Assembly (NCBI GenBank): GCA_001770015.1
Contig: MEQB01000023.1
Coordinates: 1 to 63,606, forward strand
Length of the DNA stretch: 63,606 nt
Direction: 5' to 3'
Source: Bdellovibrionales bacterium RIFOXYC1_FULL_37_79
GTDB lineage: Bacteria; Bdellovibrionota; Bacteriovoracia; Bacteriovoracales; Bacteriovoracaceae
The position numbers and the translations under genes are program-made. Shown here one piece after another: positions 1 to 63,606 of the stretch; the stretch's first letter is position 1; each line of letters opens with the position of its first letter. The notes under the pieces are model-generated. The model did not search any database and was not told where the DNA came from. It saw only the letters and a program-made list of their open reading frames with translations.

Positions 1-19
1 TGATTTTTTTTCGATGTGT

Positions 20-72
20 TTAAAAAACAAAAGCCTCATTAAATTAGAAACTTAATAAGGCTTTTGTTTTTA
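20..72. terminator. Bidirectional rho-independent terminator
   Basis: A long inverted repeat pairs the A-rich arm beginning near 22 (AAAAACAAAAGCCT) with AGGCTTTTGTTTTT ending at 71. The loop is AT-rich. The stem is GC-poor apart from AAGCC/GGCTT, but it ends in a run of T on either strand. It lies 28 bases beyond the 3' end of the tRNA-Leu gene on the minus strand, so it most likely ends that transcript and can also stop transcription entering from the left. Confidence 0.75.
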
Positions 73-99
73 AGAAACTTTAAGAATTCTACATAAAAT

Positions 100-183
100 T
101 GGTGCCCGGGATAGGACTCGAACCTACACACCAATGGCACTAGATCCTAAGTCTAGCGTGTCTGCCAATTTCACCACCCGGGC
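100..183 (-). tRNA. tRNA-Leu (anticodon UAG)
   Basis: Read on the minus strand, the acceptor arm GCCCGGG (183-177) pairs with CCCGGGC, followed by discriminator A and an encoded CCA (102-100). The anticodon stem CTAGA/TCTAG encloses the loop CTTAGGA, which gives anticodon UAG and decodes CUA/CUN leucine codons. A long variable arm of the class II type and a TTCGAGTCC T-loop are present. Encoded CCA means the 3' end needs no CCA addition. It is transcribed in the same direction as the 229-2460 gene upstream, with a terminator directly downstream. Confidence 0.95.
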
Positions 184-228
184 ATTGAGTGTAAGGTTTT
201 ACAGATTTTTATATAAGGTGTAAAGAAA

Positions 229-2460
229 TTATGCTGCCTGTTTGCTTTTTTCCACTTTTAACTTTCGCTCAAGTTCTTGGTTTTGATTTCTAAGTGACTG
301 GTTTTCCTTTTGGAGAACGACAACATCTTTCTTTTTGTCGGCAATTTCCTTTTTAAGAGCGTCCCGTTCCTTGGTTAAATTTTGATTGGCGATATCGACT
401 TGCTTCATACGATTTTCAATTTTGGCCACTTTTCCATTGTCAACCGGTCGAGATGTTTTTGATTCCTCTTGAATCCTGGACATTTGCTCCGTCAAGGCTT
501 TCACCCTTTGAGTTAATAACTGGATAGTTTTTTCTTTATTACTGTTTTCAACTTTTAAATTCTTAAGCTCAACATCCATGGCCCGAACTTTGACCTCTTC
601 ATCTTTAGTTTCATCCAAGATTTCACTACTTTTTTCGAGCTTGGCCGTCAATTTTTTTACCTCGGCTTCCAGTTGTCTATTAAGGTGATCAAGTCGCTTG
701 ATTTCAGCCAAACGTTCATCTAATTCTCTTTTTAATTTGTTATATTGTCTTTTCAAAGCTTCTTCAATATCCGGCACATTTTCAGGGGGTTTGGCACTCT
801 GGGTTTTATCCAGTTTCTCGCTCAAGATTTCAATTCGCTTCATGGATGTTTCAAGGGAATTCTTGTAATCATTATTTTCTTTACTCAATTTTTCAATATC
901 TGCTTTATCTTGAGCAGTGTTTCTTATTTGAAATTTAACCTCTTCTAGTTCACGCAATAAGGCCTGAATTCTTTTTTCATAGTTTTGTTTATTTTGTTCA
1001 ATCCTCTTTTCAAACAACTCAGAAGCCTCGGCGGCTATATTTGTTTGCGCCAAAACACTGTCCTGATCAAATTCTTCCCCCTCACCATCTTTATCCACTT
1101 TGGAAGAGACAAATCGCATTTCACCTTTTTCGTTTTCTTGCTTAGAACCTCGGATTATATACATACCCTCTTTTTGCTCTTTGGTTCCTGAAATTCTGGT
1201 AAATTCGTCCTTAATATGATCTGTACCCTTAATCGATGGTTGCCTTTTTTCATTTAATACAAAACTAATGCTATTGATAAGCGCACTTAAAATATCTTCA
1301 TAATCATCCATATTTAAAAAATCAATTTCTGCCTGGGATGGATAATTCTGCAAATAATTCTGAATATCAAAACAATTAAGTTCCACTTCACTTTTGGCAT
1401 TTTCCTCTTGCTCCCGCACCTGGTTTATATAACTCACCACTTTTTCATACAATGGCGGTTCATCCCGCAGTCTCTTGGTAATACAGATCGAAATTCCTTC
1501 TCCTGGTAATTTTTCATTTTCCAACAGGCCATAATCAATAATCTCATCTTTTTTGATTTTTATATTAATAAGTCTTTCTTTTTCTTTTAACTGGAACTGG
1601 CTGAACGAATCAATTTCATTTAACAACATCGAAGTAAAATATCCTTCCTTCCTGTCCAACTTTTCATCTTTTAAAAAAGAGGCACTTAAAACCAATTTTG
1701 ACGATTTCGACAAAAAATAGACATCCAGAAAATCAGTATTGTAAAAACAACTGACCAAAGCTCCTTTCAATGGATTAAGCCGGTCTGGATCTCTCATGGC
1801 ACTTTGCAAATACTCCAGATAAAAATTTTCAACGCCACAATACATTTGCAAATCCACCCGGTCGTTTTTGATCATATAATCTATATCAATCGGATATCTG
1901 CCAATATCCGCACTATGCAAATAGCCTAAATAAGTGATTGCATTTAAAAAATATTTTCTGATGTTGACAACATTATGCCCCTTAATGATTGCCTCGGAAC
2001 TTATGATATCCATATAATGCCCAACATTCATATGTCCCGTAAGCTTGATCACTTCCGCCTTATACTGGAGATTACTGTAAATATCCTCCAAATGTAGGGA
2101 TGATTTTTTATTAAAAAAACGGTCAAAGATCTCCAGGAATTGATCAGTCAAAAGAATTTTCTCATTAATCCAACCCCTGCCATTAAGTTTGATAAACTCA
2201 TCCTTGTTAATCACTTCTTTGAGGGAGATCATGGGAATGTGTTGTTTTATAGTCTGGTATTTATCTGCAATGACCTTATACCCTTCCGCTTTATCACCTA
2301 CCAATATAAAATCAACCTTGGCTTCTGGCGGTACTTCGGTTACTAAATTACAATCAAAACTTTCAAACACTTTTTTCAAATTATCCGTGATAGCATCAGC
2401 CAGATTAAGAATAATCTTTTTATTTGCCTGCCTAATATCTTTTGAATCCGGCTTACCCAT
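229..2460 (-). CDS. Large hypothetical protein with C-terminal coiled coil
   Basis: I do not recognise the family. The 743-residue product has no signal peptide or membrane segment, so it is probably cytoplasmic. Residues 1 to about 400 look globular and mixed alpha/beta. From about residue 480 to the C terminus the sequence is heptad-rich Lys/Glu/Leu/Gln, a long coiled coil of some 260 residues. The start is the second of two nearby ATGs: AAGGA lies 5 bases before the ATG at 2460, whereas the first ATG (2466) leaves no room for a ribosome site. The site overlaps the stop of the upstream degenerate HD-GYP gene (2469-3479), so the two are probably one translationally coupled unit. A scaffold or signalling-adaptor role would fit but is only inference. 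Confidence 0.85.
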   Translation of the reverse strand: MGKPDSKDIRQANKKIILNLADAITDNLKKVFESFDCNLVTEVPPEAKVDFILVGDKAEGYKVIADKYQTIKQHIPMISLKEVINKDEFIKLNGRGWINEKILLTDQFLEIFDRFFNKKSSLHLEDIYSNLQYKAEVIKLTGHMNVGHYMDIISSEAIIKGHNVVNIRKYFLNAITYLGYLHSADIGRYPIDIDYMIKNDRVDLQMYCGVENFYLEYLQSAMRDPDRLNPLKGALVSCFYNTDFLDVYFLSKSSKLVLSASFLKDEKLDRKEGYFTSMLLNEIDSFSQFQLKEKERLINIKIKKDEIIDYGLLENEKLPGEGISICITKRLRDEPPLYEKVVSYINQVREQEENAKSEVELNCFDIQNYLQNYPSQAEIDFLNMDDYEDILSALINSISFVLNEKRQPSIKGTDHIKDEFTRISGTKEQKEGMYIIRGSKQENEKGEMRFVSSKVDKDGEGEEFDQDSVLAQTNIAAEASELFEKRIEQNKQNYEKRIQALLRELEEVKFQIRNTAQDKADIEKLSKENNDYKNSLETSMKRIEILSEKLDKTQSAKPPENVPDIEEALKRQYNKLKRELDERLAEIKRLDHLNRQLEAEVKKLTAKLEKSSEILDETKDEEVKVRAMDVELKNLKVENSNKEKTIQLLTQRVKALTEQMSRIQEESKTSRPVDNGKVAKIENRMKQVDIANQNLTKERDALKKEIADKKKDVVVLQKENQSLRNQNQELERKLKVEKSKQAA

Positions 2461-2468
2461 TTCCATCC

Positions 2469-3479
2469 TTATGCCACTTTTGCGCTGTCGTTTTCTCCTT
2501 GATATTCAAAACAACTTTTCAAAGCAACACTAATTCTATTTGATATAAACTTTCTAATGTCTTTAAAAAAACCTTTACCATCCCCCAACACCAGATCGTG
2601 ATCCAATTGACAGCATCTCGATGATGAAATAATAATGGTTTCCAGATCAGATAATTGATTTTCACCAATCCCGTTTGGGAAACCCGCTCCATTTAATGCC
2701 TCATGATGTTTAGTCAAAAGGCGCAAACAATCCTTTGAATTAAAAAGATTGTTTATTTTTTCTTTTACCCTGATATAAGACTGTTCTGGATGAGATACAA
2801 AGCAACCCACATCATTTTTACCAGTTTGCAAAGACAACTTTTTAATCCCATCACCCGGCATTTTGACTTCCAATAAAACTGCCTCTTTCATTGTCCAATC
2901 GATTTTTTCCTCTATCAAGCTATAATCCACAAAAAAACCAACATGGTAAATATCTGCTAAAAAGGCAAAATCCATATAACCCACTGTTAATGAAAAAAGC
3001 ACCGACACCATTCCCGCCAGGGCATTCATTTTAAAGAAATCCATTTCGCCCTGGTAAAGCTGTCTGATTTCTTTCTCAGGAAGCTTAAAAAAAACTTTTT
3101 CCCCCAAGTGAATCAGGTCAATTAAACTTCCTTCATTGATCCCATGCCAATAAACCGGCCCAATAATTTTCAATATTTTTGCTCTTGCCTCAATTTGTTC
3201 ATTTAAATTTTTAGCATGTTTCAAATCCATAAAATGTTCAAAAGCTTCCTCAATCCATTTCACATTAATTAGTCGCTCTAAGACTAGAGGCGCACATTTA
3301 TTCATATATTTATATAAAATATCACGGTCCATATAATCACCAGTTTTTAAAATTCTGACCAGTTTGTTATTTTTTTTAATCCAAAATACATTCCCCGGCG
3401 CAAACTTAAATTTTAAAAGCTCGTGTCCTTCCATTTTAATTTTTTGCCCGTCTTTGAGCATATCTAGGTGGTTTGTCAC
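2469..3479 (-). CDS. Degenerate HD-GYP domain protein
   Basis: The 336-residue protein ends in a region like the HD-GYP cyclic-di-GMP phosphodiesterase fold. SHPEQSY (229-235) fits the HP motif and HHEALNGAGFPNG (258-270) fits the HHE..DG.GYP motif. The metal-binding HD[IV]GK signature is replaced by YHVG (178-181), and the expected upstream histidine is absent. Catalysis is therefore doubtful and a receptor or docking role is possible; this is inferred from missing residues. The N-terminal 100 residues resemble no family I can name. The start is GTG at 3479 with GAGGGGGG upstream. It lies 8 bases upstream of the coiled-coil gene, which suggests the two work together. Confidence 0.8.
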   Translation of the reverse strand: MTNHLDMLKDGQKIKMEGHELLKFKFAPGNVFWIKKNNKLVRILKTGDYMDRDILYKYMNKCAPLVLERLINVKWIEEAFEHFMDLKHAKNLNEQIEARAKILKIIGPVYWHGINEGSLIDLIHLGEKVFFKLPEKEIRQLYQGEMDFFKMNALAGMVSVLFSLTVGYMDFAFLADIYHVGFFVDYSLIEEKIDWTMKEAVLLEVKMPGDGIKKLSLQTGKNDVGCFVSHPEQSYIRVKEKINNLFNSKDCLRLLTKHHEALNGAGFPNGIGENQLSDLETIIISSSRCCQLDHDLVLGDGKGFFKDIRKFISNRISVALKSCFEYQGENDSAKVA

Positions 3480-3574
3480 AGCAACCCCCCTCTCATATTT
3501 ATCGGAATATTTTAATTAAATATTAGAAAACAAAATGATACTTATTTATATTAAAGTCTGTATGATCCCTTAAA

Positions 3575-4327
3575 TTACATACAATTATCTAATATCAAAT
3601 CCAGACGCAAAGGTGTTCTTTTAAGTCCTGACTCCACATGATTTTCATAGTATGCCCGGATTCTTCGAAACTTTCCGGCATCTCCGTGGGAAAAAACCAA
3701 GTGAAAAGATAGATTATTATTTTCTTGAAATATAAGCTCCAATCTGGTTGAACTATATTTGTAGTTAAAAACATCGTTGGATATGAGTTTGCAATAACCT
3801 TCTTGCTTTTCGTTTTGACACGAATGTTTGTTGGCATCCACCTCTGTTGAGAATTTTAAAAACAAAGCGAATTTATGTAAAAATTTATTTAAAATCTCCT
3901 TGTATTCAGGACTGATTTTCTGGGTACTACTGAACATTCTATTTGCAAAACTGCCGGTAATTTGATTATTTCCTTCATAGGCATTCTTAAAACCTATTCG
4001 CATGATTTCCTCGCCGTAAAAAGGTAGGGAAACCCCCAAGGCCCATTGCTCATTTGACGTATCCATCGTCGTCTCAAAATCAAAAGAATAGTTTTCTGAT
4101 AATAAGCTTATTTGTCCACGACCGCTGCCCGTAAAGCACGCCGCTTTGACTGCCGAATCAATATCAGTAATGTTCAAGGCTTGATTGTTAAGAATCGTAC
4201 TCGTCGAGCATGATAGTATATTTACAATTATGAATAAATAAATTATTTCGAGGCTGGAAGTCTTAATCTTTCCAAATCCTCTAACGCTTGTACTATCTGA
4301 TTTTTTAATCCCTGGTTGTCTTTGCAA
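3575..4327 (-). CDS. Lipoprotein, possibly LolB/DUF4292-like
   Basis: A lipoprotein signal is visible: a hydrophobic stretch (IIYLFIIVNIL) followed by a lipobox-like LSC, so the mature protein would begin at a lipidated Cys near residue 40. The body (GSGRGQISLLSENYSFDF and later beta-rich segments) is reminiscent of the LolB-like fold often encoded next to TPR lipoproteins, but I cannot confirm this. The only ordinary start upstream of the signal is a TTG at 4327, with GGAGG about 10 bases before it, which gives an 85-base overlap with the end of the TPR gene. The start could be wrong. Coupled expression with the TPR lipoprotein is likely. Confidence 0.75.
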   Translation of the reverse strand: MQRQPGIKKSDSTSVRGFGKIKTSSLEIIYLFIIVNILSCSTSTILNNQALNITDIDSAVKAACFTGSGRGQISLLSENYSFDFETTMDTSNEQWALGVSLPFYGEEIMRIGFKNAYEGNNQITGSFANRMFSSTQKISPEYKEILNKFLHKFALFLKFSTEVDANKHSCQNEKQEGYCKLISNDVFNYKYSSTRLELIFQENNNLSFHLVFSHGDAGKFRRIRAYYENHVESGLKRTPLRLDLILDNCM

Positions 4328-6120
4328 TTTTTAAGTGCCTCCACAAAATATTTTTTTGCCATATCATAGTATTTTAGTTTTTGATATACAATCGCCAAAT
4401 GTTGATTAATCACAGAATCATTACTTTCATTTTTTCTGGCCTTTTTTAACTCCTCAAGTGATTTTTTCAAATTACCTGTTTTGAAATAATACCACCCAAG
4501 CGAATCTCGAATATAACCATCCTCAGGTTTTATTTTTATGGCCTTGCTGATATATTCATAGGCTAATTTTAAATCTTCATCTTTTTCCATCAGTGAGTAG
4601 CCCAAAAAATTCAGAGCATGGGCATTGTTCGGATCGGTCTCAATTATTTTATATACGATCTCCCGGGATCGTTTTAAATCGCCCTTTTTTTCAAACAAAG
4701 ATGCCAGATAATAGTCATGATCAAGAGTATATTCTTTGAGTGATTTAATTTCTGAAATGAGTTCTATAGCCTTGCTAAAATCGAGACGGCTCTCATAGTA
4801 GGTGGCTAAATTAAAATACAAATCCACTTTCAGACTCGGATGACTTGAGGATTTCTCTCTAACAAATGTAATAAACTTCTCAAGCTCAACGTTTTTAATT
4901 TCATTATTTTTTTCAGGTACCGCTAACACATATAACATTTTGGCAATTTCAATGTTACCACTTCCAAACAATTCACTTTCAGGAGAAATTTTATTAAAAT
5001 AGGCAATCGCTTCCTCATATTCACCAAGCTCCTGGCACAGTGACCCTAAATAATATAAAACCTTATCGGAATCCGGAGCTGCAACCAAAATTTCCTTAAA
5101 AATCCCTTTGGCCTTTTGGTATTCTTTTATATCCGTATAAAGGACACCGAGTTTTACTTTGGAATTAAGATCTGTTGGATCAAGATTGGCGATTCGTTCC
5201 ATCAAAGGAATAATCTTATCTGATTTCTCCTTTAAAAATAGAATTTGCACCATCCTCGTTAGAACTTCCAAATTATCAGGCGTATGATCCAAGAAGGTCT
5301 TGTAAACTTTTTTTGCTTCCTCATACCTTTCCTTTTCTTCCAACATCAGTCCCAGTGCAATAGCCGCCTGATGATATTTGGAATCCGTTTTCAAGGCTTC
5401 AATAAAATATTTCTGAGCATCCTCTTTCCGATTACGATTTAAGGCAATTTTTCCTTGATAAAAAGCAAAACTAGGATCATTTTTTATCTGTTTTTTGCAG
5501 GCAACCAGTGTCTGGTTCACCCGATCATATTCGTTATCTGCCAGCAGAGACTTGGCCAGAAAAATACAGGCTTCTGCATTTTTAGGATTACTCTTTAAAA
5601 TATTATTATATATCCGACGTGCCTCCTTTTTATTTCCAGTCGCTGTATGCACGCCCCCAATGACCAATCCGATATTTTCATCTTTTTCTTTTTGATAAAC
5701 TTCTTGCAATATTTCCAAAGACTCCGTGAGTTCTCCCGTTTTGATCAGCTCGATGGCATATTTCTTTTTAACATGCATATCGGGAGTAAGTTTTAAAATA
5801 TTTTTATAGAGTAAAACTGCGATTTGCGAGTCCCCTCTAATCGCAGAATCGGTGGCCTTTAGGTACAGATCACTTGCATAAAATGTAATTTCATCTGCGT
5901 TATTATTTTTTAAAATATTATCAATATGTTTGCTTAAATTAGCTTCAGCTTCTGCGAGCTGACTTTGATATTCACTTTCTTGAGCCTCACTTAACTGAGT
6001 GCTGTTTTCTCCCTGATCTGCGGTGTTGGTTGATATATGGTTACTGGTTGAACAGGCATGGAACAACATCAAAACCAGAATCGTTACTGCAACTTTTAAT
6101 GTTTTATTTTTTTTATTCAA
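4243..6120 (-). CDS. TPR-repeat lipoprotein
   Basis: The product is a lipoprotein of about 625 residues. A short basic start is followed by a hydrophobic segment and the lipobox FHAC. From about residue 60 to the end it is built of tetratricopeptide repeats, visible as recurrent patterns such as YYLGSLCQELGEYEEAIAYF and LNFLGYSLMEKDEDLKLAYE. TPR lipoproteins of this size act as scaffolds in outer-membrane assembly or exopolysaccharide export; which applies here is unknown. The start is taken as TTG at 6120, with AAGGTGGG 4 bases upstream, rather than the ATG at 6138, which has no ribosome site. The gene overlaps the LolB-like lipoprotein gene. Confidence 0.85.
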   Translation of the reverse strand: MNKKNKTLKVAVTILVLMLFHACSTSNHISTNTADQGENSTQLSEAQESEYQSQLAEAEANLSKHIDNILKNNNADEITFYASDLYLKATDSAIRGDSQIAVLLYKNILKLTPDMHVKKKYAIELIKTGELTESLEILQEVYQKEKDENIGLVIGGVHTATGNKKEARRIYNNILKSNPKNAEACIFLAKSLLADNEYDRVNQTLVACKKQIKNDPSFAFYQGKIALNRNRKEDAQKYFIEALKTDSKYHQAAIALGLMLEEKERYEEAKKVYKTFLDHTPDNLEVLTRMVQILFLKEKSDKIIPLMERIANLDPTDLNSKVKLGVLYTDIKEYQKAKGIFKEILVAAPDSDKVLYYLGSLCQELGEYEEAIAYFNKISPESELFGSGNIEIAKMLYVLAVPEKNNEIKNVELEKFITFVREKSSSHPSLKVDLYFNLATYYESRLDFSKAIELISEIKSLKEYTLDHDYYLASLFEKKGDLKRSREIVYKIIETDPNNAHALNFLGYSLMEKDEDLKLAYEYISKAIKIKPEDGYIRDSLGWYYFKTGNLKKSLEELKKARKNESNDSVINQHLAIVYQKLKYYDMAKKYFVEALKNCKDNQGLKNQIVQALEDLERLRLPASK

Positions 6121-6582
6121 GTACCCACCTTGATACATTCACTTAGAAAAATCGTTTTCCCTTCTTCTTCCTAGAAATGGATCGTAAACTCTGAATAAAA
6201 AATTAAATTAATGAGCGATTTAAAATCAAAATGGCAACTTTTACTCAATATATCTAACTTATTGAAATTTAATGGATTAAATAAAAATAATGAAAAAAAT
6301 GTGTGCTTAACAGCAAATGTATGTTGACATCACTAATTAAAAATTGCTAATTCAGTTCTGCCAGCACAAAAACAGCAGAGCATCAAATCAGCTAACGTCA
6401 GGAATGTATTTTGTTAACATGCTGAAATTAAAGGCTTTTGTTTATATTTTTGATCTGCGCTAACACAATGTGAAAATTATTCACTAGAGGTTACAAAAGT
6501 GAAAAAACGGAGTATAAACAGCTCAACTTAGCATTTTTAGTAAGTACTTAGTTATTAAGTCTTTTAGTAATAGGGGAAGAAA
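6121..6582. other. Intergenic region between divergent genes
   Basis: About 460 bases, very AT-rich, separate the minus-strand TPR lipoprotein gene from the plus-strand PhaR-like regulator gene. No coding frame longer than a few dozen codons looks real and no RNA gene was recognised. It presumably holds both promoters. The length is generous for this compact window, so several regulator sites or a small RNA could be present, but I can point to nothing specific beyond one weak promoter match. Confidence 0.6.
6324..6351 (+). promoter_or_regulatory. Candidate sigma-70-type promoter
   Basis: A perfect TTGACA (6324-6329) is followed after 16 bases by GCTAAT (6346-6351), 4 of 6 to TATAAT. It lies about 230 bases upstream of the PhaR-like gene, so it implies a long leader or serves another start. 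It is a weak prediction in AT-rich DNA. Confidence 0.3.
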
Positions 6583-6963
6583 ATGAACAACGTAAGAATT
6601 ATCAAGAGGTACCAAAATCGTAAGCTTTATGACACTCATCAAAGTTGTTATGTAACGCTGGAAGAAATTGCTCAAATTATCAGAGAAGGTCATGAGATTC
6701 AGGTTATTGATAATAAGTCAAAAAATGACATAACTTATCAAACCCAAATTCAACTTCTCTTTGATCAAGAGAGAAAATCAACGAAGGCTGGAGACGTTGA
6801 GTTACTTAAACGCGTTATCCGAGCGGAAGAAGGAACATTTACTGGTTACATCCGATCAATTGAAGGATTGGAAAGTGTTACTGAAAGCGATAAAAACACA
6901 TTTCAGCCCTTTGTACAAAATGACCTTAATTCAGGAATTGAAACATCTACTACCTTGAACTAA
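6583..6963 (+). CDS. PHB/PHA accumulation regulator, DNA-binding domain (PhaR-like)
   Basis: The N-terminal 65 residues match the PHB_acc_N domain: IIKRYQNRKLYDT, then YVTLEEIAQIIREG, then VIDNKSKNDIT. This domain binds DNA in PhaR regulators of polyhydroxyalkanoate synthesis. The protein has 126 residues, shorter than classical PhaR, and its tail shows no typical PHB-granule domain. No phaC, phaA, phaB or phasin gene lies in the window, so the regulated process may be something else. AGGGGAAG sits 6 bases before the ATG. It is followed closely by the outer-membrane protein gene and the ArsA-like pair, probably as one operon. Confidence 0.88.
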   Translation: MNNVRIIKRYQNRKLYDTHQSCYVTLEEIAQIIREGHEIQVIDNKSKNDITYQTQIQLLFDQERKSTKAGDVELLKRVIRAEEGTFTGYIRSIEGLESVTESDKNTFQPFVQNDLNSGIETSTTLN

Positions 6964-6982
6964 GAATTTGGGTCTTTTGATC

Positions 6983-7672
6983 ATGGATGAAATTAAATTA
7001 AAGTTATTTGGAAAACTACTTCTGACAATATTATGCGTTGGAAGTAGTTTTTTTGTTTTTGCCCAAGAAAAAACTAGCGTCACTCAAGATTCCAAAATAC
7101 AGGCCAAAACCCCCGTCAATGAAACTAAAAAAAATGAAAATGTGTCAGATTTGTCCAGTAATCCTTATTCAACCAGCGATATAAATCTTCACTCAGTTGG
7201 ATTGGCGATCGGACAAACGTTTTTACACGGTGATTTTAGCGATAACGGAGAAAATCAAGTCACTTTTGATGGCTACTATGACTATACCGCTAGTCATTCA
7301 TTTGATTTTGTCGCCAATGCACATTTTTCCAAACATAAATTTCACAACCTTTACACACAAATTAATGGCCTAGCCTTTTCAATAAAAGGAAAAATTTTTC
7401 AATTTGATTCCTTTGCCCCCTTTATAATGGGGGGACTTGGTTTTTATATGCCAAAACAAAAAAGAATTATTGATGGCCAAAATCGTGAATCAGAAAGTAA
7501 AATTACTCTCGGAACCAATCTGGGGGTTGGAACCGAATTAGAACTCAACCGACATTTTAAGTTGTGGCTTGTAATTCACCACCATAATCCTTTTGACATA
7601 AAACAAGAAGTGGGAACCGAAATTGAAGGACGATACACAAAGCTGCTTATGGCAGGGTTTTACACATTTTAA
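6983..7672 (+). CDS. Outer-membrane beta-barrel protein
   Basis: A 230-residue exported protein. A signal peptide (LFGKLLLTILCVGSSFFVFA, cleavage near AQ) is followed by a polar Lys/Asn/Ser-rich linker and a region of alternating amphipathic strands ending in a terminal Phe (AGFYTF). That pattern is typical of small 8-stranded barrels of the OmpW/OmpA-barrel kind. A TTG at 6968 could also serve as start; the ATG at 6983 was preferred because it gives a normal signal peptide. Neither has a strong ribosome site. The 3' end overlaps the first ArsA-like gene by 50 bases, so translation is probably coupled. Confidence 0.78.
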   Translation: MDEIKLKLFGKLLLTILCVGSSFFVFAQEKTSVTQDSKIQAKTPVNETKKNENVSDLSSNPYSTSDINLHSVGLAIGQTFLHGDFSDNGENQVTFDGYYDYTASHSFDFVANAHFSKHKFHNLYTQINGLAFSIKGKIFQFDSFAPFIMGGLGFYMPKQKRIIDGQNRESESKITLGTNLGVGTELELNRHFKLWLVIHHHNPFDIKQEVGTEIEGRYTKLLMAGFYTF

Positions 7673-8471
7673 ACCACTCGAACTCCTTGATAAGAGACTC
7701 TTTATTTTTACCGGCAAAGGAGGAACTGGAAAAACCTCTCTGTCTTTGGCCTGGGCAAAATATTTAATAAAAAAAAGGCGCAAAGTTCTACTAAACGACA
7801 TTGGACAGAATTTTGATTTTGAACTTCGTCGCACATTAAACATTCCCTATCTAAACCTTGATTTGAAAACATGCATGCAAGACTACATGGCCCATAAACT
7901 AGGCTCACATATTATTTCCAATTGGATAATGGATACCTCCTTTTTTAAATCACTTTTTAAAATACTTCCCAGTCTAGGTTATATTACTTACCTGGGAAAA
8001 ATAATTAAAACACTACAAGAAGATAAATCTTTATCGGTGGTTATTGATGCTGAATCTTCAGGTCATGCTCTCACTATGCTAGAGAGTCCATTTAATTTTA
8101 AGGATATCTTCCTTTCTGGTTTACTTGTCGAGGATTTGCACCTCATCATCAATTATCTTTCAAATAAAAATAATACTGCCATCTTTACGATCTGCAACCC
8201 TAACATCATGTCAATCACAGAGACTCAAGAACTCATGAGTCAAATTTCTAACCTGGGGATTTCTGAAGTGTGTCCGATTATCAACAATTCCTATTATAAA
8301 ACAGGCATCAACACTCCACCTGATTTCCTAAAAAAGAAAATTAATCTTGAGAAAAAATCTGTACAAGATACGGGGTTTCAAGAAGTCATTTCCCTGCCTC
8401 ATCTACTGGAACTGGAAGATGTAAAAATAGTCAATGAATTGACCCACCAACTAAAGGAAATGATGATTTGA
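7623..8471 (+). CDS. ArsA/GET3-like ATPase, first of a pair
   Basis: The 282-residue protein has a deviant Walker A motif with its signature lysine (FTGKGGTGKTS) near residue 30 and a switch-II-like motif DAESSGHALTML in the position of the ArsA DxAPTGHxL motif. It therefore belongs to the SIMIBI ArsA/GET3/ParA class of dimeric ATPases. There is no transmembrane ArsB-type pump nearby, so arsenite transport is unlikely. In other bacteria, paired ArsA-like proteins of this kind lack a settled role. The start is TTG at 7623 inside the outer-membrane protein gene, since no better start codon lies before the Walker motif. The stop overlaps the start of the second ATPase. Confidence 0.85.
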   Translation: MKDDTQSCLWQGFTHFKPLELLDKRLFIFTGKGGTGKTSLSLAWAKYLIKKRRKVLLNDIGQNFDFELRRTLNIPYLNLDLKTCMQDYMAHKLGSHIISNWIMDTSFFKSLFKILPSLGYITYLGKIIKTLQEDKSLSVVIDAESSGHALTMLESPFNFKDIFLSGLLVEDLHLIINYLSNKNNTAIFTICNPNIMSITETQELMSQISNLGISEVCPIINNSYYKTGINTPPDFLKKKINLEKKSVQDTGFQEVISLPHLLELEDVKIVNELTHQLKEMMI

Positions 8472-9526
8472 ATTTATCTATTAAAAACAAAAATATTGAA
8501 ATTTTTTGCGGAACGGGAGGGGTTGGCAAAACCACTCTGGCAACTTCCCGGGCCCTTTACTTGTCACGCATAGGTAAGCAAGTATTAGTCATTACCATTG
8601 ACCCTTCCAAACGATTAAAACAAGTATTAGATATTGATGAATCTGATATTGGAAAAATCAAAACAATTGACAGTGATCTCTTTTATCAAAGAAAAAATGC
8701 CAAAAAAACATCCTTTGATGCACTTTTAATGGCTCCACTGGAAACTCTAAAATTTATAAATCAACTCAATAATATATCAAACAACATGCAAAACCCGATT
8801 TTAAAAATCCTCATGAGACCCAGTGGAGGACTAAATGAAATAATGTCAATTGTGGAGTTAAATCGCCATCTCCAATCCAATAAATATGACAGTATCATCC
8901 TCGATACCCCTCCAGGACAAAACTTTATTGATTTTCTGGAAGCTGGAGAAAAAATTCATAACTTTTTTGATAAATCATTTATGGAGATTTTTAAAAAGTT
9001 TTCAAATCAATCGGACATAAAAAGTCATGGTCTTTTTTCCAGCCTAGTTTCCAGCGGAATTAACAAACTCTTATCCTATCTAGAAAAAGTCACTGGTGAT
9101 ATTTTTGTTAATAATTTTATAGATGCCATGATTTCCATCTATAAAGCCAAGGACTCCTTTCTGGAAGCCCTTTCAATACAAGAACAATTAAAAACATCCA
9201 AAAAATGCAATTGGTTTTTAGTAACCTCTATCGAACAACAAAAAATAACCGAAGCATTATCACTCAAGGCCAATGCCAAAAAATATATAAACGACGACAT
9301 TCATCTCTTGGTTAACAAATCACTCACTCCTTTTTTAGCAAAATGGGAATTGAATGCGGCTGATGAAGATCAGCTGCTCAACTTAAAAAACATTTTATTA
9401 AAAAAGGAACAGCGTTTTAAAGATATGCATGCCCACGGCTTTAAACAGGTGCTTTTCTTCCCTGAAATTCTCTGTGATTCACCTAAGCGACATGTTTTTG
9501 AATTAAACAAGGCTTGGGAAAATTAA
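8468..9526 (+). CDS. ArsA/GET3-like ATPase, second of a pair
   Basis: The 352-residue partner has Walker A FCGTGGVGKTTLA near residue 20, a switch I region ITIDPSKRL and switch II motif DTPPGQNFIDFLEA. The signature lysine of deviant Walker A motifs (KGGxGKT) is replaced by Thr, while the first ATPase keeps it. In this dimeric class the signature lysine acts in trans, so a heterodimer with only one such lysine is plausible; that is inference. A TTG start at 8468 interlocks with the TGA stop of the upstream gene (TTGA), with AAGGAA upstream, giving tight coupling and equal expression. The stop interlocks with the convergent gene at 9523. Confidence 0.87.
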   Translation: MNLSIKNKNIEIFCGTGGVGKTTLATSRALYLSRIGKQVLVITIDPSKRLKQVLDIDESDIGKIKTIDSDLFYQRKNAKKTSFDALLMAPLETLKFINQLNNISNNMQNPILKILMRPSGGLNEIMSIVELNRHLQSNKYDSIILDTPPGQNFIDFLEAGEKIHNFFDKSFMEIFKKFSNQSDIKSHGLFSSLVSSGINKLLSYLEKVTGDIFVNNFIDAMISIYKAKDSFLEALSIQEQLKTSKKCNWFLVTSIEQQKITEALSLKANAKKYINDDIHLLVNKSLTPFLAKWELNAADEDQLLNLKNILLKKEQRFKDMHAHGFKQVLFFPEILCDSPKRHVFELNKAWEN

Positions 9527-10101
9527 GGTTGTTCTTCGGTTTTAACAGCGTCCACTATGGGTTTTTCAGCATTTTTTTCTGCCGGCATCAAGGATTGCTC
9601 GTTTGAAATTCTAGTAAAAACTACTCCATTTAATAAGTATTTTTTAACCAAATCATACGCACAAAAAACCTTTCCATGATCTTCTTCCAAATTACCTTTT
9701 TCACCCTCAGCAAAAATCAATCCATAATCTTGGATTACATTCCATATTTCAAAGTATTCCTTGCAATAATCAATCTTTTTTTCATCCTCACTACATATCA
9801 CACTATTTTTCTTTAATATTTCAACGGATCCCGAATCTCTTTTGATATGTACAGGTTCCCGGCAAGTATCAATTATCCATTTATTTTTAATGTATTTTAA
9901 TTTTTCACTTGAGATATAAATTACACACTTGTTTTTATTCAATCTCAGGATATTCTGGGTTAAGCCAAACGGCTGCCCCTTATGGGAAATAGTTAAATCA
10001 AAATCCCTATTTAAACATTCCTGTTCGGTATAGGCCCCAAGTACGCAGGCAATGGATAACCAAAAGATACCTAAAAATAAATTAAACTTGAAAAATTGCA
10101 T
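9523..10101 (-). CDS. Secreted hypothetical protein
   Basis: A 192-residue protein with an N-terminal signal peptide (FFKFNLFLGIFWLSIACVLGA) and seven further cysteines in the mature part, suggesting disulfides in the periplasm. No family is recognised. GAGG lies 8 bases before the ATG. The start overlaps the end of the SpoIIE-like gene by 20 bases, so it is the last gene of the three-gene minus-strand unit 12633 to 9523. Its stop shares the palindrome TTAA with the stop of the convergent ArsA-like gene. Confidence 0.72.
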   Translation of the reverse strand: MQFFKFNLFLGIFWLSIACVLGAYTEQECLNRDFDLTISHKGQPFGLTQNILRLNKNKCVIYISSEKLKYIKNKWIIDTCREPVHIKRDSGSVEILKKNSVICSEDEKKIDYCKEYFEIWNVIQDYGLIFAEGEKGNLEEDHGKVFCAYDLVKKYLLNGVVFTRISNEQSLMPAEKNAEKPIVDAVKTEEQP

Positions 10102-11257
10102 TTTTACTTACCTCTATAAAAATAACTGAAGCATCGTATACCAAAAAATCATTCTTACAGTTTTTATGTAAATTGAAAAACAACTCATTTAATAACGCTT
10201 TCCCTGTTTGAGAAAAATTATCCCTCAAGAAACACGTCAAGTCATTTTCTTTTACCAATTCTGCAAAATTATTTCTTACCCCCGGAGACAATAACACTAA
10301 TTTTTCCCCTCTTTTAAATGGTATATCCACATGCGCTTTGTCTGCAAACACTTTTTTTAAAGGATAATCGTTTCCAGTAACGATACCCTTCATATTAGAA
10401 ATCAATTCAAATTTTCCAAAAATATAACCCCTGGCTATAAATTTTTTTAGATCAAATTTAACCACAAAAAGTTGAATATCATCAACTTTTTTGCCAAAAC
10501 CAAGTTCCCCCAGTTCCGACTCAATATCACCAATCAAATCCAAAATCACCTGATCATCCAAGTTTTTTTTCTTTTTCAAAACTTCAAAATGTGCCAGGAT
10601 TACGCTTGAAACCACATAAGAAACACTCGTGGTTAACAAAAGCACAAATTCATTTTTATCGGATAAAATATCAAAAAAATCTCCACCGGTTTTTTCTCCC
10701 GCTGAATACTTGCTTAAAATTTCTACCCCTTTCATTTTTTCATTTCTCATCGGGACCACCTGTTCGTGGATATTTTTCACCCTTTGCAATTCAGCCAAAG
10801 TATTACCAACCAGCCCTTCCAACTGTTTACCCACATTTTTCAAATGACTGACATTTTCACCATTTGCTTGGCGTTTAAGCAAGTTTCTGAAAAACGGAAC
10901 ATAAAACTCAACCTCGAAATTGGTATCAATCCAACCGGCCACCGCAGGGTTTTCAATCAGGATTTTTTTAGTGGCAAATAAATCCTCCTCATTCAACGTA
11001 CTGGAATTAAATACCAGATAAATCTCCTCGTTCTCATTCACCTTTAAATTGGAAATTATATTTTGAGTAAAATCTTCATCAAACATTTCAATCAAAAAGA
11101 TCTTATTGAGAAGTTTAAAATATTTTTCCAATTGATCCAATTGGTTACCCGGAATAAACACAAATTCCATTGCAATATCAAAAAAATCATCGCATAGCTT
11201 GGTGAAATAATAATCCACTGATTCAGAATGTCTTATTGTGATAATTTTGCTCATCAT
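10082..11257 (-). CDS. Degenerate SpoIIE/RsbU-type phosphatase-like protein
   Basis: The 391-residue cytoplasmic protein has an N-terminal part of about 170 residues with no recognised family. It is followed by a region like the PP2C/SpoIIE fold: VEILSKYSAGEKTGGDFFD (near residues 175-193) matches the RsbU/SpoIIE motif ending GGDFYD. The second metal-binding motif, normally GDVxGKG, reads TTSVSYVV, so an essential Asp and the glycines are missing. It may bind a partner rather than dephosphorylate. AGGA precedes two adjacent ATG codons, either of which could start. It lies in one unit with the acidic membrane protein upstream and the secreted protein downstream. Confidence 0.72.
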   Translation of the reverse strand: MMSKIITIRHSESVDYYFTKLCDDFFDIAMEFVFIPGNQLDQLEKYFKLLNKIFLIEMFDEDFTQNIISNLKVNENEEIYLVFNSSTLNEEDLFATKKILIENPAVAGWIDTNFEVEFYVPFFRNLLKRQANGENVSHLKNVGKQLEGLVGNTLAELQRVKNIHEQVVPMRNEKMKGVEILSKYSAGEKTGGDFFDILSDKNEFVLLLTTSVSYVVSSVILAHFEVLKKKKNLDDQVILDLIGDIESELGELGFGKKVDDIQLFVVKFDLKKFIARGYIFGKFELISNMKGIVTGNDYPLKKVFADKAHVDIPFKRGEKLVLLSPGVRNNFAELVKENDLTCFLRDNFSQTGKALLNELFFNLHKNCKNDFLVYDASVIFIEVSKNAIFQV

Positions 11258-11277
11258 TTTTTCCTAATTATTCCCAA

Positions 11278-12633
11278 TTACTTCTCAACCTGCTGTGTGC
11301 ATGCTGGCACCGGTATTAGTTTATTAATCATATCCGCTTGTTTTATCTGACAATCTTCATCTGAGTAATACACATCAAAAACCACACACTCCGGCAAAAC
11401 CTTGAGTTTGGTGTAAAAGATTTGATTTTTTCTACACTGATGATAGTTGGTTCGATTTAAACATGACCAATGTTTATTTTTACAATTATAGACAAGCCCC
11501 CGGCCCACTTTTGTGTAGTCAGGTGGTGATTCATAGTCCTCTTTATCTGCATATTTTTCTTCAACTTTCTCTATGATATCTCTTATTTCTGTGTCTAAAT
11601 CTTTGGTCTTTTCTATTTCTGTCTTACCTGACGGTTCTGTCTTGGCATTACTTGGTTCCTGCTCGAGAATATCTTTTGATAATTGTGGTGTCTCCGTGTC
11701 TGCGGGACTTGCTTCTTGTGCCAATCCTTGTTCTGGCGAAGTACCAGACGAAGAATCAGAGGTTTCTTCAGTAGCTGTAAGGGTTTCCGCTGATGATTGC
11801 TCTGTATCCGTAATTATAGGAGTCTCACTCTCTTCTGAAACAGTTTCAGTTGTAGCGGTAGTGATTTCCACCGGCAATGGTTCCACATCGATAGTAACCG
11901 GAACATCACTATTTTCCGAAGTAGTGACCTCATGGGGAGGTTGTTGCGGATCAACTTCTGTAGTTTCTTCTGTGACTGTAGTTTTTATTTCAATATTAGT
12001 TTGTTGATTTTGCTTGTCAATCACTTGCTGGGTAATAGGCGTCTTTGGTTTTATAGTTTTTTCAGTTTTTGGGTTAAATCCCTCATCAAATAAAAGCCAT
12101 GCAATTAATGCAAAAAATATGAGATAGGTCATTTTTTGGGACAATATTTTTTTTCTGGGTCTTTTAATCTTCTTGTTTGAGCCCTGATTAATTTTGGAAA
12201 TTAATTTTTCCAAAAAAGGCATACTCTGCAACAATTTATCTTTAAAGTCCTTGATAGTGGCATCAAGTTTTTCCGCCAGGCCCTGTTCAGTGATCCCCTC
12301 TTTATCTATTTCATCGCCTGCAACCTCTTCATCTTCATCGTCAACTTCCTCTTCTTCATCGATATCTTCATTATCTTCAGGAATTCCCTGTTTCGTTATT
12401 TTTAAATATAATGCGTAAACAAATGGCGCCTTCTCCTTCAAAAAATTAATTACTTTATCCTTTAAAGAAATAATCTCCTCTTCATCTAAGTTATCGTCAT
12501 CATCCATGTCATCCAACGGTTCATCTGTCGCAGAATCGCTGTCTTGTACGTCCGATTCACTCGCTGGAGAAACACTTTCCACGACAGTAGCATCTTCGAG
12601 CGGTTGACCCTGGTTGTTTTCCTTATCCGCCAT
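11278..12633 (-). CDS. Acidic single-pass membrane protein with Cys-rich C-terminal domain
   Basis: The 451-residue protein is very acidic at the N terminus (DDMDDDDNLDEEE and later runs). One membrane segment, MTYLIFFALIAWLLF near residue 170, is preceded by a basic stretch (NKKIKRPRKK), which predicts an inside N terminus. A Pro/Thr/Ser/Glu-rich spacer of about 180 residues could span the periplasm. The final 80 residues carry six cysteines (NCKNKHWSCLNRTNYHQC and later) and look like a small folded domain. The architecture resembles trans-envelope linkers but no family is recognised. AAGGGC lies 6 bases before the ATG. Confidence 0.75.
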   Translation of the reverse strand: MADKENNQGQPLEDATVVESVSPASESDVQDSDSATDEPLDDMDDDDNLDEEEIISLKDKVINFLKEKAPFVYALYLKITKQGIPEDNEDIDEEEEVDDEDEEVAGDEIDKEGITEQGLAEKLDATIKDFKDKLLQSMPFLEKLISKINQGSNKKIKRPRKKILSQKMTYLIFFALIAWLLFDEGFNPKTEKTIKPKTPITQQVIDKQNQQTNIEIKTTVTEETTEVDPQQPPHEVTTSENSDVPVTIDVEPLPVEITTATTETVSEESETPIITDTEQSSAETLTATEETSDSSSGTSPEQGLAQEASPADTETPQLSKDILEQEPSNAKTEPSGKTEIEKTKDLDTEIRDIIEKVEEKYADKEDYESPPDYTKVGRGLVYNCKNKHWSCLNRTNYHQCRKNQIFYTKLKVLPECVVFDVYYSDEDCQIKQADMINKLIPVPACTQQVEK

Positions 12634-12728
12634 AGACTTGCCCTTTAGAAAAAACCGGCTGCAGTATATTTAACATCCGAGAATTCATCATCTTTACACA
12701 ACTTCCCTTTTTTTTGTTTATAAAATAG

Positions 12729-12734
12729 TATAAT
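12729..12734 (+). promoter_or_regulatory. Candidate -10 box for the aldolase family gene
   Basis: TATAAT lies 45 bases before the ATG at 12779, with an AT-rich upstream region but no clear -35 match. Spacing suits a short leader ending in AAGGAG. Confidence 0.35.
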
Positions 12735-12778
12735 GATACGCTTTAGATCCTTATCGAACATTTCAAGGAGTTGTTTAC

Positions 12779-13441
12779 ATGAAAAACATTGATGATGGCG
12801 TAATTAAATATGATCATTCCGATTTTACTTTGACTAATCCGCTGGAATTATCCGAATATAAGGAAATTGAAAAACTTAGAAGTGTTCTTTTCCAGATCAA
12901 ATTGATCGGATGCTATGAACAAAACAGCGTTGGTTACGGTAATATTTCATGTAAAAAAAATTATTTGCATCTTTTTAACGCTGCCAAACCTCAATTTCTC
13001 ATAAGCGGCAGTCAGACTGGAAACCTCCGTGAACTGAGCGGAAAACATTATACCAGAGTTATAAACTATGATATTGAGCATTTTAAAATTCAAACCCATG
13101 GTCCCCTAAAAGCCTCTAGTGAATCACTCACCCACGCCGCCATCTACGAAGCAAATAACAATATCAATGTCGTAATACATATCCATAGTCAAAAAATATG
13201 GGAGGGCATGCTTAAGGACCATCTTCCCTCCACTTCAGCCTTAATTCCTTACGGAACCAAAGAAATGGCAACGGCAGTACAAGAGTTAATTTATTATTCT
13301 CAAAAAAATTACTTCGCCATGCAAGGCCATACAGAAGGAGTTATTATTTTTGGTAATAATTTCAAACAAGCCTTGGAAGATACCCTTTTTCTCTATCAAA
13401 AGTATGTTGATTCCAATTTTTTTTTAGATATTAACTATTGA
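12779..13441 (+). CDS. Class II aldolase/adducin family protein
   Basis: The 220-residue protein follows the class II aldolase fold. A GNISCK motif near residue 45 fits the conserved GNxS phosphate-binding site. SSESLTHAAIYEAN holds the conserved catalytic-type glutamate, HIHS supplies two zinc-ligand histidines, and MQGHTEGVIIFG gives the third His with the usual following strand. Members are fuculose-phosphate, ribulose-phosphate and methylthioribulose-phosphate enzymes; the substrate cannot be told here. The usual ITPSG segment is altered to LISGSQTG, so substrate binding may differ. AAGGAG is well placed. It overlaps the convergent helicase gene by 7 bases. Confidence 0.82.
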   Translation: MKNIDDGVIKYDHSDFTLTNPLELSEYKEIEKLRSVLFQIKLIGCYEQNSVGYGNISCKKNYLHLFNAAKPQFLISGSQTGNLRELSGKHYTRVINYDIEHFKIQTHGPLKASSESLTHAAIYEANNNINVVIHIHSQKIWEGMLKDHLPSTSALIPYGTKEMATAVQELIYYSQKNYFAMQGHTEGVIIFGNNFKQALEDTLFLYQKYVDSNFFLDINY

Positions 13442-16122
13442 TTGTTTTTTTTAAAGTTCTTGAATTTCTTCTTGAACTTTTTAGGAGAGGATCTACCGGC
13501 TTTATAAGCCTCACTTGTTTGTTTTCCTCCCCGGGAAAATGGTTTTCCGACTGATTTTTCTCCGGTTTTATATGAAGAATTTCCCACTCCCTCACGAGCC
13601 TTTTCGCGAGGTCTGGAAGTAGGTCTCCGGGTAAATCTACGACGTTTAAAACAATTTTCGCAGATAGAAAATCGTGAATCCTCTTCCAACTGTTTCCCAC
13701 AACTTGAACAAAGCGGTATAATTTTATCAGACAAAAGAAGGTTTAACTTTTCTATGGCCATAGACTTATTGTGAATCAACTCATTCATGTCATAAACAAA
13801 GTGATGATCCTTAAAATGTCTTGATAACCATTGATAAAGCTCCACACACATAATGGCCCTTTCCAAATAATCAATGTCATCACTATTAGAGTCAATGAGA
13901 CCGAATACGATCGAATTACCGTAGGTAAAATTGGTTAATATCCATGAAAAATATTGGACATGTTCAATAATATTCAAATCCACCGGTGCGGTGGTAAAAC
14001 CAAATTTTTCCGCAGTAGTTAACCGTTTTTCCTTGTCAACATCTTCCACCATTTCTGCCAGCTCGATCATTTCCTTAAGTTCCACACAATAAAATGGTTT
14101 ATTAAAAGTCATATTATTAAACAAATGAAGAAATTCAGTAATGGTTAAAAGGGGAAGTGAATTCTTGGAAAGAGCGGTATTTACCTGCTCAAAAATATCA
14201 AGATCGGGACCGACCATGCATTTATCTTTTTGAGGCAAATCGTAAACCATTGCCTCTTTTATTTCATTAATCCCGTTTTCTTCGCGGGTTAAGCAGGTCA
14301 CATAGCCAATAGGGAAGCGTCCATATCTTCCGGCCCGGCCGGATATTTGTTTTATTTCGCTTTTGGTAATTTTGTATTCTTTTGAATCAATATATTTAGC
14401 CAGCGTCGAAAAAACAATTCGCCTGATCGGCAAGTTCATACCCATTGCGATAGCATCGGTGGCGACTATTATGTCAGTTTCGCCGTGGTCAAATTTTCTT
14501 GCCTGCTCTCTTCTAACCTCCGGCCCTAGCCTCCCATACACAACAGAGACTTTAAACCCCATTTTTTCCAGGTCAGATTTAAACTTAAGCGCATTTCTTC
14601 TGGAAAAAACAATAAGGGCATCCCCTTTTTCCATCTCTCCAACTCGAATTGACCGCTCTTCTACCAATAACTCTGTCATCCTCTCATATTTTTTGACGGA
14701 AAGTTCATCTCCACATAATTTGGCAATTTCCTTCACTCTTTCATAGGCAGAATGATCACCGCAAACATGAACTTCCTTGGCATTGATGTTAACCAAGGCC
14801 CGAGTCCAGGCCCAGCCTCTTTGGGAATCAGAAATCATCTGGATTTCATCAATAACCGCACACTCAAACCTCTCTTCAAAACGGGCCATTTCAATCGTCG
14901 AAGAATAATGTGTCGAGTTTTTTACTGTGATACATTCTTCACCAGTCAAAAGAGTGGTACCAACCCCTTTGGCATTCATAGTATCAAATAATTCAGCCGC
15001 TAAAAGACGCAGAGGTGCCAGGTAACAACCGTTACTGGCCTTACACAATTCATTGATTGCATTATAGGTTTTCCCGGAGTTCGTAGGCCCCATATGATAA
15101 ATAATTTTTCTATTGAATTGTCTGGCTTTGGAAAAAACCCAAAACTCACCTAGATATTCTTTTAATATGGAAGCCGAAATGTCTTTTCTTTTGAGCATTA
15201 AAACCGTTTTAACCAGCTTATTTAATTCCCTCTCGAGATATTGCTCGTCCTTCCATAAATTAGTGGCGAGTCTTTTATAAAAACGGTCGAATTCCACCAC
15301 ATCTAGTTTCAAACCTTGTTTGGTGAGTATATCGAAAAAAAACTTTTCCAAAGTAGGGATATATTTGAGGGTAAATTCACTTGGATATTGAAAATGCTCC
15401 CTTACATGTTGTTTCACCTGGGTTTCAAGTTTATTAACGACACTTCTTTTAAGTTTATACCTTATGGAAAAAAATAATTTATCCAGTTCTTTTTGCTGAG
15501 CCTGGTATATATTCGACACTTTTTCAATAGAATCAAAATTGATTTCTTGAATTTTAATTATTGAGTTGTCTATGACTTCAATACATTTATCATAAACTTG
15601 ATTTCTGATATTATTCCTAAAATCCAGCAAGCATTTAGAACATTGACACTCCAATTTATGTGGAGTTAATTGACCAAGATTTTGACTCATCAATATGTTT
15701 TGACAGTCATGGTGTTTTATTATTTTTTCATTTCCCCAATGCTCAAAAACATTAATATAATCTCCAAGCACATCCTCTTGAAGCACTCCATCGTGGGAAA
15801 AATAATAACTATCGTGTTCGGGAAAAAGACAGTCGTCCATAAAACAAATTTCTAAAACAATTTCTTTTTGGACAAAATTTTGAAAAGAACCAAATTCCTT
15901 ATCAAAAAGATCAACTAAATATGGATGCGTATCAAATATTTTCTTTAATTTTGACTGAATTGTTTCTAAAAAACTTAAAATCTTTTTAGAGGTTTCAACA
16001 TTTCTTATAAATTCATCTTCCTCTGAAAGATTATTAATTTTTATAAACGTTTTTCGTTCCAATTCCAAAAACTCTGAAATTTTTGCATAATCAACAAGAG
16101 ATGGGACTAGCGAATTAACCAA
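13435..16122 (-). CDS. SUV3-like RNA helicase with zinc-binding motifs
   Basis: The 895-residue protein has a superfamily 2 helicase core of SUV3 type: motif I GPTNSGKT (345-352), motif Ia APLRLLAAE, motif II DEIQ with a following MISD, motif V ATDAIAMGMNL and motif VI QISGRAGR. SUV3 unwinds RNA in the mitochondrial degradosome. Bacterial relatives are known but poorly studied. The 340-residue N-terminal extension carries HHDC and CQCSKC (137-164), a possible zinc site. The C-terminal part has a C-x2-C...C-x2-C ribbon (LCSSCG to CENC) and a strongly basic Lys/Arg/Gly tail likely to bind RNA. The start is TTG at 16122 with AAAGGTG upstream. Confidence 0.88.
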   Translation of the reverse strand: MVNSLVPSLVDYAKISEFLELERKTFIKINNLSEEDEFIRNVETSKKILSFLETIQSKLKKIFDTHPYLVDLFDKEFGSFQNFVQKEIVLEICFMDDCLFPEHDSYYFSHDGVLQEDVLGDYINVFEHWGNEKIIKHHDCQNILMSQNLGQLTPHKLECQCSKCLLDFRNNIRNQVYDKCIEVIDNSIIKIQEINFDSIEKVSNIYQAQQKELDKLFFSIRYKLKRSVVNKLETQVKQHVREHFQYPSEFTLKYIPTLEKFFFDILTKQGLKLDVVEFDRFYKRLATNLWKDEQYLERELNKLVKTVLMLKRKDISASILKEYLGEFWVFSKARQFNRKIIYHMGPTNSGKTYNAINELCKASNGCYLAPLRLLAAELFDTMNAKGVGTTLLTGEECITVKNSTHYSSTIEMARFEERFECAVIDEIQMISDSQRGWAWTRALVNINAKEVHVCGDHSAYERVKEIAKLCGDELSVKKYERMTELLVEERSIRVGEMEKGDALIVFSRRNALKFKSDLEKMGFKVSVVYGRLGPEVRREQARKFDHGETDIIVATDAIAMGMNLPIRRIVFSTLAKYIDSKEYKITKSEIKQISGRAGRYGRFPIGYVTCLTREENGINEIKEAMVYDLPQKDKCMVGPDLDIFEQVNTALSKNSLPLLTITEFLHLFNNMTFNKPFYCVELKEMIELAEMVEDVDKEKRLTTAEKFGFTTAPVDLNIIEHVQYFSWILTNFTYGNSIVFGLIDSNSDDIDYLERAIMCVELYQWLSRHFKDHHFVYDMNELIHNKSMAIEKLNLLLSDKIIPLCSSCGKQLEEDSRFSICENCFKRRRFTRRPTSRPREKAREGVGNSSYKTGEKSVGKPFSRGGKQTSEAYKAGRSSPKKFKKKFKNFKKNNQ

Positions 16123-16247
16123 ATTTGTACACCTTTGTTCTTAAATGGTCGGGCCAAATGATCCATAAAAAAAATACCTACTACGAGCCTATGGAAAACA
16201 TATTATAATATAACATATCTGCAGTACATGAAAATTGGAGTAATATT

Positions 16248-16619
16248 ATGACGCCTTTTAAAAGAGGACGTGTCCGAAGCAAGTTTAAAACTAAAATTAA
16301 TATTAAAAGTAAGGAATTTGAGTTAAAAGATTGCATCACCAGCGATGTCAGTTTAAACGGACTATATGTCATTTCTGAAGAAAAACCTTTGATCAATACT
16401 CTGTGCACTATCAACCTGATCCTTGATAATGGCATCCAAAAACCTATTTCTATTGAATTAAAAGGAAAAGTTGCCCGAATGGGAAAAGATGGGTTTGCAC
16501 TAACTTTTACCGAAATGGATTCTGACGCTTTTATGCATTTAAAAAATATTATCCAGTATAATACAGATTCTCCAGAGGATTTCTTTCAAGAATGTAAAAA
16601 AAGAATCGGTTATAAATGA
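16248..16619 (+). CDS. PilZ domain protein
   Basis: A single-domain 123-residue protein. The N terminus has the cyclic-di-GMP-binding Arg cluster (RGRVRSKFKTK) and about 30 residues later the DVSLNG motif (canonical D/NxSxxG), followed by beta strands ending in LKGKVARMGKDGFALTFTEM. It is probably a cyclic-di-GMP receptor. The canonical motif is RxxxR; here the spacing RVRSK is slightly altered, so affinity is uncertain. It diverges from the helicase gene across a 125-base gap and is transcribed alone. Confidence 0.85.
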   Translation: MTPFKRGRVRSKFKTKINIKSKEFELKDCITSDVSLNGLYVISEEKPLINTLCTINLILDNGIQKPISIELKGKVARMGKDGFALTFTEMDSDAFMHLKNIIQYNTDSPEDFFQECKKRIGYK

Positions 16620-16621
16620 AA

Positions 16622-16649
16622 AAGGGAATCCTTTATGAGGGATTCCCTT
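16622..16649 (-). terminator. Rho-independent terminator
   Basis: A 10-base perfect stem (AAGGGAATCC 16622-16631 with GGATTCCCTT 16640-16649) has an 8-base loop. On the minus strand it is followed by TTTCATTT, and it begins 22 bases beyond the stop of the gene ending at 16671. On the plus strand the tail is TTGCTT, so termination of the PilZ transcript would be weaker. Confidence 0.75.
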
Positions 16650-16670
16650 GCTTAGATCAGATTGAATATT

Positions 16671-17492
16671 CTACCAATGATTGCCAAATCTTCTTTCAAG
16701 AACCACAATCACACTGTCAATTTTGATATTTCCATTCAAAAGCACTTGCCAGACACCGTCGGGAGAATTGGAATCCATCAGAGTGTTTTCCAAGGTGACT
16801 CGATCAAAGGTATGAGGCGCATTGTTATTATAATTGACTGGGTTACCATTGATTATCTCGGGATATGATCTGTGACCGTCAATGAACAATGCTGCGGTTC
16901 CTCTTCCAAACTGGCTTTTGGCCATCAGGATGACTCTTTTTATTTTATGTTCTCGTAAATTAATATAAGGATGTACTCTTAGAATTTCCTGTTTCAATCT
17001 TATGATATTATCTCCACTAAATTCTGTACCAAAGAAGTCAAGACGGATCCTCTCGACAGGATCTGGACCAAAACCTCTTTCCAGCAGAAGCACCATCCTT
17101 TTAATCTTAACCACTCCTCTTAAATATACTTCCCACTCTCCTCGTGAACCATCATTAATATTAAGACTGATATGTTCATAAGTCATGGGGCGATCGATAG
17201 CAAAATCCATTGGATTTCCGGCAATCCTTTCCACATAAGACCTTTCATTTCCAACTTGCAAGTAAGCTTCGCCCATTCCTTGTCGTGATTTGGCCACCAA
17301 ATTCACTCCTTTTAAATCAAAACGAGAAGGGTCAAATCCTGGATTATATCTCCTGGCCAGTTGTTTAAGATTTAACACAGCTGAACCTTGGAATACTTGA
17401 TCATTCATTTCAATAATAATTCGCTCTTGTGCAAACAATGATACCGTCAATGTCATCAGGGTAAAAATTGCTAAAAGTCTCAGTTTCCTCAT
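16671..17492 (-). CDS. Secreted protein with tandemly duplicated beta-rich domain
   Basis: The 273-residue protein has a signal peptide (LRLLAIFTLMTLTVSLFA) and two copies of one domain of about 115 residues. Copy 1 begins ERIIIEMNDQVFQG and ends VLLLERGFG. Copy 2 begins ERIRLDFFGTEFSG and ends VIVVLERRFG. Both contain a LKQ helix, an AKS motif, a RSY...GNP segment and a W-V-L strand near the end. The family is not recognised. An ATG at 17534 is possible, but the ATG at 17492 has AGGAGG 6 bases upstream and gives a clean signal peptide. The gene stands alone with its own terminator. Confidence 0.82.
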   Translation of the reverse strand: MRKLRLLAIFTLMTLTVSLFAQERIIIEMNDQVFQGSAVLNLKQLARRYNPGFDPSRFDLKGVNLVAKSRQGMGEAYLQVGNERSYVERIAGNPMDFAIDRPMTYEHISLNINDGSRGEWEVYLRGVVKIKRMVLLLERGFGPDPVERIRLDFFGTEFSGDNIIRLKQEILRVHPYINLREHKIKRVILMAKSQFGRGTAALFIDGHRSYPEIINGNPVNYNNNAPHTFDRVTLENTLMDSNSPDGVWQVLLNGNIKIDSVIVVLERRFGNHW

Positions 17493-17768
17493 AAATTTCC
17501 TCCTATACCGGTTTGAAATATTAACCCAAATCACTTTTTTAAAAACGTCCTGTTACAAAAAAAATGTGATATTTTTAACCGAGCAATTTTTAGGCCAATA
17601 AAAGGTACTAAAAGCACTGGATTGGTGCTTTGCGTGATATCAAAGCGGCTCCAATTAACGCTTCGTGTGGACATTTTTTGCTCCCGTATTTTGATGTCAG
17701 TTTTTTTTGTTCAGAAATCTAAAAATTCTGCCGAGCCATTTAACGCACCTACGCAACCAAGGATAATA

Positions 17769-18452
17769 ATGCAAAACGTTAAACTAATATCCGTTTTTTT
17801 GTTTTTGTTAATGCACATAAACTCTGCCAATTCATTTTATCTGGGCGGACAAATCTCAGTCCAAAATCTCATTTTAAAACAAGATAATTTCTCTCTCACA
17901 GACTTTAATCTCGAGATGAATGAAACCCAAACGATCATTAATTTTAATGAGGCACTTACTGCCAACCAATCCGCCAAATCCTTTAGCTTGGATTGCCAAC
18001 AAGAAGCTCCTGTCGCTGATTTGGATGTCATCGGTATCATTCAAAGATGTACCAATAACGGCAAGATCACGGCAGACGAAGTTATCGTCACCGAAACCAA
18101 GGAAAGACTAAACGACTTTAAGACCAATCATGAACCAATCGCATTTATTTTTTCCAGGGCCATCTTTCAATCCATGCAAGAATTTTCTACAAGCGAAACT
18201 ACCATTATCTCTGATATAGAGCTGATTATTGTGAAAAACAAATTTGATCTTGAGCTGATAGTATTTAACGTTAAACCCAAGATTAAAGGTGAAATATATA
18301 TTAGCGATAAAACCATCAGGATAAAAATCATATCGGCCAGGGTTTCCGTCCTAAGTATCAAGGCTAAACTATTAGCAGAAATCAAAAAGATGGAAGATAA
18401 ATATCCACTCAAGGTTACCGATGATGTAATTGAGGTTACTATCAAAAACTAG
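17769..18452 (+). CDS. Secreted hypothetical protein
   Basis: A 227-residue exported protein with signal peptide VKLISVFLFLLMHINSANS. The mature part is beta-rich with two cysteines (SLDCQQEA and IQRCTN) that could form one disulfide. No family is recognised. The open frame extends back to 17622, but the ATG at 17769 is preceded by AAGGA and starts a normal signal peptide. Its TAG stop shares the palindrome CTAG with the stop of the convergent peptidase gene. About 275 bases separate it from the divergent duplicated-domain gene and must hold both promoters. Confidence 0.75.
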   Translation: MQNVKLISVFLFLLMHINSANSFYLGGQISVQNLILKQDNFSLTDFNLEMNETQTIINFNEALTANQSAKSFSLDCQQEAPVADLDVIGIIQRCTNNGKITADEVIVTETKERLNDFKTNHEPIAFIFSRAIFQSMQEFSTSETTIISDIELIIVKNKFDLELIVFNVKPKIKGEIYISDKTIRIKIISARVSVLSIKAKLLAEIKKMEDKYPLKVTDDVIEVTIKN

Positions 18453-20476
18453 GCCAGCCCCGCCCTTTTTAAAAGGGCCTTGATCTCGGGGTCTCTGCCT
18501 CTAAAATTTTTGTATAGGATAGCGGGATGTTCACTGCCACCTTTGGATAAAATTTCTTTGCGAAACTTCATGGAGATATTTTTATTGAATATGCCATTTT
18601 CTAAAAAATATTCAAAAGCATCAGCATCCAACACTTCTGCCCATTTATAGCTATAGTAACCCGCCGAATATCCACCACTAAAAATATGATTAAATGCTGT
18701 CGACATACAGGTACCCGGAACTTCTGGAAATAGTCTCGTCTTATTCATAATGTTCTTTTCAAATTTTTCAACCTCCACCTGGGAGCCTGGGGCATTCGCA
18801 TGCCATCCCATATCGAGCATTCCAAAGGAAAGTTGGCGCAAGGTATTTCGTCCCTCATGAAAATTTGAACTGTCTTTAATTTTACGAATATGTTCAAGCG
18901 GAATTTTCTCACCAGTTTCATAATGTCTTGCAAATAAATCCAGACACTCCTTTTCATAGGCCCAATTTTCCATGATCTGGCTGGGAAGCTCGACAAAATC
19001 CCAATAGACGTTAGTTCCTGAAATAAGATGATAAGTGCACTTGGACAAGAGTCCGTGAAGCGCATGACCAAACTCATGAAATAATGTCTTCACCTCGTTA
19101 AAAGTTATCAGAGAAGGTTTACTCTCTGTCGGTTTCGTAAAATTACACACAATCGAAATATGTGGACGTTCATCTTTTCCATCGACTACAGACTGGGATT
19201 TAAAACTGGTCATCCATGCACCGGATTTTTTTCCTTTTCTTGGGAAAAAATCTGCATAAAAAATTCCAATCAAACTTCCATCCTCATCAGTCACTTCATA
19301 GGTGGTCACATCCTCATGGTACACTGGAATATTATCAACTTTATTAAACTTTATAGAATAAAGTTTACCAGCGACTTCAAACACTCCCTTAACCACATCC
19401 TCCAATTTAAAGAAAGGTCTCAGTATTTCATCATCAATATTAAACTTTTCCAGCTTAAGTTTTTCGGCGTAAAATCCACTATCCCAAGCTTCGAGGATAT
19501 TAGGCCCACCGCTTGTTTTGGCATATTCAGTGAGCTCTTTCATCTCTTTTTTAGCAACCGGCATGGCACACTCTAAAAGTTCATTTAAAAAATCATTCAC
19601 TCGATTGAAATTTTGGGCCATTCGTTCTTCGAGTACAAAATCGGCGTGAGTTTTATACCCCAACAAATTCGCCTTTTGGTGACGAAGTTCCACGATTCTT
19701 TTCACCACTTCACAGTTATCATCCTTGTTTCCGTGAATACCTCGGCTGGCATGAGCAGTATAAAGCTTCTTTCGAAGCTCTCTATTTTCCGCATATTGTA
19801 AAAAAGGAATCAAGCTGGGCATTTGTAAGGTAAAGATCCATCCCTCCTTATTTCGATCTTTCGCCACCATTCGAGCGGCTTCCTTAGAAGAATCAGGAAG
19901 ACCTTTTAAATCTTTTTCGTTGGTGATATGAAGTTCAAAATTATTTGTTTCATTTAAAACATGTTCGCTAAATTCAACTCCTAGCTTGGATAATTCCGAC
20001 GAAATAGATCTAAATTTATCTTTATCTGCAGCATTTAAATTGGCTCCATTTCTTACAAAGCTTTTATAAACTATTTCAAGAAGCCTAAGCTGTTCCTTAT
20101 TTAAATTCAAATCATCTTTTATTTGATAAACAGTCTTCACCTTGTGAAAAAGTCCCTCATCCAAAGTGATATCATTTTCGTGAGAAGTCACTCGAGGGAA
20201 AAAATCCTTAGCAATTTTTTGCATTTCTTCGCTGGCTTCGGCATGAAAAAGATTAGAAAAAGTGGAGATCACTGGCTCAAGCAGTTTTTCAGACTTATCC
20301 ATCTCACCAATTACGTTTTCAAAATTAGCTGGAGAGGGATTGTTTTTAATTTGTTCAATCACCGATTTTCGCTTAGCTATCTGTCCTTCCAGGCCCTCCA
20401 TAAAATGTTCATTTTTAATTTTATCAAAAGGAACAACACCGTGCACTGTTTCAAAGTGACTTAAAAAAGGATTCAT
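18449..20476 (-). CDS. M3 family oligopeptidase (oligopeptidase A-like)
   Basis: The 675-residue zinc metallopeptidase matches the PrlC/Dcp branch of family M3 over its full length. The active site HEFGHALHG supplies two zinc ligands and the catalytic Glu; the third ligand, a Glu, lies in the following helix near ELPSQIMENWA. Such enzymes degrade short peptides, including cleaved signal peptides, in the cytoplasm, and no signal peptide is present. The N terminus MNPFLSHFET aligns with the usual start of the family, so the ATG at 20476 with GGGAG upstream is preferred over one at 20509. It diverges from the mannosyltransferase gene. Confidence 0.93.
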   Translation of the reverse strand: MNPFLSHFETVHGVVPFDKIKNEHFMEGLEGQIAKRKSVIEQIKNNPSPANFENVIGEMDKSEKLLEPVISTFSNLFHAEASEEMQKIAKDFFPRVTSHENDITLDEGLFHKVKTVYQIKDDLNLNKEQLRLLEIVYKSFVRNGANLNAADKDKFRSISSELSKLGVEFSEHVLNETNNFELHITNEKDLKGLPDSSKEAARMVAKDRNKEGWIFTLQMPSLIPFLQYAENRELRKKLYTAHASRGIHGNKDDNCEVVKRIVELRHQKANLLGYKTHADFVLEERMAQNFNRVNDFLNELLECAMPVAKKEMKELTEYAKTSGGPNILEAWDSGFYAEKLKLEKFNIDDEILRPFFKLEDVVKGVFEVAGKLYSIKFNKVDNIPVYHEDVTTYEVTDEDGSLIGIFYADFFPRKGKKSGAWMTSFKSQSVVDGKDERPHISIVCNFTKPTESKPSLITFNEVKTLFHEFGHALHGLLSKCTYHLISGTNVYWDFVELPSQIMENWAYEKECLDLFARHYETGEKIPLEHIRKIKDSSNFHEGRNTLRQLSFGMLDMGWHANAPGSQVEVEKFEKNIMNKTRLFPEVPGTCMSTAFNHIFSGGYSAGYYSYKWAEVLDADAFEYFLENGIFNKNISMKFRKEILSKGGSEHPAILYKNFRGRDPEIKALLKRAGLA

Positions 20477-20528
20477 TTTATCATCTCCCAACTCAAAATA
20501 TTTCTGCATTTAATACCTTATTTTTGAG

Positions 20529-20534
20529 TATAAT
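20529..20534 (+). promoter_or_regulatory. Candidate -10 box for the mannosyltransferase gene
   Basis: TATAAT lies 30 bases before the ATG at 20564, followed by AAGGA as ribosome site. No good -35 hexamer is visible 17 bases upstream. Confidence 0.35.
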
Positions 20535-20563
20535 GAAACTATCAATTTAATAAGGAATGATAA

Positions 20564-22357
20564 ATGATAAAGCAAAATTCCGCTGAAACAGGATTTTGGA
20601 ATACCTATCGAACGAATGAATGGATATTCCTGGCCATCATTATTGCCATTGGTCTCCTTCTACGCTGGATGAACCTTACTGATCGTCCTCTCCATCACGA
20701 TGAATCCCTGCACGCCATTTATGGCCTGTACATTTATGATGATCCGCAAAATGGTTTTTATAAATACAATGCCTTACTCCATGGCCCTCTCCTTTACAAC
20801 ATTCTACCATTTATTTACGACCTCTTTGGAACTGGAAAATGGGCGGTACGCTTTTTAACCGCTTTCCTCGGTACTGGTTTTATGTTTGCTCCCTTTATTT
20901 TTAGAAAATATTTTCATAAAAATACATTGCTTTTTTTAGTCACTTGCATTGCTCTCTCACCATCGCTGGTATTTTGGTCCAGATTTCTAAGACACGATTA
21001 TCTGGCCATTACTTCCATGCTCTTGGTTTTATGGGGGATCTTTTGTGTAAAAGAAAAATATGCTTTTTTTCCAATTATCATTGGCATGGTTTTACAATTT
21101 ACAATTAAAGAAAATGCATTCGTGACCACCTCACTTCTGCTAGGATATGTAATCTTTGAATCCTTGTTTAAAAAAATATTTCTTAAAAAAACCCGAACAT
21201 CAATTCAAGTCATCTTTGAAAAAATTTCCGAATCTAAAATCAGTTTTTTATTCGCCTTAATCCTGGCAGTTTTTATATACACCCTTCTTTATTCAGCCGG
21301 TTTCAAATATGCTCAAGGAATTCTAGATGGGCTCTATCGTGAAAGCCTTGGTTATTGGCTTAACCAACATCAAATGGAAAGAATTGTAGGACCTTTTATC
21401 TATCATATTTTAGTTTTAAGCTGGTATGAACTCTATTTTATCATTTTCTCCCTCATCCACATGGTACATTTTTATTATAAAGCAAAAGGGCCATATCTTT
21501 ATGCCCTACTGTCCGCTTTGACCATTGCCGCCATTTTGCATATTAGTATAGGTCAAAATCTTAACCAGATTAATTTTCTATACAAAGTATTAAAAATTAA
21601 AATACCCATTGATTTTTACCCCTTTATTATCATTATCGTGCACGCTTTTAATGTGACTATTTTTTATCTTAAACGAAATGATACCAAAAAAGCTTTTTGG
21701 GGATACCTGTTCTTTGGAACTTTATTTGCCTATAGTTTTGTAGGTGAAAAAGTTCCATGGCTGGCCAGTTATCCACTACTCACGGGAATTATTTTTCTGG
21801 CCATTTATCTTGAAGAAAATCTGATTTTGGACAATATCTTGAATTTAAAAAGCTGGAAAAAAATTCCCATCAATGGCCTGGTGCTAATGATGATTATTCT
21901 TCTCTTTACTCTTAAAACCAGCATATCTACTAATTTTGCCAGAAGCGGATCAAGTACAGAGCTTGTAAGTCAAGTGCACACCGAAAAAGCTTTTGAGAAC
22001 ATCCTTTTTAAAATAAAGGATAAAATGCTTCATCCTACGCAAGAAAATCCGGTTTCCATACTTGCATATAATATGTCATGGCCGACCTCCTGGTATTTTT
22101 TCAGGCTTCCCAACTATTATTTCATTTCAGATGGTAGCAATCTATCCTCTTATGATTACGTTTTGGCTGATCCCCATAACCCCATCAATGACCCCAATAT
22201 TTATCGTACTCACCAAAAAATCAATCTGGCCTTTCGTTCTTGGTGGGTTCCCCCTTACGATACCCTCACCTGGAGTGAATTTTTTTCTTATCTATTCACC
22301 CATAATCCCACAAGAGGAGTGGGATCTAGCTTCTGCGATTTATATATCAGGAAGTAA
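20564..22357 (+). CDS. Integral membrane GT-C glycosyltransferase, TIGR03663 family
   Basis: The 597-residue protein has about 12 hydrophobic segments and the N-terminal signature of predicted membrane mannosyltransferases (COG4745/TIGR03663): RWMNLTDRPLHHDES in the first extracytoplasmic loop, with the acidic residue used in GT-C catalysis, then GPLLYNILPF and SRFLRHDYLA. It would transfer a sugar, perhaps mannose, from a polyprenyl-phosphate donor to a periplasmic acceptor. The polyprenyl-P-mannose synthase gene 6 kb away could supply the donor. The last nine or ten codons and the stop lie within the 48-bp direct repeat (22325-22372). Confidence 0.87.
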   Translation: MIKQNSAETGFWNTYRTNEWIFLAIIIAIGLLLRWMNLTDRPLHHDESLHAIYGLYIYDDPQNGFYKYNALLHGPLLYNILPFIYDLFGTGKWAVRFLTAFLGTGFMFAPFIFRKYFHKNTLLFLVTCIALSPSLVFWSRFLRHDYLAITSMLLVLWGIFCVKEKYAFFPIIIGMVLQFTIKENAFVTTSLLLGYVIFESLFKKIFLKKTRTSIQVIFEKISESKISFLFALILAVFIYTLLYSAGFKYAQGILDGLYRESLGYWLNQHQMERIVGPFIYHILVLSWYELYFIIFSLIHMVHFYYKAKGPYLYALLSALTIAAILHISIGQNLNQINFLYKVLKIKIPIDFYPFIIIIVHAFNVTIFYLKRNDTKKAFWGYLFFGTLFAYSFVGEKVPWLASYPLLTGIIFLAIYLEENLILDNILNLKSWKKIPINGLVLMMIILLFTLKTSISTNFARSGSSTELVSQVHTEKAFENILFKIKDKMLHPTQENPVSILAYNMSWPTSWYFFRLPNYYFISDGSNLSSYDYVLADPHNPINDPNIYRTHQKINLAFRSWWVPPYDTLTWSEFFSYLFTHNPTRGVGSSFCDLYIRK

Positions 22358-22372
22358 TTTACTTAACTAAAA
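22325..22372 (+). repeat. 48-bp direct repeat, left copy
   Basis: A perfect 48-base match to 25218-25265, starting TCTAGCTTCTGCG and ending TTAACTAAAA. Similarity continues for 10 more bases at 8 of 10. This copy contains the last codons and stop of the mannosyltransferase gene. Past the stop it also contains a second, diverged copy of the 3' end of the convergent gene 25252-25974 (LVK-stop on the minus strand). It may be an attachment-site-like or recombination-derived duplication. Confidence 0.95.
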
Positions 22373-22435
22373 TATAGAAATTAAACTTTCATAATGACAT
22401 AATAAATCTTGTTAGTTTCAATCAAGAGACCTTTT

Positions 22436-23314
22436 TCAATCACATTTTTTTAATTTAACAAACTGAAGACCAAATTGTCCGAAAGCGGTGGGATCGCCCA
22501 GCCATTCAAGCATTTCTTTAATCAACTTCAATTGATTAATCTTACTCCCAATCATCCTGTTAATTATTTCTGAAACTAGCAAAAAAAATTGATAGTAATT
22601 ACGTAAATCGGTTTGAGTTTGAGAAGCTACTTCCATTTTTTCAGAACATAATGGTGTAAATCCATAGATTGAAGCCTTCCTATGTATTTTTTCCGCCGAA
22701 GTCCGCAAGCCTCCTTTTGCCTTTTGTAACTGCCCTAAAACCGCAAACATTTCGGTTAAAGAAGGAATATTGGGCGACCACTTCAAATAGGAATCATAAG
22801 CTTCCATAATAACAATATTGCCATCATCCTTAAGATAGTTACCAATTGATTTAATCATCGCTCCAAATTGATTTACATGCTGGGCGACTAAGCGAAGATG
22901 AATATTGTCATATTGCTGACTGCAAGATCCTATCTGTTTTTCAATTTCAGCGGTTACATTTTTATAATTGTTTTTTCCAGCAAACAGATAACTAAAATTT
23001 AGAACAACTTCTTTTATTTCCGCTTGTGGAAAATAAGGCCGAATACCACCAATAACATGATCAATACCAAAACCTATTTCCAGGACTTGAATCTTTTTAT
23101 TATAATCACAGTATCTGTTAAGAAATGACATCTCCTTAAGACGGGCCATGTCAAATTGCAGATCGAGCAATGCCTTCCAAAGTGCTTCTGGAGTCGCCAA
23201 TTTAAGTACTAAAAGAATATCCTTGAGGATCATACCTGGAGAAATAGAAAGGATTTTCTGAACCTCGTTTATCAATGGACTATTTTCACTAAACAAACTA
23301 ATATCCGCTTCCAA
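22436..23314 (-). CDS. Methyltransferase-like protein, degenerate SAM-binding motif
   Basis: The 292-residue protein is paralogous to the two proteins encoded next to it. Motif I reads VLEIGFGIDH, losing the usual GxGxG glycines. It keeps the strand-4 region IHLRLVAQHVNQF (compare FAKLLVQHLKKP in the second copy) and shares the C-terminal ending LEWLGDPTAFGQFGLQF. An extra N-terminal region of about 85 residues precedes the fold. SAM binding may be impaired. It diverges from the second methyltransferase gene across a 262-base gap. No clear ribosome site was identified at 23314, so the start is tentative. Confidence 0.75.
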   Translation of the reverse strand: MEADISLFSENSPLINEVQKILSISPGMILKDILLVLKLATPEALWKALLDLQFDMARLKEMSFLNRYCDYNKKIQVLEIGFGIDHVIGGIRPYFPQAEIKEVVLNFSYLFAGKNNYKNVTAEIEKQIGSCSQQYDNIHLRLVAQHVNQFGAMIKSIGNYLKDDGNIVIMEAYDSYLKWSPNIPSLTEMFAVLGQLQKAKGGLRTSAEKIHRKASIYGFTPLCSEKMEVASQTQTDLRNYYQFFLLVSEIINRMIGSKINQLKLIKEMLEWLGDPTAFGQFGLQFVKLKKCD

Positions 23315-23576
23315 CCTGCCTCCAGATTGTTCAATTGATTAAAACTTGAACACATAAATTACAAAATTTAAATAAATTTTAATTGTATTAACATTTATCT
23401 TATTAATTTTATTAATGTTTGAAATAGCTACTTTTTGAATATTATTGGCATTTGTCATGCACATCTGATCGGTAATTGAAGAAAAAATGTTAAAAAATTA
23501 TGGTTTTTTGATCATGTACTCATCACAATTAGTACTTTTTGAACACCATAACCATTTAATAACAAAGGAACTAACA

Positions 23577-24419
23577 ATGCGTACCATCCCAATCAAAATA
23601 CAATTTATTGATAAAAGTGTTCAATTTGATTTAGTAAAGGCCCAAAATTCCACCGATCATTGGTTTCGCCATCTTGAAGTGCAAAATATCATCACTGAAT
23701 TTATTGATAGGCAATTTCTTTATACGGATCCCGACTGGACCAATGCCACGAGTGTATTAGATTTAGGTTGTGGCCATGGTTTTTATCTTAATCAACTAGC
23801 ACAAAAGTTCAACGAAAAAAAATATTTGGGAGTTGATATAGATCAAAAAGCAATTGAGTATGCTCAAAATAATGCAGAAAAAAACGTCAAATTTTGCTGT
23901 CAAGATTTGTACCATCTCAATTTAAATGAAAAATTCGATGTATGCTTTGCTAAACTTTTAGTTCAACATCTTAAAAAACCCCAAGCTTTTTTGGAAAAGA
24001 TGTCTGAGCAATTAAATGAAAATGGCGTTGTCTACTTGATAGACGGCCATGATGATTTTAAAAGATTTTTCCCCCAATTACCAAGTATTACCAGTATCTA
24101 TCAACGTTTGGGAGAGAAATACAAACAGATTGGGGCCAATCGAAAGCTAATTTATGACATACCCTTGCTTGCCTCAAATTGTGGGTTTGACATTGAGTGT
24201 GAAAACATCGTCGCGGGAAGCAGCGGCCGGAATTTTTCCCACGAAACACTCTACGAAATGTTGCTAATCAATTGCATCATCATTCAACAAACTTTTGGTG
24301 TCGATGTGGACTTGGCCCAAGTACAAACCGAATTACATTCATGGTACCAACATCCTCAAAAATTTGGAGGTATTGGCTTACATTTCCTAAAGCTTAGAAA
24401 AACAAGAAAGCTTCATTAA
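23577..24419 (+). CDS. Class I SAM-dependent methyltransferase
   Basis: The 280-residue protein has a good Rossmann methyltransferase core: motif I VLDLGCGHGF, acidic motif II LGVDID, then CCQDLYHL and FAKLLVQHL. The C-terminal third is family-specific and ends HSWYQHPQKFGGIGLHF. The substrate is unknown. The frame is open back to 23487, but the ATG at 23577 has AAGGA 8 bases upstream and no signal or domain lies before it. It is followed by the third methyltransferase gene after 13 bases, so the two form an operon inside the repeat-flanked islet. Confidence 0.85.
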   Translation: MRTIPIKIQFIDKSVQFDLVKAQNSTDHWFRHLEVQNIITEFIDRQFLYTDPDWTNATSVLDLGCGHGFYLNQLAQKFNEKKYLGVDIDQKAIEYAQNNAEKNVKFCCQDLYHLNLNEKFDVCFAKLLVQHLKKPQAFLEKMSEQLNENGVVYLIDGHDDFKRFFPQLPSITSIYQRLGEKYKQIGANRKLIYDIPLLASNCGFDIECENIVAGSSGRNFSHETLYEMLLINCIIIQQTFGVDVDLAQVQTELHSWYQHPQKFGGIGLHFLKLRKTRKLH

Positions 24420-24432
24420 AAAGGAACTGTGT

Positions 24433-25206
24433 ATGACCACAATCAACCAACTTTGGGAAAAACAACTTCAACTGCAGAATTTGTTGACATTAGACACACA
24501 TATCCAGCTTATTGCCAACGTTATTAATAATAGTAACCCCCAAAACATACTGGACGTAGGGTGTGCCCAGGGTGACCTCCTTGAGAAACTATCTCAAAGA
24601 TTTCCCCAGCATCACTTTGTTGGCATTGATCTTAATGAGGAATTTATTATTGAAGCTCAGAGAAAAAACAAAAAACTCATCTTTATCAAGAGTGATATTA
24701 ACACTTTTCCAAAGTCTACCGATAAAAAATTTGACTGCATAATTTTTCGTTTAGTTATTCAACATCTTGATAATTACCAAAATCTTTTTAATATCTTAAA
24801 AAATATTTGCAATCCATCTTGCCAAATTATCGTGATCGATGCCTGTGACCGTTACGAGCTTTTTCATCCAAGAATACCGTTATTTGAATCAGTACTCCAC
24901 CAGTTTCGATTACACCAGGGACAAGAGTCAAATACCTTGCAAAAGCTAAAAACATTTATTCAAAGTGACAAAACAGCAAAGATTAAAATCATACAGGATA
25001 TAAACAAACCAGTTTCCAACCTTCGTAACAAAAATATTTTATACAAGGTTCTCATGAACAGCGTGAGGATTTTAAAACAATATTATTCCCTAGATCTCAA
25101 CTTGAATAATTTGCAATGTGAACTAGAATATTGGAAAAATAACATTTCCTCCGAGGGGACCCTTGGAATGTTATTTCTTCAATTTGAATTCTCAAAAACT
25201 GATTGA
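24433..25206 (+). CDS. Class I SAM-dependent methyltransferase
   Basis: The 257-residue third paralogue has motif I ILDVGCAQGD, motif II VGIDLN, IKSDINTF and IIFRLVIQHLDN. Its C terminus (ECELEYW region through LGMLFLQF) matches the other two. The middle glycine of GxGxG is Ala, which is common. The substrate is unknown. AAGGAA precedes the ATG. The stop lies 12 bases before the right-hand copy of the direct repeat, so the gene sits at the very edge of the islet. Confidence 0.83.
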   Translation: MTTINQLWEKQLQLQNLLTLDTHIQLIANVINNSNPQNILDVGCAQGDLLEKLSQRFPQHHFVGIDLNEEFIIEAQRKNKKLIFIKSDINTFPKSTDKKFDCIIFRLVIQHLDNYQNLFNILKNICNPSCQIIVIDACDRYELFHPRIPLFESVLHQFRLHQGQESNTLQKLKTFIQSDKTAKIKIIQDINKPVSNLRNKNILYKVLMNSVRILKQYYSLDLNLNNLQCELEYWKNNISSEGTLGMLFLQFEFSKTD

Positions 25207-25217
25207 ATTAGGTTTAC

Positions 25218-25265
25218 TCTAGCTTCTGCGATTTATATATCAGGAAGTAATTTACTTAACTAAAA
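25218..25265 (+). repeat. 48-bp direct repeat, right copy
   Basis: Identical to 22325-22372. Here the right half is the genuine 3' end of the minus-strand gene 25252-25974. The left half is a non-coding duplicate of the last codons of the mannosyltransferase gene, disconnected from the rest of that gene. Confidence 0.95.
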
Positions 25266-25974
25266 GATAAAAATTGATATTCTTTTTTTCTACGACATTA
25301 CTTTTTTGATAACCCTCATCCAAAGAAATCTTTTGATCCCCTTTTTTCAAATCTCTAACCACCGAACCAATCTCAAAAGGGGAATCACTATCAACAATAA
25401 CACTGCTACTTAATTGACTGGTTTGATTTTCATTCCCACTTTTGACAAAAATTTCAATCTGATATTTTCCATTTCCCAGCTCTTTACAATTAATCTCCAT
25501 TTCTTCATTATCCATTTGCAGTTTCCCACGAAGTCCTTGGGTCAAAAGCATTTCCATAACCGACGTGCTTTCTTCTTTGGAAGTGCTACTTTCCAGTTTA
25601 GTTTTTCTACCCAGCTTATATTCCTGTGCAGAGGGCCCCCCCATTGCTTTTTTTATCAGCTGAATTTTACAAGTTTTGTTTTCTTTTATCAGCATCAGGT
25701 TGGGGGTGGAATCTCCATAAACATGCAAATTTTTATATTTGGCGTATAAATATTTTTCAACCAATTCCCTGCGATGATCGGAGAGTTCAATTTCTAAACA
25801 GTGCTTACTCTCCCGATAAAACACCTGGTCATGAGACAAAAGAATCTGACTCAAATACTGATGTACCTCTGTCAGTTTGATATGATTATCAAAGCAAAAC
25901 CCATACAAGGCCGCAGACCCTTTTGGAAACCACAGCATGAGCAAGACCAAAAAAATTCCGTTGATACTTCTCAT
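25252..25974 (-). CDS. Secreted hypothetical protein
   Basis: A 240-residue protein with signal peptide GIFLVLLMLWFPKGSAA. The mature part has four cysteines and a Ser/Thr/Glu-rich middle, followed by a beta-rich C-terminal half. No family is recognised. It starts 1 base downstream of the DtxR-like gene, so it is co-transcribed with that regulator and may answer to the same metal signal. Its 3' end lies within the right copy of the 48-bp repeat, and a diverged copy of the same end is found 2.9 kb away at 22352-22382. Confidence 0.75.
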   Translation of the reverse strand: MRSINGIFLVLLMLWFPKGSAALYGFCFDNHIKLTEVHQYLSQILLSHDQVFYRESKHCLEIELSDHRRELVEKYLYAKYKNLHVYGDSTPNLMLIKENKTCKIQLIKKAMGGPSAQEYKLGRKTKLESSTSKEESTSVMEMLLTQGLRGKLQMDNEEMEINCKELGNGKYQIEIFVKSGNENQTSQLSSSVIVDSDSPFEIGSVVRDLKKGDQKISLDEGYQKSNVVEKKNINFYLLVK

Positions 25975-25975
25975 A

Positions 25976-26497
25976 TTAATTATTTTTTTTCACTTGATAA
26001 CCGTCAAATTTCTGCTGATCAATAAATTCGGTAATATTTTTGAAATCACATAGATCCAGGGAAGTTTGCACTAATTCGTTTTTAGAAATATCACAGTTTT
26101 CTGATCCTTTTTGACAACAAGTGTGTTTTTTAATGTAATTAAAAAATTTTTCCCGAGCTTCCTTGCTTAGTAAATGTTCCATCAAACATGCATCCCGCAG
26201 CGCCACATCTTTACTTACTCCGACAAAATCTTTTAAAAAATAAAAAAGTAAGGATCTGGAAGTCAAAATTTGATGGACTTCCTCATGACCTTTGGGACTT
26301 AAGATGACAAATTTTGATCCCTCCTCTTCTTCGATCAAGGATTTACTCTTAAGATTATTAAGGGAAGTCGAAACACTCCCTTTGGTCAAACCAAGTTCTT
26401 TGGCAATGTCTGTCACTCGGGCATACCCCTTGGTTTCCTTTAATTTATGAATGGTCAAAAGATAGTGAACCATGGAATGAGACAATTCTTGCGACAT
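25976..26497 (-). CDS. DtxR/MntR-type metal-dependent repressor
   Basis: The 173-residue protein has the winged-helix domain of the DtxR/MntR family (residues 5-65: YLLTIHKLKETKGYARVTDIAKELG, split here by known helices, then KGSVSTSLNNLKSKSLIEEE). A dimerisation region follows with RDACLMEHLLS, matching the family's DxCxxEH metal-site motif. The C-terminal part adds further Cys (HTCCQKGSENC). It is the MntR-like short form without an SH3 domain. It would sense Fe(II) or Mn(II) and repress uptake genes. A perfect palindrome upstream (26547-26562) is the likely autoregulatory operator. The gene is followed by a secreted-protein gene after 1 base. Confidence 0.85.
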   Translation of the reverse strand: MSQELSHSMVHYLLTIHKLKETKGYARVTDIAKELGLTKGSVSTSLNNLKSKSLIEEEEGSKFVILSPKGHEEVHQILTSRSLLFYFLKDFVGVSKDVALRDACLMEHLLSKEAREKFFNYIKKHTCCQKGSENCDISKNELVQTSLDLCDFKNITEFIDQQKFDGYQVKKNN

Positions 26498-26546
26498 GCT
26501 AAAACCCCTAAAAACAAATAATCTTTATAAAATAATAACAACTTTT

Positions 26547-26562
26547 GTTTGATCTATCAAAC
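26547..26562. promoter_or_regulatory. Perfect palindrome, candidate operator for the DtxR/MntR-like repressor
   Basis: GTTTGATCTATCAAAC is a perfect inverted repeat of two 7-base arms around CT. It lies 49 bases upstream of the repressor start and 152 bases upstream of the divergent gene at 26714. Size and symmetry suit a dimeric winged-helix repressor. No second copy was noticed in the window. Confidence 0.5.
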
Positions 26563-26713
26563 GACAATAATTTTTTGCACAAAAATTGACCTAATATATG
26601 GTCATCGTTAACTTAACATGTTGATTTTTATAAATATAAATTATTATTCCCTTAATATATTTCTATCAAGTATCCCCATGTTATAATTTATTTGTAAGGA
26701 TACTGGGGTGACA

Positions 26714-28291
26714 ATGAAATACCTAATAACACTGATTATTATGTCTTTGGTTTTTAACATATCAAGTGTGCAAGCCGATGGCACAGCACCTGATCTAGTG
26801 ATTGTCCCTGACGGGAACGTGGCGCCTGGAGTAGTGGTTACTGAACCAAACAATCCGGTTTATGACGCCACCAAAGGTTTAACCGACCAAGAATATATGT
26901 TGAAAAGAAATTTTGTTCACCCTGGCTATCAACAAAGAACATATGACGAAGCTTGCAAGGATAACTCCAAATTATGCCGAGGTAGGGAGTTAGATCATAA
27001 ATTTCTAGGCATAGATCCTTCGATGATTACTGCTCTTTCAAAGGCATATGCCCTGGTAGTTGGAGCCATGGATTCCAAGTTAAAAACTAACGTCAAAGAT
27101 GAGAACACCGACGTCAAAAAAGAATACAATGATTATTGTCGTTTTATTGCCGTAGGCACCGAAACTCTTGGAACCGCCATGCAAGTGTTGGAACAAAAAC
27201 ACATAAACGACATGCCTTCGACGGAATCCACCATCCAACAAGATGCACTTTACAAAGCCGCCTTGGCCCACAAATCGCGGGCCAAGACTGCTAAAATCCA
27301 AACCATTGGGTGGGGATCCACCACTGCTTGTTATGCCTTTATGCTTACCAAGGGAGTTACTTTTAAAAGTGTAGGTATCAAACTGGTGGGTGCTGGCCTC
27401 TTGACCGCTTTTTTTAACAACGAAATGAGCGTCTACGATGATGCCTATAACGAGGTAAAACAAATTGCAGACTCTCTACCTCAAAAAGGGGCATGTAATC
27501 CAATTAGTGAAACATCCTGCTATTGTGCCCAGGCTGAAACCAAAAACGATTTAAGATATTGTGTTTCACCGCTTATGAAACAAGTACATGGTGAGCAGGA
27601 TTACGTCGCAACTTGCATAGATGACAAGCTAGAAAGCGATGTTTCATGTAAATGTGAGTTAACTGATACATGTTTTGATAGCAAACTAAAAAAAATAACG
27701 GATGATTTAAAACTGGCGAGTGCCTATAATGGTGAAATATTCAATCCACTAGTTGCCATATCAAAGGGTAATTTAAAAGCTGCCAGCATTGATGGCAATG
27801 CTGGACTTAAACAAGCTGCGACCAGGGCCCAAGATCTGATGAATCAAATTGCCAGAAAATACCCGGTTAATTTAAACAATCCTTTAAGCGAAAAAGAGGA
27901 AAAAGAATCACTGGCCCTGGAAAAAGCAGGTATTCCTAAAAATCTATCTGATTTATTTGCTCAAGCAGCCTCCCCCGGCGATACTGCCAATTATATTTCC
28001 AAATTCAATCAATCGGATCGTAAAAAATCATCCACCCCTGAAAAAGATCTGGAATATGTCTCCGAGGATAAAAATAATTTGGCCAAGAAAAATAATCCTG
28101 GTAACGACCCCTATGATTTTTTAAAAAAATTTGGCGATAAATCAAAAGAAGCAAAACCCCGGGATAACTACCTCTATTTTTCCCAAAAAGCTGAAAAGGA
28201 AGCTCAGATTAATCACAACAAGTCTGATGATATCTGGCGCATTATTTCAAGAAGATATCAACTGGCAAAAGATAATCTTTTAGATCGATAA
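26714..28291 (+). CDS. Secreted Cys-containing hypothetical protein
   Basis: The 525-residue exported protein has signal peptide YLITLIIMSLVFNISSVQA. A hydrophobic Gly-rich region (VGIKLVGAGLLTAFF, near residue 225) could be a membrane segment. It is followed by a cluster of some ten cysteines between about residues 255 and 325 (CNPISETSCYC, CKCELTDTC), suggesting a disulfide-knotted periplasmic domain. The rest is charged and probably helical. No family is recognised. The ATG at 26714 with GGGGTGA upstream is chosen over a GTG at 26708. The DCC-family thiol protein gene directly downstream may be functionally linked to the cysteines. Confidence 0.78.
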   Translation: MKYLITLIIMSLVFNISSVQADGTAPDLVIVPDGNVAPGVVVTEPNNPVYDATKGLTDQEYMLKRNFVHPGYQQRTYDEACKDNSKLCRGRELDHKFLGIDPSMITALSKAYALVVGAMDSKLKTNVKDENTDVKKEYNDYCRFIAVGTETLGTAMQVLEQKHINDMPSTESTIQQDALYKAALAHKSRAKTAKIQTIGWGSTTACYAFMLTKGVTFKSVGIKLVGAGLLTAFFNNEMSVYDDAYNEVKQIADSLPQKGACNPISETSCYCAQAETKNDLRYCVSPLMKQVHGEQDYVATCIDDKLESDVSCKCELTDTCFDSKLKKITDDLKLASAYNGEIFNPLVAISKGNLKAASIDGNAGLKQAATRAQDLMNQIARKYPVNLNNPLSEKEEKESLALEKAGIPKNLSDLFAQAASPGDTANYISKFNQSDRKKSSTPEKDLEYVSEDKNNLAKKNNPGNDPYDFLKKFGDKSKEAKPRDNYLYFSQKAEKEAQINHNKSDDIWRIISRRYQLAKDNLLDR

Positions 28292-28298
28292 TTATTTT

Positions 28299-28697
28299 AT
28301 GAATACTGAAAATCAATATAATCCCCCCCTGATGCTCTACGATGATGAGTGTCCTCTTTGTAAGAGATTTAAGCAGGCCTTGGATCATATCCCTGGAACA
28401 GATAAAATAAACAAAGTTTCAATTCATGATCAAAATATTTATAGCATTTATCCACATTTAATCCCCCAGGAATGTCATGAAACTCTCCATGTTTTATTGG
28501 AACCTGATAAAATACTCAAGGGACCTGCTGCCATCGAATATCTGATTGGACAATTTCCAGCTGTAGCAAAATTTTGCTGGCTTTATGAATCAAACATGGG
28601 TAAAAAGGCCATAGATTTTTTTTACAAAGCGGCAGACAATTACCGGAAGTCGAAACTTAATCGTTGCGAAACTTGTAAAAAATCCCGATACCTTTAA
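28299..28697 (+). CDS. DCC (DUF393) family thiol-disulfide protein
   Basis: The 132-residue protein opens with LMLYDDECPLCKRF, the DxxCPxC motif of the DUF393 family, thought to have a thioredoxin-like fold. Middle and end fit the family (GPAAIEYLIG; FCWLYESNMGKKAIDFFYKAADNYR). It ends with a second pair RCETCKK. Its biochemical role is not established. It has no signal peptide, so it is cytoplasmic. It lies 7 bases downstream of the Cys-containing secreted-protein gene and 14 bases upstream of the mannose synthase gene. Confidence 0.85.
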   Translation: MNTENQYNPPLMLYDDECPLCKRFKQALDHIPGTDKINKVSIHDQNIYSIYPHLIPQECHETLHVLLEPDKILKGPAAIEYLIGQFPAVAKFCWLYESNMGKKAIDFFYKAADNYRKSKLNRCETCKKSRYL

Positions 28698-28711
28698 GCC
28701 AGGAGAATACG

Positions 28712-29452
28712 TTGCATCCCTACGACAAAAGCTTGATTATCATGCCAACCTTCAATGAAATAGAAAATATTGAGAAAATGATCAATACTATTTTTTCAAT
28801 GTATGAAGGCATTTCCATGCTAATCATCGATGACGGCTCACCAGATGGTACCGCCGATATAGTTAAAAAACTGCAAGCAAGCAAACCCAATCTGCATCTT
28901 TTAGAACGCAAAGGAAAACTCGGTCTGGGAACTGCTTATGTAGCTGGCTTTAAATGGGCCATTAATAAAAAGGAACGTGACTTCCATTACATTCTTGAAA
29001 TGGACTGTGATTTTTCCCATGACCCGAAAGATATTAAAAATTTGATCTCAACTGTTGCAAATGACAAATATGATCTGGCCATCGGATCAAGATATATTGA
29101 CGGAATTAGAATTATTAACTGGCCTTTTAGCCGCCTGCTGATTTCCTACGGCGGTTCAATTTACACCCGGCTTATCACCGGAATGCCCATACTCGATACC
29201 AATGGTGGCTTTAAATGTTTTAAAAGAGAAACCTTGGAGGCCTTGGATTTAAATAATATTATTTCCGCTGGATACTCATTCCAAATCGAACTCAATTACA
29301 AGGTTTACTGCAAAGGATTGAAAATCAAAGAAGTTCCAATTATATTCACGGAAAGAAAAGAAGGTATTTCAAAAATGAGTGGCAATATTATCTTTGAAGC
29401 AATTTTTGCCATCATCAGGCTTCGATTTAGAAAATTTATGGATACGCTTTAG
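28712..29452 (+). CDS. Polyprenyl-phosphate mannose synthase (DPM1-like GT2)
   Basis: The 246-residue family 2 glycosyltransferase has the DPM1-like order of motifs: IIMPTFNEIENIE, IDDGSPDGTADIV, LGTAYVAGFKWA, EMDCDFSHDP and GSRYIDG. It lacks the C-terminal membrane domain of longer relatives. It would move mannose (or another hexose) from GDP-sugar to polyprenyl phosphate on the cytoplasmic face. The start is TTG at 28712 with AGGAGA upstream. A GT-C transferase gene (20564) that could use the product lies in the same window. Confidence 0.9.
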   Translation: MHPYDKSLIIMPTFNEIENIEKMINTIFSMYEGISMLIIDDGSPDGTADIVKKLQASKPNLHLLERKGKLGLGTAYVAGFKWAINKKERDFHYILEMDCDFSHDPKDIKNLISTVANDKYDLAIGSRYIDGIRIINWPFSRLLISYGGSIYTRLITGMPILDTNGGFKCFKRETLEALDLNNIISAGYSFQIELNYKVYCKGLKIKEVPIIFTERKEGISKMSGNIIFEAIFAIIRLRFRKFMDTL

Positions 29453-29453
29453 C

Positions 29454-30119
29454 TTAGCCTAGATAGATATCTTTGTTTTTGGGAAAAAGAACCATCAAAT
29501 AAAAAATCCAAACTCCGCCAAATTCGAGCAGTTCTCCCTTTTTACCACCTTGGGTAAGTTCGACTAACAAAGCAAGTGCGACATAAGCAAAGATATGCAA
29601 AATTCTAGGAATTGGAATTGCGAACTTTTCAACTATCCTGGTGATAAAATGAACTCTTCGATATAAAAGTGGAAGGATCAGAAAATAAATTACAACACAA
29701 ACCCCAAGTACCGTTCCAAAAATAAGCTTATTAATTTTAATCCCGTTAATAATTAAATTATGCAAATTGAGCTCATGCTGAGAATTATATTGAATAAAAA
29801 AATCTGGAGCTCTAATTCCCAATATACGCTGTGCCCAGGAAATTTCCTCCATCGCACCAAAGAAAAATAACCCAGCCATCAGTATAAGCGAAAGAAGAAA
29901 GAAAAAACCTCTTTTAAATCGCACTTTCATGATCCGATAAAGACAAAGAATACACCCAAGCAACAACACATCCACCGTGAGCCATTCTATGAAACCATCT
30001 TCCATGACGTAGGTTCCTTCAAAATAGCGAAGATTATAATGGGATAAAAAAACACCCAGTGCTACATGGATAAAAAGAAAAAGTAAGGCGAGACGTTCAA
30101 ACTTATAAGTTTTTAACAT
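29454..30119 (-). CDS. Multi-pass membrane protein, uncharacterised family
   Basis: The 221-residue protein has about six hydrophobic segments. The loop ISWAQRILGIRAPDFF...NSQHELNLHN resembles a motif seen in an uncharacterised family of bacterial membrane proteins (W-x-QR-x-x-G...N-x-Q-x-E-x-N-LHN). No function is known. The ATG at 30119 and a GTG immediately before it share GAGGAGG, which lies inside the last codons of rpiB, so the two genes are coupled. Its stop lies one base from the stop of the convergent mannose synthase gene. Confidence 0.78.
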   Translation of the reverse strand: MLKTYKFERLALLFLFIHVALGVFLSHYNLRYFEGTYVMEDGFIEWLTVDVLLLGCILCLYRIMKVRFKRGFFFLLSLILMAGLFFFGAMEEISWAQRILGIRAPDFFIQYNSQHELNLHNLIINGIKINKLIFGTVLGVCVVIYFLILPLLYRRVHFITRIVEKFAIPIPRILHIFAYVALALLVELTQGGKKGELLEFGGVWIFYLMVLFPKNKDIYLG

Positions 30120-30122
30120 CAC

Positions 30123-30563
30123 TTAAACCTCCTCGCCCAAATTTTCAAACATATCAAGACGCTTTTGGTGTCTTCCACCTTCAAAGGCCGTCGCTAGCCA
30201 GACGTCCACAATCTTTTTAATTTTTTCCTCGGAGCTTATTCGCCCCCCTAAACACAAAACATTAGAGTTGTTATGTTGTCTCGATAATTTCGCTTCTTCA
30301 GGAGTTCGCACCAACGCAGCTCTAATACCCTTAAACCGGTTGGCCACCATGGAAACTCCGACCCCTGAACCACACAACAAAATTCCCCTGGAATTATTCT
30401 TTAGAATTTCTTTAACGAGCGCTATCGCAAAGTCTGGGTAATTACTACTGGTGGCTTCACGAGTTCCCACGTCCAAGACTTCATACCGAGGAGACAGATA
30501 TTCTTTCAAACTCTCTTTTGCCTCAAAAGCAGCATGATCACTTCCAACAAAGATACGATCCAT
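30123..30563 (-). CDS. rpiB: Ribose-5-phosphate isomerase B
   Basis: The 146-residue protein matches RpiB/LacAB over its whole length. It has GSDHAAFEAK at the N terminus, the catalytic cysteine in LLCGSGVGVSM, then ANRFKGIRAAL and HNNSNVLCLGGR. It interconverts ribose 5-phosphate and ribulose 5-phosphate in the cytoplasm for the pentose phosphate pathway. GGGGGA lies upstream of the ATG. It is downstream of ahcY after 22 bases and upstream of a membrane protein gene that starts at its stop, so the three look like one operon. Confidence 0.95.
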   Translation of the reverse strand: MDRIFVGSDHAAFEAKESLKEYLSPRYEVLDVGTREATSSNYPDFAIALVKEILKNNSRGILLCGSGVGVSMVANRFKGIRAALVRTPEEAKLSRQHNNSNVLCLGGRISSEEKIKKIVDVWLATAFEGGRHQKRLDMFENLGEEV

Positions 30564-30585
30564 TTAAAAATCCCCCTTAATTGTA

Positions 30586-31992
30586 TTAATATCTATAATG
30601 CTCCGACTTATAAGGGCCATCCACTGAAACACCTATGTATTCTGCCTGCTTGGCCGACAATTTGGTCATCCGAACCCCCAGCTTACCCAGATGAAGTCTT
30701 GCGACCTCCTCATCCAACAGCTTAGATAATTTTCTAAGCTTGGGCGTTCTATCTTTTTTATTTTTCCATAAATCAATTTGGGCCAGGGTTTGATTGGAGA
30801 AAGAACAAGACATGACAAATGACGGGTGGCCCGTAGCACATCCCAAATTGACCAAACGTCCTTCAGCCAGCAGCACTATTTTATGTCCATCCGGGAAAGA
30901 ATAAGTGGCCACTTGGGGTTTTACTTCATCTCTTTTAACACCAGACCATTTTTGTAATCCGGCCACATCAATTTCATTATCAAAATGACCAATATTACAA
31001 ACCACTGATTGATCTCTCATCTTAGACATATGCTCAGCTGTGATCACATGATAATTTCCGGTGGCAGTGACAAAGATTTCAGCTTCCTTGAGCGCATCCT
31101 CAATCGTGGCAACCTCGTATCCTTCCATCGAAGCCTGAAGCGCACAGATGGGGTCAATTTCAGTAACAATAACTCGAGCACCTTGACCTCTTAGGGATTG
31201 AGCACATCCTTTTCCAACGTCTCCATAACCGCACACAACCGCCACTTTTCCCGCCACCATGACATCCGTGGCGCGCTTGATTCCATCAATCAAGGATTCC
31301 CTACACCCATATAAATTATCAAATTTGGATTTGGTTACCGAATCATTTACATTGATAGCCGGAACAAGTAGTGAACCATCTGCTTCCATCTGATAAAGCC
31401 GGTGGACACCAGTAGTTGTTTCTTCACTCACGCCATACCATTCTTCCACGGTTTTGTGCCAGTGCTTATTATCTTCTGTTAGAGTTTGCTTAAGCGATTT
31501 TAATAAAGATACTTCGTCTTCTGTTTCAACCTGGACATTTAAAATCGACGCATCTTTTTCAGCCTTGAGTCCCTTATGAATCATCAAAGTTGCATCCCCT
31601 CCGTCATCCACAATTAAATTCGGTCCCTTGCCATCAGGCCAGGTCAGCGCTTTTTTGGTACACCACCAATATTCATCAAGCGTTTCGCCTTTCCAGGCAA
31701 AAACAGAAACCCCGCTCTTGGCTATGGCCGCAGCTGCGTGATCCTGCGTTGAATAGATGTTACATGAACACCAACGCACATCTGCTCCCAAATCAACCAA
31801 GGTTTCGATTAAAACAGCCGTCTGAATGGTCATATGCAAAGAGCCCATGACCCTGGCACCCTTGAGAGGTTTACTTGCAGAGAATTTTTTTCGAACTGAC
31901 ATAAGACCTGGCATTTCGTATTCGGCCATTTGAATTTCTTTTCTCCCCCACTCAGCAAGCGTAATATCTTTAACTTTAAAATCCTGATTCAT
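30586..31992 (-). CDS. ahcY: Adenosylhomocysteinase
   Basis: The 468-residue enzyme hydrolyses S-adenosylhomocysteine to adenosine and homocysteine, removing the inhibitory product of methylation. Seen are the substrate region [18 protein letters not shown], the NAD-binding motif [12 protein letters not shown] and the C-terminal [14 protein letters not shown] with the conserved PYRY-like end (SEHYRY). Length is normal for the bacterial type with the short insertion. The ATG at 31992 has GGAGGGG just upstream; the frame open to 32151 has no other support. Several methyltransferases in this window would feed it. It precedes rpiB. Confidence 0.97.
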
Positions 31993-32139
31993 AACCCCTC
32001 CATCCGACAGTGTTGAAGCAACGCATGGTTGCCAAGTGATAATATCCAAAAAATAAAACGAACTATAGCACGATAACTCTTTATCGTACAAGCAAACTTT
32101 GATTTGACTCTCTACGCTGATGAGGCTATCCAAGTGATT

Positions 32140-33393
32140 ATGATAGATCACAAAAAAAATTCATCCAAAAAAGAACTTCCGACATTTTTTGCTTCGTGCC
32201 CTAGAGGATTGGAAGAATTACTAGAAAAAGAAATTTGTAATCAAAGTATCACGGATACATATTTAAAAAACGGTGGAGTCTTATTTAAATCCTCCTATAC
32301 AAAAGCGCTGAGGGTTTTACTCACTTCAAGAATTGCCAGCCGAGTGCATGAACAAATCGCCCAGTTCACTATACAAAAAGAAAAAGATATTTATCTTCAA
32401 GGGATTAAAATTAATTGGACCAAAATTTTCAAAGTGGAACAAACGTTTAAAATCAATACCCTCTTAGATCGGGATTCCTCGGATCGCTTTAAAAATTCTT
32501 TAATCCTTTCGCAAATTTTAAAGGATTCAATAGCTGATCAGTTTAGAAGTTTAAAATTTGAACGCCCGAATGTTGATACTAAAAAGGCTGATATCTCGCT
32601 ACTTCTGCGCATCGAGGCAGTTAACCACCAAGATGAGTTCTCCACTTATATTTTCCTAGACCTGTCCGGTGAACCACTTAGCAACCGTGGTTATCGAAAA
32701 ACCAGATTTGAAGCCCCGCTCAGGGAAAACCTCGCCGCCGGGATCGTCATGCACACCGACTGGCAACCCGAAAATGAAACTTTTGTTGATTCCATGTGCG
32801 GCTCCGGAACTCTCCTGATTGAAGCTGCTTTAATCAAAGGTGACATCCCCCCCAGCTATCTTAAAATTATCAATTATACGGAGAAAAAAATAAAACCCTG
32901 GGCCTTTCTTTACCATAGTAAATTTTTAGGGGATTTAAGGATTCAAACGGAGTTTAAAAATCTCATTCACTTGCTTTATACGCAATCTAGAAATAATCTG
33001 GTTAAATTTAAAAATACCAAACTATATGGTTTGGATATAGACCCCAGGGCACTAGAAATCACCAGGGAAAATATTTTAAATTCCCGCCTTCCTGAATCGC
33101 TCTTTGAACTTAAAAAAATTGATGCGACCATGGCTCTTTCTCCCGCAGATGGTCCTGGCGTAGTGGTTTGCAATCCTCCGTACGGTGAAAGAATGAATGA
33201 AGATTTAGAGCACTTACAAACCCTTTATCACGAATATGGGGAAAATCTTAAAAAAAATTGGAAAAATTATAAAGCCTATATCTTTACAGGAATACCGGAA
33301 CTTCGGAAAAATATCTCGCTACAAACTTCCAAAAGAATTCAGCTTTATAACGGTAATATCGAATGCAGGCTTTTTCGTTACAATTTGTTTTGA
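32140..33393 (+). CDS. RlmL/RlmK-like 23S rRNA (guanine-N2) methyltransferase
   Basis: The protein of about 417 residues has an N-terminal THUMP-like region ([16 protein letters not shown], the typical beginning of this family). The class I methyltransferase domain shows RNRGYRK-like [19 protein letters not shown], motif [26 protein letters not shown] and the catalytic NPPYGER. This is the N-terminal module of RlmKL, which methylates a guanine N2 in 23S rRNA; the second module (RlmK) is absent. Start choice is uncertain: the ATG at 32140 has no strong site, and a TTG at 32104 is also open. It overlaps the convergent nuclease-like gene by 16 bases. Confidence 0.85.
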
Positions 33394-34211
33394 GAAAATT
33401 TTTCCGCTAGCTTCATCGCCAAGGTAGGAGAAGCATATTTCAAAAGAGCATTGGGATTTTTCACTTTCTCATTATGCTTGTCTGATTTTGAAAAAAAGTA
33501 ACTTACAATTTCTGGATCTTTTAAAAAGATCGTGTGTCCTTTGCTGGAAAATTTTCTCAGGACAAATGAAGAGTCTAAAAAGCACAACTCTCGAACCATA
33601 AAATTATTCGCTAAATAAACAATTATTAAATAATCAGACAGGTCAACTAAGGATTTTTTAATTTTCACACCTTTGGGGGATGAAGCATCATTCCAGTGCA
33701 CTTTTACTTCAACTCTCTTATCATCTAGAATAAAATCAAATCCCCTCTGGGAGGTTGATTTTATTTGGTTAAGCCCAAAGATCGATTTAGCAAACCATTC
33801 ACCCAGCTGTACTGGTAAATTTTTAGAATTTAACAAAATCTGGGATTTTCTTAAAACTTCATAACCTTTAAAAATAGTTCCAATGGAATCAAATATGGCC
33901 TTATTGTCTGGAATATGGAGAATTGAAATTTTTCTAGCATTACTTCTGGTGAGTTTTTTACTAAACTGTCTTTCGTACCAATCGGGAAAATGCTTGAAAT
34001 CAAAAAGATCATACGAATCATAAAGAAACCCAGTGCCTAAAAGATCACTAACATCTCTTACGATATTTATTTTCTTACAAAGATAATTCAAAGGAGCAAA
34101 TTCGGACTCTTCGTGCCCCATCACATACAGCTCATCTTGATCGTAATTTGAACTCCCGTGTGTCTCCTTTGAAAACTCCTTGATCTTATCAAAAAGATCT
34201 TCTAAATTCAT
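33378..34211 (-). CDS. PD-(D/E)XK nuclease-like protein
   Basis: The 277-residue protein has no named family, but its middle carries the order of motifs expected of the restriction-endonuclease fold. GEWFAKSIFG (137-146) has a helix glutamate, GFDFIL has Asp159, and VEVK has Glu168 and Lys170 (D-x8-E-x-K), followed by strand-rich sequence. This fits an Mrr-like or type II restriction enzyme core. No methyltransferase of restriction type is next to it, so a repair or solo defence role is possible. No signal peptide. The gene is alone, with only a weak ribosome site. Confidence 0.7.
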   Translation of the reverse strand: MNLEDLFDKIKEFSKETHGSSNYDQDELYVMGHEESEFAPLNYLCKKINIVRDVSDLLGTGFLYDSYDLFDFKHFPDWYERQFSKKLTRSNARKISILHIPDNKAIFDSIGTIFKGYEVLRKSQILLNSKNLPVQLGEWFAKSIFGLNQIKSTSQRGFDFILDDKRVEVKVHWNDASSPKGVKIKKSLVDLSDYLIIVYLANNFMVRELCFLDSSFVLRKFSSKGHTIFLKDPEIVSYFFSKSDKHNEKVKNPNALLKYASPTLAMKLAEKFSQNKL

Positions 34212-34309
34212 TTTTACTTTTAAACCTAAACTAAAATTAATTTTTAAATCTTTTTTATTCTAACATTATTACGTCAATTACTCCACCAATTTTATAAATT
34301 AATCAAAGC

Positions 34310-34344
34310 AATAAAAGCCCTGCATTATAAACAGGGCTTTTATT
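34310..34344. terminator. Bidirectional rho-independent terminator
   Basis: A 13-base perfect stem (AATAAAAGCCCTG 34310-34322 with CAGGGCTTTTATT 34332-34344) has a 9-base loop and T-rich tails on both strands. It lies 17 bases past the stop of the membrane protein gene at 34361 on the minus strand. Confidence 0.85.
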
Positions 34345-34360
34345 TTTAAAATCATCCTTA

Positions 34361-34678
34361 TTAATAAATAGTTTTCAACGAAAAAGAAACGGCCATGGCT
34401 CCCATAATAAAAAAAACTGCGTTGAGAGCATACGTTTTGCAGTCTTTCATGGTTGACGGTTTTCCATCAAGATTGTAGCCCCCACCAAATTTTACATCAA
34501 CGTATCTTGCCGAGATCATACTGACCAATATGGGTATCCAGTACAATTGCAGTGGCCATCCAGACTTACCTTCGATAGTTTCCTTCATAATCAACACTGC
34601 CGGAAACACCCACAAAAAAATCCAATACAGTCGAAAAAAGAGAAATAGAAACGAATCTTTTGAATCGAAATTCTTCAT
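34361..34678 (-). CDS. Small membrane protein
   Basis: A 105-residue protein with three hydrophobic segments: LFLFFRLYWIFLWVFPAVLI, LYWIPILVSMISA and ALNAVFFIMGAMAVSF. No family is recognised. The ATG at 34678 has GGAGG 7 bases upstream and is preferred over an upstream frame extension to 34726. It is a single-gene unit with its own terminator at 34310-34344. Confidence 0.75.
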   Translation of the reverse strand: MKNFDSKDSFLFLFFRLYWIFLWVFPAVLIMKETIEGKSGWPLQLYWIPILVSMISARYVDVKFGGGYNLDGKPSTMKDCKTYALNAVFFIMGAMAVSFSLKTIY

Positions 34679-34814
34679 TCGAGCCTCCCTATTACCAAAT
34701 TTGTAATAGCATGGCGGCCCGACCACACAGTACCCTTTAATGAGCTATCCCATTAAACCCTTGGTCAAATTCTAACATCAAGTAAAAATAATTTCAATCA
34801 TACTCGAAATACAC

Positions 34815-34843
34815 AAAAAAGCCCCGCATTTCCAGCGAGGCTT
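34815..34843 (-). terminator. Rho-independent terminator
   Basis: On the minus strand AAGCCTCGC pairs with GCGGGGCTT (one G-U pair) around a 7-base loop, followed by TTTT. It begins 36 bases beyond the stop of the lipoprotein gene at 34879. Confidence 0.8.
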
Positions 34844-34878
34844 CAAATTATGTTTCATGTTTTAATAAACACTACTAC

Positions 34879-35502
34879 TTAATAATAATATCCAAATATA
34901 TCTACATCCGTTAAGTAGTAGCCATCCACGGTAGTTTTCCAGGTATCAAAAATCCACCATTCATCCTGGGTAACTGAATATTTGATGGTGGCTATGGGAT
35001 TTGCTTCCAATGGATAATTCAAATCAATATAATAAGTCGTATTATTACTAACAAAGGTATAGCAGTCGTAAGGAACGTAGTTTCTATGAAAAATATTCAT
35101 GTATATCGACAGACTGGCTGGATAGACATTACACCCGGCCCGATAATTTTGACGGTTGACCATAATCGATGCCAGAAAATTTACAATGGCAGCTTTGGTA
35201 TTATGACCGTCATCATCTCGATAAATGGCCCCACTGGACTTTACATGCTCTCGTGTAAAATCATAATCACCATATAAATCATAAAAAATGTATTCTACAG
35301 AATCAAAATTTCCATACACAGTGGCAAATTGTTGACTGACCACCTTATTATAGAAGCTATCCAAATTGGTGTTGCCGCTATTAATCGGACTGGTCGAACC
35401 TCCTCCATTTACACCACCTGCACCAACCTTATTATCCTTTCCGCAGGATGCAAAAAAAGAAATCAGCACTAAAATCGTTATCAACCTAATTAGCGATTTC
35501 AT
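34879..35502 (-). CDS. Lipoprotein, hypothetical
   Basis: A 207-residue lipoprotein with signal LIRLITILVLISFFASC, where the Cys near residue 20 is the lipidation site, followed by a Gly/Asn/Ser linker (GAGGVNGGG). The mature part is rich in Tyr, Asp and Asn and has two cysteines (GCNVYP and YDCYTF). No family is recognised. The ATG at 35502 has GGAGG 6 bases upstream and fits the signal better than the frame extension to 35514. Single gene with a terminator. Confidence 0.78.
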   Translation of the reverse strand: MKSLIRLITILVLISFFASCGKDNKVGAGGVNGGGSTSPINSGNTNLDSFYNKVVSQQFATVYGNFDSVEYIFYDLYGDYDFTREHVKSSGAIYRDDDGHNTKAAIVNFLASIMVNRQNYRAGCNVYPASLSIYMNIFHRNYVPYDCYTFVSNNTTYYIDLNYPLEANPIATIKYSVTQDEWWIFDTWKTTVDGYYLTDVDIFGYYY

Positions 35503-35668
35503 GTTATCCTCCATAAAATCTATTTATAATATAAAATACTACTGCCTTTCTTTTTGCAAATAATGCGCCACTTCTTAATCTTTAATATTGGATAGTTAGA
35601 TAGATCACAAAGACAAATCTATTAATTTTCAAAGCGTCTGTCCAAATTGTCGACACTTTTTGCTGAGC

Positions 35669-37414
35669 TTAATCTATTTCAAAATCTAAAAATTTATCAG
35701 GAAGACTATTCTTAGATTTAAAGTAGTTATTAATTTGGGCCTTCTTTTGATTTATTTTCTTATTTTGAAAATTATTTTGGGAGTCTTCCCTCAATTCATT
35801 TACTTGTACCATAACCTCTTCCTGAAGCTTATTTTCTAACTTGAAAAAATCATCCCGAATAAGAGCTTCCTCGCTTTTGGAAAGATTCGAATCGTCGGCC
35901 CAACTTCCCGCCGGCGATCTACCCAAATCATACAAATCAAACCTTATAGAATCTTGCGCCTTTGGACTTACCCATTTTTTGTTGGCAGTTTTATATTGAT
36001 CAACCAAATATTTGCGTTTATCGGTTAGTTTTTTTTGCGCCTCCTCCAAAAGAGAAACTTGGGCAAATTCTTTTAAGGTCAGCTCACGCCTTTCATGCTC
36101 CTGTTTGTTATTAATTCGGTTTTTAGCATGCCTTATCCTACTTAACATCAGCTCGATTCTCTGTATCTCACTCTCATAAGAGCGAAGGGTCTCTTCAAAT
36201 GCTAATTTGACCTTGGCTTCTTGCTCCTTCAACATGAGTTGTTTTCTATCTTCAATTTCCATTTCAAGTTGAGCCGGAGAACGACTTTGAGACTTGACCA
36301 GTTTGAATTGCTGTTTCAATTTCAAAACATTATTTGCCAGCTCCTCCTGCTTAAATAACACCAATGAATAGTCTTCTATCAATTTATTATAATCTTTTTT
36401 TAACAACTCAATTTCTACATTGTTACCACCACTAGGTAACATGGTTTTTTTATTTTTTAATTCATTATAAAAATTTTTTATAAAACTGACTTCATTCATA
36501 ATTTTTTTTCTTTTTTTCTCCAAGTCAGCGTACTCACGGATAAACCCGTGGTAAATGGGAATATCCTTCAATCCTATGTGATAAGCATTATAAGTCAGCA
36601 ATTTATTGACTACCTGAAAAAAGGGATTTTGTGAAAACACCTCTTTTTCTATTTTAAAATTAGTATCTAGTAGATAATTTTCTTCCAGATTTATTCCGGA
36701 TATTTGTTGGTCTTTAAGTGAAGACGCCAACACCTCATGTTTACTAATTAAATTATTCTTAACATCAAAGATATAACGATATTGATCATCGCCCTTTACC
36801 AGTTTACTAAATTCATCCTTCTCAATTTTATATGTATAAAAACGCTGCTCATCCTCCATATCCTCTATTAAAAGTAATTCACCCACTTCAATCTTTTGCC
36901 TTTTATTTTTTATTGATTTAAGCTCCACAGAATTTTTAAGCGGGGCAACTGTCATGACTTTACTTTTAGAAGAACTTTGATATAAATCCGCCACCAGGGT
37001 GCCCCCTCTATTTACCAGATGAAACTCACCCAGTTGAATACCAAAATCATGCTTTTGATCCGGAACAAAAAGCCTTAGCATCCCATGTTTCATGACCGGA
37101 ACAAAAGTAGCCAATCCTTTTTTCCCCTCTAATTTAAAATGAGTTTGCTCACCAAGGAAAAAATAAGCGTGACTGCTCAATATTCCAGTGACTGTCTGGC
37201 CCTTGGTGGTATTGATTTCATCGTCGATATAAATACGCATTCCCTCAGTCACATATTCAATCAACTCCTTCCTCGGGTTATATCGAATTGCCTTACCCTT
37301 AACATTCGAATAAAGCCCAATATAATCATCCTTAAAATCAAGCACCTCATCACTGCTTCCAGAAATGGAAGTTGATAGCATAAGAAGTAATATAAAACAG
37401 CTAAATAACTGCAT
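35669..37414 (-). CDS. FecR-like domain protein with long coiled coil
   Basis: The 581-residue exported protein has a signal peptide (LFSCFILLLMLSTSISGSS) followed by a FecR-like beta domain at about residues 28-160 (NTTKGQTVTGILSSHAYFFLG, written across the typical G..V....LS..A.F.LG pattern). From about residue 300 to 460 it is charged and helical with coiled-coil repeats. FecR domains are best known from iron-signal transduction, but in predatory and related bacteria stand-alone periplasmic versions are common and uncharacterised. It diverges from a TPR/beta-barrel protein gene across 167 bases, suggesting a joint envelope function. Confidence 0.75.
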   Translation of the reverse strand: MQLFSCFILLLMLSTSISGSSDEVLDFKDDYIGLYSNVKGKAIRYNPRKELIEYVTEGMRIYIDDEINTTKGQTVTGILSSHAYFFLGEQTHFKLEGKKGLATFVPVMKHGMLRLFVPDQKHDFGIQLGEFHLVNRGGTLVADLYQSSSKSKVMTVAPLKNSVELKSIKNKRQKIEVGELLLIEDMEDEQRFYTYKIEKDEFSKLVKGDDQYRYIFDVKNNLISKHEVLASSLKDQQISGINLEENYLLDTNFKIEKEVFSQNPFFQVVNKLLTYNAYHIGLKDIPIYHGFIREYADLEKKRKKIMNEVSFIKNFYNELKNKKTMLPSGGNNVEIELLKKDYNKLIEDYSLVLFKQEELANNVLKLKQQFKLVKSQSRSPAQLEMEIEDRKQLMLKEQEAKVKLAFEETLRSYESEIQRIELMLSRIRHAKNRINNKQEHERRELTLKEFAQVSLLEEAQKKLTDKRKYLVDQYKTANKKWVSPKAQDSIRFDLYDLGRSPAGSWADDSNLSKSEEALIRDDFFKLENKLQEEVMVQVNELREDSQNNFQNKKINQKKAQINNYFKSKNSLPDKFLDFEID

Positions 37415-37581
37415 GCTCGAAACCCTAATAAAGCCTGATTAAAATAGTCCCTTAATCAAGGTGTTCCTATGAAATCGTTTCGGGTTTTAGGCATAAGTCT
37501 TAAGCATGTTGATCTTTTTTTAACAACAAAAGTAGAAATATTTGTTACATTAGTAGTAAAGTAAAAAGGTCAAAATCGAGA

Positions 37582-39246
37582 ATGTATAAAAATAAATTCT
37601 TAACACTCCTACTTCTGGTATTTCTATTTGGAAACCCAGATACTAAAGGCAAATCACCTCTGGAAGACTCCACGGAAGGACAAACCCTGAGATTAGAATA
37701 CGCCAGACTTGCTTACCAGAATGAAAAATATCAAAAGGCTCTCGCTATCTTGGAAGAAAATTTAAGCTTAAACTCATTTCATATGGAAACCTATCTGCTC
37801 CTGGGGGACGTCTATGCCAAGCTTAATTATCCCAACAAGGCGCTGCGTGCCTATTATTTTATAATTAAAAAAAAACATATTCCTGAACTGTTACAACTGG
37901 TCAGCTTAAACCAGATCGCTGACATTTTATCGCAAAATGAAACACCAGACCTGTCCGTACTGGAAACCTACTTGAAAATTGGAATCATCTGGTACCGCCT
38001 TTTTACGCTTAAAAAATTTTCGGACTCTTATCAAAATAGCTTGATCAGGCAGGCAAAAAAATATTTTTTCATATGTAACTGGTATAAGTATAACGCTCGC
38101 TTGACTTCCTACTACCTGGCTATCATCGAAAGGGATCAGCAAAATTATGAAAAAGCCTATCAGAATTTCAAAGACTATAAAAAGCTATCAAGGGAAAATC
38201 CCTATGCTGATCCGGACGAAGAGGCACGCATTAATTTTTTGATTGCGGACACGCTCCGAAAAGCTGGCAATCACCAGATGGCCAGTATTTATTTGCGCGA
38301 TCTTCATCAAAATCGATCAAGCAGCAGTTCTCTTAAGGAGTACGCTAATAGCTATCTGGAGGCTATGCACGTTGAAACCTGGTCATTAAGTGCATCGCTT
38401 ATGGGTATTTTGGACTCTAACATTCATAACCTTACCTCTGAAGAAAAAGAGAATTTTTCTGAATATGAAGAAAGGTTAGTGCAACAACATGCCTTCATGT
38501 GGAGGAAAAATTTAAATTTTCTTTATGCATCCAGAAGGCTTCACAACTATTCCTACATGTTCACTCTCCAAGGAAAAGAAGATTTGAACTTTGAAAAACA
38601 ATTGGCCAACTATGACACCAGGGATTTTTCCAGTAGTTTTGAGCTTAATTTTGACACTTATGAACAATCACTCTTTAAAATTAAATATCAATTTTTAAAA
38701 ACATTTGTAAAACTGGATACTGATGCGGGATTTACAGATGAACAAACCAAACACACGATTACCCCCAAATACGCCTACAACTTAACTGGTGAGCATAATA
38801 TGGGACAAGTGGTGTGGGGTTTGCCCATTTCGCTGGTAAACTATTCCATAACCCAAAACAATCGTACCGAACTAGGTCTATTTCTAAGCTATCGCTCTTT
38901 TGAATTATCCCAATATTTTGCCCCCGTTTATTCCATTACCCTAAATTCGGTGGGCGAGGAAAGTGATGGCAACAATTCCACTCAAATCCAATTATCAGCC
39001 ACCAACCTCTTTTCAAGCTTTGAAAACACTACCCTGCTATTTACCCTTGAATACCTAAAAAATATGAACCAAGATGATCAACTATCATATACCACCTTTA
39101 CGCTCGATTTAACTCTCAGCCGACAACTGCAAAAAATTAAAAATCTCTCTTGGGACTCTAGCCTTATATATATAATATCTGACGAGAAAGCTCTGAATGT
39201 TTATAATAAGTGGAAAATTTATGGAGGGATATCCTACTCCATTTAA
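37582..39246 (+). CDS. TPR protein with C-terminal outer-membrane barrel-like region
   Basis: The 554-residue protein has a signal peptide (FLTLLLLVFLFGNP region). About 230 residues of TPR-like helices follow (AYQNEKYQKALAILEENL; LLLGDVYAKLNYPNKALRAY). From about residue 300 to the end the sequence has alternating amphipathic strands rich in Tyr, Phe, Ser and Asn, typical of an outer-membrane barrel. The TPR part would face the periplasm. No family is named. It diverges from the FecR-like coiled-coil gene and may form a system with it. The GAG before the ATG is a weak ribosome site. Confidence 0.77.
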   Translation: MYKNKFLTLLLLVFLFGNPDTKGKSPLEDSTEGQTLRLEYARLAYQNEKYQKALAILEENLSLNSFHMETYLLLGDVYAKLNYPNKALRAYYFIIKKKHIPELLQLVSLNQIADILSQNETPDLSVLETYLKIGIIWYRLFTLKKFSDSYQNSLIRQAKKYFFICNWYKYNARLTSYYLAIIERDQQNYEKAYQNFKDYKKLSRENPYADPDEEARINFLIADTLRKAGNHQMASIYLRDLHQNRSSSSSLKEYANSYLEAMHVETWSLSASLMGILDSNIHNLTSEEKENFSEYEERLVQQHAFMWRKNLNFLYASRRLHNYSYMFTLQGKEDLNFEKQLANYDTRDFSSSFELNFDTYEQSLFKIKYQFLKTFVKLDTDAGFTDEQTKHTITPKYAYNLTGEHNMGQVVWGLPISLVNYSITQNNRTELGLFLSYRSFELSQYFAPVYSITLNSVGEESDGNNSTQIQLSATNLFSSFENTTLLFTLEYLKNMNQDDQLSYTTFTLDLTLSRQLQKIKNLSWDSSLIYIISDEKALNVYNKWKIYGGISYSI

Positions 39247-39271
39247 TAAATTTTCCACTATCTAATCAAAG

Positions 39272-39277
39272 TATAAT
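39272..39277 (+). promoter_or_regulatory. Candidate -10 box for the gpmI-pfk operon
   Basis: A TATAAT hexamer lies 69 bases before the chosen gpmI start in very AT-rich DNA. The -35 region is poor. Confidence 0.3.
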
Positions 39278-39345
39278 AAAATATATATGGCCTCACCAAA
39301 GAATTGTTTTATATTGGCATGCAAGCTTTAAGCAAAGGAATATTA

Positions 39346-40881
39346 ATGGAAACCATAAAGGGTAAAAGCACCAAAGTCATGTTAGTTATTTTGGATGGTT
39401 TTGGCATAAACCCCGATGATTATAAAAATGCCATCAAACACGCCAAGACTCCTCACCTGGACCATCTTTTTAAAAACTATCCATACACCGAAATTGTCTC
39501 CTCTGGAATTGCAGTCGGATTGCCCAAAGGGGTTATCGGTAACTCCGAAGTAGGCCATCTAAACATTGGTGCTGGAAGGCCGGTTACCCAGGATTTTGTG
39601 AAAATCAATCAGGCCATTGAAAAAAATGAACTTAAAAGTATGGAAAAAATGCAAGAACTGATCAAAATGGCAAAAAAGGGAAGTAAAAAAATTCACCTGA
39701 TGGGACTTCTTTCTGATGGTGGAGTGCATTCCCATATTGAACATATCAAAAAAATAATCGAGATTTTAAGTGCCGAACCTGACCTTAAAATTTATTTTCA
39801 TGCCTTTATGGATGGCCGTGATACTGCTCGAGATAGTGGGGTTACCTATGTAGAGGATTTACTGCAAACTAAGGGATTTATTTTTGCATCTATGCAAGGA
39901 AGATCCATTGGAATGGATCGTGATCGCAGATGGGAAAAAACCCAACGTGCCTACCAACTATTCATAGGAGAAGGTCACACCCAGAATATTAATCCAGCAG
40001 AGTATATCTCCAGCGAATACAAAAAAGAAATATATGATGAATTCATCACCCCCATCTTGTTTACCAAGGAAGGGAAAATTGAAAAAAACGATTGCGTTTT
40101 TTTTATTAATTTCAGACCAGATCGGGCCATCCAACTGACCTTGGCTTTTACTGATCCCAAATTTAACTATTTTAAAACCCCTATAAGACCTGCTTATTAT
40201 CTTTGCATGTCACCATATGTTCAAGGGGAGGTTGACCTGCCCATTTTATTTGATAAAGAGGTCTTGCCCAACGGACTTGGTCAATACCTTTCAGATCAAG
40301 GAAAAAAACAATTCAGAATTGCGGAAACTGAAAAATTTGCGCACGTCACTTTCTTTTTTAACGGCGGTAGAAAAGAACCTTTTAAAAATGAACAACGGAT
40401 TCTCATTCCTTCTCCCAAAGATGTGGCTACCTATGATCAAAAGCCGGAAATGAGCGCTTACGAAGTATGTAATACATTACTTGAAAAATTAGATGATTCT
40501 AGTTTTGATTTTTATCTGGTGAATTTTGCCAACTGTGATATGGTCGGGCACACTGGTAATTACCAGGCCACTATTAAAGCCGTTGAAACCGTTGATACAT
40601 GTGTTGGTAAACTGATGGACCAATGTCTTAAAAACAACGTATCTATGATTCTAACCGCTGATCATGGCAACTCTGATCAAATGGTTTATGAAGATGGTTC
40701 TCCTCACACTTCTCATACGGGATCACCTGTGCCCTTTGTATTTTTCAGCCCGACCTTTAAAAACAAAAAAGTTGAAATCCGTGCAGGTGAACTGGCCCTT
40801 AAAGACATCGCCCCCACCATTCTTTATACTTTGGGCATGGAATGTCCCGCTGGATTTTCCGGCCAAAGCATTTTTAAATAA
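39346..40881 (+). CDS. gpmI: 2,3-bisphosphoglycerate-independent phosphoglycerate mutase
   Basis: The 511-residue protein matches GpmI over its full length: LVILDGFGINPDD with metal-binding Asp, the catalytic serine in IGNSEVGHLNIGAG, FHAFMDGRDTARDSG, and the second metal site TADHGNSDQM followed by HTSHTGSPVPF. It interconverts 3- and 2-phosphoglycerate with two Mn(II) ions in glycolysis and gluconeogenesis. The ATG at 39346 has AAAGGA upstream; the open frame to 39304 adds 14 residues of no recognised value. The phosphofructokinase gene follows after 12 bases. Confidence 0.95.
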   Translation: METIKGKSTKVMLVILDGFGINPDDYKNAIKHAKTPHLDHLFKNYPYTEIVSSGIAVGLPKGVIGNSEVGHLNIGAGRPVTQDFVKINQAIEKNELKSMEKMQELIKMAKKGSKKIHLMGLLSDGGVHSHIEHIKKIIEILSAEPDLKIYFHAFMDGRDTARDSGVTYVEDLLQTKGFIFASMQGRSIGMDRDRRWEKTQRAYQLFIGEGHTQNINPAEYISSEYKKEIYDEFITPILFTKEGKIEKNDCVFFINFRPDRAIQLTLAFTDPKFNYFKTPIRPAYYLCMSPYVQGEVDLPILFDKEVLPNGLGQYLSDQGKKQFRIAETEKFAHVTFFFNGGRKEPFKNEQRILIPSPKDVATYDQKPEMSAYEVCNTLLEKLDDSSFDFYLVNFANCDMVGHTGNYQATIKAVETVDTCVGKLMDQCLKNNVSMILTADHGNSDQMVYEDGSPHTSHTGSPVPFVFFSPTFKNKKVEIRAGELALKDIAPTILYTLGMECPAGFSGQSIFK

Positions 40882-40893
40882 AGAGGAAAAAAT

Positions 40894-42183
40894 ATGATTA
40901 CCACAAAACTGGATCAAAAAGACTTTAATATTGAAACCCTGCCAGGAGAGAACAAATATCCCACTACCATTGCCAAAGATAAATGTTCCCACGAACGACT
41001 GGTTTCTAAAGTACTTTATAACAACATGGTTTTTAGCGAACCGTTAACCGAAAGTGAACTAATTACGTTTGAACGTCCGGCACCATCGACCATGCTCCAT
41101 TTTAATCCTGAAGAAACCAATTTGGGTATTGTGACTTGCGGGGGGCTATGTCCAGGGCTCAATGCGGTCATCCGGGCCATCACTTTAAGTGGTCTTTCCA
41201 CTTACAAGGTAAAAAACGTTTATGGTTTCCGGTTTGGATATCAAGGTCTAACCTCAAAATTTCACAAACATACAGTCACACTTACTCCCCAGATGGTCGA
41301 TTTCATACACGAACAAGGTGGCACCATCCTTTCTTCCTCAAGAGGGGGGCAAGACATTAAAGACATGGTTGATACCTTGGTTAAATTTAATATCTCCGTG
41401 CTATTTACGGTCGGAGGTGATGGAACTCAAAAAGGTGCTATGGCCATTTACGAAGAAATCAAAAGAAGAAAACTGGATATTTCGATCATTGGCATTCCTA
41501 AAACTATCGACAACGATTTATCTTTTATTTATCGGACCTTTGGTTTCTATACCGCAGTTGAAGAGGCCGTCGTTGCCATTAATGATGCTCACACCGAGGC
41601 CAAAGGTGCTGATAACGGCATAGGACTAGTCAAACTGATGGGGAGACATTCAGGAGCAATTGCGGCCCATGCCACCCTGGCTTCCGGTAATGCCAACGTT
41701 TGCTTGATTCCGGAAATCCCACTAGATTTAGACAATCTTTGCGGAAAAATCAAAAAACGTTTTGATGATGGCAAAGATCATGTGGTAGTGGTAGTGGCGG
41801 AAGGAGTAGGACAAGATGTGCTGTACCAAAATAAAAAGCAGGAATTTGATGCCTCGGGAAATTTGAAACTTCAAGATATTGGACTTTTTTTAAAAGAAGA
41901 AATACCTGCCAGACTCAAAAAAACTGGAACACGCCACACTATCAGGTATATTGATCCAAGTTACATGATCAGGGCCAAACCCGCTAATGCCAACGATTCC
42001 TCTTTTTGTTTGCGGCTAGGAAACAATGCGGTCCATGCCGCCATGAGCGGGAAGACCAATTGTATAATAGGATATTGGAATCAACACTTCACACTTACGC
42101 CAATAAAATTAGCTGTCAGCGAGAAAAAAGGAGTTGATGTGAACTCAACCTTATGGCAAGCCGTGGAGGAAATTACCATCTAG
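40894..42183 (+). CDS. 6-phosphofructokinase, plant/trypanosome-like ATP type
   Basis: The 429-residue protein belongs to the long PFK group: GLCPGLNAVIRA, GGDGTQKGA and GIPKTIDNDL are visible with a normal C-terminal half. In this superfamily GGDD with PKTIDND marks PPi-dependent enzymes and GGDG with GTIDND marks typical bacterial ATP enzymes. The mixed GGDG/PKTIDND combination is that of ATP-dependent trypanosomal and plant-type PFKs, so ATP is the likely phosphoryl donor. It catalyses fructose 6-phosphate to fructose 1,6-bisphosphate. AGAGGA is well placed. It forms an operon with gpmI. Confidence 0.9.
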   Translation: MITTKLDQKDFNIETLPGENKYPTTIAKDKCSHERLVSKVLYNNMVFSEPLTESELITFERPAPSTMLHFNPEETNLGIVTCGGLCPGLNAVIRAITLSGLSTYKVKNVYGFRFGYQGLTSKFHKHTVTLTPQMVDFIHEQGGTILSSSRGGQDIKDMVDTLVKFNISVLFTVGGDGTQKGAMAIYEEIKRRKLDISIIGIPKTIDNDLSFIYRTFGFYTAVEEAVVAINDAHTEAKGADNGIGLVKLMGRHSGAIAAHATLASGNANVCLIPEIPLDLDNLCGKIKKRFDDGKDHVVVVVAEGVGQDVLYQNKKQEFDASGNLKLQDIGLFLKEEIPARLKKTGTRHTIRYIDPSYMIRAKPANANDSSFCLRLGNNAVHAAMSGKTNCIIGYWNQHFTLTPIKLAVSEKKGVDVNSTLWQAVEEITI

Positions 42184-42190
42184 TTACTCA

Positions 42191-42703
42191 CTATAAAATT
42201 TTTAAATACTTTATATTTCTCAGAATTTCTTCCAGGGGAATAATCGGAATATCAAGGGCCACGAATGAATTTTGTGGGGCGATTAGCTTGTAAGAATGAT
42301 CATCATCAAATAGCCAATTTATTCCGCCAGAATAGTCGGCATTGATAATTTTACCAGTAATATCAATTTTACCTGCACATAAACAATTATCCAGCTTTTT
42401 TATCGGCAAAAGCTCTGCCATTGACCAATAAACGATAAAGATGGGGAGTTCAAACCACCGATTGTTTAAAAGAATGTGATCAATATCCTCAAGATCACCC
42501 TCAATACAAACCACATATCTTTTCAAGGGAATTTTTATTTTTTCTTTTCGAGCTAAATAAACAAACTTCTCTTTAATATTTTTTCCGTATTTTCCAAGTC
42601 CAATAATCTCAAGACCAGGAATCCCTTTAGTTGCATAACCAAAAACAGGAACTGTTTTAACATTATTGATACATGGATAATACGCAGATATTCTTGCATC
42701 CAT
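42191..42703 (-). CDS. Stand-alone ComM/YifB N-terminal (ChlI-like) domain
   Basis: The 170-residue protein corresponds only to the N-terminal domain of ComM/YifB helicase-like proteins: GIPGLEIIGLGKYGKNIKE (family GLPGFTIVGLPEAAVKESRE), then PLKRYVVCIEGDLED, then ELPIFIVYWSMAEL and CAGKIDITGKI (family GELALSGEL). No AAA+ ATPase domain follows, and none is encoded before 42191. Whether it is a functional domain protein or a truncated gene is not clear; the frame is intact and AAAGGAG lies 7 bases before the ATG at 42703. ComM acts in branch migration during natural transformation. Confidence 0.72.
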   Translation of the reverse strand: MDARISAYYPCINNVKTVPVFGYATKGIPGLEIIGLGKYGKNIKEKFVYLARKEKIKIPLKRYVVCIEGDLEDIDHILLNNRWFELPIFIVYWSMAELLPIKKLDNCLCAGKIDITGKIINADYSGGINWLFDDDHSYKLIAPQNSFVALDIPIIPLEEILRNIKYLKIL

Positions 42704-42802
42704 ACCGACTCCTTTAATTTTCCTATGAAAACAAAGGGGGGAAATCATCAAACTAACTGCTTTGAATTAAAGGCAAAAAAAGACAAGCTTTTAAACGATT
42801 GA

Positions 42803-43297
42803 TCAGCTAATTTTAAAGAACTTCCACAATACGGCAAACGGCAATAAGAACAGGATCAAGGCTGCTACCAACTTAAACAAAATCCTAACGTACCTTTTAT
42901 AAGGCGATTCCAGATGCTTCTTAATTTTTACAAAAAGTTTATTATAAATTTGAAAAAATTGATCATCCGTATAATCCCTGACAATCTCCCAAGGCCTGAA
43001 TTCTATCTGATCGTAATCATCTCCAGCACATGATGCATTCAAGTTTTCAATCTTGAAAACCACAAAAATGGTCTGCTCAATTTGTTTCTCCGTAATAAAT
43101 TTTAAAAAAATTATTTTAAAATCATTTTGCAGTTTTTTCTCTAAATATTCTTTCGGCGACAATGCCCCAGCCTGATCGAAATCCCAACCGGGCAAACACC
43201 AATTTTGATTGATCATTTCGGTATTTTTTCTATGAAAAACTAAAACATCATCTTTACCATTAATTAAAACAGCACATACATTTTTAATCACTGGCAT
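42803..43297 (-). CDS. Nudix-like protein with C-terminal membrane anchor
   Basis: The 164-residue protein starts like a Nudix hydrolase (VCAVLINGKDDVLVFHRKN, then WCLPGWDFDQAG). The Nudix box GX5EX7REUXEEXGU is badly eroded: PKEYLEKKLQND lacks the REUXEE glutamates. The C terminus is hydrophobic (FKLVAALILFLLPFAVLWKFF) and is probably a single membrane anchor. It is more likely a binding protein than an active pyrophosphatase; this is inferred from the missing residues. It overlaps the upstream secreted-protein gene by 14 bases. Confidence 0.65.
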   Translation of the reverse strand: MPVIKNVCAVLINGKDDVLVFHRKNTEMINQNWCLPGWDFDQAGALSPKEYLEKKLQNDFKIIFLKFITEKQIEQTIFVVFKIENLNASCAGDDYDQIEFRPWEIVRDYTDDQFFQIYNKLFVKIKKHLESPYKRYVRILFKLVAALILFLLPFAVLWKFFKIS

Positions 43298-43808
43298 CCT
43301 TGTTCAAGCTTTTTATCTCATCGGATGATAACTTCACCTGATAATAGCAACTGATATTGGTTTTATTAAACACCTCTTCCACCAAGGAATGGTGAACCAA
43401 TTCCAGATTAAATGCATAAAAGTTTTTAAGCTGCAGACAGCCTCGCTTGGAGTCTTGGCAAAATACCTTGTCTCTCTCTTTATCGCAACTCAATTTCAAA
43501 ACGGCTTCACTACCAAACTGACACATTACTTTTTTTGCTTTGGAAGAAATAACTCCCCTCAAAAGTCGTTTATCATCAACAAATTTTTTTTGACAAAATT
43601 CGCTGACATTCACGTCAGTACCCATACAATCCAAAACCACAGGACCTTTCTCTTCTATAATAATTGGATGACTGATCCCTTGCTCCTTACATACCGTAAA
43701 AAAGGAAAAATCCTGAATACGGGAACTGCTTACCTCGAAGCTTATCACTTTCCCATACAGGGAAAATAAGGGAGCCAGCATTAATAAAAAAATACTCCAT
43801 CGTCTCAT
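43284..43808 (-). CDS. Secreted Cys-rich hypothetical protein
   Basis: A 174-residue protein with a signal peptide (RRWSIFLLMLAPLFSLYG) and eight cysteines in the mature part, likely forming disulfides. No family is recognised. It lies 19 bases downstream of another secreted-protein gene and overlaps the Nudix-like membrane gene, so the three form a minus-strand unit. Confidence 0.7.
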   Translation of the reverse strand: MRRWSIFLLMLAPLFSLYGKVISFEVSSSRIQDFSFFTVCKEQGISHPIIIEEKGPVVLDCMGTDVNVSEFCQKKFVDDKRLLRGVISSKAKKVMCQFGSEAVLKLSCDKERDKVFCQDSKRGCLQLKNFYAFNLELVHHSLVEEVFNKTNISCYYQVKLSSDEIKSLNKDASD

Positions 43809-43827
43809 CCTAATATATTAGTTGATT

Positions 43828-44595
43828 TTAAAAACTTCTGAAATAATTAATTTTGATTATCTTGTCTGATTCATGAGAGAACATCATCTGTTTGGGGGTT
43901 TGATGACTTAAAATGGTCCCATATATGTTGTTGTAAAGCTTTTTACTCACCGAGGCTTCCCAATATTTATCGTCAATATCGTAGTCTAAATTGGCATACG
44001 TTTCAAAAGAACTAAAATCTTTCTTCATGTGCATTCTCAAATCTCCGTCAGAATTTGCAAAAAAATAGTATTGTACCCAGGGATTTTCCAAGTGCACTCT
44101 GGCCTGTCTTAAAAGTATCTGGGCCTTGAATTTGATCTTCACTTTCGAAAAAACTCCCACTTCTGCAGAAGGTTTTAAAGCCTGATGAGCTTTACCAACT
44201 TTGGCAAGAGTGGATCCTTCCTCGGCTTTTTTTACTTCCCCAGAAAGCCTTTTATCGAAATATTTAAGCATATTTTTTTCAATAAACCTGGTTTGTTCAG
44301 CTTGCTCAGGATAAAAATACAAACCAGTCGATTCCAGATTCCAATTATGGGCATATTCTCTTTTTTCCTGCCATTTCATCACTTCGTTTTTCATACTCCG
44401 AAGCACACCAGCATCATCCTCTTGCATAGCATTTTCAATCCACAGTGTTTGCTCAAAGGGAGTGATCTCAATATCGTCATCAGGGATAAAATTGGCGGGT
44501 GCCCTATTTACCAAATCCTCGTTAGCAATGGCCACCAAGGCCATGAAAACCATAGTTAGAAACATTAATGTGGTGACAAGATGTCTATATTTCAT
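43828..44595 (-). CDS. Secreted hypothetical protein, possibly outer-membrane associated
   Basis: The 255-residue protein has a signal peptide (LVTTLMFLTMVFMALVAIA). The first half is helical and charged. The second half has alternating strands (ETYANLDYDIDDKYWEASV) and ends in Phe (INYFRSF), which could be a small barrel or beta domain. No family is recognised. AAAGG lies rather far (12 bases) from the ATG. Confidence 0.68.
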   Translation of the reverse strand: MKYRHLVTTLMFLTMVFMALVAIANEDLVNRAPANFIPDDDIEITPFEQTLWIENAMQEDDAGVLRSMKNEVMKWQEKREYAHNWNLESTGLYFYPEQAEQTRFIEKNMLKYFDKRLSGEVKKAEEGSTLAKVGKAHQALKPSAEVGVFSKVKIKFKAQILLRQARVHLENPWVQYYFFANSDGDLRMHMKKDFSSFETYANLDYDIDDKYWEASVSKKLYNNIYGTILSHQTPKQMMFSHESDKIIKINYFRSF

Positions 44596-44816
44596 ACAAA
44601 CAATCAGCCTTTTTCCATTGTCCTGTCAGCTAAGTCCTTTTAATCATAGCAGGAATTATCTTCATCTATTACTATTGCAATGGGGATGCCATAACCATGG
44701 ATAGAGAGGACATAGAAGGGACGTGTTTTTAGCCTGTTAAATGATAGAGTTAAATATTATTCATCATCGCAATATTAAACGCCCGAAAACACCTGAAGAC
44801 GTTGCTAGGCCACAAG
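44596..44816. other. Intergenic region without recognised gene
   Basis: About 220 bases upstream of 43828-44595 and downstream of the ORF6N relic. It must hold the promoter of the secreted-protein unit and probably decayed remains of the relic gene, which I could not follow further in any frame. Confidence 0.4.
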
Positions 44817-44879
44817 CTATTTTGAAGTACCAATTTGGTACTTCAAAATTGAATCATCTTCATTGGTAACGTAAAACAT
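44817..44879 (-). pseudogene. Relic of an ORF6N-domain gene
   Basis: Translated on the minus strand, a 20-codon frame reads FYVTNEDDSILKYQIGTSK and then stops. It matches the ORF6N segment (F)RLTNEEWENLKCQ(F/I)GTSS. Nothing recognisable of the domain precedes or follows. The palindrome at 44820-44848 is the codons for LKYQIGTSK read in both directions, which explains its similarity to the palindrome at 50056-50086. ORF6N domains occur in phage antirepressor-like and accessory proteins. Confidence 0.6.
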
Positions 44880-44897
44880 AAAATCAATTATATAAAT

Positions 44898-45377
44898 TTA
44901 ATTAAGATCATGGAAAATCGTTTTATTTTTAAGCGTTTCGCAAATATTTTCTTGACCCAGTTGTATTGATATTCTTCGATAGGCATCTCTTTCTTCATTA
45001 TTTTCTTTCAATGCAACTTTTAAATAGAAACTAGTATGAAACATGTCGATGTGCTCATAAGATGTATATGAGGTATTGACATACATTGTTCCAGTGATCC
45101 CGGCGTCAACGCTTTCAAGATGAAAAGTAAAATAAGCGAGTTTATCATATCTTCTCGCTTGAATATAAAGTTTTAATGCTTCGTTGTGTATAGGAGACAG
45201 GAGAGGGATATACGCTGAACGTTTTGCTAAAAGTTTATCATAACTTAAAACATGACAGATTCTATCTTTTGGAAAATCCTCCATTTCCACCACATATAAA
45301 TTAAGTCCACTGGCATGAGAAAAACGAGTACAGATAGTTGCTAAAAAAATAATCAGAACAGTTAATTTCATTTTCAT
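44898..45377 (-). CDS. Secreted hypothetical protein
   Basis: A 159-residue protein with signal peptide (LTVLIIFLATICTRFSHA). The mature part has two cysteines (ICHVL near the start and ICETLK near the end) that could close one disulfide. No family is recognised. AAAGGAG is well placed before the ATG. It stands alone, 130 bases downstream of the TPR/winged-helix gene on the same strand. Confidence 0.7.
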   Translation of the reverse strand: MKMKLTVLIIFLATICTRFSHASGLNLYVVEMEDFPKDRICHVLSYDKLLAKRSAYIPLLSPIHNEALKLYIQARRYDKLAYFTFHLESVDAGITGTMYVNTSYTSYEHIDMFHTSFYLKVALKENNEERDAYRRISIQLGQENICETLKNKTIFHDLN

Positions 45378-45507
45378 TCAAAACTCCTTTGTTTTGGATT
45401 TTTTTTGTTAATCAATTAATAATCTGGATTTAAAAAATGATCCAAGAACATACAGGAACACCAAAGAACAAGAGTCATATCCAATAAAATCAACGTGATG
45501 TTTTATT

Positions 45508-46878
45508 TTATACGTATGAAGTAATTACATAGGTGGGAAGTATCGATTCTATACCGCTTTGACTGAATTTCAATAAGGTAACATTAAACTTGTTTTTAAA
45601 AAGTTTGTTGGCCCTTTGTGATAAGATACGCAGACGATCATAATGAATGTTGGTATGGGGTTCATTCCACAAATATTGGGTGAGGTCTGAAAGAGATATT
45701 TTGTTGGTCTCGATAATTTTCACCATAAACTGAAAAAGCATATCCTTGCTTTCTAATTCAAGTGAGTTTTTTCCGATAACAATTAAACGTTGTTTTTTAT
45801 ATATCGCAATTGTTAACACAATTTTATCCGAGGCAAGTTGGTAAAAATAGTTCTTCCAAAGAGCGCTTGATTGGGAATCAAGCCCATTAACGATTAAATC
45901 ACACTTTGATTTGATTAGATCTCTTGAAAATTTAAATAAATCTTGGTCGTAATTAATATTTAATATATTTAATAAAACCAAGTAGTCAGTTAAAGTAACA
46001 TCTTTTATCCAACCTTGAACAATATTCCAATTGATTGAGCCCTCCTTGTTCTTAATCAAGGTATATAAAAACCCAATTTTTTGATGGTAAAGATTTTCAA
46101 TTTCTGCCACGGGAGGATTCAGTAGAGGGCATCCGCAGTCTTTCCTCAATAATATATTGGATACCAGTTCCCAGAAACAAAAATTTTTATCAATCAGATC
46201 AACCTGTGGTGATGAAACGACAGACTCCATCCTTCCAATTGCTGCTTCTTTTCCCAATAACAAATACTCAGACCATATGAGAGCGTGTTGAATTTCCGTA
46301 TCAAGAAACAAATTACTGTTTGTCTCCTTTAGACAGATAAGATCTTTGTACCAAATGGCTAGCTCAGGGTGATTTAAATTATATGAGCAATAAAATCTGA
46401 TTAAATTTGCTAGTAAATAGTAATATCCAGAATCCTTACTTTTATTGTTATTATAAAGCTTTAAAAAAAGTTCATTTGCCCGAAATAGATTGGCCCTTTC
46501 TTCGTAAAGTTTTCCAAGGAAAATAGCGGTATTGACTTGCGTTTGATTATTCATTAAGTGGAAATACTTTTCAAACTCAAAAAAGGCACTGTCCAGTTCT
46601 TTTCCCCACTCCTCGTAGAAATTTAAATTATAAAGGCAGTTAATAAGATCACAGGAAAGTCCAATATGTTTTCCAAACTGTTCGATGGTGACCTTTATGG
46701 TTGAGGCAGACTGGGCATAATTGCCCTGCATATATAAGATTTTGGCCTCAATATGATGATAGATTCTTCTTTCAATATTGGTCTGAGGTAGGAGCTGTTT
46801 GTGTAAAACACTAGCTCGCTCAAATTCATAGGCATATATCTGATTGTAAATTGTTTTGATTTGCTCTTTAAAACTCAT
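45508..46878 (-). CDS. TPR-containing regulator with C-terminal winged helix
   Basis: The 456-residue protein begins with about 330 residues of TPR-like helical repeats (AKILYMQGNYAQSASTI; LYEERANLFRANELFLKLY). The last 90 residues resemble the OmpR/SARP trans_reg_C winged helix: SLELESKDMLFQFMVKI, then SLSDLTQYLWNE, then YDRLRILSQRANKLF, with the recognition-helix spacing of that family. The order is reversed relative to SARP proteins, where the winged helix comes first. It is likely a DNA-binding regulator. No signal peptide. It lies 23 bases downstream of a secreted HE-motif protein gene with no obvious ribosome site. Confidence 0.68.
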   Translation of the reverse strand: MSFKEQIKTIYNQIYAYEFERASVLHKQLLPQTNIERRIYHHIEAKILYMQGNYAQSASTIKVTIEQFGKHIGLSCDLINCLYNLNFYEEWGKELDSAFFEFEKYFHLMNNQTQVNTAIFLGKLYEERANLFRANELFLKLYNNNKSKDSGYYYLLANLIRFYCSYNLNHPELAIWYKDLICLKETNSNLFLDTEIQHALIWSEYLLLGKEAAIGRMESVVSSPQVDLIDKNFCFWELVSNILLRKDCGCPLLNPPVAEIENLYHQKIGFLYTLIKNKEGSINWNIVQGWIKDVTLTDYLVLLNILNINYDQDLFKFSRDLIKSKCDLIVNGLDSQSSALWKNYFYQLASDKIVLTIAIYKKQRLIVIGKNSLELESKDMLFQFMVKIIETNKISLSDLTQYLWNEPHTNIHYDRLRILSQRANKLFKNKFNVTLLKFSQSGIESILPTYVITSYV

Positions 46879-46901
46879 AACTGTACTTTATATCATAGTT
46901 T

Positions 46902-47984
46902 TCATTGTAAATCCCACCCTCTTATTCTCGGTTTGGGACCAGCGTGTTCATAAAAGCGACCGGCAATCTGGGGTTGGGTTAAAAAAACGCAAGATAATTC
47001 TTTTGGATTCTCGGTTGATTGATCAGTTAGAGCCACATACATTTGATGAATTTGTTGAATTGCTTTTTTATCCTGCGGATATTGTTTTTGAAATAACGTA
47101 AATACATGCTCAATAGCTTTATTACAGGTTTTTTCATTGAAATTTTTTCCAAAATGATTCAAAAAATCATCCTCCTCAAGTTTATATTTTTTTCCCATTT
47201 CGTTATAAATCATTGATTCAAAACGCCAGGCCCGGACAATTGAAAAAACTGTGTTTGTCAGAGAATAATCTAAAAATTCCAGCCAAGCATGCGACATGGG
47301 CACATCTGTCTTTTTTAAATAACGATACAATTTATTTTTCATGTCAAACGTAATAGCTAATTCATGAGCAACCATTTTCAACCAATAGGACCAATTCTGT
47401 GAATCATCGTAAATATAAAAAGTCGTAACATTCAAATCATTTGTAAAGCTTTCAACCCATTCTTCATAATCACCTAGGGGTTTTAATAATATATATTCTT
47501 TTTTATTTAAAACCTGATTACCATTCAAAATCATAAATGAATCGAGAGGCTCAACTGTGGAAATTTTTTGGGAAGTAACATAAGTTGAATTGATTTTGCC
47601 CAGGATTTTTATTGCGGTTTTCCGCTTTATGCCCAAAGCATGATTCATTAGCATAACAAAATTATCATAATAATATTCATGATATTTGGTTTGAATCGAT
47701 TGCTCATAGAGGACAGAGGTATGAAATATATCCTTGAACATCTGAAATCCAACCGGGGTATCAAATATTTCCAGATAAATTGAATCAATAAAATTCGAAA
47801 TGACTTCGTTCTTCTTAGAATCGATGTATTGGTATTTATGGCCCAAAACAGTCACTTCCGGAAAATTGTTCTTGTTTTTAATAATGTTGATAAGTTGACC
47901 TGGGATTTGGGGAGCAGAAACCTCAGCATAAGCTTGAAGTATAATAAGTTGAAAAAATAGTGCTAAAGAAAAATAGAGTTTCAT
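46902..47984 (-). CDS. Secreted protein with degenerate HExxH-like motif
   Basis: The 360-residue exported protein has signal peptide LYFSLALFFQLIILQAYA. Near residue 215 it has WLKMVAHELAITFDM, positioned like the HExxH helix of a metallopeptidase, but the second histidine is Thr, so zinc hydrolysis is unlikely unless the ligand is elsewhere. A few cysteines (CNKAIEHV, LSCVF) lie near the C terminus. The family is not recognised. It is the first gene of the unit with the TPR/winged-helix regulator, which could respond to it. Confidence 0.68.
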   Translation of the reverse strand: MKLYFSLALFFQLIILQAYAEVSAPQIPGQLINIIKNKNNFPEVTVLGHKYQYIDSKKNEVISNFIDSIYLEIFDTPVGFQMFKDIFHTSVLYEQSIQTKYHEYYYDNFVMLMNHALGIKRKTAIKILGKINSTYVTSQKISTVEPLDSFMILNGNQVLNKKEYILLKPLGDYEEWVESFTNDLNVTTFYIYDDSQNWSYWLKMVAHELAITFDMKNKLYRYLKKTDVPMSHAWLEFLDYSLTNTVFSIVRAWRFESMIYNEMGKKYKLEEDDFLNHFGKNFNEKTCNKAIEHVFTLFQKQYPQDKKAIQQIHQMYVALTDQSTENPKELSCVFLTQPQIAGRFYEHAGPKPRIRGWDLQ

Positions 47985-48193
47985 ATCCTAGTTATAACAT
48001 AAAAACGAGCTTGAAATTAAAAGGATGAAAATATTATACCGGATTATTGTGAGTTTTCGTGCGGTAAAACTTACAAAAACTTATTAAATTAGTTGAGATT
48101 TTTTTGCCAATTGCTACAATCCCTAAAAAATTTATCAACAAACTGTGATCCTACACTGAAATAGGACAGTAACTCACTACAAGTGGAGATTCT

Positions 48194-48940
48194 ATGAAAA
48201 AAATTCTAGCAATTTTTTCAACTGTTCTTATAATCTTTCCGACATACTCTTGCTCCAGTGGTAATCTTGTTCATAAAGAAACTTATTCAACCGGCCAAGA
48301 AAAATACGATGATATCAAAATAGTGGTAGAAAAACTCAACACACGAATGGATGAACTTTTTAGAAAAAAAGTTGAGCAATTGAGCACAGAAGATCTTTTA
48401 GCAGGATACGGCTTTAGTGACTCAGATAAAGTGGTTGAATACCTTGATAAAAAAGCCAAAAAAATGTCATTGGAATACACTCTTCGACTTTATGACGAAA
48501 CTTTTGAAAATTTTATTAGCAAAATTTCTCCAAACGATTGGGGGCTTTATCTTGATAAATTAATCGGCCGAGGAATAAGCGACGAGGTTACTAACCAAGA
48601 AGGTCTTGTAATTCGACAGATCGAACGTATGGTTTTAAAAAGTTTTCCATTCAATATGGATATGACTAAAACTGAAGTAATTGAATACAAGGAGGATGAA
48701 ATAACTGTTTTCTGGAGAGTTTTTCAATCAGAAAATAAATCCACGCTTGCTGATGTTGGCAGCGTAAGTTTTATAAAAAAAGATGATAAAACCTTAGTGG
48801 TTTTTAGATCGGCTCACTTACTTGGAAGTAACCCCCTCGTAGAAATAGCTATTCCCAATTTGCCGATAATTCAAAAGCAAATCAAAGACACATTTTTGAA
48901 TCATCTAGAAAACTACAAGAAAAGAATTGAGGCAATGTAA
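48194..48940 (+). CDS. Lipoprotein, hypothetical
   Basis: A 248-residue lipoprotein with signal ILAIFSTVLIIFPTYSC and the lipidation Cys at about residue 20. The mature protein is helical and charged in the first half and beta-like in the second (ITVFWRVFQSENKSTLADVGS). No other cysteines stand out. No family is recognised. GTGGAGA precedes the ATG. It is transcribed alone, divergent from the HE-motif protein gene. Confidence 0.72.
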   Translation: MKKILAIFSTVLIIFPTYSCSSGNLVHKETYSTGQEKYDDIKIVVEKLNTRMDELFRKKVEQLSTEDLLAGYGFSDSDKVVEYLDKKAKKMSLEYTLRLYDETFENFISKISPNDWGLYLDKLIGRGISDEVTNQEGLVIRQIERMVLKSFPFNMDMTKTEVIEYKEDEITVFWRVFQSENKSTLADVGSVSFIKKDDKTLVVFRSAHLLGSNPLVEIAIPNLPIIQKQIKDTFLNHLENYKKRIEAM

Positions 48941-49093
48941 GGTTCGCTAGCTTTGGGGCAAATTTTCAATTTAAAAATATCATTTCATAAATCATCATTT
49001 TTTACCTGTCACCACATTATAACTAGATATACCTATTCTCTCTCCCCCAATTATTAAAAATTTATAAATAAAATAAGAAAAAAATCAATTTCA

Positions 49094-49759
49094 TCAATAT
49101 AAATAATCTATAGAGGTTTTATTTTGTTTGGGCACCAATAGTAGTGCAACTAAATAACCGACAATGAATCCCACCACATGACCTGGTTTCGGATAATGAT
49201 GAAAAATCAAATCAAGTAGTAATGTTCCACCTAAAGAGACTAACAGAGTAATTTGTAACCATGTAGGATTTTTGTGGCCATATCGAATTGAGACAATGGC
49301 TGCCGCGGCAATGCCCATTATTGCTTGAGAAGCTCCTGTTCCAACATCCCACGGAGGAGTTAACATACAAATACTCGCATAAGTCCCGATCGCTCCACTC
49401 ATAATCCAAATGATGAATAGACTTCTAGCATTTGTCGCTCTTTCTACGGCTAAACTTAATAAAAACAAAGTCACTACATTAAAAATCATATGCCCCGATT
49501 TTACATGAACAAGTTGTGATGAAAAAAATCGCCACCATTGTCCATTCATAATATGAAAATTAGAAATACCTCCATAGATATTCAAGTCCACTATTTTCAC
49601 GGTACCCCATGGATTACCGTTTACGATGACTGCAATTATTGTTGATGTGATAAATGTCGATGAGGCTAATAAAATAGCTCCCCAAGGAATTCTTGTTTTC
49701 ATAATTAAATAATACTGATTCATCAGCAAAACGTCTGTATCAAAGTTCACTCCAAGCAT
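49094..49759 (-). CDS. Rhomboid-family membrane protease
   Basis: The 221-residue protein has six or seven membrane segments in the rhomboid arrangement. HVKSGHMIFN supplies the HxxxxHxxxN of TM2, GTGASQAIMG carries the catalytic Ser in TM4, and PGHVVGFIVG provides the catalytic His in TM6. Rhomboids cleave membrane proteins within the bilayer. The usual GxSG is GASQ here, which is uncommon and may change activity. None of the candidate starts (49759, 49723, 49702) has a good ribosome site, so the N terminus is tentative. Confidence 0.82.
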   Translation of the reverse strand: MLGVNFDTDVLLMNQYYLIMKTRIPWGAILLASSTFITSTIIAVIVNGNPWGTVKIVDLNIYGGISNFHIMNGQWWRFFSSQLVHVKSGHMIFNVVTLFLLSLAVERATNARSLFIIWIMSGAIGTYASICMLTPPWDVGTGASQAIMGIAAAAIVSIRYGHKNPTWLQITLLVSLGGTLLLDLIFHHYPKPGHVVGFIVGYLVALLLVPKQNKTSIDYLY

Positions 49760-49829
49760 AACAACTGTTTACCCCATCGAACATATGAATGTTTTGGTTT
49801 ATGTGACAGAATGATTTAATAAAGGAAAT

Positions 49830-50149
49830 TTAATTTTTCAACCCAATTTTTCTTCTATTTTCTGCAAGTTTTGGAGTAATTTTTTCATCAATATCATCTA
49901 GTCTTTCAAAGACAATTTTAAACATTTTATTTTTTCCCTGTTCAAGCTTATCCATTCGAGTCGAAATATCTTTTTCCAACATTAAAAAACTTCTGAGTTT
50001 GGTAAAAATTCTCATAATGGCAATATTTATAAATATCGCTTTCCTCCATGTTCTGAACTTGAGGTGCCAATTTGGCACCTCAAGTTGTTCCATTCTTCGT
50101 TGGTAATTCTAAAGGCACAATCTTCCGGAAACCTAGAACGAATGAAGTT
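49830..50149 (-). pseudogene. Decayed ORF6N-domain gene
   Basis: On the minus strand, starting near 50149, a frame reads NFIRSRFPEDCAFRITNEEW and continues NNLRCQIGTSSSEHGGKRYL before a stop. This matches the ORF6N domain (RFPEDF.F.LTNEEW.NL.CQ.GTSS..HGG.RYLP). In a second frame after an apparent deletion, NIAIMRIFTKLRSFL and a coiled-coil tail ending ENRRKIGLKN match the usual C-terminal part (NIQIMRAFVRLR ... RRRIGF). The segment between (FTEQGVAML...) is missing and the frame is broken, so the gene is dead. An 87-codon ORF (49830-50093) is a by-product. Confidence 0.75.
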
Positions 50150-50313
50150 TTATAACTAATTTAAATTTGAAGGATTAGATGCTTGAAGAGAAAATATTTG
50201 AGCAAATACACTCAAGTAATTTTATAACCTATTCTACTGAGTATCCCTATTTTAACATTCAGTAAAAATTTCGTAATTAATGATGTCACCCCAAGAAAAG
50301 CTATGGATGAGTT

Positions 50314-51729
50314 CTATTTATTTAATGACTTGAATTTAATAATTGTTTTCTGAATGAAATTTAGTTTTATATTTTTCAAATCTTGAGTCACTTCAGAGTT
50401 AATTTTATCGAAGAGAGTGATGCCCCCTCCTTGATAGTGTTTTATCCCTACGACTATATTTTTTTCGTTACGGATAAATTCTTCGCCCGCAAAACCTTCT
50501 AAATTAAAACTATCCTTATCGTTGGCCTTTAAAAGATAGGCTGGTTGACCATCATTGGGTTTTAAAAACAAATTCCCATTTTCTACAAAGACATCAAATT
50601 CCATTGAAGAACTTTTATACTTTCCCACATAGTCGTTTAACATTTGTGGATCAAGATTGTAGGGAGTGAATTTTATAGCGGTTGCCTTGCCCTGAGAATA
50701 AAAAGTTAAAAGGAGTTCATTAATTTGAGAAAAAGCCCCATCAACATTGTCCAAGGTGATGACTTTTAATTTACTATTTTTGAGATAAGATAGTTGGGAA
50801 ACAAATCCAATTGTTCTTCCACCGTGGCTAATTTTAATGTCTGAGTAGAATGGTAATATTTCAAGGCCTAATCCATAGTTTGCAAGAAATGGAGTTTGCA
50901 TTTGTCGAATTGATTCGTTGGAAAGGACAGGTGATAATTCATAAATATCCATCCACTTATTTAAATCATCTACAGTTGAATATAAGGCCCCTGCTGATAA
51001 TGCCCATGACAAATTTAATTCACTAAATTGAGCAAGCTCATCATTTTGATTGATGTGTCCTGAAACATCTGAAACTTGATCAAAATATTCAGAGTACCCA
51101 GTATTATCCATTTGCAATGGTATTAAAAAGTTATCCTTAATGTATTGATCCCAAGATTTGCCAGTCAATGCTTCAATTATTTTTCCTGCCATAATGTATC
51201 CAGAATTAGAATAATTCCATTTAGATCGTGGTGTAAAATCAAGCGGATATTTTAAGGTGAATTCAATTATATCATCTAATGTTAATATTTTATTATAATC
51301 CAAGTCTTTCCAAAATTCTTCATGATTAGTGTAGTTCGTTATTCCCGAAGTATGATTAAGAATATCTTTTATTTTAATAGATACTAAATTTTTCAAGGCT
51401 GGAATATAGTTTGAAATTTCATCATCCAGTTTCAGCCTTCCTTCTTCTTGGAGCTTTAATATGGAAGCCGCGACAAATTGCTTGGTATTAGAACCTATTT
51501 GAAACTTGTCATCAATGGTTAGAGGTATTTGAGTTTTTAAATTTTTATACCCAAAAGCTTTCTTTAAAATAATTTCGTTATTCTTTGAAACAAGAACAAC
51601 TCCATTAAAGGGACTATGTGATAAATAATCATTTAAACCTTCATTTGAATTTATTTCAATAACGGGTGACGAAAAGATGTTGAATGAAAGTAAAAATAAC
51701 AGAATAATTAAATTGAATCGCAAGTGCAT
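50314..51729 (-). CDS. Serine hydrolase of the beta-lactamase/DD-peptidase (S12) family
   Basis: The 471-residue exported protein (signal LIILLFLLSFNIFSS) has the class C beta-lactamase/PBP fold motifs: SNTK (Ser80 to Lys83) in an IGSNTKQFVA context, YSNSGY for YxN, and HGGRTIGF for the third motif. The last 100 residues (YVGKYKSSSMEFDVFVENG) resemble the small C-terminal domain found in many such proteins of unknown substrate. It may be an esterase or DD-peptidase-like enzyme rather than an antibiotic lactamase. No ampR-like gene is adjacent. Transcribed alone. Confidence 0.85.
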   Translation of the reverse strand: MHLRFNLIILLFLLSFNIFSSPVIEINSNEGLNDYLSHSPFNGVVLVSKNNEIILKKAFGYKNLKTQIPLTIDDKFQIGSNTKQFVAASILKLQEEGRLKLDDEISNYIPALKNLVSIKIKDILNHTSGITNYTNHEEFWKDLDYNKILTLDDIIEFTLKYPLDFTPRSKWNYSNSGYIMAGKIIEALTGKSWDQYIKDNFLIPLQMDNTGYSEYFDQVSDVSGHINQNDELAQFSELNLSWALSAGALYSTVDDLNKWMDIYELSPVLSNESIRQMQTPFLANYGLGLEILPFYSDIKISHGGRTIGFVSQLSYLKNSKLKVITLDNVDGAFSQINELLLTFYSQGKATAIKFTPYNLDPQMLNDYVGKYKSSSMEFDVFVENGNLFLKPNDGQPAYLLKANDKDSFNLEGFAGEEFIRNEKNIVVGIKHYQGGGITLFDKINSEVTQDLKNIKLNFIQKTIIKFKSLNK

Positions 51730-51983
51730 ATAAACCTCATTTTTAAAAGGTTATCTAGCATGGATAATCTTCTCCTTCTATAAATTATCCAAATATTGTA
51801 GTTTTTCCAATACTGTTTACGAGCAATATAGAAACCGCAGTCCAGCGTCCTGTCGAACTTTTTACAATAAGTCGATTACAACATATCAATGACTTACACA
51901 TAATTTAATAACCACCGTTAACCTAAAATAATACAAACAGACTCATGATTGCCATTTTTGGCAAGGTTTAATATAGTCACCCT

Positions 51984-52154
51984 ATGGATAGAAAAGAATA
52001 TAAAATAAAAATTACAGTTAATGATGTCCAGATAAATAAAGTGATAATTGACAAAGAAAAATTGTATAAATTAATTTGGTTGCTCGAAAACCATCAAATT
52101 TATATTGGCGTAGTAAACGCTTATAGTAAGGAGTTAAATTATGGGATTTCCTGA
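51984..52154 (+). CDS. Small protein, likely partner in a toxin-antitoxin pair
   Basis: A 56-residue frame starts with MDRKEYKIKITVNDVQINKV and ends with LIWLLENHQIYIGVVNAY followed by a short tail. It overlaps the XRE-type gene by 14 bases in another frame, the arrangement of toxin-antitoxin pairs. From memory, longer (about 90 residue) partners of this kind of XRE protein begin and end similarly, so this may be a shortened form with an internal deletion. It could therefore be inactive. The family assignment is tentative. Confidence 0.6.
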   Translation: MDRKEYKIKITVNDVQINKVIIDKEKLYKLIWLLENHQIYIGVVNAYSKELNYGIS

Positions 52155-52443
52155 TAAGAAAGAAATTAATAGCGCCCTTAAAAAACTTAAAAAGAGCGAA
52201 GGCACACTTGCCTTACAAGGGAATGCTACACCTCTTGAAAAGTTTAGGTGGGATCTTTGTCAAAAATTTATTAAATATAAAAAAGTTCATAACATCACCC
52301 AACGAGAAATGGCAAATCGTCTTGGGGTTGATGAGGCTAAGGTCAGTAAAATTCTCCATCACCGAATTGATGAATTTTCGACAGACAGGCTTGTTGGTTT
52401 GTTTTCAACCTTAGATCCAGAGCTTATTTTAAAAGTTAGTTAA
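52141..52443 (+). CDS. XRE-family helix-turn-helix protein, antitoxin-like
   Basis: The 100-residue protein has a central Cro/C1 helix-turn-helix: ITQREMANRLGVDEAKVSKILHHR, interrupted here only by typical turns, with the recognition helix DEAKVSKIL. It fits the COG5606-type antitoxins that repress their own operon and neutralise a small partner. AAGGAG precedes the ATG at 52141, and the start lies within the 3' end of the 56-codon gene. It probably regulates its own promoter in the 250 bases upstream, where a small palindrome TTGCCA...TGGCAA occurs near 51950-51965. Confidence 0.75.
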   Translation: MGFPDKKEINSALKKLKKSEGTLALQGNATPLEKFRWDLCQKFIKYKKVHNITQREMANRLGVDEAKVSKILHHRIDEFSTDRLVGLFSTLDPELILKVS

Positions 52444-52524
52444 CCCTATTAAATTGATATAATGTTTTTTATCAATATGTTTTTGAGATAAGTCTTCAAT
52501 TCTTTAATATCAAACAATTATTGA

Positions 52525-53346
52525 TCAAAGAGCAAGCTCATTTTGGTAATTCTGACCTTGAATTTTAGGCCTCTTATCCATTTTTCTAGAGCTTGGCTGG
52601 TCTGATAAAGCCTGACTGCTTTCTTTTTTCAAGGCTAAACTACCTTCAAAACTTTTTATAATCTTGCTTAAGTGAAGCCTCTTGGTGATATTACCCGAAA
52701 TAATTCTTGCCTTAATTTCTTCTTTCAACTTGCTTGCTTTTAACTCATCGTACTCAACCAGAACATACTTCTCAATATCAAAAACTTTCGCAGCATCCTT
52801 GATCTCGGTTTCCAGTTTTCCAATTAAAAGACTTCTATGCACCTCTGATTTGGAAATCCCAAGTGCATCTTGAATTTTCCGCTCGCTGGCACCTGTTGCA
52901 TTTTGATAATTTAAAATTCCATTTGCCCGATCAATGTAGTGAAGAGCTTCTCTTGAAGAGTTTTCAGAAAATTGAATGGCCATCAGCTCTTCTTGTGTTT
53001 TTCCACTTAAAACAAAACAAGGGGCGGTTTTTTTACCAATAAGAACCATCGCTCGAAAACGTCGCTCGCCACATATAAGAATATATTTTCCCAAACTTTT
53101 GTGAACAACTAGGGGCTGAATCAATCCATTCACCTGGATATTTTGAGCCAGTTCCTTAATGGAATCATCATTGAACTTGGTTCTCACCTGGTCTTTAACA
53201 ACAACATCGGCGAGATTAATTTCGTCGAGATTAGCACCCTTTAAAAGCCTTTCATCGGCGTATTTAAAATCAAAACCAAGCCTGTCTGCCAGATTGATCG
53301 TTTCTCTTTTGTTTTTTGAAATACGAGGGGCAAATTCCTTAACCAT
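52525..53346 (-). CDS. ParB/Spo0J-type partition protein
   Basis: The 273-residue protein has the ParB N-terminal CTPase region with GERRFRAMV (the C-motif), VNGLIQPLVVHKS, and the central helix-turn-helix (GASERKIQDALGISKSEVHRSL). A variable C-terminal region follows. It would bind a centromere site and load onto DNA as a CTP-dependent clamp. It lies 40 bases downstream of the ParA gene. The sequence looks more like plasmid-type than chromosomal ParB, but this is inference. No parS-like inverted repeat (such as TGTTTCACGTGAAACA) was found by eye. Confidence 0.85.
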   Translation of the reverse strand: MVKEFAPRISKNKRETINLADRLGFDFKYADERLLKGANLDEINLADVVVKDQVRTKFNDDSIKELAQNIQVNGLIQPLVVHKSLGKYILICGERRFRAMVLIGKKTAPCFVLSGKTQEELMAIQFSENSSREALHYIDRANGILNYQNATGASERKIQDALGISKSEVHRSLLIGKLETEIKDAAKVFDIEKYVLVEYDELKASKLKEEIKARIISGNITKRLHLSKIIKSFEGSLALKKESSQALSDQPSSRKMDKRPKIQGQNYQNELAL

Positions 53347-53385
53347 CTAGTTTCTCCAAATCCTTGAGTTAATTTATTACTTTTT

Positions 53386-54165
53386 TTAAAGCTCCAAATA
53401 AGTCCATAGTGCTTCATAATCTTGATGACCGTTGGTTTTTTTCCCCATGGCACAGATTGGTTTTTTGGTGGAAATGGATTCTTGCATCTGCACCAGGTTT
53501 CTTACCGCCGGAGTAATTTTAAACATCTGGGAAAGCTCTTCCATCCTTTGTTTTTCTATTTTACGGCGGGGATTGACCATAGATGGTATAATTGCAAATT
53601 CAAGATCCGGATTCTCGGTTTCTTTGATAATTTCAAAGGTATCCATTAACTCTTCCAGACCATCAATTGAGTAATCTTGCGCCTGAGTAGGAATTAAAAT
53701 TCGATTGGAAGCCACCAGTGACATAATCAATTCATCACCCAGCATCGGCGGGGTATCAATGACTATGTATTCAAATTTTGCCCGAACAATTTCCAAGTCC
53801 AGCCTTTTTTTCAAAAGTCGCTCTTTTCTGCCGGCATTCTTTCTTATTTCCCCTTCGGACATGATTAAAAGTTTAGAAAGATTGGCAAGATGCCGGCTAG
53901 CAGGAATCAGGTTGATATTCTGATGAAAATCACCTTTGCCCTGGGAGGGAACCAATATATCCTCAAAAGCCACATCCCCGATCAGCCACTCTGGAATTAG
54001 CGTTCTCTCTATTTGAACACAGAAAGTGGAGCTTAAATTTGCCTGAGAATCCAAATCTATGGCCAGAACCTTATGACCTTTGTGGGCCAAATGACAGGCC
54101 AATTGGTAACACTGCATCGTCTTACCAACTCCACCCTTATTATTCGCCACTGTAATAATTTTCAT
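53386..54165 (-). CDS. ParA/Soj-type partition ATPase
   Basis: The 259-residue protein has the deviant Walker A NNKGGVGKTMQ at residues 8-18, IDLDSQANLSS at switch I and DTPPMLGDELIM at Walker B. Only 259 residues and no N-terminal helix-turn-helix, so it is the small Soj type. ATP-dependent dimers bind DNA and cooperate with ParB in segregation. AAGGAG precedes the ATG. Two genes upstream on the other strand is nadA, so this pair is not at a typical origin neighbourhood in the window (no dnaA, gidA or rnpA). Confidence 0.9.
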   Translation of the reverse strand: MKIITVANNKGGVGKTMQCYQLACHLAHKGHKVLAIDLDSQANLSSTFCVQIERTLIPEWLIGDVAFEDILVPSQGKGDFHQNINLIPASRHLANLSKLLIMSEGEIRKNAGRKERLLKKRLDLEIVRAKFEYIVIDTPPMLGDELIMSLVASNRILIPTQAQDYSIDGLEELMDTFEIIKETENPDLEFAIIPSMVNPRRKIEKQRMEELSQMFKITPAVRNLVQMQESISTKKPICAMGKKTNGHQDYEALWTYLEL

Positions 54166-54274
54166 GCGTCACTCCTTAAAAGGTCTATAATAGTAAAATT
54201 TTATTATTATTTGTAACTATCCGTCAAAAAATTCGACTAAATATCAGCTACAAGCATAAAGGTAAAAATATTTA

Positions 54275-54293
54275 CAGAGGTCATCTGCCTCTG
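54275..54293 (+). promoter_or_regulatory. Small hairpin in the nadA leader
   Basis: CAGAGG and CCTCTG pair around TCATCTG about 30 bases before the nadA start. No T run follows, so it is not a terminator. It could influence translation or be incidental. Confidence 0.25.
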
Positions 54294-54323
54294 ATACAAA
54301 ATTAACTAATAAATGGAGCTGAT

Positions 54324-55427
54324 ATGATCAATTTAATACCATCGAGTCCAGACCACTCGCCAGTTATCACCGAGGATGAGTTGTCGGACGAGGAAGTCTT
54401 AAAAGAACTTAGGCTACTCAAAGAAAAACTCCAGCCCAAGGTGATCATTTTGGGCCATCATTACCAGCAAGATGATATTATTGCTTTTGCCGACATTACC
54501 GGTGATTCGTTGGGACTGGCCCAACAAGTGAGCCAAATCGATAAACCGTATATTATTTTTTGTGGTGTTCATTTTATGGCCGAAACTGCAGATATGTTAA
54601 CCCGCCCCGATCAAAAGGTCATTTTACCTGATTTAAACGCTGGTTGCTCTATGGCTGACATGGCCAACCGAGCTGATATTGAAAGATGCTGGATTTATCT
54701 AACCAAATCCACCAATAAAAAAATTACCCCGATTACCTATGTTAATTGTTCTGCCGATCTAAAAGCATTTGTCGGCAAACATGGGGGTAGCATTTGTACC
54801 TCTTCCAACGCCAAAAAAGTCATTAAGTGGGGACTTACCCAGGGAGAAAAACTGCTGTTTTTTCCGGATCAACATTTAGGAAGAAACACATGCTTCGAGC
54901 TGGGAATAGGCCTTGAAGATATGGTAGTTTATGACCCCAAAAAACCTTTTGGAGGGTTAACGCCCACCGAAATAGAGAACGCCAAAATTATTTTGTGGTA
55001 TGGTTATTGTAGTGTTCATAAAGGCTTTACCAAAGCACAAGTAGAAATAGTCAAAAAAAATAACCCTAAAACAAAAGTCATTGTCCACCCAGAATGTACT
55101 TTTGATGTTGTACAGGCTTCCGACTTTAATGGATCCACCTCATACATAATAAATACCGTTGAAAAAGCTAGTGCCGGTACCTCATGGGCCATTGGCACTG
55201 AAATTAATCTAATTAACAGGCTGGCCAAGGCCCATCCTGATAAACAAATTATTTCCTTATCACCGTTTCAGTGCTTATGCACAACCATGTACCGGGTAAG
55301 ACCGCGTTGGCTGCTTCATAGCATGAGATGTATTGCAAATGGCAACCCCATTAATATTATTTCGGTGAACGATGAGATCAAAAAAGATGCTCTCCGGGCA
55401 ATTAATACCATGTTAAACATTTCATAG
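54324..55427 (+). CDS. nadA: Quinolinate synthase
   Basis: The 367-residue protein condenses iminoaspartate with dihydroxyacetone phosphate to quinolinate in de novo NAD synthesis. Seen are GHHYQQDDIIAFAD, GVHFMAETA, LNAGCSMADM with Cys108, HPECTFDV and QCLCTTMYRVRP, which provide the three cysteine ligands of the 4Fe-4S cluster. No nadB or nadC gene lies in the window. The cysteine desulfurase gene 9 bases downstream probably supplies sulfur for the cluster. Start ATG 54324; a preceding ATG at 54312 is out of frame or lacks support. Confidence 0.96.
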   Translation: MINLIPSSPDHSPVITEDELSDEEVLKELRLLKEKLQPKVIILGHHYQQDDIIAFADITGDSLGLAQQVSQIDKPYIIFCGVHFMAETADMLTRPDQKVILPDLNAGCSMADMANRADIERCWIYLTKSTNKKITPITYVNCSADLKAFVGKHGGSICTSSNAKKVIKWGLTQGEKLLFFPDQHLGRNTCFELGIGLEDMVVYDPKKPFGGLTPTEIENAKIILWYGYCSVHKGFTKAQVEIVKKNNPKTKVIVHPECTFDVVQASDFNGSTSYIINTVEKASAGTSWAIGTEINLINRLAKAHPDKQIISLSPFQCLCTTMYRVRPRWLLHSMRCIANGNPINIISVNDEIKKDALRAINTMLNIS

Positions 55428-55436
55428 GAGTAATGG

Positions 55437-56597
55437 ATGACTATTTACGCTGATTATGCTGGCAGTTCAATTTTGAGTGACGAGGTCAAAGAATATTTAC
55501 TTGATCGAATAAAAAAGGGACCTTTCGCTAATCCCAATGCCATTCATAAATTGGGTCGAACCATTATGAGCGGTCTTTCTAATGCCAGAAATATTTGTGC
55601 CCAAAATCTAAAAGCCAGTCCAGAACAAATCATTTTCAATTCGGGATCAACCGAAGGTGTGACCACGGTCTTTCATTCCCTGCTTACCAAAAATGCCTCT
55701 AAAAGAACCGTCGTCATTTCTGCGATTGAACATCCCTGTGTCAGTAATGTTGCCAAATTTTTTCAAGAAAAAATGAATTTTGATGTAATCGTCATTCCGG
55801 TTAATGAGGACGGCGTGATTGATTATGATAATTTAAAAAATGTTGTCATCAGTTTTAAAAATGATATTGCCCTGGTTGCCATTATGGCCGCCAATAACGA
55901 AACCGGAGTTATTCAGCCTGTCGAAAAAATAGCTGCCTTACTTAACGAATCAAAAATTCCATTTTTATGTGATACCACTCAGTATATCGGAAAAATCCCC
56001 TTCGATTTTACGGCATCCAATATTGACTATGCCGTATTATCGGGACACAAAATCGGAGCACTGACTGGTATTGGTTTATTGATTGCCAAAGATCCCACCA
56101 CTCTTTCACCACTTTTAATTGGGGGTGGACAGGAAAATGGTCTTCGCGGCGGGACCCAAAACTATATTGGCATCGAAACCTTTGCCGTTGCCATCAATGA
56201 AATTACAAATAAAATTAAAAAATTCAGTGCGATTAATACTCAAAAAATCGCATTCGAGAAAAAAATTAAAGAACTGTTTCCAGAAGTCTTTATCGTTGGA
56301 GAAAACGCCCCTCGCCTGCCTGGCACCACCTATATTTCCTACCCCGGGCTGCATGGGCAGGCCATCCAAATAGAATTGGAGTCTCAAAACATTTTTGTTT
56401 CCACTTCTTCTGCCTGCTCAGATAATGAAATGAGTACTTCCAAGATTTTAAAAAGTATGGGGATCAACGATGTTATTGGAAGAGGAGTCATCCGTATCAG
56501 CTTGAACCATGACTCCGGCCCAGGTGACTACGATGTTATTTTCAAACATCTATCCAGCGCATATAAAAAACTTTCTAAACTTAATCAGGCACTATAA
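55437..56597 (+). CDS. Cysteine desulfurase (NifS/IscS-like)
   Basis: The 386-residue PLP enzyme has ADYAGSS at the N terminus, the PLP-lysine motif LSGHKIGALTG, and the active cysteine in STSSACSDNE, with ESQNIFVST before it. It liberates sulfur from cysteine for Fe-S cluster assembly. Adjacent to nadA, as in bacteria where a dedicated NifS-like protein activates NadA (for example Bacillus subtilis nifS/nadA). No iscU or other assembly gene is nearby, which fits a dedicated role. AGGAG lies before the ATG; the stop abuts that of the convergent lipoprotein gene. Confidence 0.92.
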   Translation: MTIYADYAGSSILSDEVKEYLLDRIKKGPFANPNAIHKLGRTIMSGLSNARNICAQNLKASPEQIIFNSGSTEGVTTVFHSLLTKNASKRTVVISAIEHPCVSNVAKFFQEKMNFDVIVIPVNEDGVIDYDNLKNVVISFKNDIALVAIMAANNETGVIQPVEKIAALLNESKIPFLCDTTQYIGKIPFDFTASNIDYAVLSGHKIGALTGIGLLIAKDPTTLSPLLIGGGQENGLRGGTQNYIGIETFAVAINEITNKIKKFSAINTQKIAFEKKIKELFPEVFIVGENAPRLPGTTYISYPGLHGQAIQIELESQNIFVSTSSACSDNEMSTSKILKSMGINDVIGRGVIRISLNHDSGPGDYDVIFKHLSSAYKKLSKLNQAL

Positions 56598-57446
56598 GCA
56601 GACCAGGTATCCATCACTACCACAATAAGTATTAAGCCCTGCTTCGCAAAATCCTGCAGGGCTATCTTGATAGCAAAGATCTTCGTTACTAATTTTTTTT
56701 GACCTTTGACAGGCTGGCATATTTTTTCCTCCACAACTAACTGGATGACAAAAACGGACACCGCCCTCCTTACAACTTCCACCAGCAACTTCAAACGAGC
56801 CAAACTCGCATTCATCACAAATACTTGACTTGATAATTTCACATTTAGAATTGATATCGAAACATTTCTCACCAGGCTTTAGACCCGGAGGTTGGGTTCT
56901 TTTATTTAAAGGATAAAGATTTTCTTCATTATCAAGAACGATATAGGTTATGGCTTCCGGTTGATTTTTTGGTAAATTATAAAGAGGAATCTCTATCGTT
57001 TTACTCAAATTTTTACTGGCCAACATCAACTGCAAATTTAAAATTCCCTCGGTCCGATTCAAGGAAAGATAAGTAACATCACTAAGCATCATCTCACCCG
57101 AATAATAATCCGGACACTTATTCATTTGAGTCTTATGAATCTTTATAATACCCAATTGGTTATTATGTTCGTTTATGTAGGGGATACGATATCCCACACA
57201 TATAAATTCAACCTCATTCATGGATAATTTCATTTTGGATGCTCTTAGGATCGTCACCCAGCTCATGGGAGCACCTATAATTTCATCACGACCATCTTTA
57301 CTTTTTTGAGCAGGCAAAAATATTTCATATACCCCCAAAAATTCCTTCAACAAAATATATTCGAACTCTTCAACTGAATTGTTTTTCGAGAGACAAGCTG
57401 AAAGAATAAGCAAAAATAGTATTACCACAATTTTAATCATGATCAC
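56592..57446 (-). CDS. Cys-rich lipoprotein
   Basis: A lipoprotein of about 284 residues with signal IKIVVILFLLILSAC. The first 190 residues have few cysteines. The last 95 have fifteen or so (CDECEFGSF, CKEGGVRFCHPVSC, CQRSKK), suggesting a disulfide-rich domain. No family is recognised. Start is GTG 57446 or ATG 57440, inside the end of the FGE-like gene (13 to 8 bases overlap), with GAGG upstream, so the two genes are coupled and likely to work together in the periplasm. Confidence 0.72.
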   Translation of the reverse strand: MIMIKIVVILFLLILSACLSKNNSVEEFEYILLKEFLGVYEIFLPAQKSKDGRDEIIGAPMSWVTILRASKMKLSMNEVEFICVGYRIPYINEHNNQLGIIKIHKTQMNKCPDYYSGEMMLSDVTYLSLNRTEGILNLQLMLASKNLSKTIEIPLYNLPKNQPEAITYIVLDNEENLYPLNKRTQPPGLKPGEKCFDINSKCEIIKSSICDECEFGSFEVAGGSCKEGGVRFCHPVSCGGKNMPACQRSKKISNEDLCYQDSPAGFCEAGLNTYCGSDGYLVCL

Positions 57447-58725
57447 TTTGCCTCATACATCGAAAAGCCACCCCCAGCTCCAAACCATGTAAGTGATTAA
57501 TATCAACATCCTTGTTAAATTTAAAATTATTTTGATTAAATCCCACCCCATCCCAATATGATCTATTTGCCAATCGATGAACGGACGAGGAAGCTGGAAA
57601 ATAAAAACTGGAAGCCTTAAGGTTTTCATCCGGATGTGTAATATTTTCAAAAACCTCCATATATCCCCCCAAACTTCCCGAAATACCCACAAAACTTAAC
57701 GCCCAATCGTTGAAATTTTGATATTGAAAATATTTCAAGCAATCTGCGGTAAAAGCGTAGGTACAATCGGTTTTAGTTACTTCATAGTTTTCATCCTTCT
57801 GTGCCTTATATAGGTATCCTTCCTTACTAACCCTGCTAAATGGCCAGGGACTTCGAATAATCAAATGGGGACGAGCATTACTCATATCCATTGGTAAAAA
57901 AGTAGCCGCATCAAATACATGCGCATGTAAAAGTTCTTTCCCCCGAAAATAACAGTATTTTCTCATCTCTGAAAGATTAAGTGTTATGACCGGATTTGAT
58001 AATTGCATATTATCTGTTTTGAAATGACCAAGCTTGATATTTGGATCATGCTCAATCCACTCCCTAATATCTCGATTTGATACCAAATGTTTATCAACAA
58101 AGATTGATCGATTAAAATTATCCCATTTCCAATCTTTTCTATGATCCTTTGGCATAGGGCCAAACGCATAGATTCTTGCCGGCAACAAAACATCCGAACA
58201 TACATCCTTCAGTATAAATCTAAGCCGATTTTTCAGGTTATTTTGCAAAGCAAGCTCAACCATGATGCCAAAAGGTGGAATATTTTTTCCCATGTAAGTA
58301 GATTTTGTCAGCAATTGATAATATGTTTTGTTGTTAAATTTATTTAAATAAACCTTCTGTTTAATATTTTTATGTAAAACCGTGAAGTGAGGCTGGTAGA
58401 TTTTATCCAGATGTTCATAATAGCACTGAATAAAATCTGGATTGCATCTCAAATAGGCATCATTGGTGCGGGAAGGATCTCCCAATAACTCTCCACAATC
58501 CAGTCGTTGGTTTTTCCAAAGCGAATCCAGGTCTCCATTTTGCCATAACCTTTGTAACTCTTGTGAAGCTTTGATTAAAACTTCTATTTCATCCTTTCCC
58601 TTAGTAAATCGCTCGGAATTTTGCTTATTGTTTATAAGATAGAAAATAATACTAGAAATAATAACCGACAATAAAACTATAATAATAAGAAATATTTTAT
58701 ATTGCAGCACTTTTTTGAGCATCAA
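57433..58725 (-). CDS. Membrane-anchored FGE-sulfatase-like domain protein
   Basis: The 430-residue protein has an N-terminal membrane anchor (FLIIIVLLSVIISSIIFYLI), a helical stalk, and a C-terminal half resembling the formylglycine-generating-enzyme (SUMF1) fold: IFVDKHLVSNRDIREW, then SEMRKYCYFRGKELL, then SGSLGGYMEVFEN and the ending LGVAFRCMR. In active FGE two cysteines near the end bind copper. Here the pattern is altered, so it may be a non-catalytic C-type-lectin-like domain. The partner lipoprotein gene overlaps its 3' end. Confidence 0.68.
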   Translation of the reverse strand: MMLKKVLQYKIFLIIIVLLSVIISSIIFYLINNKQNSERFTKGKDEIEVLIKASQELQRLWQNGDLDSLWKNQRLDCGELLGDPSRTNDAYLRCNPDFIQCYYEHLDKIYQPHFTVLHKNIKQKVYLNKFNNKTYYQLLTKSTYMGKNIPPFGIMVELALQNNLKNRLRFILKDVCSDVLLPARIYAFGPMPKDHRKDWKWDNFNRSIFVDKHLVSNRDIREWIEHDPNIKLGHFKTDNMQLSNPVITLNLSEMRKYCYFRGKELLHAHVFDAATFLPMDMSNARPHLIIRSPWPFSRVSKEGYLYKAQKDENYEVTKTDCTYAFTADCLKYFQYQNFNDWALSFVGISGSLGGYMEVFENITHPDENLKASSFYFPASSSVHRLANRSYWDGVGFNQNNFKFNKDVDINHLHGLELGVAFRCMRQSDHD

Positions 58726-58827
58726 ATCGCAACCCCGAAATATTTATCCCATATATTCTAACACTAAATGAAACTATAATAATACTATACCTGTATTTAA
58801 AATTTGTAACGTACCGGAGACAAGCGC

Positions 58828-61038
58828 ATGGCAACAAATTGGATCGAAGAGGCAAATCAAAATATTCAAAGCCAACATGGAATAATGGGCTTTGAAGAAT
58901 ACATGGAAATCTTTGAAAAAAATCCCCTCATGGAACTTCGCCCAAGTTATATTTATCTCAAAGATGCATTTGATTTTTTTGGAAAATCCGAAAACGGTCA
59001 ATTCATCCTTTTTCAAATGGAACATGCTGACAGTCCTGCGGTTTACGGGCAGCACCTCCCCGAAGCAGAAATCTATCAAAATCTTATTAACTTTCAAGAG
59101 GAGGGAATTAATAATAAATTTCTTTTGCTGGTGGGACCAAATGGTTCCGCCAAAACCAGTATTTTACGCAAGATAATGAAAGGTGCGGAGGAGTACTCCA
59201 AAACCAATCAGGGGGCCTTATATACCTTCAGCTGGATATTCCCCATCGACAACTACATCAAGGGAACTTTGGGTTTAACTTCTCAAAAATCCGGACCTAA
59301 GCTTAATACCTTTGCCCATTTGGATGACAAGGATATTTCGGCCATATTAAACAGCGAACTTAAGGATCATCCATTATTATTAATTCCTACCAATTTAAGA
59401 AAAAAAATAATTGAAGATAAATTTAAAGACCACCCGGAAAAACTTGAAGCACTCCGCAGATCCTATTTATATAAGGGAGATCTTTCCAAAAGAAATCGGG
59501 AAATTTACGATGCCATGTTGAAAAAATATAATGGAAATCACTACGATGTTCTTAAACATATCAGGGTAGAGCGTTTTTTTATAAGCCGAAGATATTCCTC
59601 CAGTTCAGTGACCATCGAGCCACAACTGCATGTTGACGCAAGAATGCAACAAATAACCATGGATAAAAGATTGGGAGGACTTCCTCCAAGTCTGCAATCT
59701 ATGAATTTGTTCTCTATGCAAGGCGAAGTCATCCTTGCCAACCGAGGAGTTTTAGAATTTTCTGACTTGTTAAAACGCCCGCTAGACACCTTTAAATACC
59801 TGCTGACCACCATGGAAACAGCTAATATCAATTTGAATGGAATCTTAACGGAATTAGATATCTTTTTTGCAGGAACCTCTAACGAAATTCATTTTTCCGC
59901 CTTCAAACAACACCCTGATTATAACTCCTATAAGGGAAGATTTAATTTTATAAAAGTACCCTACCTGCTTGACTACCTAGAGGAAGAAAAAATATATCTT
60001 GAACAAATCGAAGGATTAAAAGATCGCTCAGTGCTTGAACCCCATACGCTTTCGCTGGTATGTCTTTTTTCGGTAATGACCAGACTTAGATCTTCTCAAG
60101 CTGCCAATTACAAAGATAAAAAACTTTCTCAAATTGTCATGAGCCTCAACCCGCTCGAAAAAGCCCTGCTTTTAAGTGATCCAGGCAATCTGCCCGATCG
60201 GTTTGATTCTGAAGCAAAGAGTATATTGAAACAAAGTACTGAAGAAATAAGAAACGAATACATGAATGATGATCTTTACGAAGGGAAATTTGGTATTTCT
60301 CCAAGAGATATTAAAAGACTGCTCTATACCTTGACCAGTAGTCATAAACAAATTACCGGAGTTGAGGTACTGGAATGTTTAAACGACCTTATTTTAAAAA
60401 AATCGGAATATGATTTTTTAAATATGTCACCCCAAGGTGACTTTCATAATCCCGAAAGATTTATCACCTTGCTGGGACAATATGCAAATGACATTTTTGA
60501 TCGGGAGTTAAGATCTGCGCTAGGCCTGGTTGATGATCGATCCTATGAGGACTACTTGAAAAAATATATCACCAATATTAAGGCCAAAATTAAAAACGAA
60601 AAAATATTCAACTCGATCACTGGAAAATATGAGGAAATAAATGATTACTATGTTTTGGAGTTTGAAACCAATATCGAACTTAAAGAAAACCCTGAACAAT
60701 ATCGCTCTCATTTGCTTTCCAAACTGGGCGCCTATTCTCTTGATAACCCCAAAAAAGACATCATCTATTCCGAGGTTTTTCCGGAGTTGATTGAAAGCCT
60801 TAAACAGTCATATCGAAATGAACAAAAAAAGGTAATTGCCAATATGGCAAAAAATCTGGTTTTCTTTGAAGCAGAAAAAAAAGGCGAGGAAGATCCAAAT
60901 CAGGATATCCAAACCCCACTCAGCGAAGAGAATCGAAAACAGATTCAGCAAACCCTTAATAATTTAAAAAACAAATACCACTATACTGAAAATGGAGCCT
61001 TGACTTTAATAAAGAACATTATTAAAGATAGATATTAA
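58828..61038 (+). CDS. PrkA-type serine protein kinase (AAA+ family)
   Basis: The 736-residue cytoplasmic protein matches PrkA/YeaG. After an N-terminal PrkA-specific region (SYIYLKDAFDFFG), Walker A reads VGPNGSAKTS near residue 110. Further family motifs are FSWIFPIDNYI and VPYLLDYLEEE, and the C-terminal half is the PrkA kinase-like domain. PrkA proteins act in stress or stationary-phase signalling. Relatives are normally clustered with yeaH and spoVR-type genes; neither is here. GGAG precedes the ATG at 58828 by about 10 bases. Confidence 0.92.
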   Translation: MATNWIEEANQNIQSQHGIMGFEEYMEIFEKNPLMELRPSYIYLKDAFDFFGKSENGQFILFQMEHADSPAVYGQHLPEAEIYQNLINFQEEGINNKFLLLVGPNGSAKTSILRKIMKGAEEYSKTNQGALYTFSWIFPIDNYIKGTLGLTSQKSGPKLNTFAHLDDKDISAILNSELKDHPLLLIPTNLRKKIIEDKFKDHPEKLEALRRSYLYKGDLSKRNREIYDAMLKKYNGNHYDVLKHIRVERFFISRRYSSSSVTIEPQLHVDARMQQITMDKRLGGLPPSLQSMNLFSMQGEVILANRGVLEFSDLLKRPLDTFKYLLTTMETANINLNGILTELDIFFAGTSNEIHFSAFKQHPDYNSYKGRFNFIKVPYLLDYLEEEKIYLEQIEGLKDRSVLEPHTLSLVCLFSVMTRLRSSQAANYKDKKLSQIVMSLNPLEKALLLSDPGNLPDRFDSEAKSILKQSTEEIRNEYMNDDLYEGKFGISPRDIKRLLYTLTSSHKQITGVEVLECLNDLILKKSEYDFLNMSPQGDFHNPERFITLLGQYANDIFDRELRSALGLVDDRSYEDYLKKYITNIKAKIKNEKIFNSITGKYEEINDYYVLEFETNIELKENPEQYRSHLLSKLGAYSLDNPKKDIIYSEVFPELIESLKQSYRNEQKKVIANMAKNLVFFEAEKKGEEDPNQDIQTPLSEENRKQIQQTLNNLKNKYHYTENGALTLIKNIIKDRY

Positions 61039-61060
61039 AAAGAAAAAAATAAGATACTAA

Positions 61061-62050
61061 ATGGCTCAATTTGCCCAGCAGTACTTCCAAACTTTTTCAA
61101 GAGAACAAATTAAAAAAAAGATTCTTTCAGGGGAAATCTTCATCCATAAACGCCCTGGTAAAATAAAATCCTCTACGAAATTATTTTGCAAAGAAATTGT
61201 AGAAGTAGTGATTATAAAATCTTCTCACGAAGATGAATATTGGCGGGGAGAAAAGTTACTCATTGAAGTAGCCCCTAAAATTATCTTTGAGGATCATGAT
61301 TTACTGGTGATTGAAAAACCTCCGTTTATGTCCACCCATCCTGCCGGCAAACACATTTTTTACTGCGCGACAGTGTACTTTGAAAAATTCCACCAAAAGA
61401 CCATTCACTCCATCCATAGACTGGATAGGGAAACTTCCGGCGTACTCTTGCTTGCCAAAAACCCCCAAGTGGCCAATCTGATGACTGAGCAATTTGAACA
61501 ATCCAATGTGAAAAAATGTTACTTCTTTATCTCAAAAATCACTGAACAATTCAAAAATATTGATGAGTTCACCGCCAATGAAAAGCTGGGAAATCCCGGA
61601 ACTGGTAGAGACCGGGTCATCGTCAACGCTTACGATACTGATTCTTTTGATGGAAAAACCGCGCTTACTTATTTTAAAATCATTTACAAGGAAAATGGTT
61701 ATGCCTTGGGGCTGGCCTTTCCTCAAACCGGAAGGCAACATCAAATAAGGGTTCACGCCATGACTCATGGCCTACCCTTGATTGGCGATAAACTCTATTT
61801 GGGAGGATATCCCCTATTCCAACGTTTCAAAGATAATCAAGCCACCCTAGATGACCACGAACTGGTGGAGCTTCCCAGACATGCTCTCCACTCCATGGGA
61901 CTTAAAATCCCCTATCAAAACCAGATCTCTCACTTTATTGGAACGCTTCCAGAAGATATCAAAGGTTGGATCAAAAATAAATTGAGCCTCAATATCGAGG
62001 ATCTGGAAAATGAAGTTAGAGAAAAAATATTACAATATTTTGAAACTTAA
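61061..62050 (+). CDS. RluA-family RNA pseudouridine synthase
   Basis: The 329-residue protein has an N-terminal S4-like segment (SREQIKKKILSGEIFI) and the RluA catalytic domain with HRLDRETSGVLLLAK, whose Asp is the nucleophile, followed by GRQHQIRVHAMTHG and GDKLYLGG. It modifies uridines in rRNA or tRNA; the exact target is unknown. Start ATG is 22 bases beyond the PrkA stop with only a weak ribosome site, so it may be co-transcribed with it. The stop interlocks with that of the HAD phosphatase gene (TTAA at 62047-62050). Confidence 0.9.
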   Translation: MAQFAQQYFQTFSREQIKKKILSGEIFIHKRPGKIKSSTKLFCKEIVEVVIIKSSHEDEYWRGEKLLIEVAPKIIFEDHDLLVIEKPPFMSTHPAGKHIFYCATVYFEKFHQKTIHSIHRLDRETSGVLLLAKNPQVANLMTEQFEQSNVKKCYFFISKITEQFKNIDEFTANEKLGNPGTGRDRVIVNAYDTDSFDGKTALTYFKIIYKENGYALGLAFPQTGRQHQIRVHAMTHGLPLIGDKLYLGGYPLFQRFKDNQATLDDHELVELPRHALHSMGLKIPYQNQISHFIGTLPEDIKGWIKNKLSLNIEDLENEVREKILQYFET

Positions 62051-62844
62051 AAAAGATGAATCAATCTTTGGGCCAATTCAAAAAAACCCTCTCCGCTGTC
62101 ATGTTCAGTGATATAGGTTGGTCGTTTTTTTAAACTTGGCAGATATTTTTCAATATTTTTAACCCCGACACTTTTTGTAAAAAAATCAAACGCTGGCTCG
62201 TCATTGGGAGAGTCCCCGATATAAATCCACTCATCTATCGAATTAATTTCAAATCTACTGCCTGGCATTTGATTATCGCACCAAAACTTAAAAGCGCCCA
62301 TCTTGTCGTAATCGCCATACCAAGCATTAACATGCACGCTAGATAATTTAGCATGGGCCTTTGCTCCTTTACATAAAGAAAGAAGTCTTTCAATTTCCCG
62401 ATCTTCCCAGGCAGGCACATCTTCACAAATATCAATCGCCAGATCAAATTCCCTATAACTCTGATCACTGGCCCACAAGGAACCTGGAAATTCTTGTTTG
62501 ATTTTTTTTTCCAGTTGGGAGAGCTTTAACATATTCTCATTTTTAAGATTATCGGGGAGAGTATTAAGCCGGCATCGTTTGCCATCTTTCATATAAAAAA
62601 TAAAGGCACCATTTTCACCAATTATGGCATCCACCGGCCAAAATCTCGCAATGTGATCACACCATCCGGCGGGTCTTCCCGTTACCGGGACAGTGATAAT
62701 TTTTTTTTCATGCAACTGCCATAGCGAGGAAAAAGCTTTCGAAGTAATCTTGCCGCTGGATGAAAAGGTATCATCTATATCAAAGCAAATACCTTTAATT
62801 GATTTTAATGCGTGATCAGAAACTTCCTTTAATGGTATGGGCAT
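62047..62844 (-). CDS. HAD-superfamily (IIB-like) phosphatase
   Basis: The 265-residue protein has HAD motif I ICFDIDDTFSSSG, motif II-like VPVTGRPAGW, and motif IV GDSPNDEPAFDFF with its metal-binding acids. A cap insertion between about residues 90 and 190 makes it type IIB. Family members hydrolyse sugar phosphates such as mannosyl-3-phosphoglycerate or sucrose phosphate; the substrate is unknown. The ATG at 62844 has AGGA 8 bases upstream and is preferred over 62883. Confidence 0.85.
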   Translation of the reverse strand: MPIPLKEVSDHALKSIKGICFDIDDTFSSSGKITSKAFSSLWQLHEKKIITVPVTGRPAGWCDHIARFWPVDAIIGENGAFIFYMKDGKRCRLNTLPDNLKNENMLKLSQLEKKIKQEFPGSLWASDQSYREFDLAIDICEDVPAWEDREIERLLSLCKGAKAHAKLSSVHVNAWYGDYDKMGAFKFWCDNQMPGSRFEINSIDEWIYIGDSPNDEPAFDFFTKSVGVKNIEKYLPSLKKRPTYITEHDSGEGFFELAQRLIHLF

Positions 62845-62918
62845 AAGATTTGTCCTAGAATCAAGAGCGAAAACACAACTCATCCATGAGTCGCACTCCC
62901 GCCTCTAGAATAACGGAA

Positions 62919-63533
62919 TTAATCTAGAGGATAACTCATACCTAGAAAAATTCCGGAATATGTATTTCTTAGATCAATCTGAGCTTCAATTTGTCCCACC
63001 AGCTTTTTATATCCTTCAAGTGGAATGTGACCGTTAATGCCTAAGGCTGCATTGACTCTGGTATGATATTTTTTATCATCCGTATTAAGTCCAATTCCAA
63101 GCGGCAAGGCCACATAAGGAAATCCTTCTTGTCCCCAGAAGCTAAGTCCTTTGGAAACAACGGGAGTTACCCCCAGAATAACGATCGCATCTTTAAATTC
63201 ACTTGCCCTTTCTACAGAGGTTTTTATGGCAAATTTGGGTTGGTTTTCATAATCAGGAAAAATTTCAAAATCACTGGCAGCAAAAATTCGAGAGGAGCGA
63301 TCACCTGCTCCAAGACCGGCCCCAGCTTCAAGGCTCATTATATCGTCTAATTTTCTAGTAAAGCGTCCTTGAAGTCCGACGCCACTCCCATTACTCATGA
63401 TGCCGGTGAATTCTGCTGATAATAAATTTTTATCCACGGCGAGCGGGTATGAAGTGTAACCCACTCCGTAAGCGAATAGATTACTTGATAAAATTAGTAG
63501 TGAAGTAATTGCACCTAGCTTAATAAATTTCAT
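62919..63533 (-). CDS. Outer-membrane-like secreted protein
   Basis: The 204-residue protein has signal peptide FIKLGAITSLLILSSNLFA. The mature part is Gly-rich with alternating amphipathic strands (GVGLQGRFTRKL; GAGLGAGDRSS; IDLRNTYSGIFLGM), typical of a small 8-stranded outer-membrane barrel. No family is named. ACGGAG precedes the ATG. It lies near the window edge and its upstream region is only partly seen. Confidence 0.73.
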   Translation of the reverse strand: MKFIKLGAITSLLILSSNLFAYGVGYTSYPLAVDKNLLSAEFTGIMSNGSGVGLQGRFTRKLDDIMSLEAGAGLGAGDRSSRIFAASDFEIFPDYENQPKFAIKTSVERASEFKDAIVILGVTPVVSKGLSFWGQEGFPYVALPLGIGLNTDDKKYHTRVNAALGINGHIPLEGYKKLVGQIEAQIDLRNTYSGIFLGMSYPLD

Positions 63534-63606
63534 AAAATCTCCGTTATTTGCAATTTCAACTATATATGAGATTTTATCCCTAAAAAATGCTACATGTCAA
63601 AAGACT

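Follow-up and report, generated by a model that had tools for sequence, protein, structure and literature searches.

In Helicobacter pylori, insertion with long target duplication was reported by Nobusato, Uchiyama, Ohashi and Kobayashi (2000, Gene 259:99-108; as cited in PMC1643837, PMC3031569, PMC3154945 and PMC4978471), and the accounts given in these four papers link it there to restriction-modification genes. The target duplications of insertion sequences are short, with 4-10 bp quoted for IS5 and IS1 (PMC3031569). The window analysed here, a stretch of 63,606 bp from the genome of Bdellovibrionales bacterium RIFOXYC1_FULL_37_79 (contig MEQB01000023.1), carries an insert of 2,835 bp (22383-25217) between two copies of a 58-bp direct repeat, which hold the ends of two convergent genes. 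A sequence-only reading of this DNA had stated that no described element of this form was known. Accounts of insertion with long target duplication go back to 2000, and the label "element" implies mobility and goes beyond what the locus supports; we refer to an islet.

The left (22325-22382) and right (25218-25275) copies of the repeat have a unit spacing of 2893 bp and are identical at 56 of 58 positions, the first 48 being exact. The perfect 48-bp match reported earlier (22325-22372 and 25218-25265), followed by 8 identical bases among the next 10, is thus part of a full unit of 58 bp. The sequence-only reading had proposed a genome search for the 48-bp sequence; when the whole 4.36-Mb genome was searched with up to three mismatches, the 58-bp sequence was found at these two positions and at no third place. 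Its ungapped score of 52 compares with a best score of at most 14 in random segment pairs (250x250 bp), and a chance origin is negligible. A repeat scan of the locus revealed no inverted repeat pair at the insert borders.

The left flank is formed by an intact plus-strand gene (20564-22357) encoding an Agl23-like membrane glycosyltransferase (TIGR03663) of 597 aa, and the right flank by an intact minus-strand gene (25252-25974) of 240 aa, which had no match in Pfam or NCBIfam and is a conserved neighbour of Agl23 in the family. As had been recognized from the sequence, the repeat holds the last codons of both convergent genes and leaves both intact: the last 33 bp of the Agl23-like gene lie inside the left copy, and the last 24 bp of the right gene inside the right copy. 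In the single-copy arrangement, the two convergent genes have their stops 1 bp apart.

The empty site was identified by comparing the source genome (G000, 95.8% complete) with G001, a Bdellovibrionales MAG that provides the one other genome for the same-genus comparison, both being draft assemblies. Window positions 16000-22382 align with positions 1578-7958 of L043 (G001:C19), and positions 25218-29451 with 7901-12126, so that the two flanking alignments share exactly 58 bp (L043 7901-7958), which represent a single copy of the repeat; upstream of it G001 has the flank of the left copy, and downstream the flank of the right copy. The Agl23-like protein shows 84% amino acid identity with its G001 counterpart. 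The flanking genes are adjacent in all nine genomes in which both were found, comprising G001 and eight other genera (G022, G020, G033, G031, G023, G017, G008 and G006); the ends of the flanking-gene alignments lie no more than 74 bp apart there, and an insert is absent. Since the flanking genes are joined in G001 and in the eight other genera, the insert is derived in the lineage of the window. The relative with joined flanks and one repeat copy, for which the earlier reading had suggested a search, therefore exists, and the proposed insertion or duplication at a gene-end junction is supported by its single-copy empty site.

At the end of the right gene, G001 has the sequence ATATAGAAATT, which is also that of the left copy, whereas the right copy has AGATAAAAATT; the corresponding peptides are NFYILVK in the left copy, NFYILIK in G001 and NFYLLVK in the working right gene. 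Because the left copy agrees with G001, its 3' part retains the end of this gene in the ancestral form, and both changes occurred in the working right gene. This reverses the sequence-only reading, in which the left copy (FYILVK) had been taken for the diverged version. The two substitutions of the right copy are probably later than the insertion, an earlier date also being possible.

Other differences between the window and G001 have another appearance. G001 carries an extra gene of its own (L043 12143-13000) with FkbM-like methyltransferase features recognized by eye, which is located at another convergent junction, 4 kb off, where the window has no interruption (29452/29454), and no flanking repeats were found at this gene. 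Window regions 44805-49049 and 50039-52490, which are present or different relative to G001, are without flanking repeats as well; the differences between the window and G001 are therefore not all repeat-flanked.

The insert encodes three class I SAM methyltransferases: gene a (22436-23314, minus strand; 292 aa, TTG start; Pfam Methyltransf_23), gene b (23577-24419, plus strand; 280 aa; Pfam Methyltransf_31, 3e-23) and gene c (24433-25206, plus strand; 257 aa; Pfam Methyltransf_31, 4e-16), the last ending 11 bp before the right repeat. The frame of gene b is open from 23487, with a likely ATG start at 23577 and a Shine-Dalgarno-like AAAGGA upstream. The three proteins align over their full length with 19-24% identity, and on this alignment the earlier description of the cargo as three paralogous methyltransferases is right, though they are very diverged. 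In gene a, the glycine motif of the SAM-binding loop is weakened compared to b and c, and the acidic residue that normally follows strand 2 is missing; both features look degenerate, which hints at a putative role of gene a as a non-catalytic partner. Its single-sequence structure model (pLDDT 38.6) was too poor to use, and the sequence matches of the cargo in the PDB were generic methyltransferases only.

Single-protein scans, which detect close relatives only, revealed no close relative of gene b on the contigs of 84,980 species genomes, and none of gene c among viral contigs. Gene b had no match among phage records, and plasmids matched it only in part, through the generic methyltransferase domain. 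For gene c, a search of 369 genomes from the phylum gave no full-length relative beyond the cluster itself. From the absence of relatives in these scans we infer that the cargo was derived from a distant donor. By its tetranucleotide distance the insert ranks at the 65th percentile within the genome, and composition thus gives no foreign mark. No DNA methylase or restriction family was found among the cargo matches of this insert and of the other islets tested, and promoter and terminator scans remained at chance level. A domain search detected no integrase or transposase within the insert, and no integrase adjoins it, in agreement with the statement of the sequence-only reading that no integrase is present; none of the 13 tyrosine-recombinase domain matches of the genome is located on the contig of the window.

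Similar repeat-flanked islets recur in the genome. The recurrence scan covered 1.56 Mb of G000 (36%) and 0.98 Mb of G001, and retained self-scan pairs with at least 90% identity, a length of 30-300 bp, a spacing of 0.25-12 kb and at most one other matching place. It yielded 22 direct versus 2 inverted pairs in G000, and 1 versus 0 in G001. About ten of the 22 direct pairs, as curated by eye, resemble islets; among the others are tandem paralogs, islands at tRNA ends, a copy of IS110, pairs at contig ends and repeats that lie inside an islet. In an early subset of 339 kb aligned between G000 and G001, three of the 23 presence/absence differences were bounded by long direct repeats, and in nearly all the remaining ones repeats were not above chance. 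For two more islets, G000:C3 8504/10167 and G000:C1 149633/151693, a single-copy site was confirmed in G001; that of the latter appears as a 64-bp overlap on G001:C44. Islet C22, which has a 105-bp repeat, had no counterpart in G001, and for islets C21 and C1 186235 partial flanks only were found there. The repeats of the islets measure 48, 58, 65, 71 or 105 bp and are unrelated, no 8-mer being common to more than three of the ten repeats; likewise, no family is common to the cargo of different islets. Five islets, the methyltransferase islet included, are located at convergent gene ends, with stop-to-stop gaps at the empty site of 1, 2, 3 and 9 bp and one gene overlap of 33 bp. Convergent junctions represent 17% of all junctions in a crude gene call, versus five of about ten islets (p about 0.02, with a denominator picked by eye), and we consider this excess as a lead, not as proof.

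Several of the repeat-flanked regions have features of their own. In G000:C3 (L102), nested direct repeats were found at 8504-8608, 8611-8698, 10043-10131 and 10167-10271, where the host duplication (A) lies outside a second pair (B), and B is missing from the part of G001 that was compared; it is as if this cargo had been flanked by an earlier duplication before its arrival at the site. G000:C22 (L184) has a 105-bp repeat (10692-10796 and 17397-17501; 104/105 identical) around 6.6 kb encoding an APH-like kinase and an M14 peptidase, with both convergent gene ends inside the repeat, a geometry as at the methyltransferase islet. In G000:C1 (L100), a HipA-like gene and a small upstream gene are located between 71-bp direct repeats (4366-6837), a possible toxin-antitoxin islet. 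G000:C27 (L194) has perfect 128-bp direct repeats (1107-1234 and 2952-3079) around an IS110-family transposase gene. On G000:C11, two tandem islands lie between copies of an apparent tRNA 3' end (258413-258464, 265998-266049 and 267526-267576), and no integrase family was detected among the cargo genes tested.

We consider it probable that a 2.8-kb fragment with the three methyltransferase genes was inserted once at the convergent junction with duplication of a 58-bp target, and we favour a recombinase-independent capture. We infer that a foreign fragment was joined at the target with 58 nt being used twice. Two routes could lead to this: either two nicks about 58 nt apart would produce long overhangs that are filled in as the fragment is captured, or a replication fork would leave the junction, copy the fragment and re-enter 58 bp upstream by template switching. 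The product is one target copy on each side of the insert, as is observed. Judging from this anatomy, each gene would retain its own end in the adjoining copy and neither would be harmed. With stops 1 bp apart, nearly every insertion free of duplication would be harmful, whereas one that duplicates 58 bp spanning the junction would always be harmless, and in a compact genome insertions with target duplication would be expected to survive preferentially at tight convergent junctions. Since the duplication keeps both gene ends, such a selection filter would account for the position without targeting. Ku (PF02735) was not detected in G000, at its 95.8% completeness, or in G001, which makes classical Ku/LigD end joining unlikely. 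It is conceivable, although we hold it to be rather doubtful, that this lineage possesses an efficient Ku-independent capture route, perhaps with a dedicated enzyme that makes breaks staggered by about 50-100 nt, and that this route has produced dozens of unrelated islets, preferentially at tight convergent ends.

Site-specific integration, in which the repeats would be attL and attR of a tyrosine-recombinase target and the islet would be non-autonomous, either mobilised in trans or deprived of its integrase by loss, seems unlikely. The restoration of gene 3' ends is typical of tyrosine-recombinase integrases, whose domains are encoded elsewhere in this genome, and the tandem islands with tRNA 3'-end repeats (G000:C11 258413/265998/267526) exist beside the islets; however, the lengths of the islet repeats vary without a common motif, the 58-bp site has no further genomic copy, and no cargo gene is common to the islets. 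The lack of a common sequence in the repeats and of a common gene in the cargo argues against one recombinase. A simple attB x attP reaction moreover predicts the ancestral sequence on the side of the right gene, but it was found on the left, which two later substitutions would also explain.

A secondary acquisition, by which the islet and its duplicated flanks would have been imported from a close relative by natural transformation and ordinary homologous recombination within the flanking genes, could account for the spread of the islet, given that long homologous flanks suffice for it. It leaves the first origin of the duplication unexplained, however, the flanks have no local jump in identity to G001 (in an informal look), a donor was not found, and we regard it as improbable. 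An ancestral insert that was lost from G001 would give the same picture at the empty site, as deletion between direct repeats likewise leaves a single copy; but the genes are adjacent, and without insert, in eight further genera, and a sister diverged by 20% that is without the insert, together with repeats differing at two of 58 positions, points to a recent insertion, so that such a loss is very improbable. Hardly any credit can be given to the view that the repeat is a coincidence, arose as an artefact of assembly or belongs to a conserved portion of both genes. It is indeed made of the ordinary ends of both genes, but an exact match over 48 bp far exceeds what chance would give, and the same sequence is single copy in G001. 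A repeat of 58 bp is shorter than common sequencing read lengths, and repeats of this kind recur at other places in the genome for which single-copy sites were confirmed.

The locus provides a clean, outgroup-polarised example of how a compact genome can take up new genes while both neighbours remain unharmed, the gene ends being supplied twice by the copied target. Novelty may lie in the repeated occurrence of islets within one genome, and this recurrence and the bias towards convergent ends are worth following up. Through recurrence, the origin of insertions with long target duplication, an old and little-studied question, becomes testable outside Helicobacter, and without restriction-modification genes, the supposed drivers elsewhere.

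Compared with known systems, the islet resembles an IS insertion in that a duplicated target flanks the insert, but IS elements and composite transposons encode a transposase and are usually bounded by terminal inverted repeats, neither of which is present at this insert. Unlike a product of Ku/LigD end joining, it is found in a genome in which Ku was not detected. Homology-facilitated illegitimate recombination (HFIR) and merodiploid formation in transformation are similar to the capture proposed for it as recombinase-independent uptake of foreign linear DNA, and merodiploidy duplicates host sequence (PMC3240628, PMC3784515); HFIR, however, uses one homologous anchor, and the abstracts of these two papers describe for neither process a clean insert between short exact duplicates. 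Tyrosine-recombinase islands at gene 3' ends share the direct repeats on both sides and the preserved 3' ends of the target, but differ from the islet, which has an integrase-free insert and belongs to a group with repeats varying in length and sequence; the tandem islands at tRNA 3' ends in the same genome form a separate class. The closest likeness is with insertion with long target duplication: a gene block is present in one genome and missing from a relative in which the flanks are joined, long direct repeats derived from the host are single copy at the empty site, the duplication length varies between cases, and no recombinase was found in the insert. The described cases concern mostly restriction-modification genes, a link that is frequent but not obligatory, and none are found here. 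In contrast to those of Helicobacter pylori, the present case involves three class I methyltransferases of a non-DNA type in Bdellovibrionales, with assorted genes in the other islets and an over-representation of convergent ends. The islet fits an insertion with long target duplication in another phylum and with a different cargo.
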